This document shows positions 1-64,000 of a DNA stretch of 64,000 nt, in pieces; position 1 is the first letter of the stretch; each line of letters opens with the position of its first letter. Location: NCBI RefSeq assembly GCF_020176715.1, contig NZ_JAIVMF010000001.1, forward strand, positions 186,001 through 250,000, in the 5' to 3' direction. The notes beneath the pieces were generated by a model, which had not been told where the DNA came from, searched no databases, and worked only from the letters and a program-made list of their open reading frames with translations. Position numbers and translations under genes: made by a program. Origin of the DNA: Stappia stellulata (GTDB lineage Bacteria; Pseudomonadota; Alphaproteobacteria; Rhizobiales; Stappiaceae).

Positions 1-281
1 CCTTCTTTCAAGAAGACCGAATAATCGGAGTCGAACGCCAAGGTCTCCAGGTCGACTTCTTCAGCGGCCGACTGGTTTTCCTCGCGAACCCGCGCCGCCT
101 CGGCGACTTTGTCCGCCTGCTCCTCCGGCGCCGGCGCCAAGCGCGTTTCATCGCGCTCGCGTTCCTGGCGCACCGCCCGTTTGCGCTGAGACCAGCGGCT
201 CAGAAACCCGGCCTCCTCGTCGCCGGTCATCCCCTTGCCCGATGATGTCTTTCCCGCCGTGTCCCTGCCGTTTGCGCTCAT
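1..281 (-). CDS. DUF3306 domain protein (3' end beyond window)
   Basis: The gene starts at an ATG at 281 and runs off the left edge, so only about 93 residues are visible. It is very hydrophilic. The N-terminus carries FLSRWSQRKRAVR, the conserved opening of DUF3306, followed by an Arg/Glu-rich stretch and an acidic segment (DLETLAFDSDYSVFLKE) typical of the family. Its ATG overlaps the stop codon of the DUF3305 gene upstream (ATGA), so the two are translationally coupled. DUF3305 and DUF3306 are found almost only beside periplasmic formate dehydrogenases. The biochemical role is unknown. The remaining C-terminal part cannot be judged from here. Confidence 0.85.
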   Translation of the reverse strand, partial: MSANGRDTAGKTSSGKGMTGDEEAGFLSRWSQRKRAVRQERERDETRLAPAPEEQADKVAEAARVREENQSAAEEVDLETLAFDSDYSVFLKE

Positions 282-844
282 GATCCGTCCTCTTCCGACC
301 GGCCGTCGGGGTTGAAGATCGGGGCCTTTCCGAAAATCTGCCGTTCCTCGACCGCCTTCGTCCGGCGCCGTTTCCTGAAAGCAGGCGCCTCGGGAATCGC
401 GGTCAGGAACCGCGCCATCCAGGCGACCGTCGCAGGCGGCATGGGCACCCGTTCGACCAGACTGTCGGGGCGCTCCAAAAAGCCTTCCGCCTCATAGGGA
501 TCAGCGGTCAGGCCAAAGACGCGCCATCCCGGTTCGGCGCCACTGTCGCTTGCTTCCAGCAACGCCCAGACGCAGGGCGCGCCGGTTTCGATATTGCTGT
601 CATAGGCCTCGACCATCTTGTGATGCAGCGTCAGCGCATGCGGCGCCGACAGATACCGCACCGTCTCCCCGTCCCGGGCGATTTCGCGCCAGCCGTGGGT
701 TTCGGGAGGATCCGCGACCACTTCCGGCACGGCCCAGACCCAGTCCACCCACCGCGATGTCGCCGGTCGCCGTTCGAGAACGACGCCGAGCATGGCCGAC
801 ACTTCCCGTTCCACGCAAAACTCCCAAAATCCGTTGACCCGCAT
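278..844 (-). CDS. DUF3305 domain protein, formate dehydrogenase-associated
   Basis: About 188 residues, hydrophilic, no signal peptide or membrane segment. The N-terminal half has the DUF3305 pattern LGVVLERRPATSRWVDWVW followed by a region ending in RYLSAPHALTLHHKM. The C-terminus is basic (RKRRRTKAVEER). I chose the ATG at 844; a GTG at 868 in frame would add eight residues. The stop overlaps the start of the DUF3306 gene. The family co-occurs with molybdenum formate dehydrogenase operons and is assumed to help assembly or electron transfer, but no activity is established. It is divergent from the 4Fe-4S protein gene at 1082, with about 240 bases between them for two promoters. Confidence 0.85.
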   Translation of the reverse strand: MRVNGFWEFCVEREVSAMLGVVLERRPATSRWVDWVWAVPEVVADPPETHGWREIARDGETVRYLSAPHALTLHHKMVEAYDSNIETGAPCVWALLEASDSGAEPGWRVFGLTADPYEAEGFLERPDSLVERVPMPPATVAWMARFLTAIPEAPAFRKRRRTKAVEERQIFGKAPIFNPDGRSEEDGS

Positions 845-1081
845 CGGCGACACGGGCCTCTGAGTCACCTCAGGTCATCTTCTGATTTTGGGCCTTTGCA
901 GCCTGAAAGACAATGTCTGTCCTTTGTCAAGACCGCAGCGTCTTCTCTCCCGCACGCGGATTTGCGGCAAAGGCAATCTCGGTTAGGAAAATCCCGTTCA
1001 CCTGCGCTATCTTCCCGGCAAAACGACAAGCTGAGGGAACGCGCCGCCCGGCGGCCCGACGTTTCCGCGACGGAGGAATTC

Positions 1082-3121
1082 ATGACCGCGACCCAGCCAA
1101 GGGTTCTCCTGTGCGACTGCGAAAAGACCATGCGCCTCGATCCCGCCCGGATCGACGGACTTGACGCAAACACCCCGCTCCACACCCAGTTGTGCCGCTC
1201 GCAACTCGCCGCCTTCGAAAAAGCCCTCGCCACCGGGGAACCGCTGGTCGTGGGCTGCACGCAGGAGGCGCCGCTTTTCGACGAATTGGCCGAAGAGCAC
1301 GGCGCCACGCAGCGCATCGACTACGTGAACATTCGCGAGCGCGCCGGCTGGTGCGCGCGCGGCACCGATCCGCACCCGAAGATCTCGGCACTTCTCGCAG
1401 AAGCCATGGTCACCGGAGAGCCGGCGTCCCTGCGCTCGATCGAATCCGACGGTGTTTGCCTGATCTACGGCAAGGGCCAGCAGGCCCTCGATGCCGCCCG
1501 CGCGCTCGAAGGCCGGTTGTCCGTTTCGCTTCTCCTGAGCGATGCCTCGGATCTCGTGCTGCCGACGGTTCTCGAGGTGCCCGTGCACAGCGGACGCATT
1601 CGCACGGTGTCCGGCTCCCTCGGGGCCTTCTCCGTGACGGTGGACGCTTATGCGCAGATCCTGCCGTCGTCACGCGGATCGGCGCAATTCGCGATGCCGC
1701 GCGACGGTGCAAAGTCGACCTGCAGCCTCATTCTCGATCTGTCCGGCGAAACGCCACTGGTCACCGCGCCCGACAAGCGCGATGGCTACAAGCGCGTCGA
1801 CCCGAAAGACCCGGCCGCGGTGGCACGCGCGCTTTTCGACATTTCCGACATGGTCGGCACCTTCGAAAAGCCGGTCTACGTGGAATATGACGCCTCGATC
1901 TGCGCCCATGGCCGATCCGGCAAGACCGGCTGTTCCAAGTGCCTCGACGCCTGCCCCGCCGGCGCGATCACCAGCAACGGCAACCAGATCGCGATCGATC
2001 CGGGCATTTGCGGAGGCTGCGGATCCTGCGCCGCACATTGCCCGACCGGTGCGGTGGCATATCAGTATTCGGCGCGCGACACGCTGATCCACCGGCTCCA
2101 GACCCTGCTCGCCACCTACGCCAATGCCGGGGGCAAGGACCCCGTCGTGCTGGTGCATGACGAAAGCCACGGGCTCGACCTGATCAACGCCATGGCGCGC
2201 TTTTCGGACGGGCTGCCGGGAAACGTGTTGCCGGTCGCGGTCCATGCCGTCACCGTCTTCGGCCATGACGCGATGCTCGCGGCCGTGCTTGCCGGCGCCA
2301 GGCGCATGGTCTTCCTCTGTCCGCCGTCGCAGGCCGACGAGACCGCGGCGCTTGAGCGCGAGATCGCTCTCGCCACGGCTCTGCTTGAGGGAATGGGCTA
2401 TGCGGGCAGCGACGTGTTCTCGCTCGCCCTGGAAGCCGACCCGGATGCCGTCGCCGGATGTTTCACGCCTGCGTCCGGACCGCTCCCGACCACGCCCGCA
2501 ACCGTCGCTCCCGTTGGCGGCAAGCGGGACGTCGCGCGCAGCGTCATCTCCCGGCTGATGCAATCGGCACCCGCGCCGACCGAAGTTATCGCGCTGCCGG
2601 AAACGGCGCCCTATGGGCGCATTTCAATCGATGCCGAAGGCTGCACGCTGTGTCTAGCCTGCGTCTCGTCCTGTCCGGCCAATGCGCTGGCCGACAATCC
2701 AGACAAGCCGCAGGTGAGCCTGACCGAGGCCGCCTGCGTGCAATGCGGATTGTGCGCCACCACCTGCCCGGAGAACGTCATCACGCTGGAGCCGCGCTAC
2801 AATTCGGCGCCGGAGGCGATCCGCCCGATCGTGCTGCATGAGGAAGAGCCGGCGACCTGCGTCTCCTGCGGCAAGCCCTTCGGCACGAAGTCCTCGATTG
2901 CCCGCATTCGCGAGAAGCTCTCTGGCAAGCACTGGATGTTCCAGCGCGAAGACCAGGCCCGGCTGATCGAAATGTGCGACGACTGCCGCATCTCGGCGCA
3001 ATGGGAGATGCCGGATACGCCGCTTCGCGGCGGAGCGCGGCCGCGGATCGCGACGACGGACGATTATCTGGCGCTCGAAAAGACGCCGCTTTCGGCCGAC
3101 GATTTCCTCAAGGACGACTGA
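1082..3121 (+). CDS. Polyferredoxin-like 4Fe-4S protein, formate dehydrogenase-associated
   Basis: This is a 679-residue cytoplasmic protein with no signal peptide. The start is set by GGAGG about six bases before the ATG at 1082. Residues 1-95 contain several conserved Cys (CDC at 11-13, C38, C59, C91). Around 284-320 there are two cluster motifs (CSKCLDACP and CGGCGSCAAHCP). A second pair lies near 521-563 (CTLCLACVSSCP and CVQCGLCATTCP). The C-terminal 100 residues add CVSCGKP and CDDC. That is enough Cys for at least four [4Fe-4S] clusters. Homologues sit beside DUF3305/DUF3306 in formate dehydrogenase loci, so an electron-transfer or cofactor-assembly role for FDH is likely. The physiological partner is unknown. 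Confidence 0.85.
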   Translation: MTATQPRVLLCDCEKTMRLDPARIDGLDANTPLHTQLCRSQLAAFEKALATGEPLVVGCTQEAPLFDELAEEHGATQRIDYVNIRERAGWCARGTDPHPKISALLAEAMVTGEPASLRSIESDGVCLIYGKGQQALDAARALEGRLSVSLLLSDASDLVLPTVLEVPVHSGRIRTVSGSLGAFSVTVDAYAQILPSSRGSAQFAMPRDGAKSTCSLILDLSGETPLVTAPDKRDGYKRVDPKDPAAVARALFDISDMVGTFEKPVYVEYDASICAHGRSGKTGCSKCLDACPAGAITSNGNQIAIDPGICGGCGSCAAHCPTGAVAYQYSARDTLIHRLQTLLATYANAGGKDPVVLVHDESHGLDLINAMARFSDGLPGNVLPVAVHAVTVFGHDAMLAAVLAGARRMVFLCPPSQADETAALEREIALATALLEGMGYAGSDVFSLALEADPDAVAGCFTPASGPLPTTPATVAPVGGKRDVARSVISRLMQSAPAPTEVIALPETAPYGRISIDAEGCTLCLACVSSCPANALADNPDKPQVSLTEAACVQCGLCATTCPENVITLEPRYNSAPEAIRPIVLHEEEPATCVSCGKPFGTKSSIARIREKLSGKHWMFQREDQARLIEMCDDCRISAQWEMPDTPLRGGARPRIATTDDYLALEKTPLSADDFLKDD

Positions 3122-3139
3122 TCTTCCAGTCGCCGAACC

Positions 3140-3173
3140 AAAAGCGCCGCCGGGATCGTCCGGCGGCGCTTTT
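3140..3173. terminator. Bidirectional rho-independent terminator
   Basis: A perfect 14-bp stem (AAAAGCGCCGCCGG paired with CCGGCGGCGCTTTT) with a 6-base loop. It has A/T runs on both sides, so it can stop both the plus-strand ferredoxin gene and the convergent minus-strand DUF3144 gene. Confidence 0.9.
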
Positions 3174-3191
3174 CGTTCGACTGCGGATGAA

Positions 3192-3494
3192 CTACGCCGA
3201 TCCGGCCGGCGGGTCGAGTTCGGGGTCGGCGAGGTTCTGCCGCAGCATCTCGGTGTACTGCTTGACCATATGCTCGACGAAAGCCTCGTGGTCGTCGACC
3301 TGCAACACCGCCTTGGCGACATGGGCGTTGTAGCGCGAGGCCGCCCACAGGAAGGCCAGATGCAGGTCGGTTGCCGGGATCTTGCGGTTTTCCCGATTGG
3401 CCACATCAATGAAGCGGGCGGCGACCTGCAGGAAGCCGGCGGTGTCGAGTTCCCCTTGCGCCCGTGCCGCGCGGCGGTCCTGGCGATTGCTCAT
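3192..3494 (-). CDS. DUF3144 family protein
   Basis: A 100-residue soluble protein of unknown function. It matches the DUF3144 pattern: an N-terminal helix with FIDVANRENRKI, then LAFLWAASRYNAHV, then a C-terminal FVEHMVKQYTEMLRQNLAD. Nothing suggests a signal peptide or catalytic motif. It lies 51 bases downstream of the multicopper oxidase gene on the same strand and is followed by a strong terminator, so it is probably the last gene of a two-gene transcript. Confidence 0.8.
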   Translation of the reverse strand: MSNRQDRRAARAQGELDTAGFLQVAARFIDVANRENRKIPATDLHLAFLWAASRYNAHVAKAVLQVDDHEAFVEHMVKQYTEMLRQNLADPELDPPAGSA

Positions 3495-3545
3495 CAGCGA
3501 TATTCCCTCGGTTTGGTCTGTTCCCGGCGATTTTCGGCCGGTCGG

Positions 3546-4979
3546 TCAGGTCACCTCGAACCAAGACATCATGCCGGCGACCTGGTGTTCCAGCATGTGG
3601 CAATGGACCATCCATTTTCCCGGATTGTCGGCGACAAAGGCGATTTCGACGCGCTCGCCCGGATCGGCGAGAACCGTGTCGCGCCATTCCTCGCGTGCCA
3701 CCGCCGCGCCGTTGCGCGACACCACCTTGAAGTGATGCCCGTGCACGTGAATGGCATGCGGCCAGCGGGTGTCGTTGATGATCGGCATGCGGACGGTTCG
3801 CCCCCGGGCGACCGTAAAGGCTGCCGGATCCTCGTGACTGCCGGCAATGCCGTTGAACGACCACACCTTGCCGGCATCGACAAGCTCGCGCATGCCGCGT
3901 TGCTCGCCCTTGAGCATGGCGCCGCTCATCCGGCCCATCGCCCCGCCCTCCATCAGCAGGTCCTGCGTGAGGGCGCCGTCCATATCGAGCGCCGTCGGCA
4001 GCGGATTGGCGGGAAGTGAAATATCCTCCGGCAGCGGCGTCGTGCGCGCCACGGGATCCCCGTCCAGAACGAATTCGCAGGCCGCAAACGGCTGACCGGA
4101 CGCTTCTTCGATGGTGAAGGTCTTGGCCTCGGCGGACAGGTCGACCATCAGGTCCGCGCGCTGCGACGGCGAGATGACCAGGGTTTCATCGGCCAGGAGC
4201 TCAGGCGCAATCGGCTGGCCATCAAGCGCGACGAGATGCGGGGCAAGACCGCTGAAGCGAATGGTGAGGATGCGCGCGTTGGCGGTGTTGACCACCCGCA
4301 GCCGCAAGCGCTCGCCGGGACGCGCCGGAAACCGCGGATAGGGCTGGCCGTTGACCGTCAGTACATTTCCGAGACGGCCCGCATGCGCCCAGTCGTGCAT
4401 GGCCCCGAGGCTTGCGACATCGATCTGGCGCGCCTCGTCGAGACGCCAGTCGTCAAAGGCCAGCACGACGTCGCGGTCATAGGCCTTCTGCCCGGGCTCC
4501 TCGACGACGAGAACGCCGTAGAGCCCTCGCGCGAGCTGCTCCCAGGAACGGTTATGCGGATGATACCAATAGGTGCCCGCGTCCGGCGCCTTGATGCGAT
4601 AGTCGAATGTCTCGCCCGGCTCCACCGCCGGCTGGGTCAGTCCGGCGACGCCGTCATAGGCGTTCTCGATGCGGATGCCGTGCCAGTGGATCGTCGACGG
4701 CTGCTCCAGCTCGTTCTTGAAGCGGACCTCAAGGGTTTCGCCCTGTTGCATCGTGAGAAGCGGGCCGGGAACCCGACCGTCATAGCCCCAGATGTCGGTC
4801 AGCGGACCGTCGGTTTCCCAAAGGGCCGCCCGGCCCTTGCGCGCACTCAGGACGCGCGGTTCCGGCTCCGCCGCCCGGACCGCCGCACGACCAACCAGAG
4901 CCGGGAGCATGAGCCCCATCGCGGCGCCGGTCCCCGAAAGAAGCACCCCACGGCGTGTGATCCCAACCGACTTTCTCAT
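3546..4979 (-). CDS. Multicopper oxidase, TAT-exported
   Basis: A periplasmic copper oxidase of 477 residues. The N-terminus (ITRRGVLLSGTGAAMGLML) is a twin-arginine signal. The start at 4979 is preceded by GAGGGA. Three cupredoxin domains are expected, and the four copper-ligand segments are all present: STIHWHG, GTYWYHPHNR, HAIHVHGHHF near the end, and MVHCHMLEHQVAGMM, where the last Met is the type 1 axial ligand. It belongs to the CopA/CueO/laccase superfamily. A Met-rich segment (MEGGAMGRMSGAMLKGE) before the last domain hints at Cu(I) binding, so copper tolerance is the likeliest role. The substrate cannot be fixed from sequence. Confidence 0.92.
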   Translation of the reverse strand: MRKSVGITRRGVLLSGTGAAMGLMLPALVGRAAVRAAEPEPRVLSARKGRAALWETDGPLTDIWGYDGRVPGPLLTMQQGETLEVRFKNELEQPSTIHWHGIRIENAYDGVAGLTQPAVEPGETFDYRIKAPDAGTYWYHPHNRSWEQLARGLYGVLVVEEPGQKAYDRDVVLAFDDWRLDEARQIDVASLGAMHDWAHAGRLGNVLTVNGQPYPRFPARPGERLRLRVVNTANARILTIRFSGLAPHLVALDGQPIAPELLADETLVISPSQRADLMVDLSAEAKTFTIEEASGQPFAACEFVLDGDPVARTTPLPEDISLPANPLPTALDMDGALTQDLLMEGGAMGRMSGAMLKGEQRGMRELVDAGKVWSFNGIAGSHEDPAAFTVARGRTVRMPIINDTRWPHAIHVHGHHFKVVSRNGAAVAREEWRDTVLADPGERVEIAFVADNPGKWMVHCHMLEHQVAGMMSWFEVT

Positions 4980-5093
4980 CACGTCCCTCTTCAAAACCCG
5001 CAATCGCCTTCATACAAGAGCCTAAGCCCGAAACCTGGGTGTGTGAAACCTGAAAGCAAGTGGTCGGTCCGGAACCGCGCGGGCCGGGCCGTC

Positions 5094-6332
5094 TCAGCCG
5101 GTCCAGGCCTCCTCGCCGCGGAGCTCCAGCCTGCGGGCGATCGTGCCGAAGGTCACCGCACCGGCGCAGGCCAGGGCCATCACCAGAATCAGCGACCAGA
5201 CCGTTCCCGGCCAGAGCACCCCCGACAGCAGCCAGCCGGTCAAAGCGGAAGCGACGGCTCCCGCGCCGATCTGCAAGCTGCCGGTCAGGCCGGAGGCCGC
5301 GCCGGCCAGATCGGGGCGCACGCTGACGGAGCCGGCAATGGCGTTGGGCAAGGACATGCCGTTGCCGATACCAACGACGAACATCGGCGCGAACAGCGAC
5401 AAGGGATGGACGAACCCAAGGGCGAATGTCGCGGCGATGGCGGAGACCGCGCAAATCAGCACGCAATTCCCGCCGAAAATCATGCGCGAGATCCCCAACC
5501 GCTCAGAAAATCGCCCGGAAATGCCGTTTCCGACCATATAGCCGGCCGCGACCATGATGAAATAAAGGCCATATGCCGAGGGCGACATGTCGAACAGGCG
5601 GGCGGCGAGAAACGGCGCTCCGCCGAGGAACGAAAAGAAAACTGCCGACGTGAAGGCCGAGGTCAGCGTGTAGGCCCAAAAGAGTTGCGACCGCGACAGC
5701 GCCGAATAGCTACGCACCAGACCGCGCACCCCACCCCCGGACGCGCGGGAATGGTTGGTCTCGTGCAATTCCGCCCAGGCCCATGCGAGCACCAGCGCGC
5801 CAAGGGCAATCATCAGGTAGGAACTGGACCGCCAGCCGAAGGTCTCGTCGAGAACGCCGCCGATGGCCGGCCCGATCATCGGCGCGACCGCCATGCCCAT
5901 GGTGACATAGCCGATCATGCTGGCGGACTGCCGACGGTCGAAAAGATCGCGCACGATGGCGCGCCCGAGCACAATGCCGGCGCAGCCGCCGGCCGCCTGC
6001 AGCATGCGCCCCGCCAGCATCACCTCGATGCTGGTCGCCGCCGCGCAGGTCAAGCTGCCGAGAAGAAAAACGCCAAGCCCCCACAACAGCACCGGCCGCC
6101 GGCCATAACGGTCGGACAGCGGGCCGATGCCGATCTGCGCGATAGCGATCGCCGCAAGATAGAGCGACAGCGACAACTGAACCATCGCCGCCGTGGTGCC
6201 GAACACATCGACCAGCACCGGCAGCGAGGGAAGATAGATATTGAGTGCGAGCGGGCTGACGGAGGATACGGCAACGAGCAGGGGAAGCGAGGGGCGGCGT
6301 TGCGGCAGGGCCGTCGATAGGCTGTTTGTCAT
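5094..6332 (-). CDS. Bcr/CflA family multidrug efflux MFS transporter
   Basis: A 412-residue inner-membrane protein with 12 predicted transmembrane helices. The N-terminal third has the drug:proton antiporter motif GPLSDRYGRRPVLL in the loop between helices 2 and 3 and the Bcr/CflA signature LNIYLPSLPVL in helix 1. GRAIVRDLF and VAPMIGPAIGG (motif C) mark it as a 12-TM drug antiporter. Its substrate cannot be inferred. It ends 114 bases upstream of the multicopper oxidase start, on the same strand. Confidence 0.9.
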   Translation of the reverse strand: MTNSLSTALPQRRPSLPLLVAVSSVSPLALNIYLPSLPVLVDVFGTTAAMVQLSLSLYLAAIAIAQIGIGPLSDRYGRRPVLLWGLGVFLLGSLTCAAATSIEVMLAGRMLQAAGGCAGIVLGRAIVRDLFDRRQSASMIGYVTMGMAVAPMIGPAIGGVLDETFGWRSSSYLMIALGALVLAWAWAELHETNHSRASGGGVRGLVRSYSALSRSQLFWAYTLTSAFTSAVFFSFLGGAPFLAARLFDMSPSAYGLYFIMVAAGYMVGNGISGRFSERLGISRMIFGGNCVLICAVSAIAATFALGFVHPLSLFAPMFVVGIGNGMSLPNAIAGSVSVRPDLAGAASGLTGSLQIGAGAVASALTGWLLSGVLWPGTVWSLILVMALACAGAVTFGTIARRLELRGEEAWTG

Positions 6333-6348
6333 ACGGTTAAGTACGGTC

Positions 6349-6386
6349 TGTGCGCCGGCATTGGCAAGACCAAAGGCCGGCGCACA
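6349..6386. terminator. Perfect hairpin between small ORF and efflux gene
   Basis: Arms TGTGCGCCGGC and GCCGGCGCACA (11 bp, perfect) with a 16-base loop. It lies downstream of the 51-residue ORF and just upstream of the Bcr/CflA start. It has no clear T-run, so it may be a terminator of the small gene or a leader structure of the efflux gene. Confidence 0.5.
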
Positions 6387-6429
6387 GGGGAAGTGCCTAT
6401 CACCTCTTTTTGAATATCGGCGGCGGAAA

Positions 6430-6585
6430 TCAAACGCCCGGACCGCGCATCACCGGGCGGAACACGTGCCGAAACAGGGAGCGGACGGCAAGCGCGCGTT
6501 CGCGGCGACCCTTTTCCGTCAGGAAGCGCAGATCAGCATCGCTCAGGTGAAAAGGATCAAACCGCTGGGGGTCATGGCGGGACAT
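6430..6585 (-). CDS. Small hypothetical protein divergent from LysR gene
   Basis: A 51-residue basic protein. The ATG at 6585 has AGGAG six bases upstream, the best local start. The centre reads FHLSDADLRFLTEKGRRERA and the C-terminus is rich in Arg and aromatic residues (RSLFRHVFRP). I recognise no family with certainty; the overall look resembles the short Arg-rich proteins of DUF1127 type. It is transcribed away from the GcvA-like regulator at 6707 with 121 bases between, so it is a plausible target of that regulator. Confidence 0.55.
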   Translation of the reverse strand: MSRHDPQRFDPFHLSDADLRFLTEKGRRERALAVRSLFRHVFRPVMRGPGV

Positions 6586-6706
6586 CGCAAGCTCCTGTCT
6601 TCGACCGGCGATGTTGGTGAACATCGCCTGTCACCTGAAGTAGTTTGTTGCGCTCACCACGACAAACGCGTATTTTTCTGCTTTCAGATTAGGAAAACTC
6701 ATCCGA

Positions 6707-7615
6707 ATGCGCTTCAACCTTCCCCATGTGAACAGCCTGCGCGTGTTCGAGGCCGTGGCCCGGCACATGAGTTTCTCGCGTGCGGCGGCGGAACTGAACC
6801 TCACGCCGTCGGCCCTCAGCCATCAGATCCGAACGCTCGAGGACCATTTCGGCCAGCCGCTGTTCAAGCGGATGAACCGGTCGATCGCGCTCACCCAGGC
6901 CGGGCGACGGCTGCTGCCCGGCGTCGAGCAGGGGCTCCTGCTCCTGAACGAGGCCGTGGCGGAGCTGGCGGCCCCGCACAGCGACACCCGGCTTGTCGTA
7001 TCGACCGGTCCGGCCTTCGCCGCGAAATGGCTCGTGCCGCGCCTGCACCGCTTCGTGGATGCCCATCCCGACATAGAGATCCTGGTGTCGGCGAACATGA
7101 AGAACATCGACTTCGTCACGGGAGATGCCGACGTCGGCATCCGCTTCGGGCTTGGCGACTACGACGGGCTGGAAGCCGAACCGCTGCTGGAGGAAACCGC
7201 GACCCCGGCCTGCACGCCGGAGATTGCGGCACGTTTGACCTCGCCGGAGGCCCTTGCCGGGGCCTCGCTTCTGCATGACGACAGCATTCGCCACCTTCCG
7301 GACGTCCCGGGTTGGGCGGACTGGCTCGCCGCGGCTGGGGCCACAAGCGTTGACCCCTCCCGAGGGCTGCGGTTCAACCACGCCGAACACGCGCTCGATG
7401 CGGCCGCGGCGGGCGCCGGCGTGGTGCTCGCGCGGCAAAGCCTTGCGGCCGGCGACATTCGCATCGGTCGGCTGGTCACGCCATTTGCGCTGAAATTGCC
7501 GATCCGCCCGAGATTTCACCTGGTCGGGCTGCCCGCAACCTTCCGCCGCCGCGCGGCCGCGACCTTCCGCGACTGGGTGCGTCAGGAGATCGCGGAAACG
7601 TCAGCTGCCGCGTAA
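6707..7615 (+). CDS. LysR-family regulator, GcvA-like
   Basis: A 302-residue DNA-binding regulator. Residues 8-67 are the winged helix-turn-helix (FEAVARHMSFSRAAAELN, then TPSALSHQIRTLEDHFG). The rest is a periplasmic-binding-protein-like effector domain opening with LVVSTGPAFAAKWLVPRLHRF, typical of the GcvA subgroup. It is divergent from the small ORF at 6585, a usual LysR arrangement. Its stop overlaps that of the convergent DMT transporter gene by 15 bases. The effector is unknown. Confidence 0.92.
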   Translation: MRFNLPHVNSLRVFEAVARHMSFSRAAAELNLTPSALSHQIRTLEDHFGQPLFKRMNRSIALTQAGRRLLPGVEQGLLLLNEAVAELAAPHSDTRLVVSTGPAFAAKWLVPRLHRFVDAHPDIEILVSANMKNIDFVTGDADVGIRFGLGDYDGLEAEPLLEETATPACTPEIAARLTSPEALAGASLLHDDSIRHLPDVPGWADWLAAAGATSVDPSRGLRFNHAEHALDAAAAGAGVVLARQSLAAGDIRIGRLVTPFALKLPIRPRFHLVGLPATFRRRAAATFRDWVRQEIAETSAAA

Positions 7616-8506
7616 TCCCGTCGTGGCCGCAGGACCGGCTGTACGCAGACGCTTGCGCTCGCGCATCAGGCTGTAGAGGCCGGTTGCGACCAGGATGGCG
7701 ATGCCGGCAAGTGTCGCAAGATCGGGAATATCGCCCCAGACCACATAGCCGATCAGGATCGCCCACAGGATGATGGAATAGCGAAAGGGCGCGACCATCG
7801 AGATGTCGCCCATGCGCATCGCAGTGATCAGACAGGTAAAGCCGACGAGAATGAAGCCGGCCGCGGTCGCCAGGAAAAGCAGCTCCTTCGTCGTCGGCAT
7901 CGGCCATGTCTCGGTCGTCGACAGCGCAAGCCCCATCAGCGAGACCCCGCACAAAGTGGCAAAGGAAACCCCGAGAGTGGGGATATGCGGCGGTAGGACG
8001 TTGGTCGAAAGATCACGCAGAACCATGAACATCACCCCGGCAAGCGCGACCAGCGCCCAGGCGTCGAAGCCCGCCATGCCGGGACGCACGATCAGCAAGA
8101 CCCCGCAAAACCCGACAATGATCGCCGTCCAGCGCCGCCAGCCGACCGGCGCACCGAGAAAGATCGCCGCCCCTGCAGTCACCAGCAGCGGCAAGGCCTG
8201 CAGGATCGCGGTCGCATTGGCGATCGGCAGGTGAAACAGCGCCGTCAGATAGAACATGGTCGCGACAACCTCGGCGAAGACGCGCACGCCGACCCATTTG
8301 TTCAACAGCAGCGGAAAGCGGCGGATCGAGCCATTGGCGACGCAGATCACCAGCAGGAAGGCGAGCGCGAAGACCCCGCGCAGGAACATGATCTGCCCGA
8401 GCGGCAGGTTCTCCGACACAAGCTTGACGAAGCTGTCGTTGAAAATGAAGCCCATCATGGCGAGCATCATGATGGCGACGGCGCGCCCATTGTCCGGGGA
8501 GGTCAT
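7601..8506 (-). CDS. DMT (EamA) family transporter
   Basis: A 301-residue inner-membrane protein with about ten predicted transmembrane helices in two EamA repeats (roughly residues 9-140 and 150-285). The first repeat has the typical RGVFALAFLLV and ANATAILQALPLLVTAGAA stretches, and each half ends with a GWRRW/GDIPDLATLAGIAIL-type helix. The family exports amino acids or other small metabolites; the substrate here is not known. It is convergent with the LysR gene, with a 15-base overlap of coding ends. Confidence 0.88.
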   Translation of the reverse strand: MTSPDNGRAVAIMMLAMMGFIFNDSFVKLVSENLPLGQIMFLRGVFALAFLLVICVANGSIRRFPLLLNKWVGVRVFAEVVATMFYLTALFHLPIANATAILQALPLLVTAGAAIFLGAPVGWRRWTAIIVGFCGVLLIVRPGMAGFDAWALVALAGVMFMVLRDLSTNVLPPHIPTLGVSFATLCGVSLMGLALSTTETWPMPTTKELLFLATAAGFILVGFTCLITAMRMGDISMVAPFRYSIILWAILIGYVVWGDIPDLATLAGIAILVATGLYSLMRERKRLRTAGPAATTGLRGS

Positions 8507-8552
8507 GTCAAGCCTTGCAGGTTGCGCCGCATCCGAATGGAGCGGAGGAAAA

Positions 8553-9572
8553 TCAGTTTCGGCGGCGCACGGGGAGGTTTGTCAAAAGGTTCTGCGGCTT
8601 CATGCGAATGATGCCGTCGTTCCCCACAGCCAGCCCGAGCCAGACGGGCTTGCCGCGCATGGCCTCGATACTATCGCTGCGGTTGTCAAAGTCGAGCCGG
8701 AACAGCGCTGCGATGCGGCCCAGCTCGCTCTCGTCCACCGGCGTTCCCTCATAGAGCGCGTTCAGGAGGCGCGTCGCCTCTGAATCGAGCCCGATATGCC
8801 AGGACCAGCGTTCGTCGCGGATCGACTGCTGCGGCTGGATCCGAACGCCGACGCCGTGGAAATGACCGATCCAGCTTTCCAGCACGCGCGCGAAGGCATC
8901 GAGCGCCGGTTCGGTGAAGCGGAAATCGATCGCCGTATCGAAGCGGTCGGAGCGCTCCCAGTAGATGTCCTTGTTGTCGTCCCCGAGCACATCGAGGGCA
9001 ACGTCCCGCGTCGGCGTGCCCGCCTCGGCAAGCAAGGCGCCCAGTCCGCCAAGGCCGCCGGTCTTCGAATAGGTCTCGACGATCTCGGCATCGGCGAGCA
9101 TCAGCTGGCCGTCGGCGGTGGTGACCGACTGCTCGCGGAACAGGATCTCTCCGGCCCGCACCCGAAGCGGATCCGCCACCTTGCGCAGGATATTATGCGC
9201 GATGAGATGGACCATCTGGTCGATGAACACCGGCGGGATGGAGACCGTCGCCCCCTCGCCGAACAACGCCGCATAGGACGCCTCTATCGTGCCATGGCGC
9301 GCCAGATGGTCGCGAAACGCCAGAATGACCCGGTAGTTGTCGGCTGCATCCGGATCCCTGATCGCCGCGATCTCCTCGTCGGCGACGGCCCGGAATGGGT
9401 CGCTCATCAGTGCCTCGAACAGGCGATGTTCCGCTTCGCAGGACTCCTCGACGGGATGGATCTCCGGGCGGGTGTAATAGGCGCGCAGGAAATCCGGCGT
9501 GACCGTGAGCCAGCCGTTTTTCTCCCGCTCCACCAGATGCATGCCGGAGGATTTCCAGAAGCTTGGCATCAC
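8553..9572 (-). CDS. DUF6352 family protein
   Basis: A 339-residue soluble protein, opening with MPSFWKSSGMHLVER and carrying DFLRAYYTRPEIHPVEESC, the conserved N-terminal block of DUF6352. No catalytic motif stands out. Its ATG overlaps the stop of the DUF6505 gene (ATGA), so the two are translationally coupled. It is the last gene of the long minus-strand series that begins with the formate dehydrogenase chaperone. The function is unknown; its place argues for a role linked to formate dehydrogenase. Confidence 0.8.
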   Translation of the reverse strand: MMPSFWKSSGMHLVEREKNGWLTVTPDFLRAYYTRPEIHPVEESCEAEHRLFEALMSDPFRAVADEEIAAIRDPDAADNYRVILAFRDHLARHGTIEASYAALFGEGATVSIPPVFIDQMVHLIAHNILRKVADPLRVRAGEILFREQSVTTADGQLMLADAEIVETYSKTGGLGGLGALLAEAGTPTRDVALDVLGDDNKDIYWERSDRFDTAIDFRFTEPALDAFARVLESWIGHFHGVGVRIQPQQSIRDERWSWHIGLDSEATRLLNALYEGTPVDESELGRIAALFRLDFDNRSDSIEAMRGKPVWLGLAVGNDGIIRMKPQNLLTNLPVRRRN

Positions 9573-10054
9573 TCGTCTCCGCTCACGTCCCAGATCCGCG
9601 CGTGCGGCGCGTCCTCAGGCGGGGTCACCAGATGGAAGCGTTCGTTGATTGCCCCCTCGTCATCGATCTCGCGCTGGATCGCCAGTAGGGAATTGATCTC
9701 CAGTTCCTCCGCCAGTTCCATGGTGTCGGCGATCTCGGCCTCCGCCACGCCATGTGCGGCCTCGGCGCTCGGCGCACCGTGCTCGTCGACGAAATGCTGG
9801 GCAAGACGCTCCACCAGCCGGGCGCGCTCGTCTTCGGAGATCTCGGCCGGCGTCGCCAGCGTGGACCAGCCGAAGGTTTCAAGCGACAGGAAGCCCGACA
9901 CGAAAGCCTGGCGGATCTTTCCTTCCAGACCTTCCGGCGTGTAGGCGCGAAAGGCGAAGGTGCCCGGAATGACCCAGTCGCCCGGCTCCGCCGCTGCGGG
10001 AAACACATGGGCGTCCGATGCATCGAGACGGATGGCTTTCAGGAATTTCGGCAT
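9569..10054 (-). CDS. DUF6505 family protein
   Basis: A 161-residue acidic soluble protein. It starts MPKFLKAIRLDASDAHVFP and contains GDWVIPGTFAFR and KIRQAFVSGFLSLETFGWS, the conserved core of DUF6505. It is two bases downstream of the degenerate ligase gene and overlaps the DUF6352 gene, so the three form a tight translational unit. No activity is known for the family. Confidence 0.8.
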   Translation of the reverse strand: MPKFLKAIRLDASDAHVFPAAAEPGDWVIPGTFAFRAYTPEGLEGKIRQAFVSGFLSLETFGWSTLATPAEISEDERARLVERLAQHFVDEHGAPSAEAAHGVAEAEIADTMELAEELEINSLLAIQREIDDEGAINERFHLVTPPEDAPHARIWDVSGDE

Positions 10055-10056
10055 GA

Positions 10057-10824
10057 TCAGGCCTCCGAGGCCTCGAGAGAGGGGGACGTGAGATGCTCGT
10101 TCAGCTTCAGCGACAAGGTGTCGCCGCCGGCCGCGGCATCGCGTTTGAGGAGCAGGTTGCCGCCCTCGTCCAGTCCCAGAAAAGTGCCTTCGACCACACC
10201 GCCGGCCGTCTTGACGGCATGCGGACCGCGATAGCCCTCGGCGCGGAAGAGCCAGTTTTCCAGAACCGGCGCAAAGCCGTCGACATCCCAGGAATGGATC
10301 CAGGTCAAGAGGTGGCGCGACAGCGATTCAATCACCTGTGTCCGGTCGAGATCGACCGCCCCCTCGTCGATCAGGCTGGTGCGGTCGGGCGTTTCGCCAG
10401 GCTCCAGCGGGCCATCGAGCGGCGCCAGCCGGAAGTCGAGCGCAACCACGAGCCAGAGCGGCGCGCCGTCCTCATCCAGCTCGTCGCTCGTCGCCAGGCG
10501 CACTTGTCCCACCGTCGCGCCATTGACCTTGAACACATCCGGCCAGAGAAAGGTGAGCGCCGTCTCCGGCGGCGTGATGGCGCCGAGCGCGTCATTTGCC
10601 GCCACCATGGCGAGGAAGAGCATCTCTACCGCCCGGTCGGGAGGAACCTCGGGTTCCAGAACCAGCGCCAGTGACACGACATCCGTGCGTCTGGACCAGA
10701 CGAGATCGCCGGCGGAGAACCGCCCTGCTCCCGCCTCCGCGCAGGCGGTTTCGAAAACATCTGCGCTCGCCGGCGCGGGATGGCCCGTCAGCAGGGGCGG
10801 AAACGTCGGGTCGGGCGTCAACAC
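10057..10824 (-). CDS. Biotin/lipoate ligase-like protein with DUF4444 C-terminus
   Basis: A 255-residue protein. Residues 1-190 have a biotin/lipoate protein ligase fold: the segment LTFLWPDVFKVNGATVGQV aligns with the BirA KWPND block. The C-terminal 60 residues (WLFRAEGY to the end, with GTFLGLDEGGNLLL) are a DUF4444/BPL-C-like domain. The BirA loop that binds biotinyl-AMP (GRGRRG) is replaced by GAGRFSAGDLVWSRRT, so ordinary biotin ligase activity is doubtful. Its place in the formate dehydrogenase block, coupled to DUF6505 and DUF6352, is unusual for a biotin or lipoate enzyme. Confidence 0.75.
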   Translation of the reverse strand: MLTPDPTFPPLLTGHPAPASADVFETACAEAGAGRFSAGDLVWSRRTDVVSLALVLEPEVPPDRAVEMLFLAMVAANDALGAITPPETALTFLWPDVFKVNGATVGQVRLATSDELDEDGAPLWLVVALDFRLAPLDGPLEPGETPDRTSLIDEGAVDLDRTQVIESLSRHLLTWIHSWDVDGFAPVLENWLFRAEGYRGPHAVKTAGGVVEGTFLGLDEGGNLLLKRDAAAGGDTLSLKLNEHLTSPSLEASEA

Positions 10825-10950
10825 GGCCCCTCTCCTTCACAGATTGAATCACATCGTTCAAGCGGTGCCCGAACGGCCGGACGCGCCGGATCGAGAGTCC
10901 CGTCAAGGACTTGACGGCACGCAGTCATCTTCTGAATCAACTGCAAGCGC

Positions 10951-11148
10951 TCAGCCGTCGCCCAGATCGATCTCGCCGGTCACGACATGTTCGAACGACT
11001 GTCCGTCGATGGTCAGGACCACACGCGCGGGCAAGGTGCCGCTGGTCAGACCGGCATCGCGGACATGCGCCTCAAGCGCCTGCTGCGAGGTCACACCGAC
11101 CTGCTTCAGGAACTTGCGCATGGACATGTTGAAGGTGTCGTTGTCCAT
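10951..11148 (-). CDS. DUF6494 family small protein
   Basis: A 65-residue soluble protein. The ATG at 11148 has AAGGAAGAG just upstream and gives the family's usual start, MDNDTFNMSMRKFLKQVGV. The sequence VTSQQALEAHVRDAGLTSG and the last 25 residues (ARVVLTIDGQSFEHVVTGE) match DUF6494. No function is known. It lies between the S1C protease gene and the ligase-like gene on the same strand. Confidence 0.78.
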   Translation of the reverse strand: MDNDTFNMSMRKFLKQVGVTSQQALEAHVRDAGLTSGTLPARVVLTIDGQSFEHVVTGEIDLGDG

Positions 11149-11253
11149 CTCGTCTCTTCCTTGTGTGACGGGTCTCACGCGAGAGCCTTTCGCCTTCGCA
11201 AAATGATTCAACCCGTTGTCAGTCAGATTCCGTTTTTTGTTTCAAGTCTTTGA

Positions 11254-12267
11254 TCAGTCGTCCAAATCGAGTTCGAGATCAAGCTCGGCGCCATCGCGGC
11301 GCAGCGTCACTTGTCCCCGCGCGTCGGCGCGTTCCATCCGCCCGCGCAAGGCCGCCACCGTGCGCACCGGCCAACCGTCGAACGCCAGCAGCACGTCGCC
11401 GATCCGCAGCCCCGCGCGCGCCGCGGGACCGTCGGCGGCCACATCGACGATCGCCAGCCCGGGACGCTCCGGGCCCAAAGGGGTAGCACGCAGGCGCGCG
11501 CCAAGCGACCTGCGCGCTGAGCTGCCGTCGCGCGCCGCCGCCACCACCCGCTGCACGAGGGGCGCCGACACCGCGAAGTTCACGCCGATATCGCCGTCGC
11601 TCGCTTTCGTGTAGATCGCCGACAACAGGCCGACAAGCCGTCCTTGCGTATCGACAAGCGCTCCGCCGCTGGCGCCGGGATTGACCGCCGCGTCGGTTTG
11701 CACAAAGTCCTCGATGGCATTGAAGCCGATCCCGCCGCGCCCCTGTGCCGAAACCACGCCGCAACTGATCGAGACACCGAGGCCGAAGGCATTGCCGATG
11801 GCGCAGACGGGCGTTCCGGCAACGGGATCGCGTGCGGCGAGCGCAAGCCCCTCTCCCGCCACCGCATCCGGCACGGCGGCGCGCAGGACCGCAAGATCGG
11901 TTTCCGGGTCGCGATGGAGGATTTCCACGGCAAGGATGCGCCCGTCCTCAAGCCGGATCCGCGCGGCGGTGGCGCGGCCAAGCACGTGATCGGCGGTCAG
12001 CAACAGGCCATCGGGCGACAGGCGAACGGCAGAGCCCTCCGGCTCCTGCGTATTCACCGCGCCGGCCGGCCAGTCCGGCAGGAGGGCAACGACCTGGCGA
12101 CGCGCGGCCGAAAGGCTCTCAAGCGCTGCGGACGACGGGGAACTCCCGATCGGCACTGCCATAGCCTGGTCGGCCAGACCTGGAGACGCGCTCACGCCGA
12201 GGGCAATCACGACGCCGAGACCGGCCGCCCTCGCCCTGCTGATCAGATCGGGCAAGGGTGTGATCAA
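11254..12267 (-). CDS. S1C (DegP/HtrA-like) periplasmic serine protease
   Basis: About 337 residues if translation starts at the TTG at 12267, whose TG overlaps the stop TGA of the 50-residue ORF upstream. This start gives a signal peptide (GLGVVIALGVSASPGLA). The trypsin-like triad is complete: His in LLLTADHVLG, Asp in DPETDLAVLRA, Ser in NPGASGGALVD. A single C-terminal PDZ domain follows (GPAARAGLRIGDVLLAFDG). One PDZ domain is the DegS-like architecture. It lies in the formate dehydrogenase gene series, so it may process or degrade FDH-linked periplasmic proteins. The start codon is inferred; no ATG fits well. Confidence 0.85.
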   Translation of the reverse strand: MITPLPDLISRARAAGLGVVIALGVSASPGLADQAMAVPIGSSPSSAALESLSAARRQVVALLPDWPAGAVNTQEPEGSAVRLSPDGLLLTADHVLGRATAARIRLEDGRILAVEILHRDPETDLAVLRAAVPDAVAGEGLALAARDPVAGTPVCAIGNAFGLGVSISCGVVSAQGRGGIGFNAIEDFVQTDAAVNPGASGGALVDTQGRLVGLLSAIYTKASDGDIGVNFAVSAPLVQRVVAAARDGSSARRSLGARLRATPLGPERPGLAIVDVAADGPAARAGLRIGDVLLAFDGWPVRTVAALRGRMERADARGQVTLRRDGAELDLELDLDD

Positions 12268-12416
12268 TCCCCGTCGCCGGACGACAGCCGCACCGCCCCG
12301 GGCGTGTTGGTCGAGTAAACGGCACTGGCGGAATAATCGAGACCATGCGTCAGAAACGCCCAGGCTCCGGTCCCAATCACCGCGACTGCAATGATCGCTG
12401 CTACGAACGCCTTCAT
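12264..12416 (-). CDS. 50-residue single-pass membrane peptide
   Basis: This short ORF starts at the ATG at 12416, which overlaps the stop of the WD40-cytochrome c gene (ATGA), and its own TGA overlaps the TTG start of the protease gene. It has one N-terminal hydrophobic helix (FVAAIIAVAVIGTGAWAFL) followed by a short polar tail ending in LSSGDGD. The helix could be an uncleaved anchor or a signal peptide. The tight overlaps on both sides are the main evidence that it is translated. I do not recognise a family. It may be a small subunit of the formate dehydrogenase or cytochrome complex. Confidence 0.65.
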   Translation of the reverse strand: MKAFVAAIIAVAVIGTGAWAFLTHGLDYSASAVYSTNTPGAVRLSSGDGD

Positions 12417-13783
12417 TTCCCGTCTTCCTTCTTGATCTGCGCGGGCGCCGCACCGGGCGTCGTCGCCTGTTTCAGAAACCGTACCAGCGCATCGCGTTCC
12501 TCGACGCTCTTCAGTCGCTGGATCGGCATTTTCGTCCCCGGCGTGACGACATCCGGGCCGTGATCGAACAGGTCGGAGATCGTCTTTTCGGTCCAGGTGA
12601 AGTCCGCGTCCAGAAGCGCCTGCGAATAGGGATATCCCGGCAGGCTTCCTACCTTTCGCCCGAAGACGCCGTAAAGCGTTGGCCCGGCCCGATTGCCGTC
12701 ATCCGGCGTCAGCGTATGGCAGACCGAGCACTTGCGAGCGAACTGCAGCGCGCCGGGGTCTTCCGTATCCGCCACCTGGAAGCGGCGCGGGAAGGAACTG
12801 CCCACAGGTTCGAACGGCTTGCGCGGTGCGATCTGCCACGCATTCACATGGTCATCGAGCCCTGCGTAGAAGGCGACCGCCCTGTCGCTCGTCAGCGCCA
12901 GGCCCCAGACGGGGCCATAGGGATTCTCGTAGCGTTCGAGAAGTTCCCAGGCTCTTACGTCATAGACGCGGATTTGTCCGTCGCCACCGCCACTGGCGAG
13001 CAGACCGCCGTCCCGGTCCTGCGCGAGGGCCAGCACCGGCCGGTCGTGGCTTGCAAGCTGCTTGGCGACCTCCCCGCTTGCGATATCGACCACCGCGACC
13101 GTTCCGTCCGTTGCACCGAAGGCGATCTCTTCGCCGCCCTCCAGAAGACGGAGGACGTTGATGCCCCAGCCGTGAACGTGAACCTCCCGGAGCAGCGCGC
13201 CGTCGCGGCGGGAAAAGGAGCGAATGACCCCGTCCGACGATCCGGTGAAAACCGTTTCCGCGTCCAGGGAAAACGCCACCGCATTGACGTTGTTGCGATG
13301 GCCGGTCAACCGCCCGGCCGAAACGAGTGCTTCACCGCGAACCTCGAAAAGATGCGCGCTTCGGTCCCAGGAGGCGACCGCAACATGGCGACCGGACGCC
13401 GACACCGCGAGCGACAGCATCTTGTCGTCGCCAGTATCGACACGCGAGAGAACCGACCCGTCGGCAAGGTTCCAGAGCAGCACCGCTCCGTCGTCGCCGA
13501 CCGATACGGCCTTGTCGCCATCGGGCAGGAAACGGGCATCATTTGCCGCCGCATCATGCCCGATCAGCCGCTTTGCCAGCCGCGCCTCGCCATCGGACAG
13601 GTCCCAGAGGATCACGGAGTAATCGAACGACGTGGTCAAGGCGCGGCGCTCGTCGACCGAAAGAACCACGGATTTCACCGGTCCGCCGTGACCGCTCAGC
13701 CGCTCCGGCCAATCGGAGGCCGTCGCCGCACCGGTGAGTGCGGCGACGATCAGGGCGGCACATCCCACGAGATGCCGCACCAC
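12413..13783 (-). CDS. WD40 beta-propeller fused to cytochrome c, periplasmic
   Basis: A 456-residue exported protein with a Sec signal (LVGCAALIVAALTGAATA). Residues about 28-325 form at least six WD40 repeats (for example FDYSVILWDLSDG, GDDGAVLLWNLADG, GSSDGVIRSFSRRDG, GGGDGQIRVYDV). Residues about 345-440 are a class I cytochrome c with CSVCH for covalent heme and Met in GTKMP as the distal ligand. The gene starts five bases after the gamma subunit stop, so it is cotranscribed with formate dehydrogenase. It probably passes electrons or docks a redox partner in the periplasm. The partner is not known. Confidence 0.88.
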   Translation of the reverse strand: MVRHLVGCAALIVAALTGAATASDWPERLSGHGGPVKSVVLSVDERRALTTSFDYSVILWDLSDGEARLAKRLIGHDAAANDARFLPDGDKAVSVGDDGAVLLWNLADGSVLSRVDTGDDKMLSLAVSASGRHVAVASWDRSAHLFEVRGEALVSAGRLTGHRNNVNAVAFSLDAETVFTGSSDGVIRSFSRRDGALLREVHVHGWGINVLRLLEGGEEIAFGATDGTVAVVDIASGEVAKQLASHDRPVLALAQDRDGGLLASGGGDGQIRVYDVRAWELLERYENPYGPVWGLALTSDRAVAFYAGLDDHVNAWQIAPRKPFEPVGSSFPRRFQVADTEDPGALQFARKCSVCHTLTPDDGNRAGPTLYGVFGRKVGSLPGYPYSQALLDADFTWTEKTISDLFDHGPDVVTPGTKMPIQRLKSVEERDALVRFLKQATTPGAAPAQIKKEDGK

Positions 13784-13788
13784 GGAGC

Positions 13789-14955
13789 CTACTCGGCAGG
13801 CTGGGGCGTCGGAGCGGTGGTCGACTTGCCCGCCTCGCCCTGACGCGCAAGCACTTCCTCCACCCAGAGCGAATGGTGCTCCTTGGCCCAGTTCAGGTCG
13901 ACCTCACCCGACCCCATCGCATCGAACGCGCCTTCCATGCCGATCGAGCCGATGTAGATATGGGCGATGATCACACAGACCAGGAAGACACTCATGATCG
14001 AATGCCACAGCGTCGCGAGCTGCTGTTCCTGAAGCACGGACAAGGCGGTGGGCAGGCTGGTCCCGAAGATGGAATTAACCACCTCGAAGGTCCCGCCGAA
14101 GAAATGCGTCGTGTAGGGGAACAGAAGCGACCAGCCCGACACAGACACCGACAGACCGCCAAGGATCGTCAGCCAGAAGATCATTTTCTGGCCGGCGTTG
14201 AACTTCTTCGCGGGCGGATGGAGGTGCTTGGAGAACAGGCCGCCGGCCTGCAGGATCCACTTGATGTCCGTGCGATCGGGCAGGTTGTGCCGCACCCACA
14301 TCACGAAGATCATCGCCAGCCCCGCCATGAAGGCGAAGGCAAGATAATTGTGCAGATACTTGCCGATCATCGTCAGCCAGGCGAAGGCCTCCGCGCCGAT
14401 AACCGGCATCAGAACGTATCGGCCATACATCACGTTGAGGCCGGTCAGCGCCAGAATGATGAAGGAAGACGCCAGCAGCCAGTGACCGAAACGCTCCACA
14501 CCGGCAAAGCGGGTGATGGTCTTGTCGCTGCGCCCGTGCTCGATCTTGATCCGCCCGCGAATGGCAAAGAACAGGCACAGGACCACAATGATCGCGAGCA
14601 GCGCCCAACTGGCGTAAAGGGCGATGGGACCATTGCGCAACGAGCGCCAGAGTTCGCCTTCCGACTGAACCAGCGTGGCGGATTTCTGGTCCGGGATCGA
14701 CACATTGCCGGCTTCGCCCTGGCGCACCGCCCGCCAGAAATCCGTATCCGACGTTCCGCCAAGCGTATTGCCGGGAACGAGGCCATCGACCGGAGATTCG
14801 CTTGCAACCTCGGGCGCTGTGCCCTGCTGCGCCAGCGCCGGCGTATCAGCCGCAAGGACGATTGCGGCAAAAACCGCCAGCGCAATGCCGCCGGCCCTGG
14901 CGGCACGCGCCAGGGTGCCAAGCCTCATGAAAAGTCCATTCGCGATCATGACCAT
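13789..14955 (-). CDS. Formate dehydrogenase gamma subunit (cytochrome b556)
   Basis: A 388-residue membrane subunit that anchors the enzyme and passes electrons to quinone. Residues 1-43 are a signal-like segment ending in PALAQQ. Residues about 44-110 are a periplasmic extension with TDFWRAVRQGEAGNVSIPD. After that come a further helix near 112-130 and the four-helix di-heme core (FGHWLLASSFIILALTGL, KYLHNYLAFAFMAGLAMIF, GQKMIFWLTILGGLSVSVSG, TLWHSIMSVFLVCVIIAHIY), with the conserved His in helices 1, 2 and 4. The E. coli FdoI protein is near 210 residues, so the N-terminal extension is extra, as in other alpha- and betaproteobacterial homologues. GGAG lies before the ATG at 14955. Confidence 0.92.
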   Translation of the reverse strand: MVMIANGLFMRLGTLARAARAGGIALAVFAAIVLAADTPALAQQGTAPEVASESPVDGLVPGNTLGGTSDTDFWRAVRQGEAGNVSIPDQKSATLVQSEGELWRSLRNGPIALYASWALLAIIVVLCLFFAIRGRIKIEHGRSDKTITRFAGVERFGHWLLASSFIILALTGLNVMYGRYVLMPVIGAEAFAWLTMIGKYLHNYLAFAFMAGLAMIFVMWVRHNLPDRTDIKWILQAGGLFSKHLHPPAKKFNAGQKMIFWLTILGGLSVSVSGWSLLFPYTTHFFGGTFEVVNSIFGTSLPTALSVLQEQQLATLWHSIMSVFLVCVIIAHIYIGSIGMEGAFDAMGSGEVDLNWAKEHHSLWVEEVLARQGEAGKSTTAPTPQPAE

Positions 14956-15048
14956 CGTTCACTCTCCCGCCGACATGACGCCGGGCTCCCTCGAATTCGT
15001 CTGCTGTGCGGACCCGGTCCGCACCCCGCCCCTCGCCCGCGGCCTCGC

Positions 15049-15246
15049 TCAGAAGCGCTGACGATCGCCGCGCTGCTGCAGGGCGCGGCGGTCGGCTTCG
15101 GTCAATTCCTCATCCGGTGCCCCCTGATAGACGCCCTTTTCGACGATCAGCGGCCGATTCTGTTCATCTTCCCGACAGCCGGACAGCGCAGAGAGTGCAA
15201 GCACCGACAAAGCGACAACCGCCAACGTCCGATTTCCCGATCCCAC
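15049..15246 (-). CDS. Small lipoprotein in formate dehydrogenase operon
   Basis: A 65-residue protein starting at a GTG (15246) with AAGGAG seven bases upstream. The signal peptide ends in a lipobox LSALSGC, so the mature protein is a lipid-anchored peptide of about 42 residues, CREDEQNRPLIVEKGVYQG followed by an acidic stretch and a basic tail. I do not recognise a named family. Similar short lipoproteins occur beside formate dehydrogenase gamma genes. It lies 93 bases upstream of the gamma gene and downstream of the hairpin that follows the beta gene. Confidence 0.75.
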   Translation of the reverse strand: MGSGNRTLAVVALSVLALSALSGCREDEQNRPLIVEKGVYQGAPDEELTEADRRALQQRGDRQRF

Positions 15247-15612
15247 GTTCAAACTCCTTGCCCATCTCACCCGCGCCGACCGTCCGCCCAACCGGCAGCA
15301 CCATCGACCGACCTGATATTCCTGCCCGACCGGACCGGTTCCTCGAAGGGTCCGTCGCCGGCAAGGCCGGATGCGACCCGACGGCATCCGTATTACACCG
15401 TATGTCTTAGCGCATCCCAGACCTTTTGCCAGTCCGCAGACACCGTTGCGCGGGATTTTCCCACGCACACAAATCTCAGAAAACGTTGCGGCCGGGGCCA
15501 TGCGAAAACGCGCGGGCGGAGCAGAGCCCAAAAGGAGCAGACCCCGTCAATCAGCAGGCAACGACCGCCTGGCCTTCGCGGGCGCCCTTGCGCGGGTCGC
15601 ACCACAGAAAAC

Positions 15613-15635
15613 AAAGGCGGCCAATGGCCGCCTTT
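15613..15635. terminator. Terminator-like hairpin after FDH beta gene
   Basis: Perfect 10-bp arms AAAGGCGGCC and GGCCGCCTTT with a 3-base loop. It lies 28 bases past the beta subunit stop and reads as a terminator or attenuator on the minus strand. It is followed by 366 bases without a convincing gene (15247-15612). It would separate alpha-beta from lipoprotein-gamma transcription, at least in part. Confidence 0.75.
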
Positions 15636-15662
15636 GCCGTGTTCGTCTCAGGCGGCTTCGAC

Positions 15663-16262
15663 CTAGAAGCTGCCGGACTTCTGCTCGTAGGCCGTGCCCC
15701 AGCCCCAGGCGCCGCTGCCGAAGCCGCGGGCGACGACGCGCTCGCGGTAGATCGACGACACGACGTCGCCGTCGCCAGCAAGAAGCGCCTTGGTCGAGCA
15801 CATCTCCGCGCAGAGCGGCAGCTTGCCTTCCGCCAGACGGTTGCGACCGTATTTGGCGTATTCGGCCGACGAGTTGTCGGCCTCCGGGCCACCGGCGCAG
15901 AAGGTGCACTTGTCCATCTTGCCTCGGGACCCGAAGTTGCCCGCCTGCGGGTACTGCGGCGCGCCGAAGGGGCACGCGTAGAAGCAGTAGCCGCAGCCGA
16001 TGCACAGGTCCTTGGAGTGCAGGACCACGCCCTCGTCCGACTGGTAGAAACAGTCGACCGGGCAGACCGCCATGCAGGGCGCGTCCGAACAATGCATGCA
16101 GGCGACAGAGATCGAGCGTTCGCCCGGCTTGCCGTCCTGGATCGTCACCACGCGGCGACGATTGATGCCCCACGGCACCTCATGCTCGTTCTTGCAAGCT
16201 GTCACGCAGGCGTTGCACTCGATGCAGCGCTCGGCGTCACAGAGGAATTTCATCCGTGCCAT
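15663..16262 (-). CDS. fdh3B: Formate dehydrogenase beta subunit, 4Fe-4S (FDH3 type)
   Basis: A 199-residue iron-sulfur subunit that takes electrons from the alpha subunit and passes them to the gamma cytochrome b. Cys motifs for four [4Fe-4S] clusters are present: CIECNACVTACK near the N-terminus, CMHCSDAPCMAVCP, CIGCGYCFYACP, and CTFC later paired with C...MC (CAEMCSTKAL). It has no signal peptide, so it is expected to leave the cell with the TAT-targeted alpha subunit. It lacks the C-terminal membrane helix of E. coli FdnH/FdoH, which is near 295 residues. It starts 12 bases after the alpha subunit stop. Confidence 0.95.
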   Translation of the reverse strand: MARMKFLCDAERCIECNACVTACKNEHEVPWGINRRRVVTIQDGKPGERSISVACMHCSDAPCMAVCPVDCFYQSDEGVVLHSKDLCIGCGYCFYACPFGAPQYPQAGNFGSRGKMDKCTFCAGGPEADNSSAEYAKYGRNRLAEGKLPLCAEMCSTKALLAGDGDVVSSIYRERVVARGFGSGAWGWGTAYEQKSGSF

Positions 16263-16274
16263 GATCTATCCCCC

Positions 16275-19172
16275 TTACGCCACGCGCTCGATGCGGCACA
16301 GCGTGGCCTTTGTTTCTTGCATCTGGGTGACCGAGTCGTAGCCATAGGTCTGGGCCGTATTGGTGGCCTCACCCAGGACATACGGGTCGGAACCCTTCGG
16401 ATACTTGTGCCTCTGGTCCTCGCCCTGGAAGTGCCCGCCGAAGTGGAAGGGCATGAAGGCGACGCCGGTGCCGACACGTTCGGTGACCATTGCCATGACC
16501 TTCACCTTGCCGCCTTCCGGACCATGCACCCAGACCATCTCGCCATCGCGAATGCCAAGGTCGTTGGCATCGCGGGTGTTGATCTCGACGAACATGTCCT
16601 GCTGCAACTCGGCCAGCCACGGGTTGGACCGCGTCTCGTCGCCGCCGCCCTCGTACTCCACCAGGCGCCCCGAGGTGAGAATGATCGGGAAGTCCTTGGA
16701 GAAGTCGTTTTCCTGGATCGACTTGTAGCGGGTGGGGACACGCCAGAAGGTCTTGTCCTCATAGGTCGCATATTTGTCGAGCAGGTCGCGGCGGTTGGTG
16801 TAGAGCGGCTCGCGGTGCAGCGGCACCGGATCCGGGAAGGTCCACACGACGGCACGGGCCTTGGCGTTGCCGTAGGGAGCGCAGCCATGCTTGATCGCGA
16901 CCCGCTGGATGCCGCCGGACAGGTCGGTCTTCCAGTTGGTGTTCTCGCCGGCGACAGCCTCGATGGAGGCCCGCTCCTCGTCGGTCAGGTCCCCGTCCCA
17001 GCCAAGCTTCTGGAGCATGGCCATGGTGAACTCGGGATAACCGTCCTCGATCTCCGACCCGGCCGGCCAGGAAGATTCGGCGAGCAGATTGTCGCCATCC
17101 TTCTCGACGCCGAAGCGGGCGCGGAAGCCCATGCCGCCCTCGGACACCGGAAGCGACGTGTTGTAGAGAACAGCCGAACCGGGGTGGTTCATTTCCGCCG
17201 TTCCCCAGCACGGCCACGGCAGGCCATAGAAATCGCCGTCGGCAGGACCGCCCATCGCGCGCAACGTCGTGCGATCGAAGGTGTGCTGATTCGCCATGTG
17301 AAGCTTGAGGCGCTCTGGCGACTGGCCGGTGTAACCGATCGTCCACATGCCGCGGTTGAACTCGCGGGTCACGTCCTCGATCACCGGCTCGTTGCCCTTG
17401 ACTTCGATGTTCTTGAACATGCCGTCGGCGAAGCCGAACTTCTTGGCGAAGAGATAGGCGATCTCGTGATCGGTCTTGCTCTCGAAGAGCGGGTCGATGA
17501 CCTTCTCGCGCCACTGCAGCGAGCGGTTGGACGCGGTCACCGAGCCATAGGTCTCGAACTGCGTCGTCGCCGGAAGCAGATAGACGCCGTCCTTGCGGTC
17601 ATGCATCACCGCCGACATGGTCGGGAACGGATCGATGATGACCAGAAGGTCGAGCTTCTCCATCGCCTTCTTCATGTCGGGCAGACGGGTCTGCGAGTTC
17701 GGGGCGTGCCCCCAGAACACCATCGCACGGGTGTTGTCCGGCTGCTCCAGATTCGCCTTGTCCTCAAGAACGCCATCGATCCAGCGGGACACCGGGATGC
17801 CCTTCTGGTTCATCATGGCGACGTCCTTGCCGTCCGGCCCCTTCATCGTCGCAAAACGAGCGGCAATGTCCTCGAAGGGAACATCCCAGACGCGGGCCCA
17901 GTGCTTCCACGAGCCTTCTGCGAGACCGTAGTAGCCCGGCAACGTATCGGCGAGAACGCCCAGATCGGTGGCACCCTGGACGTTGTCATGGCCGCGGAAA
18001 ATGTTGGTTCCGCCGCCTTCCTTGCCCATGTTGCCGAGTGCAAGCTGCAGAACGCAATAGGCGCGGGTATTGTTGTTGCCGTTGGTGTGCTGCGTGCCGC
18101 CCATGCACCAGATCACCGTCCCCGGACGGTTGTTGGCAAGCGTGCGCGCGACGCGCTTGAGCTGCGAGCCGGGAACGCCCGTGACGCGCTCGGTCTCTTC
18201 CGGCGTCCACTTGGCGACCTCGGCGCGGATCTCGTCCATGCCCCAGACGCGCTGGCGGATGTACTCGCGGTCTTCCCAGCCGTTCTCGAAGATGTGCCAG
18301 AGAATGCCCCAGACGAGCGCTACGTCCGAGCCCGGACGGAAGCGGACGTACTCCGACGCATGCGCCGCGGTGCGCGTGAAGCGCGGGTCGCAGACGATCA
18401 GCGGCGCGGCGTTTTCTTCCTTGGCCTTGAGAACATGGAGCAGCGAGACGGGATGCGCCTCGGCCGGGTTCCCGCCGATGATGAAGATCGCGCGGCTGTT
18501 GTGGATGTCGTTGTAGGAGTTCGTCATCGCACCGTAACCCCAGGTGTTGGCAACACCTGCGACCGTGGTGGAGTGACAGATACGGGCCTGGTGGTCGACG
18601 TTGTTCGTGCCCCAGAAGGCGGCGAACTTGCGCACCAGATATGCCTGCTCGTTGTTGTGCTTGGCCGAGCCGAGCCAGTAGACGCTATCCGGTCCGCTTT
18701 CGTCGCGGATCTTCAGCATCTGGTCGCCGACTTCCTCGATCGCCTGATCCCAGGAAATCCGCTCCCACTTGCCGTCGACGAGCTTGGTCGGATACTTCAG
18801 CCGGCGCTCGCCGTGGGCATGTTCACGTACCGACGCGCCCTTGGCGCAATGGGCCCCCAGGTTGAACGGGCTGTCGAAACCGGGCTCCTGCCCCGTCCAG
18901 ACGCCGTCCTGCACCTCGGCCAGCACCGTGCAGCCCACCGAGCAGTGCGTGCAAACGGTCTTCTTGATCTCGGCTGCAGCAGCCGTCGGCCCCGCGGCCT
19001 CCGCCTTGCGAACCATGCCACCGGTCAGCGCCCCGGCCGCGGCGAGACCGCCCGCGGCAAGACCGGACCGGCGCAAGAACGTCCGACGGTCCATCGCGCT
19101 GGCCCCCATGGCCTCCACGGCGGAGGTCAACCGGGTGCGACGGGCGACTGCGCTCGTCTTTTTCCTCAGCAT
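16275..19172 (-). CDS. fdhA: Formate dehydrogenase alpha subunit, molybdenum, TAT-exported
   Basis: The catalytic subunit, 965 residues, oxidises formate to CO2 in the periplasm. A twin-arginine signal lies at residues 28-60 (DRRTFLRRSGLAAGG, ending AEAAG). The N-terminal [4Fe-4S] cluster ligands are C74, C77, C81 and C109. The metal ligand is cysteine, C199, followed by H200 (RICHSTTVAG), so no selenocysteine is used. Bis-MGD binding regions follow (IIGGNPAEAHP, WCMGGTQHTNGN) and a C-terminal molybdopterin dinucleotide domain (ILTSGRLVEYEGGGDE). It is downstream of its chaperone and small TAT protein genes and upstream of beta. Its activity needs the FdhD, MobA/B and MoeA encoded at 23.4-26.8 kb. 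Confidence 0.96.
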   Translation of the reverse strand: MLRKKTSAVARRTRLTSAVEAMGASAMDRRTFLRRSGLAAGGLAAAGALTGGMVRKAEAAGPTAAAAEIKKTVCTHCSVGCTVLAEVQDGVWTGQEPGFDSPFNLGAHCAKGASVREHAHGERRLKYPTKLVDGKWERISWDQAIEEVGDQMLKIRDESGPDSVYWLGSAKHNNEQAYLVRKFAAFWGTNNVDHQARICHSTTVAGVANTWGYGAMTNSYNDIHNSRAIFIIGGNPAEAHPVSLLHVLKAKEENAAPLIVCDPRFTRTAAHASEYVRFRPGSDVALVWGILWHIFENGWEDREYIRQRVWGMDEIRAEVAKWTPEETERVTGVPGSQLKRVARTLANNRPGTVIWCMGGTQHTNGNNNTRAYCVLQLALGNMGKEGGGTNIFRGHDNVQGATDLGVLADTLPGYYGLAEGSWKHWARVWDVPFEDIAARFATMKGPDGKDVAMMNQKGIPVSRWIDGVLEDKANLEQPDNTRAMVFWGHAPNSQTRLPDMKKAMEKLDLLVIIDPFPTMSAVMHDRKDGVYLLPATTQFETYGSVTASNRSLQWREKVIDPLFESKTDHEIAYLFAKKFGFADGMFKNIEVKGNEPVIEDVTREFNRGMWTIGYTGQSPERLKLHMANQHTFDRTTLRAMGGPADGDFYGLPWPCWGTAEMNHPGSAVLYNTSLPVSEGGMGFRARFGVEKDGDNLLAESSWPAGSEIEDGYPEFTMAMLQKLGWDGDLTDEERASIEAVAGENTNWKTDLSGGIQRVAIKHGCAPYGNAKARAVVWTFPDPVPLHREPLYTNRRDLLDKYATYEDKTFWRVPTRYKSIQENDFSKDFPIILTSGRLVEYEGGGDETRSNPWLAELQQDMFVEINTRDANDLGIRDGEMVWVHGPEGGKVKVMAMVTERVGTGVAFMPFHFGGHFQGEDQRHKYPKGSDPYVLGEATNTAQTYGYDSVTQMQETKATLCRIERVA

Positions 19173-19307
19173 CTCGTTTCTCCCTCAATCGCGCGAGGCA
19201 TTCCCTTTTCGCCCGCGCGGTGGGCCTCGCATCTGTGCCGATCCGAAGCCTGCGAAAACCGCCGCATCCCTGCCCTTCAGGACAGACGCGGCGTGTCCAT
19301 ACCCGTC

Positions 19308-19499
19308 TTAGAAGCGTGCCGACTTGTAGAAGGTCTTCACGTGATCCGTCTCACGGTAGCCCGCTGCCGTCTCGGGAAGCGCCTGCTCGGCCGAAGCTTT
19401 GCCCGCGACCAGCGTCGCCGAGCCGGCGACCGCACCAAGACCCGCAAGCTTCAAAAAGCTGCGCCGATCCGCTTCCACCGCTGTCTCTTTCCGTTTCAT
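19308..19499 (-). CDS. Formate dehydrogenase region TAT-target small protein
   Basis: A 63-residue protein with a twin-arginine signal (ADRRSFLKLAGLGAVAGS) and a mature tail of about 25 residues ending in YRETDHVKTFYKSARF. The ATG at 19499 has a strong AGGAGG six bases upstream. It fits the family of short TAT proteins found next to formate dehydrogenase operons (TIGR02811 in my memory). It may be exported with the enzyme as a small structural subunit. It sits between the chaperone and alpha subunit genes on the same strand. Confidence 0.85.
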   Translation of the reverse strand: MKRKETAVEADRRSFLKLAGLGAVAGSATLVAGKASAEQALPETAAGYRETDHVKTFYKSARF

Positions 19500-19581
19500 G
19501 TCAACCTCCTCGGTTAAAAGCCGGACATCGGTCCGCACCACATTTTGGGGCACGCGGACCCGGGGTCCGCGCATCCGTCAG

Positions 19582-20271
19582 TCACACCGCGCCGCGCCGT
19601 TCCGCAAACAGCGCATCCGCATGATCTTCCAGTTCGATGAACACCTGCCCGAGCCGGCCGAGCGCGGGATACACCGCTCCGCTGTCTGTAGCCGCAAGGT
19701 CCTTAAAGAAATACGGCGCCCAGGTCGCCAGATGCGCCCGAAAGAAGCGCGACGGCGCGGTCGCCGATCCATCGCCGAATTCGCCCTCGATCAGACCGGC
19801 CATCATCTGGCACAGGGCCGCGATATGGTCTTCCGGCTCCTTGACCTCGGGATCACGCTCCATCCCGAGCCGGCGCATGTCCTGCCGCAACAGGGCGAGC
19901 GGCTTCTCGTTCAGGAAGCCGGTCAGATAGTAGGAGCCATAGGGAACGAGTTCGCCGCGCCCGACGCCGATGAACAGATCATGGTAGTCACGGGCAAGCT
20001 TCTGGGGGTCGGCCTCGGCCGCCGCCCTGGCAAGCACCGCTATCGCGTCCGCCAGATCGCCCGCACCGCCACTCAGACCCGACACGACATCAAGCCAATC
20101 CTGACCGACCGGACCCTGCAGGCCGCTCGCCAGCAGACCATATAACGCCACGCGATCCCGGTCCTCGGGCCCCACATCAAGGTCGGCGCCACTGGACGGC
20201 GCATTGTGCGGTTCTGTCAAACGGTCGCCGGTCGCGTCTTCGCCCGGAACCAGAAATTCTTCAGCCATCAT
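19582..20271 (-). CDS. TorD/DmsD-type molecular chaperone for formate dehydrogenase
   Basis: A 229-residue cytoplasmic all-helical protein of the TorD/NarJ family. These chaperones bind the TAT signal of a molybdoenzyme and hold it back until the cofactor is inserted. The family core is LARDYHDLFIGVGRGELVP followed by YGSYYLTGFLNEKPL, and EDHIAALCQMMAGLI further on. It is the first gene of the minus-strand series chaperone, small TAT protein, alpha, beta, which points to FDH alpha as its client. A second ATG one codon downstream could also be used. The 440 bases upstream hold the likely promoter. Confidence 0.9.
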   Translation of the reverse strand: MMAEEFLVPGEDATGDRLTEPHNAPSSGADLDVGPEDRDRVALYGLLASGLQGPVGQDWLDVVSGLSGGAGDLADAIAVLARAAAEADPQKLARDYHDLFIGVGRGELVPYGSYYLTGFLNEKPLALLRQDMRRLGMERDPEVKEPEDHIAALCQMMAGLIEGEFGDGSATAPSRFFRAHLATWAPYFFKDLAATDSGAVYPALGRLGQVFIELEDHADALFAERRGAV

Positions 20272-20571
20272 TCAGGCGGTCTCCCTCGCATTGAAAGATA
20301 GCGGTTGGGAGCAAACGGTTGCAAATGAATTCAGTTTTGCGTCGCGTGAGGGGGAATCCGCTCTTTTCTTACAATTGGCGAGAATTTTCGGAGCAAACAA
20401 CATCAAAAATCACAAAACGCACAACCAGAGAGTGATTTCTATGTTGCGATGCAGCATTTTCCACCCTCTTGTGTCGATTGCCTGCCCTTCCCGGGTCGAC
20501 AAACCGGGAAGCGATCTTGCTCCAATGAAAAAAGCTGAGCTTTTCCGAAAACTTATAAGAGGCAAATGACA

Positions 20572-20585
20572 TAGACTTTGGTCTA
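20572..20585. promoter_or_regulatory. Palindrome upstream of the formate dehydrogenase operon
   Basis: Perfect 14-base inverted repeat TAGAC-TTTG-GTCTA, 300 bases upstream of the chaperone start in the 443-base gene-free stretch 20272-20714. That stretch is clearly less GC-rich than its surroundings. It also holds a small AAAAGC/GCTTTT hairpin (20529-20545), which on the minus strand is followed by a T-run and may terminate the Mrp gene. I saw no convincing FNR box here. An operator role is inferred. Confidence 0.3.
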
Positions 20586-20714
20586 ATTCGGGCGACATGT
20601 AAGGCGAACGCCGCGGGTGCGATTCGCATTGCCGGCCCGCGACCCAAGTTGACGTGAAAAGGGCGCCGCGGCAGCCGCGACGCCCGATCTTCACTTATCT
20701 CCACGTCAGGGCCG

Positions 20715-21899
20715 TCAGCTCTCGATCACGATCTTCGGCGCGGCGCGCTCACCGCCCTCCTTGTGCCGCTCGACCTCGGCCCAGACCTTCGCGGCGATGT
20801 CCTTGTAGACACGCGCGTGGGGACCATCCGGGTCGGTGACCACCAGCGGCGTGCCGGCGTCGGAGTTTTCGCGGATCGCCATGTCGAGCGGAACCTCGCC
20901 GAGGAAGGGAACGCCGAGTTTCTCGGCTTCCGAGCGCGCACCGCCATGGCCGAAAATGTCGTGACGCCCGCCGCAGTCGGGACACAGGAAATAGCTCATG
21001 TTCTCGACGATCCCGAGCAAGGGCACGTCGACGCGGCGGAACATGTTCAGCCCCTTGCGGGCATCGATCAGCGCGAGATCCTGCGGCGTCGACACGATGA
21101 CGGCCCCCGCGAGCGGCACGTTCTGCGCCATGGTCAGCTGCGCGTCGCCCGTTCCCGGCGGCATGTCGACCACCAGAACGTCGAGGTCCCCCCAGGCAAC
21201 CTCGCGCAGCATCTGGGTGATCGCGGAAATGACCATCGGCCCGCGCCAGATCATCGGGGTTTCCTCTTCCACCAGGAACCCCATCGACATCACCTTGATG
21301 CCATAGCCCTCGAGCGGCTTCAGAATACGACCCGACACGGGTTCGGGACGTCCGGTGACGCGAAACAGACGCGGGATCGACGGGCCGTAGATATCGGCAT
21401 CGAGGACGCCGACCTTGAGACCGTTCGCCTGCAGCGCCAGCGCAAGATTGCAGGTGGTGGTGGATTTGCCGACACCGCCCTTGCCTGACGCCACCGCGAT
21501 GATCGCCTTGACGCCCGGAACGCCCGGCTTGTCGCCGGCTCCGGCCGCTGCCGGCTTCGCCCGCCCCTGCATCGGCGGCGGCACATTGGCCGCATCGCCG
21601 GCGCTCGGCGCGGGGCGCACGGGCGGAGGCGTCGGGGCCGGCCCGCTGCCCTGCCCGCGTTCCGAGGTCAGGGCCGCCAGAACCTTGTCCACACCGGGCA
21701 GCTTGGCGACGACTTTTTCCGCCGCCTGGCGCAGCGGTTCGAGTTCCTCGGCGCGCTCCGCCGGAACCGTGATGGAGAAAATGACCCGTCCATCGGAGAT
21801 GAACACATCCGACACAAGTCCGAGCGACACGATATCGCCTTTCAGATCCGGCCCCTTGACCTTCGCCAGTTCGGCCAGAACCTCCTCGCGCGTCGGCAT
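20715..21899 (-). CDS. apbC: Mrp/ApbC (NBP35-like) iron-sulfur cluster carrier ATPase
   Basis: A 394-residue cytoplasmic P-loop ATPase that carries and delivers [4Fe-4S] clusters. Residues about 1-80 are a MIP18/DUF59 domain. After a Pro/Ala-rich linker comes the deviant Walker A ASGKGGVGKST, then DADIYGPSIPRL and DMPPGTGDAQLTM. The CxxC for cluster binding is CPDC in MSYFLCPDCGGRHDIFG. I chose the ATG at 21899 (AAGGGGA upstream); an in-frame ATG at 21926 is possible. It is upstream of the formate dehydrogenase genes on the same strand, separated by a long regulatory gap, and could help load the many clusters those proteins need. Confidence 0.93.
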   Translation of the reverse strand: MPTREEVLAELAKVKGPDLKGDIVSLGLVSDVFISDGRVIFSITVPAERAEELEPLRQAAEKVVAKLPGVDKVLAALTSERGQGSGPAPTPPPVRPAPSAGDAANVPPPMQGRAKPAAAGAGDKPGVPGVKAIIAVASGKGGVGKSTTTCNLALALQANGLKVGVLDADIYGPSIPRLFRVTGRPEPVSGRILKPLEGYGIKVMSMGFLVEEETPMIWRGPMVISAITQMLREVAWGDLDVLVVDMPPGTGDAQLTMAQNVPLAGAVIVSTPQDLALIDARKGLNMFRRVDVPLLGIVENMSYFLCPDCGGRHDIFGHGGARSEAEKLGVPFLGEVPLDMAIRENSDAGTPLVVTDPDGPHARVYKDIAAKVWAEVERHKEGGERAAPKIVIES

Positions 21900-22173
21900 C
21901 TTATTCCCCTTCTTCTTCCAAAACATGATGTCAAACCCGTCCCCGGAACCGATGCCCGGAACGTAAGGGGATCGGGGTAAAGGTCAATTGCCAATCCCCG
22001 ACAAAGATGGTCGCCCGCGGATGGTCGCTCACCAAAGGTTTCGGCGGATCCATAAAATGTGACGCGAATTCTCTTCAAATGTGCCGGTTTCCCTCGGTGG
22101 ATTAACGAAATCGGCAACCCCAGGAGCTCAGAGTGGGTCTCAAGGGGCACGACAAGAAACGGGAACCAGTGCG

Positions 22174-22632
22174 ATGACGCTGCAAGCGCTTTGCTACACG
22201 TGTGAAATCGATTGGACCGCCGTTCGCAGGCCGGCCGAGACGGAAATCGAACGAGCCCTGGCGCGCGCGCGCCGGCTGAACCGGCTCAATGGCGTGACGG
22301 GTGCGATCCTGCTCTACCCCGACCGTCTGGTTCAATGGCTGGAAGGCAATGCGAACGGGTTGGCGGACAGTGTGGACTGTGCCAGCCGCGACCCGCGGCT
22401 GCGCGGCGACATTCGAATCCTGTGCAAGGGAAACGTCGAGACGCGGCTCTTCGGCCGGTGCTGGCTGTATTTCGCGGACTATCGCGAGGCCGACGCCCGT
22501 CCGGACGGCCTTCTCGGTCAGCTCGGGCACGAAGAGACCGCAATCGCTTGCGAGGATTTGCGTCGCGAACTTCGTGCGGTTGCAGCGCATCTGGAGCCCG
22601 CCCGCTTCACCCATGCGGCGATGCTTGTGTAA
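22174..22632 (+). CDS. BLUF-domain blue-light photoreceptor (first of two)
   Basis: A 152-residue protein that is essentially a lone BLUF domain, which binds FAD and responds to blue light. The three key flavin-pocket residues are present: Y8 (ALCYTC), N36 (18 residues before the Gln, as in PixD) and Q54 (RLVQWLEG). NGVTGAILLY is the conserved beta-strand. C-terminal helices follow the domain, and no output domain such as EAL is attached, so signalling would be through protein contacts. The start at 22174 has only a weak ribosome site. The second BLUF gene follows 138 bases later and has the same length. Confidence 0.82.
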   Translation: MTLQALCYTCEIDWTAVRRPAETEIERALARARRLNRLNGVTGAILLYPDRLVQWLEGNANGLADSVDCASRDPRLRGDIRILCKGNVETRLFGRCWLYFADYREADARPDGLLGQLGHEETAIACEDLRRELRAVAAHLEPARFTHAAMLV

Positions 22633-22770
22633 CAATCCGCGGAGCACCCCGGGCCGGGTGCTTGCCGGCAAGTTAATGCAATCGCGCAATAATCCGCGAC
22701 GGCGATTACGGAAACCGAACCTCTGACCTGTAGGGTTCTCACACAACCGAGAACACCGGGACAGGCTCAG

Positions 22771-23229
22771 ATGACCGTAACGCGGCTTTGCTATCGCAGC
22801 ACGCTGGACTATTCGAAAATGACACTTCCGCTGGATGAGGAAATCAACCGGCTGCTGGCATATGCGCGCGCCAATAACGCCCGCAAGGGCATCACCGGCG
22901 CCCTGCTTCTTGCCGGGTCGACGTTTTTCCAGCTTCTCGAAGGGCCTGATGTCGACGTTCGCGAGACCTTCGCCAGAATCCGGGATGATTCGCGCCACAA
23001 GAACCCCGTGGTCATCGACGAGCGCGTCGACACGGAGCGGCTGATGCCGCATCAGTGGCTGTTCTTCACCGATACGATGGATGCCTATGACGGCGTTCTT
23101 GCAAGTCTCTTCCTGCCGATCGCCAACACGCCGGAACTCGTCGGCTATGACGATCTGGTCTCGGTCATGATGTTCAGCGCAACCCGGGTCGCACGCGGCT
23201 TCGAAACCCGCGACGTGATGCGCGCCTGA
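22771..23229 (+). CDS. BLUF-domain blue-light photoreceptor (second of two)
   Basis: A 152-residue stand-alone BLUF protein. Y8 (RLCYRS), N36 (ARANNARKGITG) and Q54 (TFFQLLEGPD) are all in the expected places, and the later W of HQWLFFTD is at the position of the semi-conserved Trp. It looks closer to the BLUF consensus than its neighbour. The short C-terminal helices match PixD/BlrB-type proteins. The shared length and spacing of key residues suggest an old tandem duplication. It lies between the first BLUF gene and fdhD, both on the same strand. Confidence 0.9.
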   Translation: MTVTRLCYRSTLDYSKMTLPLDEEINRLLAYARANNARKGITGALLLAGSTFFQLLEGPDVDVRETFARIRDDSRHKNPVVIDERVDTERLMPHQWLFFTDTMDAYDGVLASLFLPIANTPELVGYDDLVSVMMFSATRVARGFETRDVMRA

Positions 23230-23402
23230 GGGACGCTCAAACCGGCGCCGAGAGTGAATCCAGGCAGATTTCTCCCGCCTGCTTCCGGCGCCGGATCGCG
23301 GTGTCCCAGGGCGTTGGCAAAACGCCCCTTGCCAGCGCTCCGCCTCCTTCCATAGTTTGTTGAACCAGTGGCGTCGCCCGCCATGGTCGGAAGGATACTG
23401 TC

Positions 23403-24317
23403 TTGACCCCATCCAAACTCTCCGCCGCGCGCTTGCCGGATTTCCATATCCGGCCGGACCCGGACGACGGTCGTCTGTCACAGGCCGTTTTCGGCATCGA
23501 CCAGGACGGCAAGCGCGTCGACCTCAGGGTCGTGAACGAACGCGCGCTCACGCTTTTCCTGAATGCGCAGGAGATCGTCACGATGATGACGATCGGCGAC
23601 CGGCCGGACCTGCTGGCGGTCGGCTATCTGCTCAACCAGAACATGTTGCGGCCGGACGACATCATCACCGGGATCGACCATGACGAGGACCTGGAGGTCG
23701 TCATCGTTCGAACCGAGCGGGCCACCAACTACGAAGAGAAGATGAAGAAGCGCGTGCGCACCTCGGGCTGCGCGCAAGGCACCGTTTTCGGCGACGTGAT
23801 GGAGCGGTTCGACGAGATCGCGCTGGACCCGGAGGCGCGGATCCACACCTCCTGGCTCTATGCGCTGACGAAGAAGATCAACACCCAGCCCTCGCTCTAT
23901 CTGAGCGCCGGTGCGATCCACGGCTGCGTGCTGTGCCAGGAAGACCGGGCCGTCGCCTATATGGAAGACGTCGGCCGGCACAACGCGGTGGACAAGATCG
24001 CCGGCTGGATGTGGCTCGACAAGGTGCCGCCGGCCGACAAGATCTTCTATACAACGGGTCGCCTCACCTCCGAGATGGTGATCAAAACCGCGATGATGGG
24101 CATTCCCATCCTGGTGTCGCGCTCCGGCTTCACCGCCTGGGGCGTGGAGCTTGCCCGCAAGGTCGGGCTGACGCTGATCGGGCGCGCGCGCGGCCAGCGC
24201 TTCGTTGTCCTCTCGGGTGCCGAGCGCGTGGTCTTTGACATGGATGCGCGCGACGCGGACGGCGAGGATCCCAGACACGCCCGCAAGGGCGCACGGGCCG
24301 GAGACGCAAATTCATGA
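23403..24317 (+). CDS. fdhD: FdhD, formate dehydrogenase sulfurtransferase
   Basis: A 304-residue cytoplasmic protein that transfers sulfur to the bis-MGD cofactor so that formate dehydrogenase becomes active. The start is a TTG at 23403 with GGAAGGA upstream; no ATG fits. Family blocks include FLNAQEIVTMMTIGDRPDLL, EDVGRHNAVDKIAGWM and FYTTGRLTSEMVIK. The canonical CxxC site of E. coli FdhD is here SGCAQG with one Cys (C123), while a separate CVLC lies at 175-178. It overlaps mobA by four bases and starts the cluster fdhD-mobA-mobB-moeA. Confidence 0.93.
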   Translation: MTPSKLSAARLPDFHIRPDPDDGRLSQAVFGIDQDGKRVDLRVVNERALTLFLNAQEIVTMMTIGDRPDLLAVGYLLNQNMLRPDDIITGIDHDEDLEVVIVRTERATNYEEKMKKRVRTSGCAQGTVFGDVMERFDEIALDPEARIHTSWLYALTKKINTQPSLYLSAGAIHGCVLCQEDRAVAYMEDVGRHNAVDKIAGWMWLDKVPPADKIFYTTGRLTSEMVIKTAMMGIPILVSRSGFTAWGVELARKVGLTLIGRARGQRFVVLSGAERVVFDMDARDADGEDPRHARKGARAGDANS

Positions 24318-24937
24318 CCGCGCCCGCGCTCGTTGGATGCATCCTCGCCGGCGGTCTCGCGCGCCGGATGGGCGGCGGCGACAAGCCGCTGCTGACGCTC
24401 GACGGCCTGCCGATGCTGTCGCATGTCATCGCCCGGCTTGCGCCCCAGGTGGATGCGATGGTCCTGAATGCCAATGGCGACCCGGCCCGCTTTCAGGCCT
24501 TCGGCCTGCCCGTCGCAGCGGACCCGATCGAGGGATTTGCCGGCCCGCTTGCCGGCGTGCTGGCCGGGCTGACATGGGCGCGCAGCCATGCGCCACAGGC
24601 CGAGGGCATCGTCACCGTGGCGGGCGACACGCCGTTCTTTCCGCGCGATCTCGTCGCCACCCTGCTGGGCGCGCGCGGCAGCGACCCGGACACGATCGTG
24701 CTGGCGCGTTCCGGTGGCCACATGCACCCCGTTTTCGGCTATTGGCCGCTGTCCTGCGCCAACGATCTCGACGCCTTCCTGACGGACGGCGCAACGCGCA
24801 AGGTTCTCGCCTTCGTCGACCGGCATCCGAATGCGACCGCCGAGTTCGATGCGGGCCCGGATGGCGGCGATCCCTTCTTCAACATCAACACGCCGGAGGA
24901 TCTGCGCGCGGCGGAAAAGGCGGACGCATTGCGATGA
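24314..24937 (+). CDS. mobA: Molybdenum cofactor guanylyltransferase MobA
   Basis: A 207-residue cytoplasmic nucleotidyltransferase that joins GMP to Mo-molybdopterin to give MGD. The N-terminal GTP-binding motif is LAGGLARRMGGGDKPLL. VAGDTPFFP supplies the Mg-binding Asp, and PFFNINTPEDL is the C-terminal signature. Its ATG overlaps the fdhD stop, and its TGA overlaps the mobB ATG, so the three are translated as a coupled unit. Both formate dehydrogenase and nitrate reductase in this window need its product. Confidence 0.95.
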   Translation: MTAPALVGCILAGGLARRMGGGDKPLLTLDGLPMLSHVIARLAPQVDAMVLNANGDPARFQAFGLPVAADPIEGFAGPLAGVLAGLTWARSHAPQAEGIVTVAGDTPFFPRDLVATLLGARGSDPDTIVLARSGGHMHPVFGYWPLSCANDLDAFLTDGATRKVLAFVDRHPNATAEFDAGPDGGDPFFNINTPEDLRAAEKADALR

Positions 24938-25479
24938 GCGCATCGAACACGCCGGTCTTCGGCATCACCGGCTGGAAAAACTCCGGCAAGACCACCCTGG
25001 TTGTGCGGCTGGTGGAAGAGTTCACCGCGCGCGGCTTTCGGGTTTCCACCGTCAAGCACGCCCATCACGCCTTCGATATCGACCATGAGGGAACCGACAG
25101 CCATCGCCACCGTCTGGCCGGCGCGAGCGAGGTTGCCCTGGTCTCGGGCCGCAGATGGGCGCTGATGCATGAATTGCGCGACGATGACGAACCGGCGCTT
25201 GCAGAGATCCTCGCGCGGCTTTCGTCCTGCGATCTCGTGCTGATAGAGGGGTACAAGCGCGAGGCGCACGCCAAGATCGAGGCCCGCCGGGCCGATGCGC
25301 GGCAGCAGACGCCGCTCGCCCCCAATGATCCGCATATTCTTGCCGTTGCCAACGACCGCCGGGAGCCGGACGAATCGCTGCCCCAGTTCGATCTCGACGA
25401 CATTCCGGCGATCGCGGATTTCATCGCTGCGCATTGCGGTCTCAAGCAGCCGGGAAAGGTCCGCGATGCCATCGTCTAG
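24934..25479 (+). CDS. mobB: Molybdopterin-guanine dinucleotide biosynthesis adaptor MobB
   Basis: A 181-residue GTP-binding P-loop protein that works with MobA. Walker A is ITGWKNSGKTTLVVRL, followed by STVKHAHHAFDIDHEGTDS, the family's conserved His/Asp stretch, and LVLIEGYKREAHAKIE (Walker B region). The start ATG overlaps the mobA stop (ATGA). Its last 14 bases overlap the start of moeA. Confidence 0.95.
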   Translation: MSASNTPVFGITGWKNSGKTTLVVRLVEEFTARGFRVSTVKHAHHAFDIDHEGTDSHRHRLAGASEVALVSGRRWALMHELRDDDEPALAEILARLSSCDLVLIEGYKREAHAKIEARRADARQQTPLAPNDPHILAVANDRREPDESLPQFDLDDIPAIADFIAAHCGLKQPGKVRDAIV

Positions 25480-26752
25480 GCGCCTGATCGACGACTGTTT
25501 CCTGCACGACAAGGACCGGCTGCGCCATCATGAGGCGCTTGAGATCCTGAGGTCCCGGGTCGCGCCGGTGACCGGGATCGAGACCGTGCCGCTGGCGCAA
25601 GCCGCCGGGCGATGCCTGGCCGAGGCGGTCGTCGCTCCCCGGGATGTGCCGGGCGCCGACAATGCCGCCGTGGACGGCTACGCCTTCCGCCATGCCGATC
25701 ACGCGGAAACCGGCGGGTTCTTCCGGCTGCAGACACGCATTGCTGCCGGACATCCGGTCGAGACGCCGCTTCTTCCCGGCGCGGCCGCGCGGATCTTCAC
25801 CGGCGCACTGATGCCGCCCGGCGCCGACACGATTGCCATGCAGGAGGACTGCGACACCCACGAGCAGGACGGCCAGCCCTTCGTGATCGTGCCGCAGGGG
25901 CTGAAGCCGGGTGCAAACCGGCGCCGTGCCGGCGAGGACCTCAAGGCGGGTGCGGAACTGGTCGCGCCGGGCACGCGGCTGCGCCCGCAGGATCTCGGAG
26001 CGATCGCCTCCACAGGAACGGCTGAGGTAAAGGTCCATGCTCCCGTGCGCGTCGCGCTGATCTCGACCGGCGACGAATTGCGCCGGCCCGGCGAAAGCCT
26101 GCCGCCCGGCGGCGTTTACGACAGCAACCATTTCCTGCTCCGCGCGCTGCTGGAGACGATGGGCGCGACCATCACCGACTTCGGCATTTTGCAAGACGAC
26201 GCGGACGTCGTCCGCCAAGCGCTGACCGACGCGGCTGCCGATCACCACGTCATCCTTACCACCGGCGGCGCCTCGCGCGGCGAGGAAGACCACATGGTCA
26301 CGGCCCTCGACACGCTCGGCAGCCGGCACATGTGGCAATTGGCGATCAAGCCCGGGCGGCCGATGAGTTTCGGCCAGATCGGGGATTGCGTGACCCTCGG
26401 GCTTCCCGGCAACCCGGTCGCCGCGATGGTGTGCTTTCTTTTGTATGTGCGCCCGGTTCTCTCGGTGCTGGGCGGTGGCGCGTTTCTGGAGCCGCAGCGG
26501 TTCCAGGTTCCGGCCGCCTTTTCCGTCGCCTCGAAAAAGCCGGATCGTCGCGAGTTCTACAGGGGCATTCTCGACAAGGATGACAAGGGGCGCACCGTCG
26601 TGCGCAAGTTCGAACGCGACGGCTCGGGCCTGATCACCGGCCTGCGCGAGGCGGACGGGCTGATCGAAATCCCGGAGGCCGCGACCGGGGTGACCGAGGG
26701 TCAGCCTGTCGATTTTCTTCCCTTTGGCGAGTTCGGGTTGAGCGGGCGATGA
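25466..26752 (+). CDS. moeA: Molybdopterin molybdotransferase MoeA (copy 1)
   Basis: A 428-residue protein that inserts molybdate into adenylylated molybdopterin. The family marks are DNAAVDGYAFR, ARIFTGALMPPGADTIAMQE, ALISTGDELRRPGE, YDSNHFLLRALL, TTGGASRGEEDHM and LGLPGNPVAAMV. The C-terminal domain IV ends with PVDFLPFGEFGLSG. It overlaps mobB by 14 bases, in the fdhD-mobAB cluster, so it is best seen as the copy serving formate dehydrogenase. A second, divergent moeA is in the nitrate reductase operon at 48179-49459. Confidence 0.94.
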   Translation: MPSSRRLIDDCFLHDKDRLRHHEALEILRSRVAPVTGIETVPLAQAAGRCLAEAVVAPRDVPGADNAAVDGYAFRHADHAETGGFFRLQTRIAAGHPVETPLLPGAAARIFTGALMPPGADTIAMQEDCDTHEQDGQPFVIVPQGLKPGANRRRAGEDLKAGAELVAPGTRLRPQDLGAIASTGTAEVKVHAPVRVALISTGDELRRPGESLPPGGVYDSNHFLLRALLETMGATITDFGILQDDADVVRQALTDAAADHHVILTTGGASRGEEDHMVTALDTLGSRHMWQLAIKPGRPMSFGQIGDCVTLGLPGNPVAAMVCFLLYVRPVLSVLGGGAFLEPQRFQVPAAFSVASKKPDRREFYRGILDKDDKGRTVVRKFERDGSGLITGLREADGLIEIPEAATGVTEGQPVDFLPFGEFGLSGR

Positions 26753-26888
26753 GACCGCTTTGCGGCACTGGGGAAATCGCACTGCAAACCTGTTGAAATC
26801 CAGACGATTTTGGTGGGAGTATGTCCGCTGGTACTCAAGGGCGCGCAGTCGTCCGAAAACAAGAACCAGACAACAGGGGACACCCACA

Positions 26889-27665
26889 ATGCGTTTCATG
26901 AAAGTCGCGGCCGCGGCCGCCATTTTTCTCGCGGCAGTCGGCGGCGCCGAGGCCAAGGACTGGTCGAAGATCCGGATCGGCACCGAAGGCGCCTACCCTC
27001 CGTTCAACAACCTGACGGCTGACGGTCAGCTCGTCGGCTTCGACATCGACATCGCCAATGCGCTCTGCGCCCAGATGAAGGTCGAGTGCGAATTCATCAC
27101 CCAGGACTGGGACGGCATGATTCCCGCGCTTCAGGCCGGCAAGTTCGACGCCGTGATCGCCTCCATGTCGATCACCGAGGAACGCCTCGAGAAGGTCGAT
27201 TTCACCAACAAATACTACAACACGCCGCCGGCCATCGCCGTGCCCAAGGACAGCCCGATCACCGAGGCGAGCGATGCCGCGCTCGACGGCAAGCTGCTCG
27301 GCGCCCAGTCGTCCACCACCCACTCCAACTACGCCGAAGCCAAGCTCCCGTCCGCGGAACTGAAGCTCTATCCGACCCCGGACGAATACAAGCTCGACCT
27401 CGGCTCGGGCCGTATCGATGCGGCCATCGACGACGTCGTGGTGCTGTCCGACTGGCTGGCCACCGACGACGGCGCCTGCTGCAAGCTGCTCGGCACGCTG
27501 GTGCCGGACCCGGTGATCAACGGCCAGGGCGCCGGCATCGCGATCCGCAAGGACGAGCCGGAGCTGAAGGCGATGTTCAACGACGCCATCGCCGCGATCC
27601 GCGCCGACGGCACCTACGAGAAGATCCAGTCGAAGTATTTCGACTTCGACGTCTACGGCGGCTGA
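26889..27665 (+). CDS. Basic amino acid ABC transporter, substrate-binding protein
   Basis: A 258-residue periplasmic protein with a Sec signal (KVAAAAAIFLAAVGGAEA). It matches the family 3 solute-binding proteins for lysine, arginine, ornithine, histidine or octopine: IGTEGAYPPFNNL, GFDIDIANALCAQMKVECEF, QDWDGMIPALQAGKFDAVI and MSITEERLEKVDFTNKYY. The AGGGGA site eight bases before the ATG fixes the start. Two permease genes follow. The exact substrate is not settled, though the pattern is that of the lysine/arginine/ornithine/octopine subgroup. Confidence 0.92.
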   Translation: MRFMKVAAAAAIFLAAVGGAEAKDWSKIRIGTEGAYPPFNNLTADGQLVGFDIDIANALCAQMKVECEFITQDWDGMIPALQAGKFDAVIASMSITEERLEKVDFTNKYYNTPPAIAVPKDSPITEASDAALDGKLLGAQSSTTHSNYAEAKLPSAELKLYPTPDEYKLDLGSGRIDAAIDDVVVLSDWLATDDGACCKLLGTLVPDPVINGQGAGIAIRKDEPELKAMFNDAIAAIRADGTYEKIQSKYFDFDVYGG

Positions 27666-27690
27666 TCCGATCCGCATAACTGGCGAAACG

Positions 27691-27720
27691 CATGACATGG
27701 CCGCGACCGGCCATGTCATG
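27691..27720. repeat. 12-bp hairpin between binding protein and permease genes
   Basis: A perfect inverted repeat with arms CATGACATGGCC and GGCCATGTCATG and a 6-base loop. It is followed at once by the 12-base palindrome CCCGCATGCGGG (27721-27732). Such hairpins after binding-protein genes usually protect the upstream mRNA and reduce expression of the permeases. There is no T-run. Confidence 0.75.
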
Positions 27721-27740
27721 CCCGCATGCGGGTTGCCGGC

Positions 27741-28454
27741 ATGACCGATGCACTGACACTGCTGTCCTTCGGCTCCGAGGGCTGGGGCGACGAAATCGCG
27801 CGCGGGACGCTGATCACCGTCAGCCTCGCGCTCGCCTCCCTGCCGTTCGGCCTTGTCATCGGTTTCGTGGTGGCGCTTGGCAAGAAGTCTGAGGAACCGT
27901 CGCTGCGAACGGCGGCCAATATCTACACGACCATCTTCCGTGGCCTGCCCGAACTGCTGACGCTGTTCATGGTCTACTACGGCGTCCAGATCCTGCTGAA
28001 CAAGATCTACCAGGTCTTCGTTCCGGACGGCTTCGTCGATGTGAACGCCTTTGTCGCCGGCATGGTCGCCCTGTCGGTGGTGTTTTCCGCCTATGCGTCC
28101 GAAGCCTTCCTGTCCGCTTTTCGCGGCATCAAGCAAGGGCAGTATGAAGGCGGTTACGCGCTCGGGCTGAGGCGCGGCCAGACGCTGCGGTTGATCATCT
28201 TCCCGCAGTTGATCCGCCTCGCCCTTCCCGCCCTCGGCAACCTCTGGCTCATCCTGCTGAAAGAGACGGCGCTGATCTCCGTGATCGGGCTAGACGACAT
28301 TTTGCGCTGGTCGGGCATCGCCGCGCGCGTGACCAAGGAGCCGTTCCTGTTTTTCGGCGCCGCCTGTCTGATCTATCTGTTGCTGGCCATGATCTCCTCG
28401 ATCGGCCTGACCTGGATCAGAACATGGGCGCAACGCGGGGAGGGTCTGCGATGA
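27741..28454 (+). CDS. Amino acid ABC transporter permease (HisQ/OccQ-like)
   Basis: An inner-membrane permease of about 237 residues with five predicted helices. It has the polar amino acid permease features IFRGLPELLTLFMVYYG and, near the cytoplasmic coupling loop, EGGYALGLRRGQTLRLIIFP (the EAA motif). I chose the ATG at 27741 (MTDALTLLSFGSEGWGDE), which fits homologues. An ATG at 27726 is in frame but sits inside a 12-base palindrome. The stop overlaps the second permease start (ATGA). Confidence 0.9.
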   Translation: MTDALTLLSFGSEGWGDEIARGTLITVSLALASLPFGLVIGFVVALGKKSEEPSLRTAANIYTTIFRGLPELLTLFMVYYGVQILLNKIYQVFVPDGFVDVNAFVAGMVALSVVFSAYASEAFLSAFRGIKQGQYEGGYALGLRRGQTLRLIIFPQLIRLALPALGNLWLILLKETALISVIGLDDILRWSGIAARVTKEPFLFFGAACLIYLLLAMISSIGLTWIRTWAQRGEGLR

Positions 28455-29287
28455 GCCTCCAAGACCCTCGTGATGCAGTGCAACTGCCCCCGCCGGTGCT
28501 GCCGCGTGGCTGGAGCGGCACGCGCGTGACCGGTCACGTCCTTGTCGCCCTTTGGGCCGTCGCCGGTGCCTATCTGCTCTACTATCTCGCCTCAAACGTG
28601 TTTTCGAGTTTCGTCGCCAATTACTGGGACGACTATGTCGACGGGGTTGTTATCACGATCCAGCTTGTGGTCATCTCGATCGTGCTCGGGGCCTTGCTGT
28701 CGCTGCCGGTCGCGCTTGCGCGCTCCTCGCGCAACATCGTGCTGTCGAGCCTCGCCTACGCCTATGTCTACTTCTTTCGCGGCACGCCGCTGCTCGCGCA
28801 GACCTTCCTGATCTATTATGGCGCCGGCAGTTTCCAGCCGCTGTTCAGCGATCTCGGGATCTGGTGGTTCTTCCGCGACGCCTGGTATTGCGCCGTCTTC
28901 GCCTTCACCCTCAACACCTCCGCCTATCAGGCGGAAATCCTGCGCGGCGCGGTCCAGAACATCGACAAGGGTCAATGGGAAGCCGCTGCGGCACTCGGCA
29001 TCCGCAAGGGCGTCACCTTCTGGAAGGTGATCCTGCCGCAGGCGATGATCGTGGCGCTGCGGCCCTATGGCAACGAGCTGATCCTTTTGATCAAGGGCTC
29101 GGCCATCGCCTCCATCATCACGATCTACGACCTGATGGGCGAGACCCGCCGCGCCTACTCGCGGTCCTACGACTTCCAGGCCTATATCTGGGCGGCGGTG
29201 CTTTACCTGATCGTCGTGGAGACGCTGCGCCGGATCTGGGACAAGCTCGAGACCCGGCTCACGCGCCACCTTAAGAGAAACGGATAA
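28451..29287 (+). CDS. Amino acid ABC transporter permease (HisM/OccM-like)
   Basis: A 278-residue inner-membrane permease, partner of the preceding one. Family marks are YFFRGTPLLAQTFLIYYG and GQWEAAAALGIRKGVTFWKV (EAA loop). The N-terminus has about 30 extra polar residues before the first helix. GGGGAGGG lies before the ATG at 28451. No ATPase gene follows; the next gene is a PLP enzyme, so the ATP-binding subunit must be encoded elsewhere. Confidence 0.9.
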   Translation: MSLQDPRDAVQLPPPVLPRGWSGTRVTGHVLVALWAVAGAYLLYYLASNVFSSFVANYWDDYVDGVVITIQLVVISIVLGALLSLPVALARSSRNIVLSSLAYAYVYFFRGTPLLAQTFLIYYGAGSFQPLFSDLGIWWFFRDAWYCAVFAFTLNTSAYQAEILRGAVQNIDKGQWEAAAALGIRKGVTFWKVILPQAMIVALRPYGNELILLIKGSAIASIITIYDLMGETRRAYSRSYDFQAYIWAAVLYLIVVETLRRIWDKLETRLTRHLKRNG

Positions 29288-29463
29288 AATATCGCTCAAA
29301 AACGGTTTTGTTCGGTTTTGGAATTTGCTCTGCGAGCCCCGCGACCGCGCGCTTGCCAAGGTCGCCGCGCCGGTCTAGAGCGAACCGGATGACGTTGCGG
29401 GTCCGTCGCGTCGCCATCATGCGCCGGGCGGCGCGCTCCCTTTTCGTTTCCGCTGGAGACCCC

Positions 29464-30630
29464 ATGTCCAAGACATCGAAATCCCCCCTCCACCCGGCTT
29501 CGCTCCTCGCCCACGGCGGCGGCGGCGTGGATCCGGCGACCGGCGCCGTGGTGCCGCCGATCCAGCCGGCAACGACCTTCGCGCGCGACGCGGAGTATCG
29601 CCTCATCAGCGATACGCATCTCTATGCCCGCGACGACAATGATCTCGTGCGCCAGATCGAAAGCCTGATCGTGGAGCTGGAAGGGGCTGCGGACAGCCGC
29701 CTCTTCGCGTCCGGCATGGCCGCCATCGCCGCGACGGTGCGCACGGTAAAGCCCGGCGGCACGATCCTCGTCCAGTCCGGGATCTACTGGGGCACGACCT
29801 CCTGGCTGCGCAAACATTGCGATCACGCCGGGATCGCGCTGATCGAGGCGGATGCCGCCGATACGGCCCGCTTCTGCGAGACGCTGGTGGAGAGCGGTCC
29901 GTCTCTGGTGCTGATCGAAACGCCGTCCAATCCGTGGCTGACCGTCGCCGACATCGCGCCGATTGCCGAGGCCGCCAAGACTGTCGGAGCAACCGTGGCT
30001 GTCGACGCAACCGCTGCGACGCCGCTGTTGATGCGTCCGCTGGCGCTTGGCGCGGATCTGGTGATCCATTCTGCGACCAAGGCCCTCAACGGGCATTCCG
30101 ACGTTCTTGCCGGGCTCGTGTCCTGCCGCGATGCGGACAGCGCTGCCTGGAGCTTCATCCGCACCGAGCGCCACGATGCCGGCGCCATCCTGTCCTCCTT
30201 CGATGCCTATCTGCTGCTGCGCGGGCTTCGCACGCTGGCGCTCAGGATGGAGCGCATGTGCGCGAACGCGCAGACGATTGCCGAGACGCTGGCCGCCCAT
30301 CCCGCTGTCGAGACCGTTCTCTATCCGGGCCTTGCGGATCACCCGAGCCACGACCGCGCCAAGGCGCAGATGCACGGCGGATACGGCTACCTGATGTCGG
30401 TCATGGTCAAGGGCGGTGGCGCCAACGCCCTTGCGGTCGCGGGACGGCTGGAGCTGATCAAGCGGGCGACATCGCTGGGCGGCGTGGAGAGCCTCGTCGA
30501 GCACCGGCACACCATCGAAGGCGACGCGACGGGCGTGCCGGAAAACATGTTGCGGCTTTCCGTCGGCATCGAGAACGCCGACGACCTCATCGCCGACCTC
30601 ACGGCCGCGCTGTCGCCGACGCGACGCTGA
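29464..30630 (+). CDS. PLP-dependent trans-sulfuration enzyme (cystathionine lyase type)
   Basis: A 388-residue enzyme of the Cys/Met metabolism PLP family, such as cystathionine beta- or gamma-lyase or a related sulfhydrylase. SRLFASGMAAIAAT precedes the PLP phosphate loop, VAVDATAATPLL gives the Asp that pairs with the PLP ring nitrogen, and HSATKALNGHSDVLAG holds the Schiff-base Lys. The C-terminus has LGGVESLVEHRHT, where LGG.ESL is characteristic of the family. The ATG at 29464 has GGAG five bases upstream. Cystathionine beta-lyase is my best guess but the reaction is not proven by sequence. Confidence 0.88.
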   Translation: MSKTSKSPLHPASLLAHGGGGVDPATGAVVPPIQPATTFARDAEYRLISDTHLYARDDNDLVRQIESLIVELEGAADSRLFASGMAAIAATVRTVKPGGTILVQSGIYWGTTSWLRKHCDHAGIALIEADAADTARFCETLVESGPSLVLIETPSNPWLTVADIAPIAEAAKTVGATVAVDATAATPLLMRPLALGADLVIHSATKALNGHSDVLAGLVSCRDADSAAWSFIRTERHDAGAILSSFDAYLLLRGLRTLALRMERMCANAQTIAETLAAHPAVETVLYPGLADHPSHDRAKAQMHGGYGYLMSVMVKGGGANALAVAGRLELIKRATSLGGVESLVEHRHTIEGDATGVPENMLRLSVGIENADDLIADLTAALSPTRR

Positions 30631-30645
30631 CCCCGGCCGACCGGC

Positions 30646-31560
30646 TCAGAAATCCGGTCGGTCTCCGCCTTTCGCCGGGATCGACAGGGTTTCCTTGTGT
30701 CCGCGCAGCCAGCCGACGAACGCCTTGACCGAGGCGCGCTGCACTCCCGGCTGCGTCACGATGTGGTAGCCCGAACCGTCGCGCACATCCTCAAACAGCA
30801 CGCGCAGAAGGCCGCTCTGGATCTCCGGCTCGATGAAGGCCCGCGCGGTTGCCGTGACCCCCTCGCCGCGCATCAGCCCGTCAAGCATCATGTGCCCGGG
30901 CAGATGCAGCACATTGAGGTTTCGCTTGGAGACAACGCCCTGCCGGTCGAGCCAAAGCGCCAGTTCGTTGGTGCCATACTCCTGAAGCCAGGGAAATTCG
31001 TAGATCCGCGCCGGATCGGGAAAGGGCTCGGTGCCGACGAGCGAGGTCGCCGCGACGATCACGAAATTGGTCAGCAGCAACGGCTCCGACTCCAGTCCCG
31101 GCCAGCGCCCGTCGCCGAAGCGGATGGCGATATCGACCCCGCCGGGTGAAAAATCCACGAGCTCCGCCGTCGGATTGAGCATCAGCTCGATGTCCGGGTG
31201 ACGATGACGGAACTCCGCGATCCGGGGCATAAGCCAGCTGACGGCAAAGGCAGGGGTCATGGTGACATGCACGGGGCGGGTCGCATCGGCGCGCGACAAG
31301 GCATCGACCGCCCGGCGAATGGTCGAAAAGCCGTCGTTGAGGCTGCGGGCGAGTTCCCGCCCCTCCATGGTCAGCGCCACGCCGCGCCCTTCCCGCACCA
31401 CGAGACGCACGCCGAGAAAGGCTTCCAGTGTCCGCATCTGCTGGCTGATCGCCGCATGGCTGACGTTCAGCGAGCGCCCTGCCGCCGAATAGCTAAGGCA
31501 TTCCGCCACCGCGGAAAATGCCCGCAGGCTGCTCAGCGAGGGCATGTCGCGCCAATCCAT
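30646..31560 (-). CDS. LysR-family regulator, GcvA-like (second)
   Basis: A 304-residue regulator. Residues 8-66 hold the helix-turn-helix (AECLSYSAAGRSLNVSHAA, ISQQMRTLEAFLG). The effector domain opens with VHVTMTPAFAVSWLMPRIAEF and includes DIAIRFGDGRWPGLESEPL, as in GcvA-like members. The start at 31560 is the ATG giving the normal N-terminus. It converges on the PLP enzyme gene and is divergent from a 51-residue ORF at 31661, its likely target. Confidence 0.92.
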   Translation of the reverse strand: MDWRDMPSLSSLRAFSAVAECLSYSAAGRSLNVSHAAISQQMRTLEAFLGVRLVVREGRGVALTMEGRELARSLNDGFSTIRRAVDALSRADATRPVHVTMTPAFAVSWLMPRIAEFRHRHPDIELMLNPTAELVDFSPGGVDIAIRFGDGRWPGLESEPLLLTNFVIVAATSLVGTEPFPDPARIYEFPWLQEYGTNELALWLDRQGVVSKRNLNVLHLPGHMMLDGLMRGEGVTATARAFIEPEIQSGLLRVLFEDVRDGSGYHIVTQPGVQRASVKAFVGWLRGHKETLSIPAKGGDRPDF

Positions 31561-31660
31561 ATGTAATCCAGACTTACATGTTGAATGTTTTCCTGAGTGG
31601 CTTTTCCTGCCGTTTTCCGCAGTATGGATAGCACCACACGGCTTCAGAGAGGGCAAGCCA

Positions 31661-31816
31661 ATGTTTGATATCTTCGCCAACTCGATCATGACCGCGACCC
31701 GGGCGCGGACCGACGAACGGCTTCCCGACCGCTATGTCGATCCCTTCGGCCTGACCACCGGCCCCGCCCGCAACACGAGCAACCGGCGTCGTCTGCTGAC
31801 GCGAGGGCGCCGGTAA
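31661..31816 (+). CDS. Small hypothetical protein divergent from second LysR gene
   Basis: A 51-residue basic protein. The ATG at 31661 has AGAGGG upstream and gives MFDIFANSIMTATRARTDE at the N-terminus, followed by RYVDPFGLTTGP and an Arg-rich tail ending in LLTRGRR. No family recognised. It is followed at once by a hairpin, so it looks like a short monocistronic gene. Same length as the small protein beside the first LysR gene (6430-6585), though I see no real similarity. Confidence 0.55.
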   Translation: MFDIFANSIMTATRARTDERLPDRYVDPFGLTTGPARNTSNRRRLLTRGRR

Positions 31817-31865
31817 GCGTGCGGCCCGCCAAAAGCCCCCTAAGCATTTCGGCGGGCCGCCACGC
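31817..31865. terminator. Terminator-like hairpin after the small ORF
   Basis: Arms GCGTGCGGCCCGCC and GGCGGGCCGCCACGC pair over 14 bp with one bulged C, with a 20-base loop. It starts directly after the stop codon of the small ORF. There is no T-run. Confidence 0.6.
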
Positions 31866-31965
31866 TGACACACCGCTTCGATTGCGCTAAAACCCCTGTC
31901 GAAACCTTTTGCGGCCGCCAGCTCTGACTGCGGCCGCTTTTTCGACACGCAGGGAGGCGCGCCTT

Positions 31966-32850
31966 ATGGCAAAAGCAGCATTCATCGGCCTTGGGGTCAT
32001 GGGCTATCCCATGGCCGGCTATCTGGCGAGCAAGGGCGGTCACGACGTAACCGTCTACAACCGCACCGCCGCCAAGGCCGAAAAATGGGTCGCGGAACAT
32101 GGCGGCCGGCATGCCGCCACCCCGGAAGAGGCCGCACGCGACTGCGACTTCGTTTTCGCCTGCGTCGGCAATGACGACGACCTGAGATCCGTCACCATCG
32201 GCGAGGGCGGCGCCTTCCACGGCATGAAGCCCGGCGCGATCTTCATCGACAACACCACCGCCTCCGCAGAGGTCGCCCGCGAGCTCCATGCGGCAGCGGC
32301 CGAACGCGGCTGCGGCTTTCTCGATGCCCCGGTGTCGGGCGGACAGGCGGGCGCGGAAAACGGCGCGCTTACCGTCATGGTCGGCGGCGACGAGGCCCAC
32401 TATGAAGCCGCACGTCCCGCGATCGCGTGTTTCGCAAAGATGGTCGGCCTGATGGGGCCGTCCGGTGCCGGCCAACTCACCAAGATGGTCAACCAGATCT
32501 GCATCGCCGGCCTCGTGCAGGGCCTGTCGGAAGCAATCCATTTCGCCAAGTCCGCCGATCTCGATGTCGCCAAGGTGATCGACGTGATCTCCAAAGGCGC
32601 GGCGCAGTCCTGGCAGATGGAAAACCGCTGGGAGACCATGCGCGACGGCAAGTTCGACTTCGGCTTCGCCGTCGACTGGATGCGCAAGGATCTCGGCATC
32701 TGCCTCAAGACCGCGAATGAAACCGGCGCCCGCCTGCCGGTGACCGCGCTGGTCGACCAGTTCTACGCCGAGGTCCAGAGCATGGGCGGGCATCGCTGGG
32801 ACACCTCCAGCCTGATTGCGCGTCTGGAAAACGCCGACCGCAAGGGCTGA
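31966..32850 (+). CDS. NAD(P)-dependent 3-hydroxyisobutyrate dehydrogenase-like enzyme
   Basis: A 294-residue beta-hydroxyacid dehydrogenase. The N-terminal Rossmann motif is FIGLGVMGYPMAGYL. DAPVSGGQAGAENGALTVM is the substrate-binding signature and KMVNQICIAGLVQGLSEA holds the catalytic Lys. GGGAGG lies eight bases before the ATG at 31966. The family includes 3-hydroxyisobutyrate, tartronate semialdehyde and related dehydrogenases; which substrate is used here is uncertain. Confidence 0.9.
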   Translation: MAKAAFIGLGVMGYPMAGYLASKGGHDVTVYNRTAAKAEKWVAEHGGRHAATPEEAARDCDFVFACVGNDDDLRSVTIGEGGAFHGMKPGAIFIDNTTASAEVARELHAAAAERGCGFLDAPVSGGQAGAENGALTVMVGGDEAHYEAARPAIACFAKMVGLMGPSGAGQLTKMVNQICIAGLVQGLSEAIHFAKSADLDVAKVIDVISKGAAQSWQMENRWETMRDGKFDFGFAVDWMRKDLGICLKTANETGARLPVTALVDQFYAEVQSMGGHRWDTSSLIARLENADRKG

Positions 32851-32878
32851 CCGCCCCGCAACAGGCCGGCAAAAACGA

Positions 32879-32917
32879 AAAAAGCCCCGGGCGCTCGCAG
32901 CGTCCGGGGCTTTTTTT
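32879..32917. terminator. Bidirectional rho-independent terminator
   Basis: A long stem built on AAAAGCCCCGG and CCGGGGCTTTT, extended by the inner pair CGCT/AGCG and flanked by A and T runs on the two sides. It can serve both the dehydrogenase gene and the convergent DUF302 gene. Confidence 0.92.
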
Positions 32918-32947
32918 CGTCAGTCGCACCTCACGTGCAGGACCCTG

Positions 32948-33448
32948 CTATTCGCCGGTTGCCTCGGCAACGATCTCTGCGAGGAGCGCATTCACCTCCG
33001 CCAGTGCCTTTTTCGATGCGTCCGATCCGGTTTCGTCAAGGCGGCGATAGCCGACGGTCACCTTGCCGGGCTGATCCGGCGTTTCATAGAGGAAGACCGC
33101 ATAGGGGCAGAAGGCGACATTGCCCGGAGCGGCCTCCATTGCGGCGCGCGACAACCGCGCGGAGCAGAAGAGCATCGTTTCCGCCTTGGTGAAGATGGTC
33201 GCCTCGGAGCCGACATCGGCGCCGGTGCGCGCCAGCATGTCGCCGATGTGCGAGACGTAGTCGATCACCAGGCCCCGGTTGACGATGGCGCTTTCCAGAT
33301 CGAAGCGCACATCGTCGTAGGCCCGCTCGACCGTCTTGCCGCTTGCGGCCTCCGGAAGCCCGGACTGCGCCTGAGCGCCCCCTGCGGCGCCGGCCACAAT
33401 CATCAGTGCTGCCAAGCCTGTGCGAATGAACGTCATGCCATGCCCCAT
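32948..33448 (-). CDS. DUF302 domain protein, exported
   Basis: A 166-residue protein with a Sec signal peptide (GLAALMIVAGAAGGAQAQ). The mature part has the DUF302 pattern: VERAYDDVRFDLESAIVNRG, later FTKAETMLFCSARLSRAAME and NVAFCPYAVFLYETP. These proteins bind small ligands in the periplasm or on the surface, but no clear function is known. Two Cys in the core could pair or bind a metal. GGAGGAG lies before the ATG at 33448. Confidence 0.85.
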   Translation of the reverse strand: MGHGMTFIRTGLAALMIVAGAAGGAQAQSGLPEAASGKTVERAYDDVRFDLESAIVNRGLVIDYVSHIGDMLARTGADVGSEATIFTKAETMLFCSARLSRAAMEAAPGNVAFCPYAVFLYETPDQPGKVTVGYRRLDETGSDASKKALAEVNALLAEIVAEATGE

Positions 33449-33597
33449 TTTCGGGTCTCCTCCGGCTCATTTGAATTCGGCCCGAAGCCTAACCGAGCCA
33501 CGACCGTCAGGCCATGACATATCTCAAACCTTGAATGTAAGAACGCAAACGCGCGCCCTCAGACTGATGACCAAGGGTGTGACTGCTCTCCAGCGTC

Positions 33598-33776
33598 ATA
33601 CCGGGCAAGCGGACGCGCGACCCGGTATCGGAGAGCCAACACCCTATCCGTTTTGTGGAGTTGCCAGCGGCCGAACCCCTGCCTCACCGATCCCGGATCG
33701 CAGCTCGCGCTGCGTCCGGGAGAACGCCTACCGGAGGCGTTGTCATCATTTCTCAGGGCGCAGACGCACGCCCTTT
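33598..33776. repeat. Cluster of four small palindromes in an intergenic gap
   Basis: The 337-base gap 33449-33785 holds no gene but a row of hairpins: ATACCGGG/CCCGGTAT (33598-33628), TCCCGGA/TCCGGGA with an inner CGCAGC/GCTGCG (33691-33721), AACGCC/GGCGTT (33723-33741) and GGGCG/CGCCC (about 33757-33775). It looks like a mosaic of dispersed REP-like palindromes. Whether copies exist elsewhere cannot be seen here. Confidence 0.55.
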
Positions 33777-33785
33777 CCCAGGCCC

Positions 33786-34313
33786 TCACGCCTCGCGGTC
33801 GGCGCGTGATTTCTCCGTCGGCACATAGGCGAGCGGCAATTCGCTGGTGCTCTTGATCTGCTCCATCGCGAAGGACGTCGAGACATCGGAGATCTCGATG
33901 CGCGCGATCAGCCGTTTGTAAAAGGCGTCATAGGCCTCGATATCCGGCACGGCCACCCGCAGCAGATAGTCGACCTGTCCGGCCATGCGGTAAAATTCGA
34001 CGACCTCGGGAAACTCGGAAATCACATCCGCGAACTTGCGCAACCAGTCGTCATTGTGCTGCGAGGTCGTGATCGACACGAAGGCCGTCACCTTCACGTT
34101 GACCTTCCGGGGGTCGAGAATGGCGACGCGCCGTTTGATCACGCCGTCTTCCTCAAGTTTCTGGATGCGGCGCCAGCACGGGGTGGTGGACAACCCCACC
34201 CGCCGGCCGATCTCGGCAACGGGAATGGTGCAATCCTCCTGGAGGATGGAGAGAATTCGTCTGTCAATGCGATCGATCATGGTTTCACGGCTCGGTTGGA
34301 CCGCGCTCGCCAT
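33786..34313 (-). CDS. Lrp/AsnC family transcriptional regulator
   Basis: About 175 residues. An N-terminal helix-turn-helix (DRRILSILQEDCTIPVAEIG, GLSTTPCWRRIQKLEEDGVI) is followed by the RAM effector domain (VTAFVSITTS, VVEFYRMAGQVDYLLRVAV). The start is uncertain: ATGs at 34346, 34313 and 34280 are in frame, none with a strong ribosome site; the middle one is given. It is divergent from the secreted rhodanese gene at 34511 and may control it, but this is inference. Confidence 0.9.
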   Translation of the reverse strand: MASAVQPSRETMIDRIDRRILSILQEDCTIPVAEIGRRVGLSTTPCWRRIQKLEEDGVIKRRVAILDPRKVNVKVTAFVSITTSQHNDDWLRKFADVISEFPEVVEFYRMAGQVDYLLRVAVPDIEAYDAFYKRLIARIEISDVSTSFAMEQIKSTSELPLAYVPTEKSRADREA

Positions 34314-34510
34314 GGATTCATTTTCCAAAAAATGACCAGAGCGCAATGCGGATTTTCTTCAGGGACCCGCATGATGGAGAAAGTTAGATTTTTCTTCCAA
34401 ATTCATGCCTGTTTCCGCTTGCCGCGTTTTGTTTCCGATGTCAACTCACTCTCTCAGGAAACGAATTTTCGGGCGGGTTTTCATCCCGCCAAGCAAAGGG
34501 AGCAGACATC

Positions 34511-35485
34511 ATGCTTCGTCTTAACCGGATCGCTGCCCTGATCGGGCTTACCGTCTCACTCGGGTTTGCGCCCGCCGCCGTCGCCGCTCCGGAGGTCACG
34601 CCTCTGGTCTCCACGCAGTGGCTTGCGGACAATCTGGATCGCGACGACGTCCTCGTGGTCGACATCCGCTCGCCCTTCGCCAACTCCGGCCGCGAGGACT
34701 ACCTCAAGGCCCACATCCCCGGCGCGGTGTGGAGCGAGTATCCGGGCTACTGGCGCACCGACCGCGACAGCATCGTCGGCGTGCTGCCGTCGGTGGAAAA
34801 GCTCGAGGCCGCGCTTTCGGAACTCGGCGTGTCCGATACCAAGGCCGTCGTGATCGTGCCGGCCGGCACGACCAGTTCGGAATTCGGTGCGGCCGCGCGC
34901 ATCTATTGGACCCTGAAGTATCTCGGCCACGACGCGGTCGCGATCCTCGATGGTGGCCACGCGGCCTGGGTTGCGGAGAACCGCCCGGTGGAAAGCGGCA
35001 ATGTGGTGCCGACGGGCGATATGTTCATCGCCGAACCGCGCGATGCCTATCTGGTGCAGACCTCGGACGTTGCGTCCAAGCTCAACAGCTCCGCGGTTCT
35101 CGTCGACGGACGTCCGGCCGCGCAGTTCAGCGGCAAGGAAAAGCACTCCAAGGCGACCCGCTTCGGGCGCATTCCGGATGCGGTCGGTCTCGACCAGGCC
35201 GTCTTCTATGACGAGGAGAAGGGCCGGCTCAAGGATCGCAGCGAAATTGCGTCGCTGGTCTCGCCGGAACTCGCCGACAAGAGCGTCGAGGTCGTCTCCT
35301 ACTGCAACACCGGTCACTGGGCCGCGACCAACTGGTTCGTGCTGCACGAGGTGCTCGGCTACGAGAACGTCTCGCTCTACGACGAGAGCATGGTCGGCTG
35401 GTCGCAGAACGAGAGCCTGCCGATGGCCTCCGAACGCACCACCTTCGACGATATCAAGGCGTTCTTCTCCGGCCTGCTTGGCTGA
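34511..35485 (+). CDS. Periplasmic tandem-rhodanese sulfurtransferase
   Basis: A 324-residue protein with a Sec signal (ALIGLTVSLGFAPAAVAA). Two rhodanese domains follow: residues about 30-155 (VLVVDIRSPFANSGREDY, AILDGGHAAW) and about 165-315 (VLVDGRPAAQF). The active-site Cys is in the second domain, C265, in YCNTGHWA. This is the layout of thiosulfate or 3-mercaptopyruvate sulfurtransferases. The loop lacks the basic residues of cytosolic thiosulfate enzymes, so the donor is unclear. AAGGGAG precedes the ATG. Confidence 0.9.
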   Translation: MLRLNRIAALIGLTVSLGFAPAAVAAPEVTPLVSTQWLADNLDRDDVLVVDIRSPFANSGREDYLKAHIPGAVWSEYPGYWRTDRDSIVGVLPSVEKLEAALSELGVSDTKAVVIVPAGTTSSEFGAAARIYWTLKYLGHDAVAILDGGHAAWVAENRPVESGNVVPTGDMFIAEPRDAYLVQTSDVASKLNSSAVLVDGRPAAQFSGKEKHSKATRFGRIPDAVGLDQAVFYDEEKGRLKDRSEIASLVSPELADKSVEVVSYCNTGHWAATNWFVLHEVLGYENVSLYDESMVGWSQNESLPMASERTTFDDIKAFFSGLLG

Positions 35486-35513
35486 GCACGATCGCTACCT
35501 CGATGACAGGATG

Positions 35514-35539
35514 ACGCCGGCGGCCGCAACCGCCGGCGT
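35514..35539. terminator. Bidirectional terminator hairpin
   Basis: Arms ACGCCGGCGG and CCGCCGGCGT (10 bp, perfect) with a 6-base loop, extended by partial pairing of GATG/TCAT on the flanks. It lies between the convergent rhodanese and uracil-DNA glycosylase-like genes. Confidence 0.75.
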
Positions 35540-35541
35540 TG

Positions 35542-36207
35542 TCATGTGAGCAGAGCGGCGATCTCGCGCTTGAGAACCGGCAGGCAGTCGCGTTCGAACC
35601 ACGGATTGGTCCGAAGCCAGGCGTTGTTGCGCCAGGAGGGATGCGGCAGGCAGATCGCCGCAACACCCTCGGCGCTCGTCGCGTCGAGGATCTCGCGCCA
35701 CGCGGCAACCGTCTCGCGAACGGACCCTCGGCGATGCCGTCCGAGATGATAGGCCTGCGCATAGGCGCCGATCACGATCTTGAGACGAAGCTGCGGCATC
35801 GCCTTAAAGACCCGGTCGTGCCACTGCCCCCCGCATTCCACGCGCGGCGGCAGATCGCCGCCCTTTGCATCGAGGCCTGGAAAGCAGAAGCCCATCGGCA
35901 CGATCGCGATCCTGGAGGCGTCGTAGAATTCATCTTCGCCGACCCCCATCCAGTCGCGCAGGCGGTCGCCGCTCGGATCGGTGAAGGGTCGTCCGCTCGC
36001 ATGCACCCGGGTCCCCGGCGCCTGGCCGCAAATTGCAATCCGGGCGGTGGACGACAACACGCACACCGGCCGCGGTTCATGCGGCAACGGCACACGGCGG
36101 GGCGCGTCGCGACAGACCCGGCAGTTTGCGATCTCGCGTGCCAGCGCCTCGGTTCGCTTGCGTTTCGGTTCCTCGGGTGTCGCGCCCAAAGCTGACGTCT
36201 CCTGCAC
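35542..36207 (-). CDS. Uracil-DNA glycosylase family protein
   Basis: About 221 residues from a GTG at 36207, preceded by AGGGA. Longer in-frame forms to 36381 exist but their N-termini do not look like protein. The glycosylase motif 1 is ICGQAPGTRVHASGRPFTD and motif 3 is CLPHPSWRNN. Two N-terminal Cys (CRVCRDAP) and further Cys could hold an iron-sulfur cluster as in family 4/5 enzymes. It probably removes uracil or another damaged base, though specificity is unproven. It is divergent from the histidine kinase gene. Confidence 0.82.
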   Translation of the reverse strand: MQETSALGATPEEPKRKRTEALAREIANCRVCRDAPRRVPLPHEPRPVCVLSSTARIAICGQAPGTRVHASGRPFTDPSGDRLRDWMGVGEDEFYDASRIAIVPMGFCFPGLDAKGGDLPPRVECGGQWHDRVFKAMPQLRLKIVIGAYAQAYHLGRHRRGSVRETVAAWREILDATSAEGVAAICLPHPSWRNNAWLRTNPWFERDCLPVLKREIAALLT

Positions 36208-36356
36208 GTGTTGTCTTCCCTGCGGCCCCGGCCGCCCGTTCGGCGGGACACGATCTATTAACCACGTCCCTGAGGTCTCTATTAAGGGTTCATGACCATG
36301 ATGAGGAGACTTCCAATCGATCGGGCAAATCCCCGATAACCCTTGTCCAGGCACGT

Positions 36357-37922
36357 ATGGCGGCGCAAGACAGCATCTCAAGCGAGGCCAAGACCGCGCG
36401 AAACAGCGAGCGGGCCCAACGTCGGCGCGATGTCGCGCGCACGGTGCGCAGCGTGCGCGAACGCCTGTCGTCTGCCGACGGCACGCCGCCGAATTTCGAC
36501 TACGAGCTGCTTCTCACCTACGCCAAGAACCGCTTGAGCGCGGCTCTGGCGTTGCCGCTGTTCGCCCTGATCGTCGGCGCGATTTCGCTGCTGTGGATGG
36601 AACCCGGCATTATCGGCGGCTGGCTCGCCTTCACCCTGTTTGCGCATATCCTGTTGCTGATGGCGTGTCGCCGGTTCGAGCGCGAGGCAACACCGGATGG
36701 CAGTCTTGGCGCCTGGCGCCGCCAGATGATCCTGGGCGACCTGCTCTACGGCCTGTGCTGGGCCGGGTTCTTTCTGCTGCAGTCGACCGCGCCCGGTCAT
36801 GACGGATCGGAAATCTTCCAGTTCGCCACCATGCTGATCGTGATCGCGATGCTGACGATGCTCTCGGCGAGCATCCCCCGGGCGCTGCTTGCCGGCACGC
36901 TGCCGATCACGATTGCCATCGTGGTGTCGTTCCTCAGCGAGCAGAGCGCGATCCACTACGCGATGATGGCCATGGCCGTCGGCGCGCAATGCTTCTTCGT
37001 CATGCTCGGCAACCAGCTTCACGTTTCCACGGTGACGATGCTCGCCTTCCGCGCCGAGAAGGACCACCTGATCTCCGAGCTCGAGCAGGCCAAGGCGATT
37101 TCCGACGAGGCCCGGCGCCGGGCAGAGGAAGCCAACCTCGCCAAGTCGCGCTTCCTCGCGACGATGAGCCATGAGCTGCGCACGCCGCTCAACGCCATTC
37201 TCGGGTTCTCCGAGGTGATGAAAAGCCAGTTGCTCGGCCCGATCGAGAACCAGACCTATTGCGAGTATGCCGGCGACATTCACAGCTCCGGACAGCATCT
37301 GCTCAACCTGATCAACGAGATCCTCGACCTGTCGCGCATCGAGGCCGGCCGCTACGAACTCACCGAGGAGGCGGTGCCGCTTGCAACGCTGATCGACGAA
37401 TGCAAGCACATGATGGCGATCCGCGCGCGCAAGAAGAACATCACCATCACCGAGGTGCTGGAGGCAAACCTGCCGAAGCTGTGGGTCGACGAACGCGCCG
37501 TGCGGCAGGTCGTGCTCAACCTGGTCTCGAACGCGGTCAAATTCACCCCCGCCGGCGGCGAAGTCACCATCAAGGCCGGCTGGACCGCCGGCGGCGGTCA
37601 GTACATCTCGATCCGCGACAACGGCCCCGGCATTCCGGAGGACGAGATCCCGCTGGTGATGCAGGCCTTCGGTCAGGGCGCGATCGCCATCAAGAGCGCT
37701 GAGGACGGCACCGGTCTCGGCCTGCCGATCGTCCAGGCGCTGGTGCAGATGCACGGCGGCAAATTCGAACTCAAGTCCAAGTTGCGCGAAGGCACCGAGG
37801 CACTGGTCACCTTCCCCTCCAGCCGGGTGCTGGAAGCGATGCCTGCGCTCGAGGAAACAGGCCTTGCGGTCCCCGCATCGCGCCGCGCCTCCAGCCGGAA
37901 GATCGTGCGCAAGGCCTCCTGA
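36357..37922 (+). CDS. Membrane sensor histidine kinase, DivJ/PleC-like HisKA
   Basis: A 521-residue kinase. Residues about 60-225 hold five or six transmembrane helices (LSAALALPLFALIVGAI, GGWLAFTLFAHILLLMA, FATMLIVIAMLTMLSASI) with no sizeable periplasmic loop. A coiled linker (ELEQAKAISDEARRRAEEA) leads to the HisKA domain with phospho-His H272 in ATMSHELRTPLNAILGFSE. The ATPase domain has LVSNAVKFTPAGG (N box), RDNGPGIPEDEI (G1) and GTGLGLPIV (G2). The H-box resembles the DivJ/PleC/PdhS group that signals to DivK in alphaproteobacteria. The partner regulator is not encoded nearby. Confidence 0.9.
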   Translation: MAAQDSISSEAKTARNSERAQRRRDVARTVRSVRERLSSADGTPPNFDYELLLTYAKNRLSAALALPLFALIVGAISLLWMEPGIIGGWLAFTLFAHILLLMACRRFEREATPDGSLGAWRRQMILGDLLYGLCWAGFFLLQSTAPGHDGSEIFQFATMLIVIAMLTMLSASIPRALLAGTLPITIAIVVSFLSEQSAIHYAMMAMAVGAQCFFVMLGNQLHVSTVTMLAFRAEKDHLISELEQAKAISDEARRRAEEANLAKSRFLATMSHELRTPLNAILGFSEVMKSQLLGPIENQTYCEYAGDIHSSGQHLLNLINEILDLSRIEAGRYELTEEAVPLATLIDECKHMMAIRARKKNITITEVLEANLPKLWVDERAVRQVVLNLVSNAVKFTPAGGEVTIKAGWTAGGGQYISIRDNGPGIPEDEIPLVMQAFGQGAIAIKSAEDGTGLGLPIVQALVQMHGGKFELKSKLREGTEALVTFPSSRVLEAMPALEETGLAVPASRRASSRKIVRKAS

Positions 37923-37947
37923 CCTCCCAGAAAGCCCGCGCTGCGCC

Positions 37948-38976
37948 TTATTCCACGCCCTTGCCCGACACGCCCGCGTCCGCGAAGGTCGCCATGCCGT
38001 CGTGCACCTGCGCGGCAGCCTTGACGATCCCCGCCGCAAGCGCGGCACCTGTCCCCTCGCCCAACCGCATTCCCATGTCGAGCAGCGGCGTCTTGTCCAT
38101 TTCCGCCAGCGCGCGCGGGTGCGCCGGCTCCGCCGACACATGGCCGAACAGGCAATGGTCGAGCGCATCGGGGCGCATCTTGTAGAGCACAGCGACAGCG
38201 GCGGTGGCGACAAAGCCGTCGACGATCACGGGAATGCGCTGCAGGCGCGCCGCGATCACCGCACCGGCCATCGCAGCGATCTCCCGACCACCGACACGGC
38301 GCAGCACTTCCAGCGGATCCTTGACGTCGCCGATCCGCGCGACCGCGGCCGCAACTGCAGCGCGCTTGCGCTCCATGCCATCGCTGTCGACACCCGTGCC
38401 CGGTCCGACCCACTCCTTCGGATCGCCGCCGAACAAGGCGGCAAGAACGGCAGCGGCGACCGTGGTGTTGGCGATGCCCATTTCGCCCAGGCACAGCAGG
38501 TCCGCGCCCCCGGCAACAGCCTCCATGCCGAACGCCATCGTCGCCGCGCAATTCGCCTCGTCGAAGGCGTCTTCCTCGGTAATGTCCGGGGTGGGCATGT
38601 CGAGTGCGAGATCGAACACCTTCAGCCCCAGGTCATGGGCGATGCAGATCTGGTTGATCGCCGCGCCGCCGGCGGCGAAATTCTCCACCATCTGGCGCGT
38701 CACGGCCGGCGGATAGGCCGAAACGCCCTTTGCCGCGACGCCATGATTGGCCGCGAAGATCGCCACCATCGGCCGGGTGATCTTCGGCCGGCTCTTGCCG
38801 CTCCAGCCCGCGAGCCACTCGACGATCTCTTCCATACGGCCGAGAGACCCGGCCGGCTTGGTCAGATTGCCCTCGCGCGCCCGAACGTCCGCGACCGCCT
38901 CGGCGTCGGGACCGGGCATCTGGGCGACCAGATTTCGAATGTCGTCAAAGGGCAATGCGGATGCGGAAGAGGTCAT
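37948..38976 (-). CDS. cobT: Nicotinate-nucleotide:dimethylbenzimidazole phosphoribosyltransferase CobT
   Basis: A 342-residue enzyme that makes alpha-ribazole phosphate for the lower ligand of cobalamin. Conserved blocks are NLTKPAGSLGRMEEIVEWLA, FAANHGVAAKGVSAYP, LCLGEMGIANTTVAAA, VGPGTGVDSDGM and MRLGEGTGAALA, where the Glu is the catalytic base. It is divergent from cobS at 39080 with 103 bases between. I saw no cobalamin riboswitch in that short gap, though this was not folded. Confidence 0.95.
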   Translation of the reverse strand: MTSSASALPFDDIRNLVAQMPGPDAEAVADVRAREGNLTKPAGSLGRMEEIVEWLAGWSGKSRPKITRPMVAIFAANHGVAAKGVSAYPPAVTRQMVENFAAGGAAINQICIAHDLGLKVFDLALDMPTPDITEEDAFDEANCAATMAFGMEAVAGGADLLCLGEMGIANTTVAAAVLAALFGGDPKEWVGPGTGVDSDGMERKRAAVAAAVARIGDVKDPLEVLRRVGGREIAAMAGAVIAARLQRIPVIVDGFVATAAVAVLYKMRPDALDHCLFGHVSAEPAHPRALAEMDKTPLLDMGMRLGEGTGAALAAGIVKAAAQVHDGMATFADAGVSGKGVE

Positions 38977-39079
38977 GCAGGAGACTCCGGATGGGATAGA
39001 CGAACCCGCCTTGGCGCCGGGCGGGCGCCGATCTATAAACCGTCAAGCGACGTGCCGCAAAGCCGGATCGAAGGACCCC

Positions 39080-39907
39080 ATGCCAAGCCCAAACGACCGA
39101 CTTGCAACCGCCGCGATCTGGACGCCGGGCCGGCTTGTCGCGGATATCGCCGCGACGCTTCGGTTTTTCTCGCGCCTGCCCGTTCCGCGGATCAATTCCC
39201 ATGACGATCCGGCCGCGCTTCCGGACTTTCGCCGCGCCGCCGCCGTCACGCCGCTGAGCGGCCTCGCCATAGCGCTTCCCGGTGTTGCCGTCTTCCTGCT
39301 GGCGTCACTGACGGCCCTGCCGGCAACCGTCGCGGTCCTTATCGGCCTGTCGGTGAACATTGCCCTTACGGGTGCGCTGCATGAAGACGGGCTTGCCGAT
39401 GTCGCCGACGGGTTCTTTGGCGCGGGCGCGCCGGAACGGCGGCTGGAAATCATGAAGGACAGCCGGATCGGCGCCTTCGGGACGCTCGCGCTGATCCTGA
39501 CCCTTGCCCTGAAGGCCGCGCTCCTGGCAACGCTCGCGGCGCGCTTTGGCGCAGGCGCCGCCGCCCTTGGCTGGCTCGCGGTGGAAAGCGGATCGCGCGT
39601 CGCGCTGGTCGGCGTCTGGCGCGCGCTTCCCGCGGCGCGACCCGGCGGGCTGTCCGCCCTTTGCGGCGCGCCGACACGCCGCGCCTTCGTCTGCGCGCTG
39701 GTGTTCGCCGGTCCGGTCTACGCCGTCTGCATCGTGGCCTATTCTCCCGCAGCACTCCTGCTCGCGGCACTGGGCCAGGGGCTGGCCGGATATGGCGTGG
39801 CGCGGATCGCCATGGCAAAGATCGCCGGGCAGACCGGGGACGTGCTCGGCGCGACACAGCAGCTCGCCTGTATTGCCGGATTGACGGGCTTGTGCATCGT
39901 CGTTTGA
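39080..39907 (+). CDS. cobS: Adenosylcobinamide-GDP ribazoletransferase CobS
   Basis: A 275-residue inner-membrane enzyme (CobS, also called CobV) that joins alpha-ribazole to adenosylcobinamide-GDP, the last step of the nucleotide loop. The signature is LTGALHEDGLADVADGFFG, and RRLEIMKDSRIGAFGTLAL follows. Six or so hydrophobic helices are present. AAGGA lies before the ATG at 39080. It pairs with cobT, transcribed the other way. Confidence 0.95.
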   Translation: MPSPNDRLATAAIWTPGRLVADIAATLRFFSRLPVPRINSHDDPAALPDFRRAAAVTPLSGLAIALPGVAVFLLASLTALPATVAVLIGLSVNIALTGALHEDGLADVADGFFGAGAPERRLEIMKDSRIGAFGTLALILTLALKAALLATLAARFGAGAAALGWLAVESGSRVALVGVWRALPAARPGGLSALCGAPTRRAFVCALVFAGPVYAVCIVAYSPAALLLAALGQGLAGYGVARIAMAKIAGQTGDVLGATQQLACIAGLTGLCIVV

Positions 39908-39983
39908 CTGCGATGCGGGAACCTGTCCAACTTGCACCGCCCGGAGACGCCGGGGGTTGTTCCAAACGAAAAGACATGCCGCG

Positions 39984-41168
39984 ATGACCGGATGCCGACT
40001 GACGATCCATGCAAACACGCCGGGCGGCTCTGCGCGCGCGGTGGTGCTGCTGTTGAGCCTCATGGTTCTGCTCGCGGGATGCGGCACAAGGCCGGACGCC
40101 GGCATTCTGGAGGTCTCGCAACAGGTTGCGAGCGATACGACCCCCCATACGATCCTGGTGGCGACAACACGCGAGCCGGACACGCGGCCTGGCACATTGT
40201 TCGGACGCGAGCGGTCGACGGGGCTCAATTTCGCGGAAGCGACCGTGTCCGTCCCCTCGACGCATGAAGCCGGCAAGATCGAGTGGCCATCAACGCCGCC
40301 GGGAAATCCGGAGACGGACTTCACCGTCCGGGCAACGCAACGGCTTGACGACGATACGTTCCGCGCGGCCCTGAATGCCGAACTCGCCAAGCGCCCCAAG
40401 GGCAAGCGCGAGGTCTTCGTCTTCATTCACGGCTACAACACGCGCTTTCCCGAGGCGCTCTACCGGATGGTGCAGCTGAAGCACGATTCCGGCCTGCCGC
40501 ATGTCGCGGTGCTATTTACCTGGGCGTCGGGCGGCAATGTCACCGACTACCTCTACGATTCCAACAGCGCCACCATCGCGCGCGACGGTCTGGAGCGAAC
40601 CCTGCGCATGGTCACCGGATCGAATGCGGAGAAGGTCAATGTGCTTGCCCATTCGATGGGCAACTGGGTTCTGACGGAAACAATCCGACAGATCCGGATC
40701 TCCGGACGCCCGCTTCCCGAACGCAAGGTCGGTGTGGTCGCAATGGCGGCCCCCGACCTCGATATCGACGTGTTCAAGGCGCAGATGCGCCGCGCTGGAA
40801 AACCAACAAAGCCCTACATCATCCTGGTGTCGCGCGACGATCGCGCCCTTCAGGCGTCGAGCCTGATTGCAGGCGGCAAACAGCGCCTCGGCGCCTATGA
40901 AAACGAAGCGGAACTGGCGGAACTCGGCGCCATCGTCATCGACCTGACCGACATCGCCGGGACGGATGCGGCCAACCACGGAAAGTTTGCGGAGATCGCC
41001 CAGGCCGCGCCAGAACTGCGCTCGGCGCTGCAGTCGCTGGAACTCAGGCCGCAGGTGTCGACCACGGAAACCACGGTCGATGCGGTCGGGAATACGGCCA
41101 AGGCCGCCATCACCTTCCCGCTCAAGATCCTGACCGCACCGCTGACGGCCTTGTCCAATCGCCAATAG
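39984..41168 (+). CDS. Lipoprotein alpha/beta hydrolase (DUF900 family)
   Basis: A 394-residue protein with a lipobox (LMVLLAGCG) after a hydrophobic signal helix, so it is lipid-anchored. The alpha/beta hydrolase core has EVFVFIHGYNTRFPEALYR and the nucleophile elbow VLAHSMGN, as in the DUF900 family of esterase-like proteins. The substrate is unknown. I chose the ATG at 39984; a TTG at 39957 would add nine residues. Confidence 0.87.
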   Translation: MTGCRLTIHANTPGGSARAVVLLLSLMVLLAGCGTRPDAGILEVSQQVASDTTPHTILVATTREPDTRPGTLFGRERSTGLNFAEATVSVPSTHEAGKIEWPSTPPGNPETDFTVRATQRLDDDTFRAALNAELAKRPKGKREVFVFIHGYNTRFPEALYRMVQLKHDSGLPHVAVLFTWASGGNVTDYLYDSNSATIARDGLERTLRMVTGSNAEKVNVLAHSMGNWVLTETIRQIRISGRPLPERKVGVVAMAAPDLDIDVFKAQMRRAGKPTKPYIILVSRDDRALQASSLIAGGKQRLGAYENEAELAELGAIVIDLTDIAGTDAANHGKFAEIAQAAPELRSALQSLELRPQVSTTETTVDAVGNTAKAAITFPLKILTAPLTALSNRQ

Positions 41169-41252
41169 TTCCCACATCGAAGGAAAGACGCGCGCGCCGC
41201 GCCGCTTTTCCAGGGGCGACGCCATGCGCCCTCGCCCAGGACCCGATTGCCT

Positions 41253-41438
41253 ATGACCGCTCCGATCGACAGCCCCTGCATCAAGCTCTGCCGCATCGAC
41301 ACGGCCACCCGCCTGTGCGTCGGATGCCTGCGCACGCTTGAGGAGATCGCCGGCTGGGGCCGATTGACGCCAGAGGAACGGCGCCAGGTCATGGCCGCCC
41401 TTCCGGCACGCGGATCTCTCCTGACGGAGGCCGGCTGA
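41253..41438 (+). CDS. DUF1289 family protein
   Basis: A 61-residue protein with the DUF1289 pattern: [20 protein letters not shown], then [20 protein letters not shown]. The four Cys (CxxxC and CxxC) probably bind a metal or an iron-sulfur cluster. The start is the ATG at 41253, or the TTG at 41247, which has better spacing to AGGA. Its stop overlaps the ATG of the aspartic protease gene (TGATG). Confidence 0.85.
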
Positions 41439-42151
41439 TGTTTCGCGGCGGCTTTGCCGGAACGCTGGTGCTGGTGGTTCTCGGCATCATCATTTTCGCG
41501 GCCATCCTGGCCTTTCTGACCGGTACGGACATGCCGGGAGACGGCACGATGTTTTCCGACGCCGGCCCCAGGGTCGTCGCGCTGATCGCGCTGCTGCTCG
41601 TGATAGGCGGGCCGATGCTTGCAGCGCCGCGTCAGATCCCGGCCTTGTTGCGCGGGCTCGTGCTGTGGACGCTGTTCGGCCTCGTGCTCGTTGGCGGCTA
41701 CGCCTACCGGGCGGAACTGGAAGACGCCGGACGCCGGATCATGGGGACGCTGTGGCCGGGCACGGCCATCGAGGATCGCGCGGGCACGATCACGGTCGTG
41801 CGCGACCGGAGCCGGCAATATCGCATCAAGGCCCGGGTGAACGACGCGGCAGTCGATTTCGTGTTCGATACGGGCGCGTCGGCCGTCACGCTGACGCAGG
41901 ACGACGCCCGCGCGGCCGGCATCGATCCGTCGACCCTGAGCTACACCGTGCCCGTTTCAACAGCCAACGGGCAGTCGACCTTCGCTTTGACCACGCTGGA
42001 GGAGCTGCGGATCGGCAGTCTGCGCCTTGAGGATGTGCGCGCCTTCGTGGCGCGGCCGGATGTGCTTGAAACCAGCCTGCTCGGCCTCTCGGCCCTCGAC
42101 CGGCTGAAAGGGTGGCGGGTCGAGGGCGACCGGCTCATTCTCGAGCCGTGA
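41438..42151 (+). CDS. TIGR02281-type membrane aspartic protease
   Basis: A 237-residue protein with three N-terminal transmembrane helices (LVLVVLGIIIFAAILAFL, VVALIALLLVIGGPML, GLVLWTLFGLVLVGGYA) and a C-terminal retropepsin-like domain. The catalytic motif is FVFDTGASAVTLT. A single Asp motif means it must act as a dimer. LLGLSALDRLKGWRVEGDRL closes the fold. It is coupled to the DUF1289 gene. Substrates are unknown. Confidence 0.88.
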   Translation: MFRGGFAGTLVLVVLGIIIFAAILAFLTGTDMPGDGTMFSDAGPRVVALIALLLVIGGPMLAAPRQIPALLRGLVLWTLFGLVLVGGYAYRAELEDAGRRIMGTLWPGTAIEDRAGTITVVRDRSRQYRIKARVNDAAVDFVFDTGASAVTLTQDDARAAGIDPSTLSYTVPVSTANGQSTFALTTLEELRIGSLRLEDVRAFVARPDVLETSLLGLSALDRLKGWRVEGDRLILEP

Positions 42152-42172
42152 CGCGTCCGACCCGCCGTCTGA

Positions 42173-43003
42173 TCAGCCCCAGAGGCTCCAGGCGAAGCGG
42201 GCCGCCACCAGCAGCAGGAACAGGCCGAAGAAGACCTCGAGCTGCCGCTTCGGCAGGGCGTGAGCAATCTTGACGCCGAAGGGAGCGGCAAAGGTCGTGA
42301 TCGGAATGATCAGCGCCACGCCCAGCAGGTTGACGTACCCGAGGGAAAACGCCGGCAGGTCAGGATTTCCCCAGCCGGCCCAGATCATCCCGACAACGCC
42401 CGGAATGGAAATCAGCACGCCGGTGCCGGCGGAGGTCGCCACCGCCTGGTGGATCGGACGGCCGTAGAGCGTCATGAAGGTGTTGTTCATCACGCCGCCG
42501 CCGATCCCCATCAAGGTGGAGAAAAAGCCGATCAGCGCGCCGCACACCGCGCGCAGCGGGTTGCCTGGAATATCCGCCCCCAGCCGCCAGCTCTCCCGGT
42601 TGAACAGCATGCGCAGGCCGACGACGACGGCGATGCCGGCGAAGATCGCCTTCAGGCCGTCGCCGGACACATAGGCGGCAACAAGGCTCGCCACGATCAC
42701 GCCGGCGGGCACCGGGATCAGCCAGCTCTTCAGGAGCTCCAGATCGGCGGCGCCACGCTTCTTGTGAGCCGCGAAGGAGCGCAGCGAGGTGGGGACGATA
42801 ATGCCGAGCGACGTCGCGACGGACACATGCATGCGCACGGATTCGTCGACGCCCAGCCAGGTGAGAAACTCAAAAAGGACCGGAACGAGAACCGCCCCGC
42901 CACCGATGCCGAAGACACCGGCAAGAAGTCCGGCCACGGCCCCGGACGCGACCAACGCCACGACGAGCCCGATTATTTCGCCGTTGATCGACGAGAGATC
43001 CAT
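42173..43003 (-). CDS. TauE/SafE family anion transporter
   Basis: A 276-residue inner-membrane protein with about eight helices. The TauE/SafE features are GLLAGVFGIGGGAVLVPVL in the first repeat and GFFSTLMGIGGGVMNNTFM in the second. The family exports sulfite, sulfoacetate or related sulfur anions, though many members are uncharacterised. The start at 43003 has GGGGG six bases upstream; a TTG at 43015 is in frame. It ends 21 bases from the convergent aspartic protease gene. Confidence 0.9.
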   Translation of the reverse strand: MDLSSINGEIIGLVVALVASGAVAGLLAGVFGIGGGAVLVPVLFEFLTWLGVDESVRMHVSVATSLGIIVPTSLRSFAAHKKRGAADLELLKSWLIPVPAGVIVASLVAAYVSGDGLKAIFAGIAVVVGLRMLFNRESWRLGADIPGNPLRAVCGALIGFFSTLMGIGGGVMNNTFMTLYGRPIHQAVATSAGTGVLISIPGVVGMIWAGWGNPDLPAFSLGYVNLLGVALIIPITTFAAPFGVKIAHALPKRQLEVFFGLFLLLVAARFAWSLWG

Positions 43004-43054
43004 GAAAGCCCCCAAGCACTGCGGGAAGAGGAAGCGGGAGGTGGGGCGGTTCGC

Positions 43055-44089
43055 CTAGCGACCGCCCGTCCCTGTCATTTCTAACTGACCCAGACCGGCG
43101 GCTTTGTCCAGTGTCGCCTCGCCAATCTCGGCAAGTGCCGTGTCCAGAACCTCGACGCCGGCGCCGGGACGAACCGCATCCACGGTCAACCGCCGCCGCC
43201 AGGCGCGTGCACCTGGAACGCCGTGATAAAGCCCGAGCATGTGGCGCAGGAGCTGGTTCACCCTCGCCCCCTCCTTGAGGCGCTCGAGAATGAAGGGCCG
43301 GAAGCGCTCGACGGCCTCGACCCGGCTCGCGACCGGGTCCGCCGTACCGTAAAAGCGGCTGTCGACGCCCGCCAGAAGCCAGGGATCGTGATAGGCGGCG
43401 CGCCCGAGCATGACCCCGTCGACATGCGGCAGGTGCGCGGACGCCTCCTCAAGCGAGCCGATGCCGCCGTTGATGCCGATGAAGAGATCGGGAAACCGGC
43501 GCTTCAAACGATACACGCGGTCATAGTCGAGCGGCGGGATGTCGCGGTTTTCCTTCGGCGACAACCCCTTGAGCCAGGCCTTGCGGGCATGCACCCAAAG
43601 GCCGTCGACTCCGCTGGCGACAACGGCGTCGGCCAGCGCATCGAGAGCGACCTCCGGGTCCTGATCGTCGACGCCGATCCGGCATTTCACCGTCACCGGG
43701 ATGCGCACCACCGCCTTCATCGCCGAAACGCATTCGGCAACCAGCTCCGGTTCGCGCATCAGGCAGGCGCCAAACCGTCCCGACTGGACGCGATCGGACG
43801 GGCAGCCGACATTGAGGTTGACCTCGTCATAGCCGAAGTCCTCGACGATGCGCGCGGCCTCGGCAAGCTGACCCGGATCTGACCCGCCGAGCTGGCAGGC
43901 AACCGGATGCTCCAGATCGCGAAACCCCAAAAGCCGCTGGCGATCTCCGTGCACGACCGCTGCCGAGGCAACCATCTCCGTGTAAAGCAACGCATGCCGC
44001 GAGAGCGTGCGGTGGAACGCCCGGCAATTGAGATCGGTCCACTCCATCATGGGCGCAACGGCAAATCTGGCGTATTGGCTCATCTGCAT
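43055..44089 (-). CDS. dusA: tRNA-dihydrouridine(20/20a) synthase DusA
   Basis: A 344-residue FMN enzyme that reduces uridines in the tRNA D-loop. Signatures: FAVAPMMEWTDLNCRAFHR at the N-terminus, DEVNLNVGCPSDRVQSG with GACLM holding the catalytic Cys region, VKCRIGVDDQD, WVHARKAWLKGLSPKENR and GVMLGRAAYHDPW. The length and these blocks fit DusA rather than DusB or DusC. It ends 51 bases before the TauE/SafE start on the same strand. Confidence 0.95.
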   Translation of the reverse strand: MQMSQYARFAVAPMMEWTDLNCRAFHRTLSRHALLYTEMVASAAVVHGDRQRLLGFRDLEHPVACQLGGSDPGQLAEAARIVEDFGYDEVNLNVGCPSDRVQSGRFGACLMREPELVAECVSAMKAVVRIPVTVKCRIGVDDQDPEVALDALADAVVASGVDGLWVHARKAWLKGLSPKENRDIPPLDYDRVYRLKRRFPDLFIGINGGIGSLEEASAHLPHVDGVMLGRAAYHDPWLLAGVDSRFYGTADPVASRVEAVERFRPFILERLKEGARVNQLLRHMLGLYHGVPGARAWRRRLTVDAVRPGAGVEVLDTALAEIGEATLDKAAGLGQLEMTGTGGR

Positions 44090-44126
44090 GTTTGCATGTC
44101 TTCAGACTGTTGGCGGCTGCGGTCAT

Positions 44127-44147
44127 GGGGAGGCGTGCGGCCTCCCC
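44127..44147. terminator. Hairpin upstream of dusA
   Basis: Perfect arms GGGGAGGC and GCCTCCCC with a 5-base loop, in the gap 44090-44237. It could terminate the SLC13 transcript coming from the right. No T-run is evident. Confidence 0.5.
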
Positions 44148-44237
44148 TTATGCAGCGTCCGCGACGCCGCATTTCAGATGGTCCGGCGCTTGCCTGCCTG
44201 GCGCTGTTGCAAAAAGGCGGGCATCGCGCTGGCACGG

Positions 44238-44357
44238 TCAAGGACCGGCCACTCTGCGGACGGCCTTCATATAGACGACTGTGCCGCGAAGGGAAACCGC
44301 CACGTCCTTGCAGGCGCAGGCGCGTGCCGGGGGAGCCACGGTGACCAAAGCGCTCAC
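44238..44357 (-). CDS. Possible 39-residue ORF overlapping SLC13 stop
   Basis: A GTG start overlaps the stop of the SLC13 permease gene (GTGA) and opens a 39-codon frame with ALVTVAPPARACACKDVAVS and a basic end. The overlap is the only support; no family or ribosome site is seen. It may be chance. Confidence 0.2.
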   Translation of the reverse strand: MSALVTVAPPARACACKDVAVSLRGTVVYMKAVRRVAGP

Positions 44358-46213
44358 AACGGCCAGAACACCAGCAAAAGCGGAATGCTGACAACCACGA
44401 CCAGGACTTCCAGCGGCAGGCCCATCCTCCAGTAGTCGCCGAAACGGAACCCTCCGGGACCCAGGATCAGGGTGTTGTTCTGGTGGCCGATCGGCGTCAG
44501 GAAGGCGCAGGAGGCCCCGATCGCGACCGCCATCAGGAAACTGTCGGGACTGACGCCCAATGTGGCGGCTATGCCGAGCGCAATCGGACAGAGCACGGCA
44601 GCGGTGGCCGCATTGTTCATCACATCCGACAAGAACATCGTCGTAATCAACACGACCACGAGCGCGGCAACGGGGTTGCCCTGGGCAATCGTGTCGACAA
44701 GGAACCGGGCGAGCAGGTCGGCTGCCCCCGTGCTCTGCATCGCGCCGGCAACCGGGATCAGCGCCGCGAGCAGGACGATCACCGGCCAGTCGATGGCGGT
44801 ATAGACCTGCTGCAACGGCACCGTGCGCAGCACCATGGAGGCCAGCACACCGAGCGCGAAGGCAACGGCGGCGGGCAGCACGCCGAGGGTCACCACGCCG
44901 ATCGCGGCCAGCATGATCGCGCCGGCGGTGATCGCCAGACGCTTGTCGGGAATGCGCAGCTCGCGCTCGCCGAGCGGCACGCAACCGGTCTCGTTGACGA
45001 ACCCCGTGACCGCATCCGCTGCGCCCTGCACCAGCAGCAGATCGCCGGACCTGAGCTTGACCGTGCGAAGCCGGGCGCGCGGCGGACGGCCTTCGCGCGC
45101 GACCGCCAGCAGGTTGAGCCCGTAGCGGGTGCGAAGAAAAAGATCGCTGGCCGACTGGCCGACGATCGTCGATCCGGGCAGGACGGCGAGTTCACGCAGC
45201 ACTATTTCATTGTTGCGATCGCGCTCCCGACGCTCGTCCTCGTCCGTCTCTCCGGGCTTAGAGCTGCCGTCTTCGTCGCCGGCCGTCTCGTCCCTGCCGG
45301 TAGCACCCTCTTTGTCCGCCTCGTCGTCGTGCCGCTCGAGCGAGATATCGAAAACGGACAGGGCCTCGGCCAGCGCATCGACATCGGCCTCGAGAACCAG
45401 AATGTCGTTCGCGCGGATATGGCGCCCGCCGTGGGGCGCGGTCAGGCGGACCTCGTTGCGCACCAGACCGACAACCTGCGCTTCGCTGTCCTCGATCTTG
45501 CGCTCGAAGGCGCGCAGGGTCATGCCGACCGCCTTGCTGCTTTCGGGAACATGCAGCTCCGTGAAGTAGGCCCCTGTTTCAAAGCCTTCCCCGGCTGCGG
45601 ACTTGCGCGACGGCACCAGCCGCCAGCCGATGACGGCGACGAAGAGGACGCCGGCCACCGCAACGGCAAGCCCCACGGGCGCGAAGTCGAAGATGGCGAA
45701 ATGCCCCGGCCCGACCTCGGCCCTGAAACCGGACACGATGAGGTTGGGCGGCGTGCCGATGAGCGTGGTCATGCCGCCGAGGATGGTGCCGAATGCCAGC
45801 GGCATGAGAACCTGACCGGGCGCCAGGTCGAGCCGGTCGGAGAGCTGCACCGCGATCGGCATCAGCAGCGCCATCGCCCCGACATTGTTCATGAAACCGG
45901 ACAGCGCCGCGCCGAGGCCCATCAGCGCCATCATGCTCGTCATCCGCCCGGCATTGCGCGGCAGCACGCTGCGCGCCAGCCAGTCCACCGCACCCGTGTT
46001 CTGAAGGCCGCGGCTGAGCACCAGCACGCTTGCCACCGTGATCACGGCCGGGTGCCCGAAGCCGGCGAAAGCGTCCTCGGCCGGGACCAGTCCGGCGACC
46101 ACGCAGGCCATCAGCGCGGCCAGCGCCACAACGTCGTGGCGATAGCGCCCCCAGAGGAAGAGGCCCATCGAGCCGGCGAGGATCAGGAAGATCAGCAGTT
46201 GAGGGGTCGTCAT
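44354..46213 (-). CDS. SLC13-family permease with two TrkA-C domains
   Basis: A 619-residue inner-membrane transporter. Residues 1-195 and about 395-619 form the two halves of the divalent anion:Na+ symporter fold, with NNVGAMALLMPIAVQ and NNAATAAVLCPIALG in matching places and TTLIGTPPNLIVSGF in the first half. Between them lie two TrkA-C (RCK C-terminal) domains, separated by a very acidic linker (about 40 residues, rich in D and E, near 285-325). The family carries sulfate, citrate or dicarboxylates; specificity is not evident. GAAGG lies eight bases before the ATG at 46213. Confidence 0.9.
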   Translation of the reverse strand: MTTPQLLIFLILAGSMGLFLWGRYRHDVVALAALMACVVAGLVPAEDAFAGFGHPAVITVASVLVLSRGLQNTGAVDWLARSVLPRNAGRMTSMMALMGLGAALSGFMNNVGAMALLMPIAVQLSDRLDLAPGQVLMPLAFGTILGGMTTLIGTPPNLIVSGFRAEVGPGHFAIFDFAPVGLAVAVAGVLFVAVIGWRLVPSRKSAAGEGFETGAYFTELHVPESSKAVGMTLRAFERKIEDSEAQVVGLVRNEVRLTAPHGGRHIRANDILVLEADVDALAEALSVFDISLERHDDEADKEGATGRDETAGDEDGSSKPGETDEDERRERDRNNEIVLRELAVLPGSTIVGQSASDLFLRTRYGLNLLAVAREGRPPRARLRTVKLRSGDLLLVQGAADAVTGFVNETGCVPLGERELRIPDKRLAITAGAIMLAAIGVVTLGVLPAAVAFALGVLASMVLRTVPLQQVYTAIDWPVIVLLAALIPVAGAMQSTGAADLLARFLVDTIAQGNPVAALVVVLITTMFLSDVMNNAATAAVLCPIALGIAATLGVSPDSFLMAVAIGASCAFLTPIGHQNNTLILGPGGFRFGDYWRMGLPLEVLVVVVSIPLLLVFWPL

Positions 46214-46426
46214 CAAAACGGCCTTCGAAGCTTCGCCGCCGGCGGTGGCGCTTGAACGAAAAACGGCGGTCGCCCGGAAAAGGTTCCCTTGTGCGCTCGT
46301 CACCCGCCGACCGAACCGCCTCCGTCCGCACGCCGGCGTGTTGGTGGCTTAGGCGTGACTGTTTATCGGGCCCGCGGCGCGCGCGCGATCAGATTCTGAG
46401 CAGGCGCCCCCTCACCCGCGCAACCG

Positions 46427-47116
46427 TCAAACCGCCTGGAGCGTGAAATCCGGCGAGCCCGCCCAGGTGAGCGTCCAGCTCGCGCCGGGACGCACGTTCT
46501 GGATGATCCCGGGATCGAAGGCGACGAAACACCGGCCGCCCTTGTGCCGGACAGACGGATAGACGAGGCCCCGGTGCCCGTGCCGGCGCAGATCGGCGGC
46601 CAGCGCCTGCCCGGCCGGATAGCCCACCAAGGGATCGGGATCGAGGGCCGGATGCTCCAGTCCATGGAGATCGGGGAAATCACCAATGAAATCCGCGAGC
46701 AGTTCGACGTAGCGGGCCTCGTCCTGATACCGGCCGATAAACCCGAGTTCGCGCGTGCGGTGAAAGCCGACTTCCTGCACGCTCGTCAAAAGGTCCCAGG
46801 AACAATACCATGCGCCGCGCTCGCCGCCGTTGAAGCGGTTGCCGTCGGCCCGGGTGTAGGTGAAGGCCGCGTTGATGTGGCTTTCGCCATAAAGACCGAG
46901 ATCGTGCGCGCGGCGGGCGAAGGCCAGTTCCCGACGGTCGAGCGCGGGGCTGCCCTCCCGTTCCGCGATCAAGCGCGCGCTGGTTTCGCCTTCCAGCTCC
47001 GCCAGGATCGCCGCTTCCTCGTCGGTATCGACCAGCCCGCGCAGCACCGGAGGCTTGTGGTGGGTTTCGGAGATCAACCGGACCAATGCGCGATCGTTGA
47101 GAGACGTGATCTTCAC
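46427..47116 (-). CDS. RES-domain toxin, NAD+ phosphorylase family
   Basis: A 229-residue protein with the RES fold. RES toxins break down NAD+ and stop growth. The Arg-Glu-Ser pattern is visible: ALVRLIS near the N-terminus, then RFNGGERGAWYCS with a following TSVQEVGFHR, and GLVYPSVRHKGGRCFVAF near the end. The ATG overlaps the antitoxin stop (ATGA), so toxin synthesis depends on translation of the antitoxin. It is a complete gene with no frameshift, so the pair is probably functional. Confidence 0.9.
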   Translation of the reverse strand: MKITSLNDRALVRLISETHHKPPVLRGLVDTDEEAAILAELEGETSARLIAEREGSPALDRRELAFARRAHDLGLYGESHINAAFTYTRADGNRFNGGERGAWYCSWDLLTSVQEVGFHRTRELGFIGRYQDEARYVELLADFIGDFPDLHGLEHPALDPDPLVGYPAGQALAADLRRHGHRGLVYPSVRHKGGRCFVAFDPGIIQNVRPGASWTLTWAGSPDFTLQAV

Positions 47117-47502
47117 ACGCCACCCCGCAGCGCATCAACATAGGTGCGCACGCGCAGGATCTTGGGCAGCCCGCCGGCAATCATTGCATCGACGGGACGT
47201 CGGCCATCGAACTCGGGTCCGGCGTTCGCAAGCTTGACCCAGTCGCGCGAAATCGGCTCGCTGAAATAGAGCTCCAGCGACTTGTACAGACCGACAAGCG
47301 CCCCCAGACGCAGCATCTGGTCGCGCGTCAGGTCGCCTGCATAATCGGGCTTCTTCGCACGCTTCCAGGTGGAATCGGACATGTCGGCCAAAGCCGCCGC
47401 CTCGCGCAAGGTCAACGACCACGCATCGGCGATCCGGGAAAACGCCTTGAGCGCCACGGCCTGCCTGTCGGGCGCCGCACGCTCCATCACGAGACTTTCC
47501 AT
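47113..47502 (-). CDS. Xre/MbcA/ParS-type antitoxin (DUF2384)
   Basis: A 129-residue protein. The N-terminal half is an Xre-like helix-turn-helix (WSLTLREAAALADMSDSTWK), and the C-terminal half is the DUF2384 domain that blocks the RES toxin (LVGLYKSLELYF, FDGRRPVDAMIAGGLPKILR). The ATG at 47502 has AGGAG eight bases upstream. It precedes the toxin gene with a four-base overlap. An inverted repeat just upstream is its likely operator, giving autoregulation. Confidence 0.9.
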   Translation of the reverse strand: MESLVMERAAPDRQAVALKAFSRIADAWSLTLREAAALADMSDSTWKRAKKPDYAGDLTRDQMLRLGALVGLYKSLELYFSEPISRDWVKLANAGPEFDGRRPVDAMIAGGLPKILRVRTYVDALRGGV

Positions 47503-47533
47503 TCGGCAAACTCCTGAGACCACCTCAAGATAC

Positions 47534-47567
47534 GGTCATATGATCTGAAAATCAAGCTCATATGACC
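47534..47567. promoter_or_regulatory. Inverted-repeat operator upstream of antitoxin gene
   Basis: Perfect 10-bp arms GGTCATATGA and TCATATGACC with a 14-base spacer, centred about 48 bases upstream of the antitoxin start. Each arm contains the small palindrome TCATATGA, so two dimers could bind 24 bases (about two helical turns) apart. Binding by the Xre-type antitoxin is inferred. Confidence 0.7.
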
Positions 47568-47645
47568 CACACCCGACGACAGGGTCGCAATCGGCCCGAA
47601 AACCGCCGGGATCGTCTCGATGCAATGTCCGGGAGAGCCCTATCC

Positions 47646-48167
47646 CTAGGCCGCTGTCGCCTTCACCTGCGCAGCGGGGACAATCCAGTTGGCAAGATCC
47701 TCCAGATTCGGCGCAAGCTCGACTGCAAGCCCCCCGGAGAATTGCACAAATGCCTCGGCGTTCAGACGATTGAGGCCGACCAACACCGGAATGTCGGCCG
47801 AAAGCGCCTCGGCGATGGCGGTTCGAAACCCGCGTCCCTCCGCCTCGTGCTTGCCGAACTTGTTGACGATCAGGCAGTCCGCACCCTCGGCGAGCCGGGC
47901 CTCGACAAGTCCGACAGCCCGTTCCAGCGCGGCCGGATCGAGCCGGCACCCCCTCGCCTCACGCCCCAGGCTTTTCGAGATGCGGATCGATGGACCGTCG
48001 GGCAGGACCTGGACATCCATGTCGCAGGGTCCGGCGTCGTCGCGCTCTGCGTTGATCTGCACCACGCCGGTCGCACGGATCCCGTGCTGCAACAGACGAC
48101 GCGAAAGACCGTGGAGCAGCAGGTCGGTATCGCCGCGCCCGGCGGCCATCGTATAGGCAATCTTCAT
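47646..48167 (-). CDS. DUF2478 family protein in nitrate reductase operon
   Basis: A 173-residue soluble protein. It opens with IAYTMAAGRGDTDLLLHGLS, a P-loop-like region typical of DUF2478, a family linked to molybdenum use and possibly to nucleotide triphosphatases of the THEP1 type. A Walker B-like stretch is DCLIVNKFGKHEAEGRGF. GAGGAG lies seven bases before the ATG at 48167. It is 11 bases after the moeA stop, the last gene of the nar operon. Confidence 0.8.
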   Translation of the reverse strand: MKIAYTMAAGRGDTDLLLHGLSRRLLQHGIRATGVVQINAERDDAGPCDMDVQVLPDGPSIRISKSLGREARGCRLDPAALERAVGLVEARLAEGADCLIVNKFGKHEAEGRGFRTAIAEALSADIPVLVGLNRLNAEAFVQFSGGLAVELAPNLEDLANWIVPAAQVKATAA

Positions 48168-48178
48168 GGTGCATCTCC

Positions 48179-49459
48179 TCACACGCCGGCAAACGGCTGG
48201 AATTCGACCAATGCGCCCTCCGGCAGCACGTCCGTTTCGGCCGGCAGGAACATCAGGCCATGCGCCGTCGGCAAGCCGCCGACACGCGCGGAATGGGTGG
48301 CATTCTGGAAAGTCACGACCTCGCGCCCCAAGGCGTCGAACCCGACAATCGTCACCGGCCGGATCTCGCATCTCCCTGCCTTGCGGCGAATGCCATGGGC
48401 GGTCACGACGTGGCGCCGGCGGGGGCCGGAGACGGATTGACCGCAAAGCCGCCGCAGCACTGCCGTCCCGAAGAGTTGCCAGGTGACGAAGGCCGCAAGC
48501 GGATTGCCCGGCAGGCCAAGCCAGAGGGCGGAACCGAGACGACCGAACGCCACCGGCTTTCCGGGCTTGATGGCGACGCCGGCAAAGCGGATATCGGCCT
48601 CAAGCTCACCAAGGGCCGCGCGGACATGATCCTCCTCGCCAACCGAGAGGCCGCCGGAGGTCACGACAAGATCCGCGACACCGGCCATCCTGGCCAGCTG
48701 CAGCTTGAGACCGTCGCGACAGTCGGCGGAATGCTCCACGGCAACAAGCTCGACGGATGGACGTGCCAACTCGGCGCACAGCATCGGGGTATTGGTGTCC
48801 CAGATCTGCGCCGCCGAGCGCGTCGCGCCCGCCGTTCGGATCTCGTCCCCGGTGACCAGCAGCGCGACGCGGATCCGCCTGCGCACCCGGACGTCGCCGG
48901 CGCCCGCCGCTGCGCAAGCGGCAATTTCGCGGGGTCCAAGCGTATGGCCGGCGTCGACCACCGTTTCACCCGCCGCCATCTCGCTGCCCACGCGGCGGAT
49001 GTTCGCGCCGATGTCGGGCCGCCGGTCGATGCGAACCCGGTTCGCGAGACGCTGCACCTGCTCCTGCATGACGACCGTATCCGCCCCTTCGGGCACGGGC
49101 GCGCCGGTGAAGATCCGGGCCGCTGCGCCGGTTGCGAGGGGCCGGCCCGCGTTTTGTCCCGCCGGAACGCGCGCCGACACGGCGAACGTCCAGGGTCCGT
49201 CTCCGGCCAAACCGGCCGCTTCAATCGCATAGCCGTCCATTGCCGCATTGTCGAACGGCGGCATCGCCGCTTGGGCGAAAACCGGCTCGCCCAGGGTACG
49301 GCCGAAGGCCTCGCCAAGAACAAGGCGCTCCGTCTCTCCGACCGGCGCTGTGACCTCCGAGATCCGGCGCAGCGCCTCATCGAGACTGATGAGGGAGCTG
49401 GTGTGTTCCGGCGCGTCGCATCCGCAACCGTCCGGCATGTGCTTGAGCAGGACCGTCAT
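48179..49459 (-). CDS. moeA: Molybdopterin molybdotransferase MoeA (copy 2, nar operon)
   Basis: A 426-residue MoeA paralogue. Signatures are PPFDNAAMDGYAIEAAG, ARIFTGAPVPEGADTVVMQE, LLVTGDEIRTAG, TSGGLSVGEEDHV and WLGLPGNPLAAFV. The N-terminus has an extra Cys-rich bit (HMPDGCGCDAPE) that copy 1 lacks. Its ATG overlaps the carbonic anhydrase stop (ATGA). The sequence is well separated from copy 1 (25466-26752), so this is an old paralogue or a gene acquired with the nar operon, probably dedicated to nitrate reductase cofactor. Confidence 0.93.
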   Translation of the reverse strand: MTVLLKHMPDGCGCDAPEHTSSLISLDEALRRISEVTAPVGETERLVLGEAFGRTLGEPVFAQAAMPPFDNAAMDGYAIEAAGLAGDGPWTFAVSARVPAGQNAGRPLATGAAARIFTGAPVPEGADTVVMQEQVQRLANRVRIDRRPDIGANIRRVGSEMAAGETVVDAGHTLGPREIAACAAAGAGDVRVRRRIRVALLVTGDEIRTAGATRSAAQIWDTNTPMLCAELARPSVELVAVEHSADCRDGLKLQLARMAGVADLVVTSGGLSVGEEDHVRAALGELEADIRFAGVAIKPGKPVAFGRLGSALWLGLPGNPLAAFVTWQLFGTAVLRRLCGQSVSGPRRRHVVTAHGIRRKAGRCEIRPVTIVGFDALGREVVTFQNATHSARVGGLPTAHGLMFLPAETDVLPEGALVEFQPFAGV

Positions 49460-50073
49460 TCCACCGTCTCCTTCAGGAAATGTCCGGGTCCGACCGTGCA
49501 ATCGAGATCGCGCAATCGGCCGTCCTTCAGTCCGTAGATCAGGCCGTGGATGCGCAGGTTCGTGCGACGTCGCCACGCCTTCTGGATGATCGGGGTTTCG
49601 GCGACCCGTCGAACGCCCTCGATCACGTTCAGTTCGGCCAGCCGGTCGCGCCGCGCGTCGATGTCCGCGCATTTGGCGAGATCCAGTGCATATGCGCGCG
49701 CAAGACGGCGAACCGGCTCCAGCCAGTGGTCGGCCAACCCGTGCGGCATGTCCTCGGTCGCCGCCTTCACGCCGCCGCATCCGTAGTGCCCGCAAACGAT
49801 GATCTCGCGCACCTTCAACGCATCGACGGCGAATTCCAGCGCCGACAGGAGGTTCATGTCGGAGGAATGAACGACATTCGCCACATTGCGGTGGACGAAG
49901 ACCTCGCCCGGATCGAGCCCGGCGACGACATTTGCCGGCACCCGGCTGTCGGAACAGCCGATCCAGAAGAATTCCGGCGTTTGCTGGGACGCAAGCCGCA
50001 GGAAATACCCCGGGTCCTCCGCCTTGCGCGCCTGCGACCAGACGCTGTTTCGCTCCAGCAGATCAGCCAGCAT
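49456..50073 (-). CDS. Beta-class carbonic anhydrase
   Basis: A 205-residue zinc enzyme that interconverts CO2 and bicarbonate. Zinc ligands and active-site residues are in WIGCSDSRVPAN (Cys, Asp-Arg pair) and VCGHYGCGGV (His, Cys). VHRNVANVVHSSDMN is the usual middle block. The ATG at 50073 has GGAG seven bases upstream and overlaps the end of the hemerythrin gene by 11 bases. It lies inside the nitrate reductase operon and overlaps moeA. Confidence 0.93.
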   Translation of the reverse strand: MLADLLERNSVWSQARKAEDPGYFLRLASQQTPEFFWIGCSDSRVPANVVAGLDPGEVFVHRNVANVVHSSDMNLLSALEFAVDALKVREIIVCGHYGCGGVKAATEDMPHGLADHWLEPVRRLARAYALDLAKCADIDARRDRLAELNVIEGVRRVAETPIIQKAWRRRTNLRIHGLIYGLKDGRLRDLDCTVGPGHFLKETVE

Positions 50074-50635
50074 GTGTCGTCTCCGTCGGTCGGCCAAGCC
50101 CGCGGCGCTGTCTCATCCGCAAGGAAAGGGTGTGCAGGTCGCTGTCGGTCAGGCGCAGTCTTGCAAACGGGAGGATGATCGCGTTCTCGAAGATCAGATG
50201 GTTCCTGGTGTGGCCGACATAAGCGACCACACGCTCGCGCTCGTCCGGCGACAGGCCGTCCCCGCCGCGCTCCAGCCGCGCGAGCGCGGCTTCGACGGGC
50301 GGCGTCTGCGCATCGCTGCGCCGGTGGTCGCCGACAAGTCGGTCGATGGCCTTCCCGATCTCGTCCGGCGGTTCACACCGGCGCCTGAGCAGCGGAAACA
50401 GATCCTGTTCCTCGTCTTCCAGGTGAAGGGGAAGTTCGTCCCTCAAGAAACCAAGAACATGGGTCACCTCAAACGACCGCGGCACATCGGCAGTGGCGAT
50501 CCTTTCGAGCATGGCGCAGATCTCCCGTTCACGCAGATGGTCCTCGTGGAAAAAGGCCAGCGGATCACTCAACAGCTCCGGATCGGTTGGCCGCAGACAA
50601 TCGCTCCGCCGCCCGGTGTCTGCATGGCTGCGCAT
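50063..50635 (-). CDS. Hemerythrin-like (HHE) protein in nar operon
   Basis: A 190-residue cytoplasmic protein with a four-helix hemerythrin HHE fold. Iron ligands are likely in FFHEDHLRERE, LPLHLEDEEQDLFPLL, LVGDHRRSD and VGHTRNHLIFENAIILPFA. Such proteins bind a di-iron site that senses or scavenges O2 or NO. GGAAAGGAGG lies before the ATG at 50635. It sits between the PPIase and carbonic anhydrase genes, so it may guard nitrate respiration against NO, but that is inference. Confidence 0.85.
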   Translation of the reverse strand: MRSHADTGRRSDCLRPTDPELLSDPLAFFHEDHLREREICAMLERIATADVPRSFEVTHVLGFLRDELPLHLEDEEQDLFPLLRRRCEPPDEIGKAIDRLVGDHRRSDAQTPPVEAALARLERGGDGLSPDERERVVAYVGHTRNHLIFENAIILPFARLRLTDSDLHTLSLRMRQRRGLGRPTETTHAG

Positions 50636-50652
50636 CGGCCCCTCCTTTCCCG

Positions 50653-51513
50653 CTAGGCCGGGCGCAGGTCGCACCCGGTGATTTCGGCGGACGCGACCAG
50701 AACGTTGACGAAGGCGCGGGCTTCTCGCGCCCAGGCGGCCTTCTCCATCGCCGCCGATATCTTGTCGCGCACCGCCTCGAACGGCAGCGTGGCCCCCGGT
50801 GCGACCGCATCCATGCGGATGACGTGCCAGCCGTGGCGCGTCGCAACCGGCTCGGGCGTGATATCGCCCTCCGACAGCCGGCGCAGCGCGGCCTCGAACT
50901 CCGGCACCGTATCGCCGGGACCGAGCTGGCCTAGCGCCCCGCTCGAGCCCCTGGAACCGCAATCGCTGTGGTTCGCCGCCAGCCGGGAGAACCCGGCCGG
51001 GTCGGCGAGCGCCTGCCGTGTCAGATCGAGCGCCCTCGCTTTGGCCGCTTCGGCCTGCGCTGTATCGGCGTGATCGCAGGCGACGAGGATGTGCGAGACC
51101 TCCCAAAGCGGCGGCGCGCGGAACCGTTCGGGGGCGCGCGCCCATTCGGCGCGGATCTCCGCGTCTGTCGGAGCCTCGATCTCGACGGCGATTTCCAGAA
51201 GCGCGCGGATGAGCGCTTCCTCTTCGGTCTCGAACCGGCCGGGCCCGACCTCTTCCGGCTCCGCGTCGAGCCCGCGACGCCGCGCGTCCTCAAGCAGGAG
51301 CGTGCGCAAGACGACGGCATTTGCCGCCTTCTTCCATGCCAGGCCGGGCTTGCCCCGGGGCGCCTCGTGGTTTTGCGCTTCGGCGGCGATGGTCCGGCTG
51401 TCGATCACCTGCCCGTTGACGCTGACCGTGGTTTCGATCGCCGACGGCGCCGTGGCCTCGCCGGCGACCGTTTGTCCGTTGACGGAAAAGACGGTTCTTG
51501 GATTGGCACTCAT
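50653..51513 (-). CDS. Peptidylprolyl isomerase, PpiC/parvulin (NifM-like), nar operon
   Basis: A 286-residue protein. The C-terminal half is a parvulin domain (WEVSHILVACDHADTAQAE, DCGSRGSSGALGQLGPGDTV and GWHVIRMDAVAPG). The N-terminal half is a helical region with no signal peptide, so it acts in the cytoplasm, as in the NifM-like PPIases encoded after narI in other nitrate respirers. It presumably helps nitrate reductase fold. The ATG at 51513 is used here; a GTG at 51522 overlaps the narI stop (GTGA) and could also serve. Confidence 0.88.
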   Translation of the reverse strand: MSANPRTVFSVNGQTVAGEATAPSAIETTVSVNGQVIDSRTIAAEAQNHEAPRGKPGLAWKKAANAVVLRTLLLEDARRRGLDAEPEEVGPGRFETEEEALIRALLEIAVEIEAPTDAEIRAEWARAPERFRAPPLWEVSHILVACDHADTAQAEAAKARALDLTRQALADPAGFSRLAANHSDCGSRGSSGALGQLGPGDTVPEFEAALRRLSEGDITPEPVATRHGWHVIRMDAVAPGATLPFEAVRDKISAAMEKAAWAREARAFVNVLVASAEITGCDLRPA

Positions 51514-51518
51514 GGTTG

Positions 51519-52310
51519 TCACTCCGCTGGCGTGGAGGGTGCGGAACCGGGCGCTCCGGCGGCCGCCGGGCGCGCACCGGGCTCACGGCGCGGCGGCAGA
51601 GGGGTCTGCCGGCGCGAGCGGACGATCTGGTATCCCGGCCGGGCCAGCAGATACCGCACCGGCGCAGCGAAGCCGGAGAAGATGTGCACCAGCCGCGTAA
51701 ACGGAAACAGGATGGTGATCAGGAGGCCGAGGAAGATGTGGGTCTTGTAGAGCCAGTGCACGTCGACGACCATCGCCCAGGCATTGAGGTTGAGCATCAC
51801 CACGCTCTGCGACCAGGTCATGAAGCGAACCATCTCGGATCCGTCCATGTGCTGGAGCGTCAGGAAGATCGTGCCGAGGCCGATGAAGAGCTGCAGCCAG
51901 ATCAGGACCAGAATGCCGATGTCGGCAAAGCTGGTGGTCTGCCAGATCCGCGGATCGGTGACCCGGCGGTGGATCAGCATCGATGCGCCGATAAGCGCGA
52001 ACACGCCGGCGACGCCGCCGACCAGAACCGCCAGCCATTGCTTTAGCGCATAGGGCACGCCCAGCGCATCCAGCACCCAGATCGGCGTGAACAACCCGAC
52101 GAGATGACCGAAGAAGACGACGATGATGCCGACATGGAAAAGGACCGATCCCCAGAACAGCTGCTTTTGCCGCAGGAGCTGGCTGGACGACGATTTCCAG
52201 GTGAAGGGATCGCGTTCATAGCGTGCGATGGAGCCGACGATCAGCACGGTCAGCGCGACATAGGGCATGATCCCGAAGATGAAGTAGTCGATATCGTAGC
52301 TTTCAAACAT
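51519..52310 (-). CDS. narI: Respiratory nitrate reductase gamma subunit NarI (cytochrome b)
   Basis: A 263-residue membrane subunit with five helices that takes electrons from quinol and holds two hemes b. The N-terminus is periplasmic (MFESYDIDYFIFGIMPYVAL). Heme-ligand His lie in SVLFHVGIIVVFFGHLVGL and in VVDVHWLYKTHIFLGLLI. The C-terminal 40 residues are a long Pro/Arg/Ala-rich cytoplasmic tail not present in E. coli NarI. GGGAG lies nine bases before the ATG at 52310. It is 13 bases after the narJ stop. Confidence 0.95.
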   Translation of the reverse strand: MFESYDIDYFIFGIMPYVALTVLIVGSIARYERDPFTWKSSSSQLLRQKQLFWGSVLFHVGIIVVFFGHLVGLFTPIWVLDALGVPYALKQWLAVLVGGVAGVFALIGASMLIHRRVTDPRIWQTTSFADIGILVLIWLQLFIGLGTIFLTLQHMDGSEMVRFMTWSQSVVMLNLNAWAMVVDVHWLYKTHIFLGLLITILFPFTRLVHIFSGFAAPVRYLLARPGYQIVRSRRQTPLPPRREPGARPAAAGAPGSAPSTPAE

Positions 52311-52323
52311 GTTCGTGATCTCC

Positions 52324-53028
52324 CTATTGGCCGGCGTGCCGCTGCGCCGGATCGACCGGCATGTCCATGCGCGAAAGCATGTCGCGCACCTGCGGGCATC
52401 CCGCATTGGGGTCGGGACCGAAACGCACTTCGCTCTCCTCCCAGACCTCGTCCAGCGCCTCCAGATCGTTCGGATCGACGTCGGGTTGGTCCAGAAGCTC
52501 CGCGACGGCGGCGCGGTTCACGCTGTCTCCGCTCAGTTGCAGAAGCGCGATGAAGACGGCGGCATAGGCGCTTTCCCGCCGCAAGAGCCGCTGGTTCAAC
52601 GCGGCCAGGATGTGCGCGGCATCGGCAAGCGTCGCCCGCGCCTCGGTGAACGGCCGCGTTGCCAGGAACTCCAGCAACACCGGCAGGTGATCGGGGAGTT
52701 CGCAGGTCGCGGGATCAAAGCCCCCGTCCCGGTAGGTTTCCAGCAGGCTGACCATCGCCCCGCCCCTGTCCCGGCTCTCGCCGTGGACATGTTCGAACAG
52801 GTTCAGCGATAAGGTGCGTGACCGGTCGAAGAGGCTGACGTAACGCTCCTCAAGCTCGTAGATGTCGCGGCCGGCAAGTTCCTCCACGAAAGGACGCAGG
52901 TCCCGGCGCGCCGCTGCGGTCAGACGCGTGTCCGATGCCAGCACGGCGCCGATTTCCGGCATGGCCTGCTGCAATCCGCGCGTCGGATAGCTGAGGAGAA
53001 GCGAGAGGGCCTTCAGGGTGCGGTCCAT
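52324..53028 (-). CDS. narJ: Nitrate reductase molybdenum cofactor assembly chaperone NarJ
   Basis: A 234-residue cytoplasmic chaperone that binds NarG until its cofactor and FeS clusters are in place. Family marks are LKALSLLLSYPTRGLQQAM, YELEERYVSLFDRSRTLSL, NLFEHVHGESRDRGGAMV and DHLPVLLEFLA. It is not a structural subunit. The start overlaps the narH stop by one base (TGATG). Confidence 0.94.
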   Translation of the reverse strand: MDRTLKALSLLLSYPTRGLQQAMPEIGAVLASDTRLTAAARRDLRPFVEELAGRDIYELEERYVSLFDRSRTLSLNLFEHVHGESRDRGGAMVSLLETYRDGGFDPATCELPDHLPVLLEFLATRPFTEARATLADAAHILAALNQRLLRRESAYAAVFIALLQLSGDSVNRAAVAELLDQPDVDPNDLEALDEVWEESEVRFGPDPNAGCPQVRDMLSRMDMPVDPAQRHAGQ

Positions 53029-54551
53029 CACATCACCTCCTTCGGCATTTTCAGGGGCTTCTTGGCGCCGCCGAACAGCGACCCCTTGGAGACGCCGGTG
53101 GAACAGCCATTGCCATCGGTGAACCCGCAGCCACCCTTGAGGTCGTAGGCATCCTCGACCTGTTCGCGGTGGGTGGTCGGGATCACGAAACGATCCTCGT
53201 AGTCCGCAAGGGCCATGATCTTGTACATGTCCTCGATCATGGCACCCGTCAGACCGACGCGTGCGGCGACCGCCTCGTCGTTGACGCCGTCCACCGTCTT
53301 GGCGCGCATGTAGGAGCGCATCGCAAGCATGCGTTCCAGGGCTGTCGCCACCGGAGCCTCGTCGCCTGCGGTGAGCATATTGGCGAGATACCGCAAGGGG
53401 ATGCGCAGGTTGCGGACATCCGGCATGTCGCCGTCCATGCCGATGGCACCCGCCTCTGCCGCATTCTGGATCGGGCTGAGCGGCGGGATGTACCAGACCA
53501 TCGGCAGTGTCCGGTATTCGGGATGCAGCGGAAAGGCGACCTTCCACTCCATCGCCATCTTCCAGATCGGGCTTTCCTGCGCAGCCTTGATCCAGTCTTC
53601 CGGAATGCCGTCGGCCCGTGCGGCCTCGATCACCGCCGGATCGTTCGGATCGAGGAAGACGCCGAGCTGGGCATCGTAGAGATCGGTCGTGTCCTCGGCG
53701 TTCGCCGCTTCCTCGATCTTGTCGGCGTCATAAAGCATCACGCCGAGATAGCGGATCCGCCCGACGCAGGTCTCCGAACAGACCGTCGGATTGCCGCTCT
53801 CGATGCGCGGATAGCACAAGGTGCACTTCTCCGACTTGCCGGTGGACCAGTTGTAATAGACCTTCTTGTAGGGACAGCCCGAGACGCACATGCGCCAGCC
53901 GCGGCATTTCTCCTGATCGATCAGGACGATGCCGTCTTCCTCGCGCTTGTAGATCGCCCCCGAGGGGCATGACGAGACGCAGGTCGGATTGAGGCAGTGC
54001 TCGCACAGACGGGGGAGATACATCATGAAGGTGTTCTCGTATTCCCCGTAGATCTCCTTCTGGATGCCCTCGAAATTGTAGTCCTGCGAGCGCTTGGAGA
54101 ATTCGCCGCCCAGGATCTCCTCCCAGTTCGGCCCCTTCTCGATCTTCTCGATCCGCTCGCCGGTGATCTTCGAGCGCGGGCGCGCGGTCGGAAACGCCTC
54201 CATCTCGGGAGCCGATTTCAGGTGGTCGTAGTCGAAGTCGAACGGCTCGTAGTAGTCGTCGATCTCCGGCATGTTCGGATTGGCGAAGATGTTCGCCAGG
54301 ATCCGCCACTTCGAGCCCTGCCTGGGCTGGAGCTTGCCGGATTTCGTCCGCTCCCAGCCGCCTTTCCAGCGCGCCTGGTTTTCCCAGTCCGTCGGATAGC
54401 CGGTGCCCGGCTTGGTTTCCACGTTGTTGAACCAGGCGTATTCGACGCCGTCGCGGCTGGTCCAGACGTTCTTGCAGGTGACGGAGCAGGTGTGGCACCC
54501 GATGCATTTGTCGAGGTTCAGCACCATGCCGATTTGCGCACGGATTCTCAT
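53028..54551 (-). CDS. narH: Respiratory nitrate reductase beta subunit NarH
   Basis: A 507-residue cytoplasmic iron-sulfur subunit that passes electrons from NarI to NarG. Cluster motifs are CIGCHTCSVTCK, CEHCLNPTCVSSCP, CRGWRMCVSGCP and CTLCYPRIESGNPTVC. The Trp in CRGWRMC replaces a Cys and makes that site a [3Fe-4S] cluster, as in all NarH. The C-terminal GGCGFTDGNGC region is the usual end. It overlaps narG by four bases. Confidence 0.97.
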   Translation of the reverse strand: MRIRAQIGMVLNLDKCIGCHTCSVTCKNVWTSRDGVEYAWFNNVETKPGTGYPTDWENQARWKGGWERTKSGKLQPRQGSKWRILANIFANPNMPEIDDYYEPFDFDYDHLKSAPEMEAFPTARPRSKITGERIEKIEKGPNWEEILGGEFSKRSQDYNFEGIQKEIYGEYENTFMMYLPRLCEHCLNPTCVSSCPSGAIYKREEDGIVLIDQEKCRGWRMCVSGCPYKKVYYNWSTGKSEKCTLCYPRIESGNPTVCSETCVGRIRYLGVMLYDADKIEEAANAEDTTDLYDAQLGVFLDPNDPAVIEAARADGIPEDWIKAAQESPIWKMAMEWKVAFPLHPEYRTLPMVWYIPPLSPIQNAAEAGAIGMDGDMPDVRNLRIPLRYLANMLTAGDEAPVATALERMLAMRSYMRAKTVDGVNDEAVAARVGLTGAMIEDMYKIMALADYEDRFVIPTTHREQVEDAYDLKGGCGFTDGNGCSTGVSKGSLFGGAKKPLKMPKEVM

Positions 54552-57500
54552 TCTGCGGCCTCCTTCGCGGTCGCTTCGCCGTCGAGCCAGTCGACTTTCT
54601 GCATCTTGCGGACGATGACGAACTCGTCCCGGTTCGATCCGACGGTGCCGTAGTAGTTGAACCCGTAGGATTGCTGGGCGTAGCCGCCGATCATGTGGGT
54701 GGGCTTGAGCACGGCGCGCGTGACGGAGTTGTGGATCCCGCCGCGCTTGCCGGTCTTCTCCGATCCGGGCGTGTTCACGATCTTTTCCTGAGCGTGATAC
54801 ATGAACGTCGTGCCGTCCTTGATCCGCTGTGAGACCACGGCCCGGGCGGTCAGCGCCCCGTTGATGTTGTAGAGTTCCACCCAGTCGTTATCGACGACGC
54901 CAGCGGTCTTCGCGTCGTTCTCCGAGATCCAGATCACCGGCCCGCCGCGATTGAGCGTCAGCATCAAAAGGTTGTCGGTATAGGTGGAGTGGATGCCCCA
55001 TTTCTGGTGCGGCGTGATGAAGTTCAGCACCACATGCGGCGTGCCGTCGCGCGCCTCGTCGTTGATCTCCGCTCCGACGGTCTTCAGGTCGACCGGCGGC
55101 CGGTAGGACATGAAGCCCTCCCCGAAAGCGCGCATCCACAGGTGGTCCTGATAGAGCTGCTGACGCCCGGTCAGCGTGCGCCAGGGGATCAGCTCATGCA
55201 CGTTGGTGTAGCCGGCGTTGTAGCTGACCTTCTCGCTTTCGATGCCGGACCATGTCGGCGACGAGATGATCTTGCGCGGCTGGGCCGCGATGTCGTTGAA
55301 GCGGATCTTGTTGTGATGCTCGCCGTCGGCGAGATGCGTGTGCGCCCGCCCGGTCGCCTTCTCCAGAGCCTGCCACGCCTTGACCGCGACCTCGCCATTG
55401 GTTTCCGGCGCCAGCATGAGGATCACTTCGCAGGCGTCGATCGCCGTTTCGATCTTCGGACGGCCGGCGGCCGGCCCCTTGGTCTGCACGCCGTTCAGGG
55501 CGGCGAGATTGTCGATCTCGTCCTGGGTGTTCCAGCTGATCCCCTTGCCGCCGTTGCCGAGCGTGTCCATGAGCGGGCCCAGCGCGACGAACCGGTCATA
55601 GATCGCGGTGTAGTCGCGTTCGACGGCGATGAAATTCGGCGCCGTCTTGCCCGGGATCAGGTCACATTCGCCCTTGGCCCAGTCCTTGACCTGATCCTGC
55701 GCGATCTCGGCGGGCGTATCGTGCAGGATCGGAAGCGCGACGACGTCGGTTTCCTTGCCGAGGACCTCCGGCGCGACGTCCTGGACCTTGCGGGCAATGG
55801 ATTTGAAGATCTCCCAGTCGGACTTGCTCTCGTAGGCCGGATCCACCGCCGCCTGCAGCGGATGGATGAACGGATGCATGTCCGAGGTGTTCATGTCGTC
55901 CTTCTCGTACCAACTGGCCGTCGGCAGGACGATGTCGGAGTAGACGCAGGTGGTGGACATGCGGAAGTCTATGGTCACCAGAAGGTCGAGCTTTCCGCGC
56001 GGCCCCTCCTTGTGCCATTTCGCCTCCCTGGGGAGCTGGCGCCCCTCCTCGCCCAAGTCCTTGCCCATCACCCCGTGATCGGTGCCGAGCAGGTGCTTGA
56101 GGAAATACTCGTGCCCCTTGCCCGAGGACCCCAACAGGTTCGACCGCCAGACGAACAGGTTGCGCGGCCAGTTCGCCGGATCGTCCGGATCCTGGCACGA
56201 CATCTCCAGATCGCCGGACTTGAGCTGCTCGGCGACATAGGTTGCGACATCCTTGCCCGCCGCCTTGGCGGCTTTTGCGACCTCCAGCGGATTGGTCTTG
56301 AGCTGCGGGGCGGAGGGCAGCCATCCCATGCGCTCGGCGCGGATGTTGTAGTCGATCAGGCTCGCATCCCAGTCGCCCTCCGGCGCGGTCGGCGACAGGA
56401 TTTCGGACGCGGCCAGCGTCTCGTAGCGCCACTGGTCGGTGTGCGCGTACCACGCGCTGGTCGAGTTCATGTGCCGCGGCGGACGGCTCCAGTCGAGGGC
56501 GAAGGCCAAGGGCTGCCAGCCCGTCTGCGGCCGCAGCTTCTCCTGGCCCACGTAATGCGCCCAGCCGCCGCCGGACTGGCCGACGCAGCCGCACATCACC
56601 AGCATGTTGATGACGCCGCGATAGTTCATGTCCATGTGGAACCAGTGGTTCATCGCGGCGCCAATGATGATCATCGACTTGCCGTTGGTCTTCTCCGCGT
56701 TTCTGGCGAACTCGCGCGCGACATGGATGATCTTGTCGGCGGACACGCCGGTGATCTTCTCCGCCCAGGCCGGCGTGCCGGGCATGTCGTCGGCATAATC
56801 GCCGGTCACCCAGTCTCCGCCCAGGCCCCGGTCGAGGCCGTAGTTGGCGCAGAACAGGTCGAACACCGTCGCGACCACGATCTCGCCGTCCGGCGTTTGC
56901 ACGCGCTTGACGGGAATGTTCCGCGTCAGGACCTTCGGGTGCTTGGCGTCGGTCCGGAACTGGCCGATCGCCTCGCCGCCGAAGTAGGGGAAGTCGACGC
57001 CGACGACATCGTCGTGATCCTCCTCAAGGACGAGGCTGAGTTTCAGCTTCGTGTCGGCCGTGCCGGCCCGTTCCTCGAGGTTCCATTCGCCGTGTTCGCC
57101 CCAGCGGTATCCGATGGACCCGTTCGGCGCGACCAGACCGTTCGACACCTCGTCGAAGGCCACGGTCTTCCATTCCGGATTGTTGGCTTCGCCGAGCTTG
57201 CCGTCGAGATCGTCGGCCCGCAGGAAGCGGCCGGGTACCATCTTGCCGTCCGTCTCGTCGAGCCGGACCAGCATCGGGAAATCTGAATAGCGGCGACAAT
57301 AGTCTTCGAAATACTCCGTCTGCCGGTCGAGATGGAATTCGCGCAGGATCACGTGGCCGAACGCCATGGCGAGCGCTGCGTCGGTGCCCTGTTTCGCGTT
57401 CAGCCAGACGTCGCCGAACTTGGCGGCCTCGGAGTAATCGGGGCAGATCACCGCGGACTTGGTGCCCTTGTAGCGCGCCTCCGTGTAGAAATGCGCATCC

Positions 57501-58288
57501 GGCGTGCGCGTCTGGGGCACATTCGACCCCCACAGCAGCAGATAGCCGGCGTTATACCAGTCCGCGCTTTCGGGAACGTCCGTCTGCTCGCCCCAGGTCA
57601 TCGGGCTTGCCGGCGGCAGGTCGCAATACCAGTCGTAGAAGCTCATGCAGACGCCGCCGAGCAGGCTCAGATAGCGCGAGCCGGCGGCGTAGCTGACCAT
57701 TGACATCGCCGGGATCGGCGAAAACCCGAAGACGCGGTCCGGCCCGTAGGTCTTGGCGGTATAGGCATTGGCGGCGGCGACGATCTCCGTCGCCTCGTCC
57801 CAGGTGGCGCGCACGAAGCCGCCCTTGCCGCGTGTCTCGACATAGGAGGCACGCAGGACCGGATCGTTCTGCAGCCTGGTCCAGGCCTCGACCGGGCTCA
57901 GGTTTTGACGCAGCTCGCGCCAGACCTTCATCAACCGGCCGCGCACCAGAGGGTTCTTCACCCGGTTGGCGCTGTAGAGGTACCAGGAATAGGACGCCCC
58001 GCGCGCGCAGCCCCGCGGCTCGTGGTTCGGCAGGTCCGGGCGGGTGCGCGGATAGTCCGTCTGCTGGGTTTCCCAGGTGACGATGCCGGACTTCACATAG
58101 ATCTTCCAGGAACACGATCCCGTGCAGTTCACCCCATGGGTCGAGCGCACGATCTTGTCGTGCCGCCAGCGGTTCCGGTAGGTGTCCTCCCAGTCGCGGC
58201 TTTCGCGGGTGACCTGACCGTGGCCGTTGGAGAATGTGTCCAGCTGCTTGGGCGTCAGGAAGTTCAGTCTGTCGAGCAAGTGGCTCAT
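54548..58288 (-). CDS. narG: Respiratory nitrate reductase alpha subunit NarG
   Basis: The catalytic subunit, 1,246 residues, reduces nitrate to nitrite at a Mo-bisMGD centre on the cytoplasmic side. The FS0 cluster ligands are H51, C55, C59 and C94 (HGVNCTGSCS, PRGCARGAS). The molybdenum Asp ligand is in FYDWYCDLPPASPMTWGEQ. The length matches E. coli NarG. The N-terminus lacks a cleavable TAT signal, as expected for membrane-bound Nar. The upstream gene is narK2, 60 bases away, so the whole group is one operon. Confidence 0.98.
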   Translation of the reverse strand: MSHLLDRLNFLTPKQLDTFSNGHGQVTRESRDWEDTYRNRWRHDKIVRSTHGVNCTGSCSWKIYVKSGIVTWETQQTDYPRTRPDLPNHEPRGCARGASYSWYLYSANRVKNPLVRGRLMKVWRELRQNLSPVEAWTRLQNDPVLRASYVETRGKGGFVRATWDEATEIVAAANAYTAKTYGPDRVFGFSPIPAMSMVSYAAGSRYLSLLGGVCMSFYDWYCDLPPASPMTWGEQTDVPESADWYNAGYLLLWGSNVPQTRTPDAHFYTEARYKGTKSAVICPDYSEAAKFGDVWLNAKQGTDAALAMAFGHVILREFHLDRQTEYFEDYCRRYSDFPMLVRLDETDGKMVPGRFLRADDLDGKLGEANNPEWKTVAFDEVSNGLVAPNGSIGYRWGEHGEWNLEERAGTADTKLKLSLVLEEDHDDVVGVDFPYFGGEAIGQFRTDAKHPKVLTRNIPVKRVQTPDGEIVVATVFDLFCANYGLDRGLGGDWVTGDYADDMPGTPAWAEKITGVSADKIIHVAREFARNAEKTNGKSMIIIGAAMNHWFHMDMNYRGVINMLVMCGCVGQSGGGWAHYVGQEKLRPQTGWQPLAFALDWSRPPRHMNSTSAWYAHTDQWRYETLAASEILSPTAPEGDWDASLIDYNIRAERMGWLPSAPQLKTNPLEVAKAAKAAGKDVATYVAEQLKSGDLEMSCQDPDDPANWPRNLFVWRSNLLGSSGKGHEYFLKHLLGTDHGVMGKDLGEEGRQLPREAKWHKEGPRGKLDLLVTIDFRMSTTCVYSDIVLPTASWYEKDDMNTSDMHPFIHPLQAAVDPAYESKSDWEIFKSIARKVQDVAPEVLGKETDVVALPILHDTPAEIAQDQVKDWAKGECDLIPGKTAPNFIAVERDYTAIYDRFVALGPLMDTLGNGGKGISWNTQDEIDNLAALNGVQTKGPAAGRPKIETAIDACEVILMLAPETNGEVAVKAWQALEKATGRAHTHLADGEHHNKIRFNDIAAQPRKIISSPTWSGIESEKVSYNAGYTNVHELIPWRTLTGRQQLYQDHLWMRAFGEGFMSYRPPVDLKTVGAEINDEARDGTPHVVLNFITPHQKWGIHSTYTDNLLMLTLNRGGPVIWISENDAKTAGVVDNDWVELYNINGALTARAVVSQRIKDGTTFMYHAQEKIVNTPGSEKTGKRGGIHNSVTRAVLKPTHMIGGYAQQSYGFNYYGTVGSNRDEFVIVRKMQKVDWLDGEATAKEAAE

Positions 58289-58348
58289 ATCGTCATCTCC
58301 TGTGGCTCCCCGGCGCGCGCGGGCCGCGCAACCGGGGGCATGGATGGG

Positions 58349-59746
58349 TCAGCACGGCACCGGTGCGTTCTTGCGGCTGTAGAAGATCCAGGTGATCGCG
58401 ATGCAGACCACGTAGAAGGCGAGGAAGCCCCACAGCGCGCCGTTGGGGGCGCCCGTCATCGAAATCGACGTGCCGTAGGCCTTGGGAATGAAGAAGGCCC
58501 CATAGGCGGCGATCGCCGAGGTGAAGGCGATGATCGCGGCGCTCTCGCGCTCGGACTGCTTCAGGGTCGCGGCCGCGTCCAGCTCCGGCATCAGCCGCGG
58601 GACTTCCCGGCGCATGATCGTCGGGATCATCTGGAAGGTGGAGGCATTGCCCACCCCGGTCAGGAAAAAGAGCGCCATGAAGCAGGCGAAGAAGCCCCAG
58701 AAGTTTCCGGTCGGGCTGGCCGCCGAGGGCAGGAACTGCAGCACGCCCCACACCGCGACGATCATGCCGAGGAACGTCCAGAAGGTGACGCGCCCGCCGC
58801 CGAAGCGGTCGGAGACCCAGCCCGTGGCCGCACGGCTCAGCGCTCCGACCAGCGGGCCGAGGAAAGCGTATTGCAGGACGTTCACATCCGGAAACTGCGT
58901 CTTCATCAAGAGCGGAAAGCCGGCGGCATAGCCGATGAAGCTGCCGAAAGTGCCGGTGTAGAGAATGCACATCACCCAGTTGTGGAACCGCTTGAAGATC
59001 ACCGCCTGGTCCCTGAAGGAGGCCTTGGCGTCGGCGATGTCGTTCATGCCGAACCATGCGGCGACGGCGCTGAGCACGATGAACGGCACCCAGATGAAGC
59101 CGGCGTTCTGGATCCAGAGTTGGCTGCCGTCCTCAAGCGTGACGGGCTCGCCGCCGAGCGCGCCGAAAACCCCGGCGGTGATCACCATCGGCACGACGAA
59201 CTGCATCACCGACACGCCGAGATTGCCGAGACCGGCGTTCAGCGCCAGGGCATTGCCCTTGGTTTTCTTCGGGTAGAAATAGGCGATGTTGGCCATCGAC
59301 GAGGCGAAGTTGCCGCCGCCGAAACCGCACATCAGGGCAAGCGCCAGGAACACCGTGTAGGGCGTCTCGGGGTTCTGCACCGCAAAGCCGATCCCGAGCG
59401 CCGGCAAAAGCAGCGTGGCTGTTGAGATCGCGGTCCATTTCCGGCCACCGAAGATCGGGATCATGAAGCTGTAGAAGATCCTGAGCGTCGCGCCGGACAG
59501 GCCCGGCAGCGCGGCAAGCCAGAACAATTGTCCGGTCGAATAGTCGAAGCCGATGGCCGGGAGCTTGGCGACCACGACCGACCAGACCATCCAGACCGAA
59601 AAGGCCAGCAGCAGGTTGGGGATCGAGATCCAGAGATTGCGGGTTGCGATGGCATGGCCCTTGGCCTTCCAGAAGGCCTCGTCCTCGGGCCGCCAGTCGG
59701 TCAGGGTCGGGCCCGGCCGAGCGGCATTGGCGTTGGTGATTGTCAT
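58349..59746 (-). CDS. narK: NarK2-type nitrate/nitrite antiporter
   Basis: A 465-residue MFS transporter with 12 helices. NarK signatures: GLSGATLRIFYSFMIPIFGGR in the first half and GFGGGNFASSMANIAYFYPK (nitrate signature), and later GVGNASTFQMIPTIM. The helices 2 and 8 Arg needed for nitrate are present (TLRIFYSF, ALSRAATGWVSDRFGGG). Its N-terminal extension of about 25 residues and signatures match the NarK2 subgroup, which exchanges nitrate for nitrite. It follows narK1 (72 bases) and precedes narG. Confidence 0.93.
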   Translation of the reverse strand: MTITNANAARPGPTLTDWRPEDEAFWKAKGHAIATRNLWISIPNLLLAFSVWMVWSVVVAKLPAIGFDYSTGQLFWLAALPGLSGATLRIFYSFMIPIFGGRKWTAISTATLLLPALGIGFAVQNPETPYTVFLALALMCGFGGGNFASSMANIAYFYPKKTKGNALALNAGLGNLGVSVMQFVVPMVITAGVFGALGGEPVTLEDGSQLWIQNAGFIWVPFIVLSAVAAWFGMNDIADAKASFRDQAVIFKRFHNWVMCILYTGTFGSFIGYAAGFPLLMKTQFPDVNVLQYAFLGPLVGALSRAATGWVSDRFGGGRVTFWTFLGMIVAVWGVLQFLPSAASPTGNFWGFFACFMALFFLTGVGNASTFQMIPTIMRREVPRLMPELDAAATLKQSERESAAIIAFTSAIAAYGAFFIPKAYGTSISMTGAPNGALWGFLAFYVVCIAITWIFYSRKNAPVPC

Positions 59747-59818
59747 GGGGTCGGTCCTTTCAGACGCGGATTGCGGGGGGCGGCCGGACCCGGTCGGGGC
59801 GGCCGCCGGCCTCTCAAC

Positions 59819-61183
59819 TCAGGCCGCCGGCTGGGTGGCCGAACGGGACGGGCGCGAGGCGCGCGGCTCCGGAGCGGGGTGCGGCTCCTGCGGCACGTCG
59901 GAGAGGAAGGTCTCCTCCGCCAGGCCCGGATGACGGGCACGCTCCATGCGCCGGATGGCGACATGCATCCACACGGTGGAAATCGCGACGATGACGAAGA
60001 GCAGCATGAAGGGAGCGGTCCACACGCCGGTCAGATCGAGCAGCACGCCGAAGGCGATCGGCAGGAAGAACCCGCCCAGGCCGCCGATCATCCCCACCAG
60101 ACCGCCGACCGAGCCGACGTGATGCGGGTAGTAGACCGGGATGTGCTTGTAGACGGCCGCCTTGCCGAGGCTCATCAGGAAGCCGAGGATCACCGTCATC
60201 GCGACGAACACGCCGACGGACAGTCCGAAGCTGAACTCGATCGGCCCGGTGATACCCTGCACGACGTAGCTCGTCTGCGGGTAGCTCATGATGAAGAGGA
60301 TCGCGAGCGAGCCGATGAACGTCAGATACATCACGAAGCGCGCGCCCCACTTGTCGGACATCCATCCGCCAAGCGCGCGAAAGACGGACCCGGGCAGCGA
60401 GTAGAGACCTGCGAAGACACCGGCGGTGGTCAGCGCCATCCCGTAGGCGCCGACGTAGTAGCGCGGCAGGAAACTGGCCAGCGCGACGAAGGCGCCGAAG
60501 ACGAAGAAGTAATAGGTCGCGAAACGCCAGACCTGAATGTTCCGCAAAGGCTCCAGCATCGATCCCGCCGATACCGGGCCGGCGCCCGAGCGTTTGCGCT
60601 CCTCCTGCACCGGATCCGTCTTGGCCAGCAGGTAGAAGAGCACCGCAACGACGGCGAGAACGATGGCATAGACGCGCGCGGTCCCCTCCCAGCCGAGGGC
60701 AACGACCAGAAAGGGCGCGGCGAAATTCGTCACGGCGGCGCCGACATTGCCCGCCCCGAAGATCCCGAGCGCGGTGCCCTGGTGTTCCTTGTCGAACCAG
60801 CGCGAGGTATAGGCCACGCCGACGATGAAGGACCCGCCGGCCAAGCCGAGACCAAGGGCGGCGATGAGGAAGACCTCGTAGGTCTGAACGCTGGTCAGCA
60901 ACCAGACCGCGACGGCCGTGATCAGCATCTGCAGCGGAAACATGATCCGCCCGCCGAACTGCTCGGTCCAGACGCCGAGGAAGATCCGGCTTACCGATCC
61001 GGTGAGGATCGGGGTTGCGACCAGCAAGCCGAATTGCGTGTCATTCAGCCCCAGGTCCTGCTTGATCTGGACCCCGATGATCGAAAAGATCGTCCACACC
61101 GCAAAGCAGACCGTGAAGGCGAAGGTGCTGAGTCCCAGGGCCCGGTACTGATCCGAGCGTGTGACGCCGTCGAGTGTGTGCAT
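59819..61183 (-). CDS. narK: NarK1-type nitrate:proton symporter
   Basis: A 454-residue MFS protein with 12 helices. The start at 61183 has GAGAGG upstream and gives MHTLDGVTRSDQYRALGLST. NarK1 features are PILTGSVSRIFLGVWTEQFG with the substrate Arg in helix 2, and GLAGGSFIVGVAYTSRWF, a nitrate-signature stretch. The later half has SLPGSVFRALGGWMSDKWG. In Paracoccus, NarK1 and NarK2 are fused in one protein; here they are two separate genes in the same order. The FNR-type box at 61269-61282 lies 85 bases upstream. Confidence 0.93.
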   Translation of the reverse strand: MHTLDGVTRSDQYRALGLSTFAFTVCFAVWTIFSIIGVQIKQDLGLNDTQFGLLVATPILTGSVSRIFLGVWTEQFGGRIMFPLQMLITAVAVWLLTSVQTYEVFLIAALGLGLAGGSFIVGVAYTSRWFDKEHQGTALGIFGAGNVGAAVTNFAAPFLVVALGWEGTARVYAIVLAVVAVLFYLLAKTDPVQEERKRSGAGPVSAGSMLEPLRNIQVWRFATYYFFVFGAFVALASFLPRYYVGAYGMALTTAGVFAGLYSLPGSVFRALGGWMSDKWGARFVMYLTFIGSLAILFIMSYPQTSYVVQGITGPIEFSFGLSVGVFVAMTVILGFLMSLGKAAVYKHIPVYYPHHVGSVGGLVGMIGGLGGFFLPIAFGVLLDLTGVWTAPFMLLFVIVAISTVWMHVAIRRMERARHPGLAEETFLSDVPQEPHPAPEPRASRPSRSATQPAA

Positions 61184-61268
61184 GAGCTGCCTCTCCCAAC
61201 CTGTGTGCCCGCGCGTTGACCCGCGACAGGCGTAGGAAGAGAACTGCGGGACAAAACGGTCTTGCTGA

Positions 61269-61282
61269 TTGATCCAAGTCAA
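61269..61282. promoter_or_regulatory. FNR/NarR-type box in the narK1 promoter
   Basis: TTGAT-CCAA-GTCAA, one mismatch from the FNR consensus TTGATNNNNATCAA. It lies 85 bases upstream of the narK1 start, in an AT-rich stretch that follows to about 61345. Likely bound by the NarR-like regulator and/or Fnr; the binding is inferred. Confidence 0.65.
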
Positions 61283-61370
61283 TCGGGCGGAAAAAGTCTA
61301 TATAAATAAATGACTTGCAGAATATTATCATGTCTTAGACATCCGGTGATCAAGGCGGGTTGAAACGCCG

Positions 61371-61381
61371 GTCAATTTGAC
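61371..61381. promoter_or_regulatory. Short palindrome near the narR promoter
   Basis: GTCAA-T-TTGAC, an 11-base perfect palindrome three bases upstream of the second FNR-type box. It uses the same half-site sequence as the two FNR-type boxes but with a one-base spacer, so it could be a half-site reserve or chance. Confidence 0.3.
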
Positions 61382-61383
61382 GC

Positions 61384-61397
61384 TTGATAATTGTCAA
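61384..61397. promoter_or_regulatory. FNR/NarR-type box upstream of the regulator gene
   Basis: TTGAT-AATT-GTCAA, 31 bases before the GTG start of the regulator. It shares both half-sites with the narK1 box. The short distance to the start codon suggests autorepression or an overlapping promoter. Confidence 0.6.
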
Positions 61398-61428
61398 ATC
61401 TTCGGACGCTGTCAGTGAGGGAAGCCAC

Positions 61429-62139
61429 GTGCACAAAGAGATGCCCGAGTCGGATTATCCGGACATCCGGGAACTCCATTTGTTTTCGGACATGGCGCAT
61501 GACAACTTCATGGCGCTGATGCGCGGAGCCTATGTGCAGGCCTTCCCGCCCCAGATCGAATTGATCACCGAGGGCGACCCAAGCGATTTCCTGCATATCG
61601 TTCTCACTGGCTCGGTCGATCTGTTTTGCAGTTGGAACGGACGCGAGACCAGCATGGCGACCGTCCGCCCGATCTCCACGTTCATTCTTGCCGCGACAAT
61701 CCGCGATGCGCCCAATCTCATGTCTGCGCGAACGCTGGAGAAGAGCCGCATTGTGCTGATCCCGAGTCAGGACGTCCGCGCCATCTTCAACGTGGACAAC
61801 AGCTTTGCGCGCGCGATCGTTGCCGAGTTGGCCCAATGCTACCGATCCGTCATCAAGAGCCAGAAGGATCTGAAACTCAGAACATCGCTTGAGCGTCTTG
61901 CGAATTTTCTTCTACGGCAGCAAAAACGCGCCGCCGGGGAAGCCGGCTTCGATCTGCCCTTCGAGAAACGGCGGCTTGCGTCCTTTCTCGGCATGACACC
62001 CGAGAATCTGAGCCGTGCCTTCAAGGGGCTTCAGCCCTATGGAGTCACCGTGACAGGCACCCGCATCACAATCGCAGACCAGAGCGATCTGGAGAAATTC
62101 GCAAAGCCCAGTCCGTTGATCGACGATCATTCGACCTGA
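61429..62139 (+). CDS. Crp/Fnr-family regulator, NarR-like
   Basis: A 236-residue regulator. Residues about 15-135 are a cyclic nucleotide-binding-like sensory fold and residues about 160-225 a winged helix-turn-helix, LASFLGMTPENLSRAFKGL. The recognition helix has ENLSR, the E..SR pattern of FNR that reads TTGAT. There is no N-terminal Cys cluster, so it is not an oxygen sensor of the [4Fe-4S] FNR type. That, plus its position divergent from narK, resembles Paracoccus NarR, which activates nar in response to nitrate or nitrite. The start is a GTG (61429) with AGGGA upstream. Confidence 0.85.
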   Translation: MHKEMPESDYPDIRELHLFSDMAHDNFMALMRGAYVQAFPPQIELITEGDPSDFLHIVLTGSVDLFCSWNGRETSMATVRPISTFILAATIRDAPNLMSARTLEKSRIVLIPSQDVRAIFNVDNSFARAIVAELAQCYRSVIKSQKDLKLRTSLERLANFLLRQQKRAAGEAGFDLPFEKRRLASFLGMTPENLSRAFKGLQPYGVTVTGTRITIADQSDLEKFAKPSPLIDDHST

Positions 62140-62169
62140 CCGCCGGCAAGCGGTCACCGGCCGCCCGAA

Positions 62170-62841
62170 CTAGGACAGCGGACTGACGCCGAAGAGCCAC
62201 GGATGCGCCAGGAGAAGCGCCGCATATAGCGCAAGTCCGGCACCAAGGCGCAGCAAGAGCTGCGTCCAGGAAGCCGGTTGGGAGATTACGGGTCGCGCCG
62301 CGATGCGGTCCCGGAGCCTGTGCCATCGCGCCCCCAGTTCCCGCTGTTTGCGGCGGTCGACCAGCCGCCCGCCGATCAGGGCAAAGCCCGCAAAGCTGCC
62401 GAACAGCAGCACATGGGCCAGATCGCCGTTCGGAATCAGATGCGCCGTGGCCCATAGCGCCAGCGCCAGCAGGAGCGGATGGCGAACAAGCCGCAGTATG
62501 CCGGGACGCTCGGGGTCGAAGCGGTCGTCAGCCCCTCCGCCGAAAGACAAAGGGTTCGGGCGCGTGATGGACAGGCCCAGGATCAGGCAGACAAGCAACA
62601 TCAGCACCAGCGTCACATGGTTCTGCCAGGGTGCCCAATACCACAGCGGGATGTGGGGCGCGCGACCGGCAGCGGCGATGAGCCAGGCGAGGACGCCCAG
62701 GGAGAGCGCCGAATAGGCCAGCGTGAAGCCGCGCGGCCCGAGCCGGGTGATCAGGATCGGGCGGAGCGGCGGGCGGATCGGCACGGAATGCGTCACCAGA
62801 AACACCGCAAAGGCGAGTGCGAATTCCGCCCAGTCGGCCAT
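62170..62841 (-). CDS. nnrU: NnrU family membrane protein
   Basis: A 223-residue inner-membrane protein with about six hydrophobic helices. It opens with FALAFAVFLVTHSVPIRPPL and has a central GILRLVRHPLLLALALWATAHL, which resembles the isoprenylcysteine methyltransferase/NnrU core. NnrU genes are linked to denitrification and NO metabolism, but the biochemical role is unknown. It is nine bases downstream of nnrS on the same strand and converges with the NarR-like gene. Confidence 0.9.
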   Translation of the reverse strand: MADWAEFALAFAVFLVTHSVPIRPPLRPILITRLGPRGFTLAYSALSLGVLAWLIAAAGRAPHIPLWYWAPWQNHVTLVLMLLVCLILGLSITRPNPLSFGGGADDRFDPERPGILRLVRHPLLLALALWATAHLIPNGDLAHVLLFGSFAGFALIGGRLVDRRKQRELGARWHRLRDRIAARPVISQPASWTQLLLRLGAGLALYAALLLAHPWLFGVSPLS

Positions 62842-62850
62842 CTGCGCCCC

Positions 62851-64000
62851 CTACCCGGCCTTGGCCGGCGGACGCTGGAGCAGAGAGGGGCCGTAGACGG
62901 CCGCATATCCGGCGAAGGCCAATAGCCAAAGACCGGCGGACACCGCATAGAGGAGCATTGCCTCTTCCGGCCAAAGGGCCGTCGCGACCCGCGCCAGCAC
63001 CGAGATCGCAAGCGCTGCGTAGATCGCGACCGTCGCGCCGGACGCGCGCAAGGCACGCCCGGTGTGGCCCAGGGTTGCCCGCGTCATGACGGCCAGTGTC
63101 ATCATGCCGATGGCACCGCCCGTCCACAGATGCTGCGCCGCCGTCCGTCCGAGCGTGTCTTCCCACAGGATCGCGGCTCCCAGAAGCAGCGCGCCAAGCG
63201 GCAGGAAGGCGTAGCCCGCGTGCAGCACCGTCACCAGAGGCTCGGCGAAGGTCCGGTCACCGGCCCATCGCGCAAGGCGGGCGAGGTGCAGCGCTCCGGC
63301 TACGATCAGGGCGGCTCCGGCGAAGGCACTGAGCGGCGCCGCGATCCACAAGAGCAGCGCCAGCAGCAGCGCCGCAAGCGCCAGCTTGTCGAACCGCTGC
63401 ATGGGCGGAACGGGCAAGCGTCCGGGTTTGCGTTTCGCGAGCCAGTTGCGGGTGAACGAGGGAATGATGCGCCCGCCGATCACCGCGATCATCATGAGGG
63501 CTGCACCGAGACCGATCCGCAATCCGGTGCCGCCGGCGGCATAGCCGCCCTGTGCGGCCTCCCAGTGAAACACGGCATTGCCGAGAATGAAGACCGCGAG
63601 CATGCCGATCACGACCAGATTGCGCCAGTTCCTGCCCGCGACGATCTCCCGCCCGATTGCCAAGGCGAAGACCACCGGAAAGGCAAGGTCAATGGCGGCG
63701 ACGAGACCAGGCGACAGCCCGGCCGAGAAAGCGACGGCGATGCGCCCCGAAAGCCAGATCAGCGCGAGAATGCCCAGCCGCCAGCCGACGATGGGCAGCC
63801 GCCCGGTCCAGTTCGGCACGGCTGTCAGCATGAAGCCTGCGACGACTGCTCCCAGATAGCCATAGAGAAACGCATGAGCATGCCAGGACACCGGGTCGAA
63901 GGCCGTCGGCAGCGTGATCGCACCGGCGAGCATCGCCATCCAGAGACCCATGGCGAGCGCGGCCCAAAGCGCCGCGCCAAGAAAGAACGGACGAAACCCG
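62851..64000 (-). CDS. nnrS: NnrS family membrane protein (5' end beyond window)
   Basis: At least 383 residues are visible; the start lies past the right edge. It is a heme- and copper-containing polytopic protein linked to NO stress and denitrification. The visible N-terminal end reads GFRPFFLGAALWAALAMG, the NnrS signature. Other family marks are HAHAFLYGYLGAVVAGFMLTA, VPNWTGRLP and GGRIIPSFTRNW. About 12 hydrophobic helices are visible. It is followed by nnrU. Confidence 0.93.
   Translation of the reverse strand, partial: GFRPFFLGAALWAALAMGLWMAMLAGAITLPTAFDPVSWHAHAFLYGYLGAVVAGFMLTAVPNWTGRLPIVGWRLGILALIWLSGRIAVAFSAGLSPGLVAAIDLAFPVVFALAIGREIVAGRNWRNLVVIGMLAVFILGNAVFHWEAAQGGYAAGGTGLRIGLGAALMMIAVIGGRIIPSFTRNWLAKRKPGRLPVPPMQRFDKLALAALLLALLLWIAAPLSAFAGAALIVAGALHLARLARWAGDRTFAEPLVTVLHAGYAFLPLGALLLGAAILWEDTLGRTAAQHLWTGGAIGMMTLAVMTRATLGHTGRALRASGATVAIYAALAISVLARVATALWPEEAMLLYAVSAGLWLLAFAGYAAVYGPSLLQRPPAKAG

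What the first reader, a model, noticed from the sequence alone, without database searches (positions are those of the whole stretch)
8553..20271. Formate dehydrogenase with a large block of uncharacterised partner genes
After chaperone, small TAT protein, alpha, beta, lipoprotein and gamma, the same strand continues with a WD40-cytochrome c fusion, a 50-residue membrane peptide, an S1C protease, DUF6494, a degenerate biotin/lipoate ligase, DUF6505 and DUF6352. Several genes overlap by the stop/start, so they are translated together. None of these seven has a known FDH role. Such tight linkage suggests an extended FDH maturation or electron-transfer system that has not been described.
Basis: partly seen in the sequence, partly recalled or inferred. 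Interest (0 to 1): 0.78.

Follow-up and report, generated by a model that had tools for sequence, protein, structure and literature searches.

The report
Undescribed accessory genes of formate dehydrogenase
A bacterial enzyme that burns formate travels with a set of uncharacterised helper genes; one of them (DUF6352) is found almost only in genomes that have this enzyme, even when it lies far from it, so it probably helps to build the enzyme.

Summary
All 13 genes are present: a Tat-exported, Cys-type FDH3 formate dehydrogenase (beta NF038355, 343.9 bits) and partners. DUF6352 co-occurs strongly with FDH3: FDH3 beta is in 17 of 20 DUF6352 genomes of a class panel (142), 13 of 13 of a phylum panel (249) and 60 of 63 of an order panel (199). 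Five of the six exceptions have other FDH genes beside DUF6352 at contig ends. Linkage alone cannot explain this: of the 80 best DUF6352 loci, 38 show no FDH gene in the stretch fetched, yet 35 of those genomes carry FDH3. The ligase-like protein and DUF6505 are FDH-linked but less universal; DUF6494 also occurs near succinate dehydrogenase; the S1C protease is lineage-restricted. The ligase-like family lost the adenylate loop of biotin ligases (73 of 73); PDB 3BFM, function unknown, is a relative. DUF3305/DUF3306 near FDH is published; my searches found no paper on the DUF6352 set. Most likely this is a cytosolic maturation module of a probably tungsten-dependent FDH3. Many FDH3 genomes lack DUF6352, and no step is shown experimentally.

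The parts
19582..20271 (-). TorD-like chaperone of the FDH operon
   Evidence: NF003442 TorD 65.3 bits, below the equivalog cut-off 132
19308..19499 (-). Small Tat-signal protein, formate_TAT (63 aa from ATG 19499; longer ORF to 19574)
   Evidence: TIGR02811 50.7 bits, cut-off 48.45, on the 88-aa ORF
16275..19172 (-). FDH alpha, Tat signal, Cys-type active-site segment (QARICHSTT)
   Evidence: Translation; best NCBIfam model TIGR01591 473.4 bits, below its cut-off 666.25
15663..16262 (-). FDH3 beta, Fe-S subunit
   Evidence: NF038355 343.9 bits, cut-off 240
15049..15291 (-). Small lipoprotein with lipobox LSGC (by eye); start uncertain
   Evidence: Translation; similar small proteins at this position in relatives
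13789..14955 (-). FDH gamma, cytochrome b
   Evidence: TIGR01583 144.7 bits, cut-off 115.85
12413..13783 (-). Predicted periplasmic WD40 beta-propeller fused to a class I cytochrome c (CSVCH)
   Evidence: WD40 Pfam hits; cytochrome c-550 domain at 347-439; in 32 of 80 DUF6352 loci
12264..12416 (-). 50-aa single-span peptide, overlaps the WD40-cyt stop
   Evidence: similar peptides in 19 of 80 loci at a low threshold
11254..12267 (-). Predicted exported S1C (HtrA-like) protease with PDZ; triad residues seen by eye; lineage-restricted
   Evidence: PF13365, PDZ_6; labelled in 20 of 80 nearest loci, 19 of them beside the block
10951..11148 (-). DUF6494, 65 aa
   Evidence: PF20104 94.6 bits; also near sdhCDAB in 5 genomes
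10057..10824 (-). Pseudo biotin/lipoate ligase (PF16917) without the adenylate loop
   Evidence: PF16917 213.7 bits; loop absent in 73 of 73 of the subfamily; PDB 3BFM E=4.2e-82
9569..10054 (-). DUF6505
   Evidence: PF20115 170 bits
8553..9569 (-). DUF6352, start ATG 9569, 1-nt overlap with DUF6505
   Evidence: PF19879 307.1 bits; starts of relatives
620..3121 (+). Polyferredoxin (about 640-690 aa in most relatives), divergent from DUF3305/DUF3306; true start downstream of the ORF start
   Evidence: Fer4 domains; HMM 892 bits
278..868 (-). DUF3305
   Evidence: PF11749 103.4 bits
1..230 (-). DUF3306, 5' part; the gene straddles the window's left edge (L092:12454-13230)
   Evidence: PF11748 83.8 bits on the L092 ORF; 39 bits in the window
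20715..21926 (-). Mrp/ApbC Fe-S carrier next to TorD; also near FDH3 in relatives
   Evidence: NF008669 354.4 bits, cut-off 348; Mrp in 23 of 91 FDH3-bearing stretches, window included
23403..24937 (+). fdhD (sulfurtransferase) followed by mobA (mobA named by eye)
   Evidence: TIGR00129 144.1 bits, cut-off 140.9, for fdhD

Best explanation
The block is the accessory half of an FDH3-type respiratory formate dehydrogenase locus. Shown by sequence: the enzyme has a Tat signal, a Cys-type alpha subunit, an Fe-S beta and a cytochrome b gamma subunit; DUF6352 is inherited almost only with this enzyme, linked or not. Inferred: DUF6352, DUF6505, the pseudo-ligase and DUF6494, which have no clear export signal, act in the cytosol on the alpha-beta precursor before Tat export, together with TorD, FdhD, Mrp, the polyferredoxin and DUF3305/DUF3306. 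They would serve in cofactor (probably tungsten-bis-pterin) and Fe-S insertion or in holding and checking the precursor. The ligase fold, having lost its adenylation loop, would serve as a binding scaffold rather than an enzyme. The periplasmic WD40-cytochrome c and the small membrane peptide would take electrons from, or stabilise, the assembled complex, and the S1C protease would remove misassembled subunits in the window's lineage.
For: Co-inheritance of DUF6352 with FDH3 beta: class panel 17 of 20 DUF6352 genomes (Fisher p=3e-16), and 2 of the 3 exceptions carry FDH alpha beside DUF6352 (L060, L070); phylum panel 13 of 13; order panel 60 of 63 (p=5e-34), and all 3 exceptions carry FDH gamma at a contig end beside the block. 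Without linkage: 35 of 38 genomes whose DUF6352 stretch holds no FDH subunit or TorD gene have FDH3 beta elsewhere, among them all 16 with a stretch of 19.5 kb or more; background 20 of 142 and 34 of 249. Linkage: 55 of the 60 order-panel genomes have both within 20 kb, the other 5 on different contigs. One FdhA clade of 15 rows (SH-aLRT 99) from several families and more than one class has no DUF6352 genome; Mrp is in 13 of its 15 stretches and the ligase-like gene in 11. No membrane span or signal peptide stands out in DUF6352, DUF6505 or DUF6494; the ligase-like protein has one borderline window. Mrp lies near FDH3 in 23 of 91 FDH3-bearing stretches. A tungstate-type SBP is in 19 of 20 FDH3 genomes against 27 of 122 others (p=4e-10), and its profile matches the solved tungstate-binding protein 3LR1 at E=9e-93. 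That Tat substrates are folded and loaded before export is established knowledge (recalled).
Against: No experiment on any of the four cytosolic families was found. FDH3 genomes lacking DUF6352 are common (3 of 20 in the class panel, 21 of 34 in the phylum panel, 13 of 73 in the order panel), so DUF6352 is not needed by every FDH3, and near-identical FDH3 types differ in it (G360 has it, its sister row G354 does not; G243 lacks it inside a DUF6352 clade). G007 (93% complete, 810 contigs) and three MAGs (L165, L166, L188) have DUF6352 with no FDH3 found. The pseudo-ligase and DUF6505 are missing from many DUF6352 genomes (in 46 and 30 of 80 stretches). No Cys or His cluster in DUF6352 points to cofactor binding; its one Cys is conserved in 90% or more of rows. 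DUF6352 and DUF6505 match no solved structure at a meaningful E-value. Tungsten rests on co-occurrence only. The panels are not phylogenetically corrected and overlap.
Confidence: 0.6

Rival explanations
1. Electron-transfer reading: the whole block, including the cytosolic proteins, forms or regulates an alternative electron outlet of FDH3 (WD40-cytochrome c in the periplasm, polyferredoxin in the cytosol), rather than a maturation path.
For: WD40-cytochrome c is in 32 of 80 DUF6352 loci and in many panel loci; the polyferredoxin has several 4Fe-4S motifs.
Against: DUF6352, DUF6505, DUF6494 and the pseudo-ligase match no redox-cofactor family, and the window copies hold 1, 0, 0 and 1 Cys. DUF6352 persists alone, away from cytochrome and FDH genes.
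Confidence: 0.15
2. Sensor or regulator reading: DUF6352 and partners sense formate, tungstate or FDH status and adjust expression.
For: Tungstate-type transporter genes and an HTH-plus-PBP regulator lie near the block in some relatives.
Against: None of the four families matched a DNA-binding or signalling domain; the HTH-PBP protein is a separate gene and a better regulator candidate.
Confidence: 0.1
3. Downstream metabolism: DUF6352 is an enzyme for a by-product or a step of formate/C1 metabolism used whenever FDH3 runs.
For: It would explain co-inheritance without linkage.
Against: In the window's order 55 of 60 are within 20 kb of FDH3, and in 43 of 111 DUF6352 loci DUF6505 lies directly upstream on the same strand.
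Confidence: 0.09
4. Co-occurrence is an artefact of shared ancestry or large genomes; the genes are neutral passengers.
For: DUF6352 carriers of the class panel have genomes of 2.4-6.5 Mb, while many of the others are smaller; closely related genomes repeat each other in the order and phylum panels.
Against: The class panel draws about one genome per family (140 genera). In seven families (f1, f195, f201, f204, f215, f218, f2) that show both states, DUF6352 and FDH3 are present or absent together. Families f140, f156, f202 and f222, however, include FDH3-only genomes. Unlinked copies persist.
Confidence: 0.06

Closest known systems
TorD/DmsD-fdhGHI operons with DUF3305, DUF3306, fer4 and fdh-tat genes (PMC4464133; 12 passages read)
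   Same: Same core: chaperone, Tat peptide, alpha, beta, gamma, DUF3305, DUF3306 and a ferredoxin gene.
   Different: The passages read do not mention DUF6352, DUF6505, DUF6494, the ligase-like protein, WD40-cytochrome c, S1C or Mrp.
PDB 3BFM, 'Biotin protein ligase-like protein of unknown function'
   Same: Same subfamily as the window's ligase-like protein (profile E=4.2e-82).
   Different: Function unknown in the record title; its genomic context was not checked here. That it comes from a Ruegeria/Silicibacter strain is recalled, not from a call.
Biotin protein ligase BirA
   Same: Same fold region; W of the KWPND motif kept in 72 of 73, P in 69 of 73.
   Different: GRGR loop absent in 73 of 73; Lys at the GKxxG position in only 2 of 73.
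Tungsten-specific maturation of FDH1 in Methylorubrum extorquens (PMC13197769; start of abstract and two passages seen)
   Same: Ties an FDH to tungstate transport and dedicated cofactor assembly; a passage names a moeA1-mobB-tupBCA cluster.
   Different: A different FDH (FDH1, as I recall; the abstract start says a CO2-reducing FDH). The terms DUF, lipoate, biotin and hypothetical do not occur in its main text.

Membership tests
FDH3-type formate dehydrogenase | Beta subunit over the NF038355 cut-off | tested here: met
   343.9 bits, cut-off 240
FDH3-type formate dehydrogenase | Cytochrome b gamma subunit | tested here: met
   TIGR01583 144.7 bits, cut-off 115.85
FDH3-type formate dehydrogenase | Formate oxidation activity | not testable with these tools
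   Needs protein or mutant
FDH-alpha equivalog models (TIGR01591, TIGR01553) | Alpha subunit over the curated cut-off of one of them | tested here: not met
   TIGR01591 473.4 bits, cut-off 666.25; TIGR01553 335.3, cut-off 814.2. These models describe other FDH types; the alpha is assigned by its operon, its Cys-His segment and its best-scoring family.
Tungsten enzyme | W in the active site | not testable with these tools
   Only co-occurrence with a tungstate-type transporter: 19 of 20 FDH3 genomes
Tungstate transporter TupA | Score over NF041772 | tested here: not met
   219.5 bits, cut-off 400, for the L062 protein; the profile nevertheless matches the solved tungstate-binding protein 3LR1 at E=9e-93
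Active biotin protein ligase | GRGRxGR adenylate loop | tested here: not met
   Absent in 73 of 73 of the subfamily, present in the one canonical comparator L091
Active biotin protein ligase | Catalytic Lys (GKxxG) | tested here: not met
   Window has Thr; Lys in 2 of 73
DUF6352 / DUF6505 / DUF6494 Pfam families | Score over the gathering cut-off | tested here: met
   307.1, 170 and 94.6 bits against 25, 23.9 and 24
FDH3-specific factor: DUF6352 | Carrier genomes have FDH3 | tested here: met
   17 of 20, 13 of 13, 60 of 63
FDH3-specific factor: DUF6494 | Carrier genomes have FDH3 | tested here: not met
   15 of 25

The most novel reading that the evidence does not exclude
DUF6352, DUF6505 and the loop-less biotin-ligase fold form an undescribed, FDH3-dedicated pathway that loads the tungsten-pterin and Fe-S cofactors into the FDH alpha-beta precursor, with a dead biotin ligase turned into a cofactor or precursor carrier. 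A rival set (Mrp with the ligase-like protein, DUF6505 or DUF6494, without DUF6352) travels with another FDH3 clade across families and classes.
Probability: 0.2. Interest if true: 0.8.

Novelty: new variant of a known kind. Interest (0 to 1): 0.56.

Why it matters
Metal-dependent FDHs are wanted for CO2-to-formate conversion, and alpha-subunit maturation was named the major bottleneck when one was made in another host (title and start of abstract of PMC13396061, seen in a search listing only). If DUF6352 and its partners are needed for FDH3, making this respiratory type elsewhere would need them. It also gives a testable role to three DUF families and to a solved structure (3BFM) without function.

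Tried and rejected
Guessing a Pfam number for DUF6352 (PF20020) was wrong and found nothing. Profile-profile comparison (hhalign) of 15 families of the module, 105 pairs, gave no pair over 30% probability; in a repeat with a control the best pair reached 2.8%, while the halves of four families found each other at 100%. So DUF6352 is not visibly related to TorD, FdhD or the ligase. PDB sequence searches gave nothing meaningful for DUF6352, DUF6505 or DUF6494. I first noted the S1C protease as window-specific (note); the 80 nearest loci corrected this to lineage-restricted. That note also says 75 stretches; the number is 77, one of them (L092) from the window's own genome. An active ligase was rejected on the missing loop and lysine. 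A chance cluster was rejected on co-occurrence. The neighbours of unlinked DUF6352 copies (DUF1244, tadA, nrdJ, alkA-like and tilS-like genes, named by eye) differ between lineages and gave no functional clue. On the tree I had marked L212 and L220 as carrying Mrp and the ligase-like gene, and L105 and L106 as carrying the latter; the stretches do not show this, so the text uses the counts.

Literature: DUF6352 alone, two of formate dehydrogenase, DUF6505, DUF6494 and DUF6352, and DUF6494, DUF6505, PF19879, PF20115 or PF20104 were searched in the held open library. No paper held the DUF names or numbers; the one hit was for another term. One search found two papers for DUF3305/DUF3306, one of them unrelated. 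A search with 3BFM and formate dehydrogenase matched 3,692 papers, of which 5 were listed, each with 0 occurrences of 3BFM. Searches gave nothing that I used. Older papers that call these genes hypothetical, and subscription journals, would be missed.

Of the 38 stretches without FDH genes 22 are shorter than 19.5 kb, and some (L134, L141, L151, L152, L182, L192) hold other genes of the module. In one search the strong PF16917 set used a cut of about 120 bits (15 genomes), which left out G087 (114.7 bits, the canonical ligase beside nuoN). The DUF6505 set has 13 genomes over the cut-off; a 14th (G091) was below it. FDH3 beta presence in the class panel means over the curated cut-off; weaker ferredoxin hits in 114 further genomes were not counted. 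In the order panel one of the 73 FDH3 genomes (G479) is below the cut-off. Locus labels come from HMMs built partly from the same panel proteins, so they are partly self-consistent.

Full report
What is there. The minus strand from 20271 to 8553 encodes, in order, a TorD-like chaperone, a formate_TAT peptide, FDH alpha, FDH3 beta, a small lipoprotein, FDH gamma, a WD40-cytochrome c protein, a 50-residue single-span peptide, an S1C protease, DUF6494, a PF16917 ligase-like protein, DUF6505 and DUF6352. The alpha has a Tat motif and a Cys-type active-site segment (QARICHSTT, from the translation); it stays below the cut-offs of the NCBIfam FDH-alpha models. Start sites were corrected: DUF6352 at 9569, protease at TTG 12267, DUF6494 at 11148. 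Three junctions overlap; the largest gap is about 371 bp between beta and the lipoprotein. Promoter and terminator scans were uninformative.

Co-occurrence. In a class panel of 142 alphaproteobacterial genomes (about one per family), DUF6352 is in 20 and FDH3 beta over its cut-off in 20, with 17 in common. Of the three DUF6352-only genomes, G071 and G127 have FDH alpha next to DUF6352 (L070, L060). G007, in 810 contigs, has WD40-cytochrome c pieces and a TupA-like gene beside DUF6352 but no FDH gene found. FDH3 without DUF6352: G022, G075, G096. In a phylum panel of 249, all 13 DUF6352 genomes have FDH3 beta; 21 of 34 FDH3 genomes lack DUF6352. In an order panel of 199, DUF6352 is in 63 and FDH3 beta in 73 (one below cut-off), 60 in common; the three DUF6352-only genomes carry FDH gamma at a contig end beside the block, and 13 have FDH3 without DUF6352.

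Co-occurrence without linkage. A scan of named genomes gave 80 best DUF6352 loci. In 42 of 80 the fetched stretch holds an FDH subunit or TorD gene; in 38 it does not, for some because the contig is short. All 38 genomes were searched: 35 have FDH3 beta, among them all 16 whose stretch is 19.5 kb or longer. The three misses (L165, L166, L188) are MAGs. This is the strongest evidence for a functional tie, because linkage cannot cause it. In G028 and in three phylum-panel genomes outside the class (G157, G332, G360) the two genes lie on one contig more than 100 kb apart.

The other partners, class panel: of carrier genomes, FDH3 is in 13 of 15 for the ligase-like protein (over about 120 bits), 11 of 13 for DUF6505 and 15 of 25 for DUF6494. 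DUF6494 lies within about 4 kb of sdhCDAB, on the opposite strand, in five examined genomes (G016, G028, G053, G086, G087); no sdh gene was in the stretches of G008, G030, G118, G120, G122 and G125. It is therefore a wider family. The S1C protease was labelled in none of the 77 stretches L052-L128, in 20 of 80 nearest loci, 19 of them in place beside the block, and in L209, L210, L211 and L222. WD40-cytochrome c is in 32 of 80.

DUF3305 (278-868), DUF3306 (straddling the left edge) and the polyferredoxin (620-3121, true start later) are at the left end of the window. About 5 kb with transporter and LysR-type genes (named by eye) lie between them and DUF6352. These three genes also occur beside FDH3 outside the class, and the link of DUF3305/DUF3306 to fdhGHI was published (PMC4464133, passages read). 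Mrp, the gene upstream of TorD, is in 23 of 91 FDH3-bearing stretches. A TupA-like protein is in 46 of 142 genomes, 19 of the 20 FDH3 genomes among them; in the window's genome tupB-, tupC- and tupA-like genes lie about 250 kb away. The TupA-like protein tested scores below the NCBIfam TupA cut-off but the profile matches the solved tungstate-binding protein 3LR1.

The pseudo-ligase. Aligned with a canonical ligase of a relative (L091, beside nuoN), 73 of 73 ORFs of this subfamily lack the loop with GRGRLGR; Lys at GKxxG is kept in 2 of 73 and at KWPND in 1 of 73, while W is kept in 72. The comparison rests on one canonical sequence plus known BirA motifs (recalled). PDB 3BFM belongs to the subfamily. 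It is thus very unlikely to be a ligase, and its conserved fold suggests binding.

Subtypes. A tree of 65 FdhA sequences (quick method, 17 of 62 inner branches open) needs at least 8 changes of the DUF6352 label against 21.2 when shuffled. One clade of 15 (SH-aLRT 99) has no DUF6352 genome. Its members come from family f24 (unnamed, probably Rhodobacteraceae), f97, from the window's own order (G450, G452, G472, G558, G569) and from another class (G202, G270, G304). In their stretches, some cut short, Mrp is in 13 of 15, the ligase-like gene in 11, DUF6494 in 9, DUF6505 in 7, and the polyferredoxin, DUF3305 and DUF3306 in 15 of 15. The window's FdhA is placed next to this clade with support 91. 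Against a clean split: the window itself has DUF6352, sister rows G360 and G354 differ, and G243 lacks it inside a DUF6352 clade. So accessory content follows FDH3 subtype in part, and for this clade more than host order.

Mechanism. Shown: presence, families, linkage, co-inheritance, loss of ligase motifs. Inferred: cytosolic location (no clear signal or span), action before Tat export, a role in cofactor or Fe-S loading or in precursor holding. Tungsten use is inferred from the transporter. I hold the association of DUF6352 with FDH3 as near certain (about 0.95), a maturation role at about 0.6, and any specific chemical step as open. On checking, the maturation figure was lowered from 0.62 to 0.6 because of the mixed rows in the tree.

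Verdict. A real, conserved, little-described accessory module of FDH3; a new variant of the known kind 'FDH accessory genes'.

Noticed in passing
window 50600-61300 (-): A narGHJI nitrate reductase set with NarK-like transporters (named by eye from translations) about 30 kb from the FDH locus.
   Followed up: no
L075, L080, L087, L088, L229: DUF6494 lies near sdhCDAB, on the opposite strand, in these five genomes; it may serve several membrane Fe-S dehydrogenases.
   Followed up: partly
L225 (G531:C30): A second, divergent FDH3 locus with a long FdhA branch (0.56) and no labelled accessory genes besides the Tat peptide.
   Followed up: no
L226 (G000:C1:452-454 kb): tupB-tupC-tupA-like tungstate transporter genes in the window's own genome, unlinked to FDH.
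   Followed up: partly
L054:13636-14517, L062:15629-16504: HTH plus PBP-like protein (PF12728, PF12727 for the L054 copy) between the block and the tungstate-type transporter; a candidate tungstate or pterin-linked regulator.
   Followed up: no
L063:6854-7141 and similar: A small single-span protein of about 70-110 aa ('TM90') often next to DUF6352 or DUF6494 (26 of 80 loci); no Pfam family.
   Followed up: no
L092:11070-12071 (+): moaA-like gene (by eye) close to DUF3306, just outside the window, so pterin-cofactor genes flank the module.
   Followed up: no
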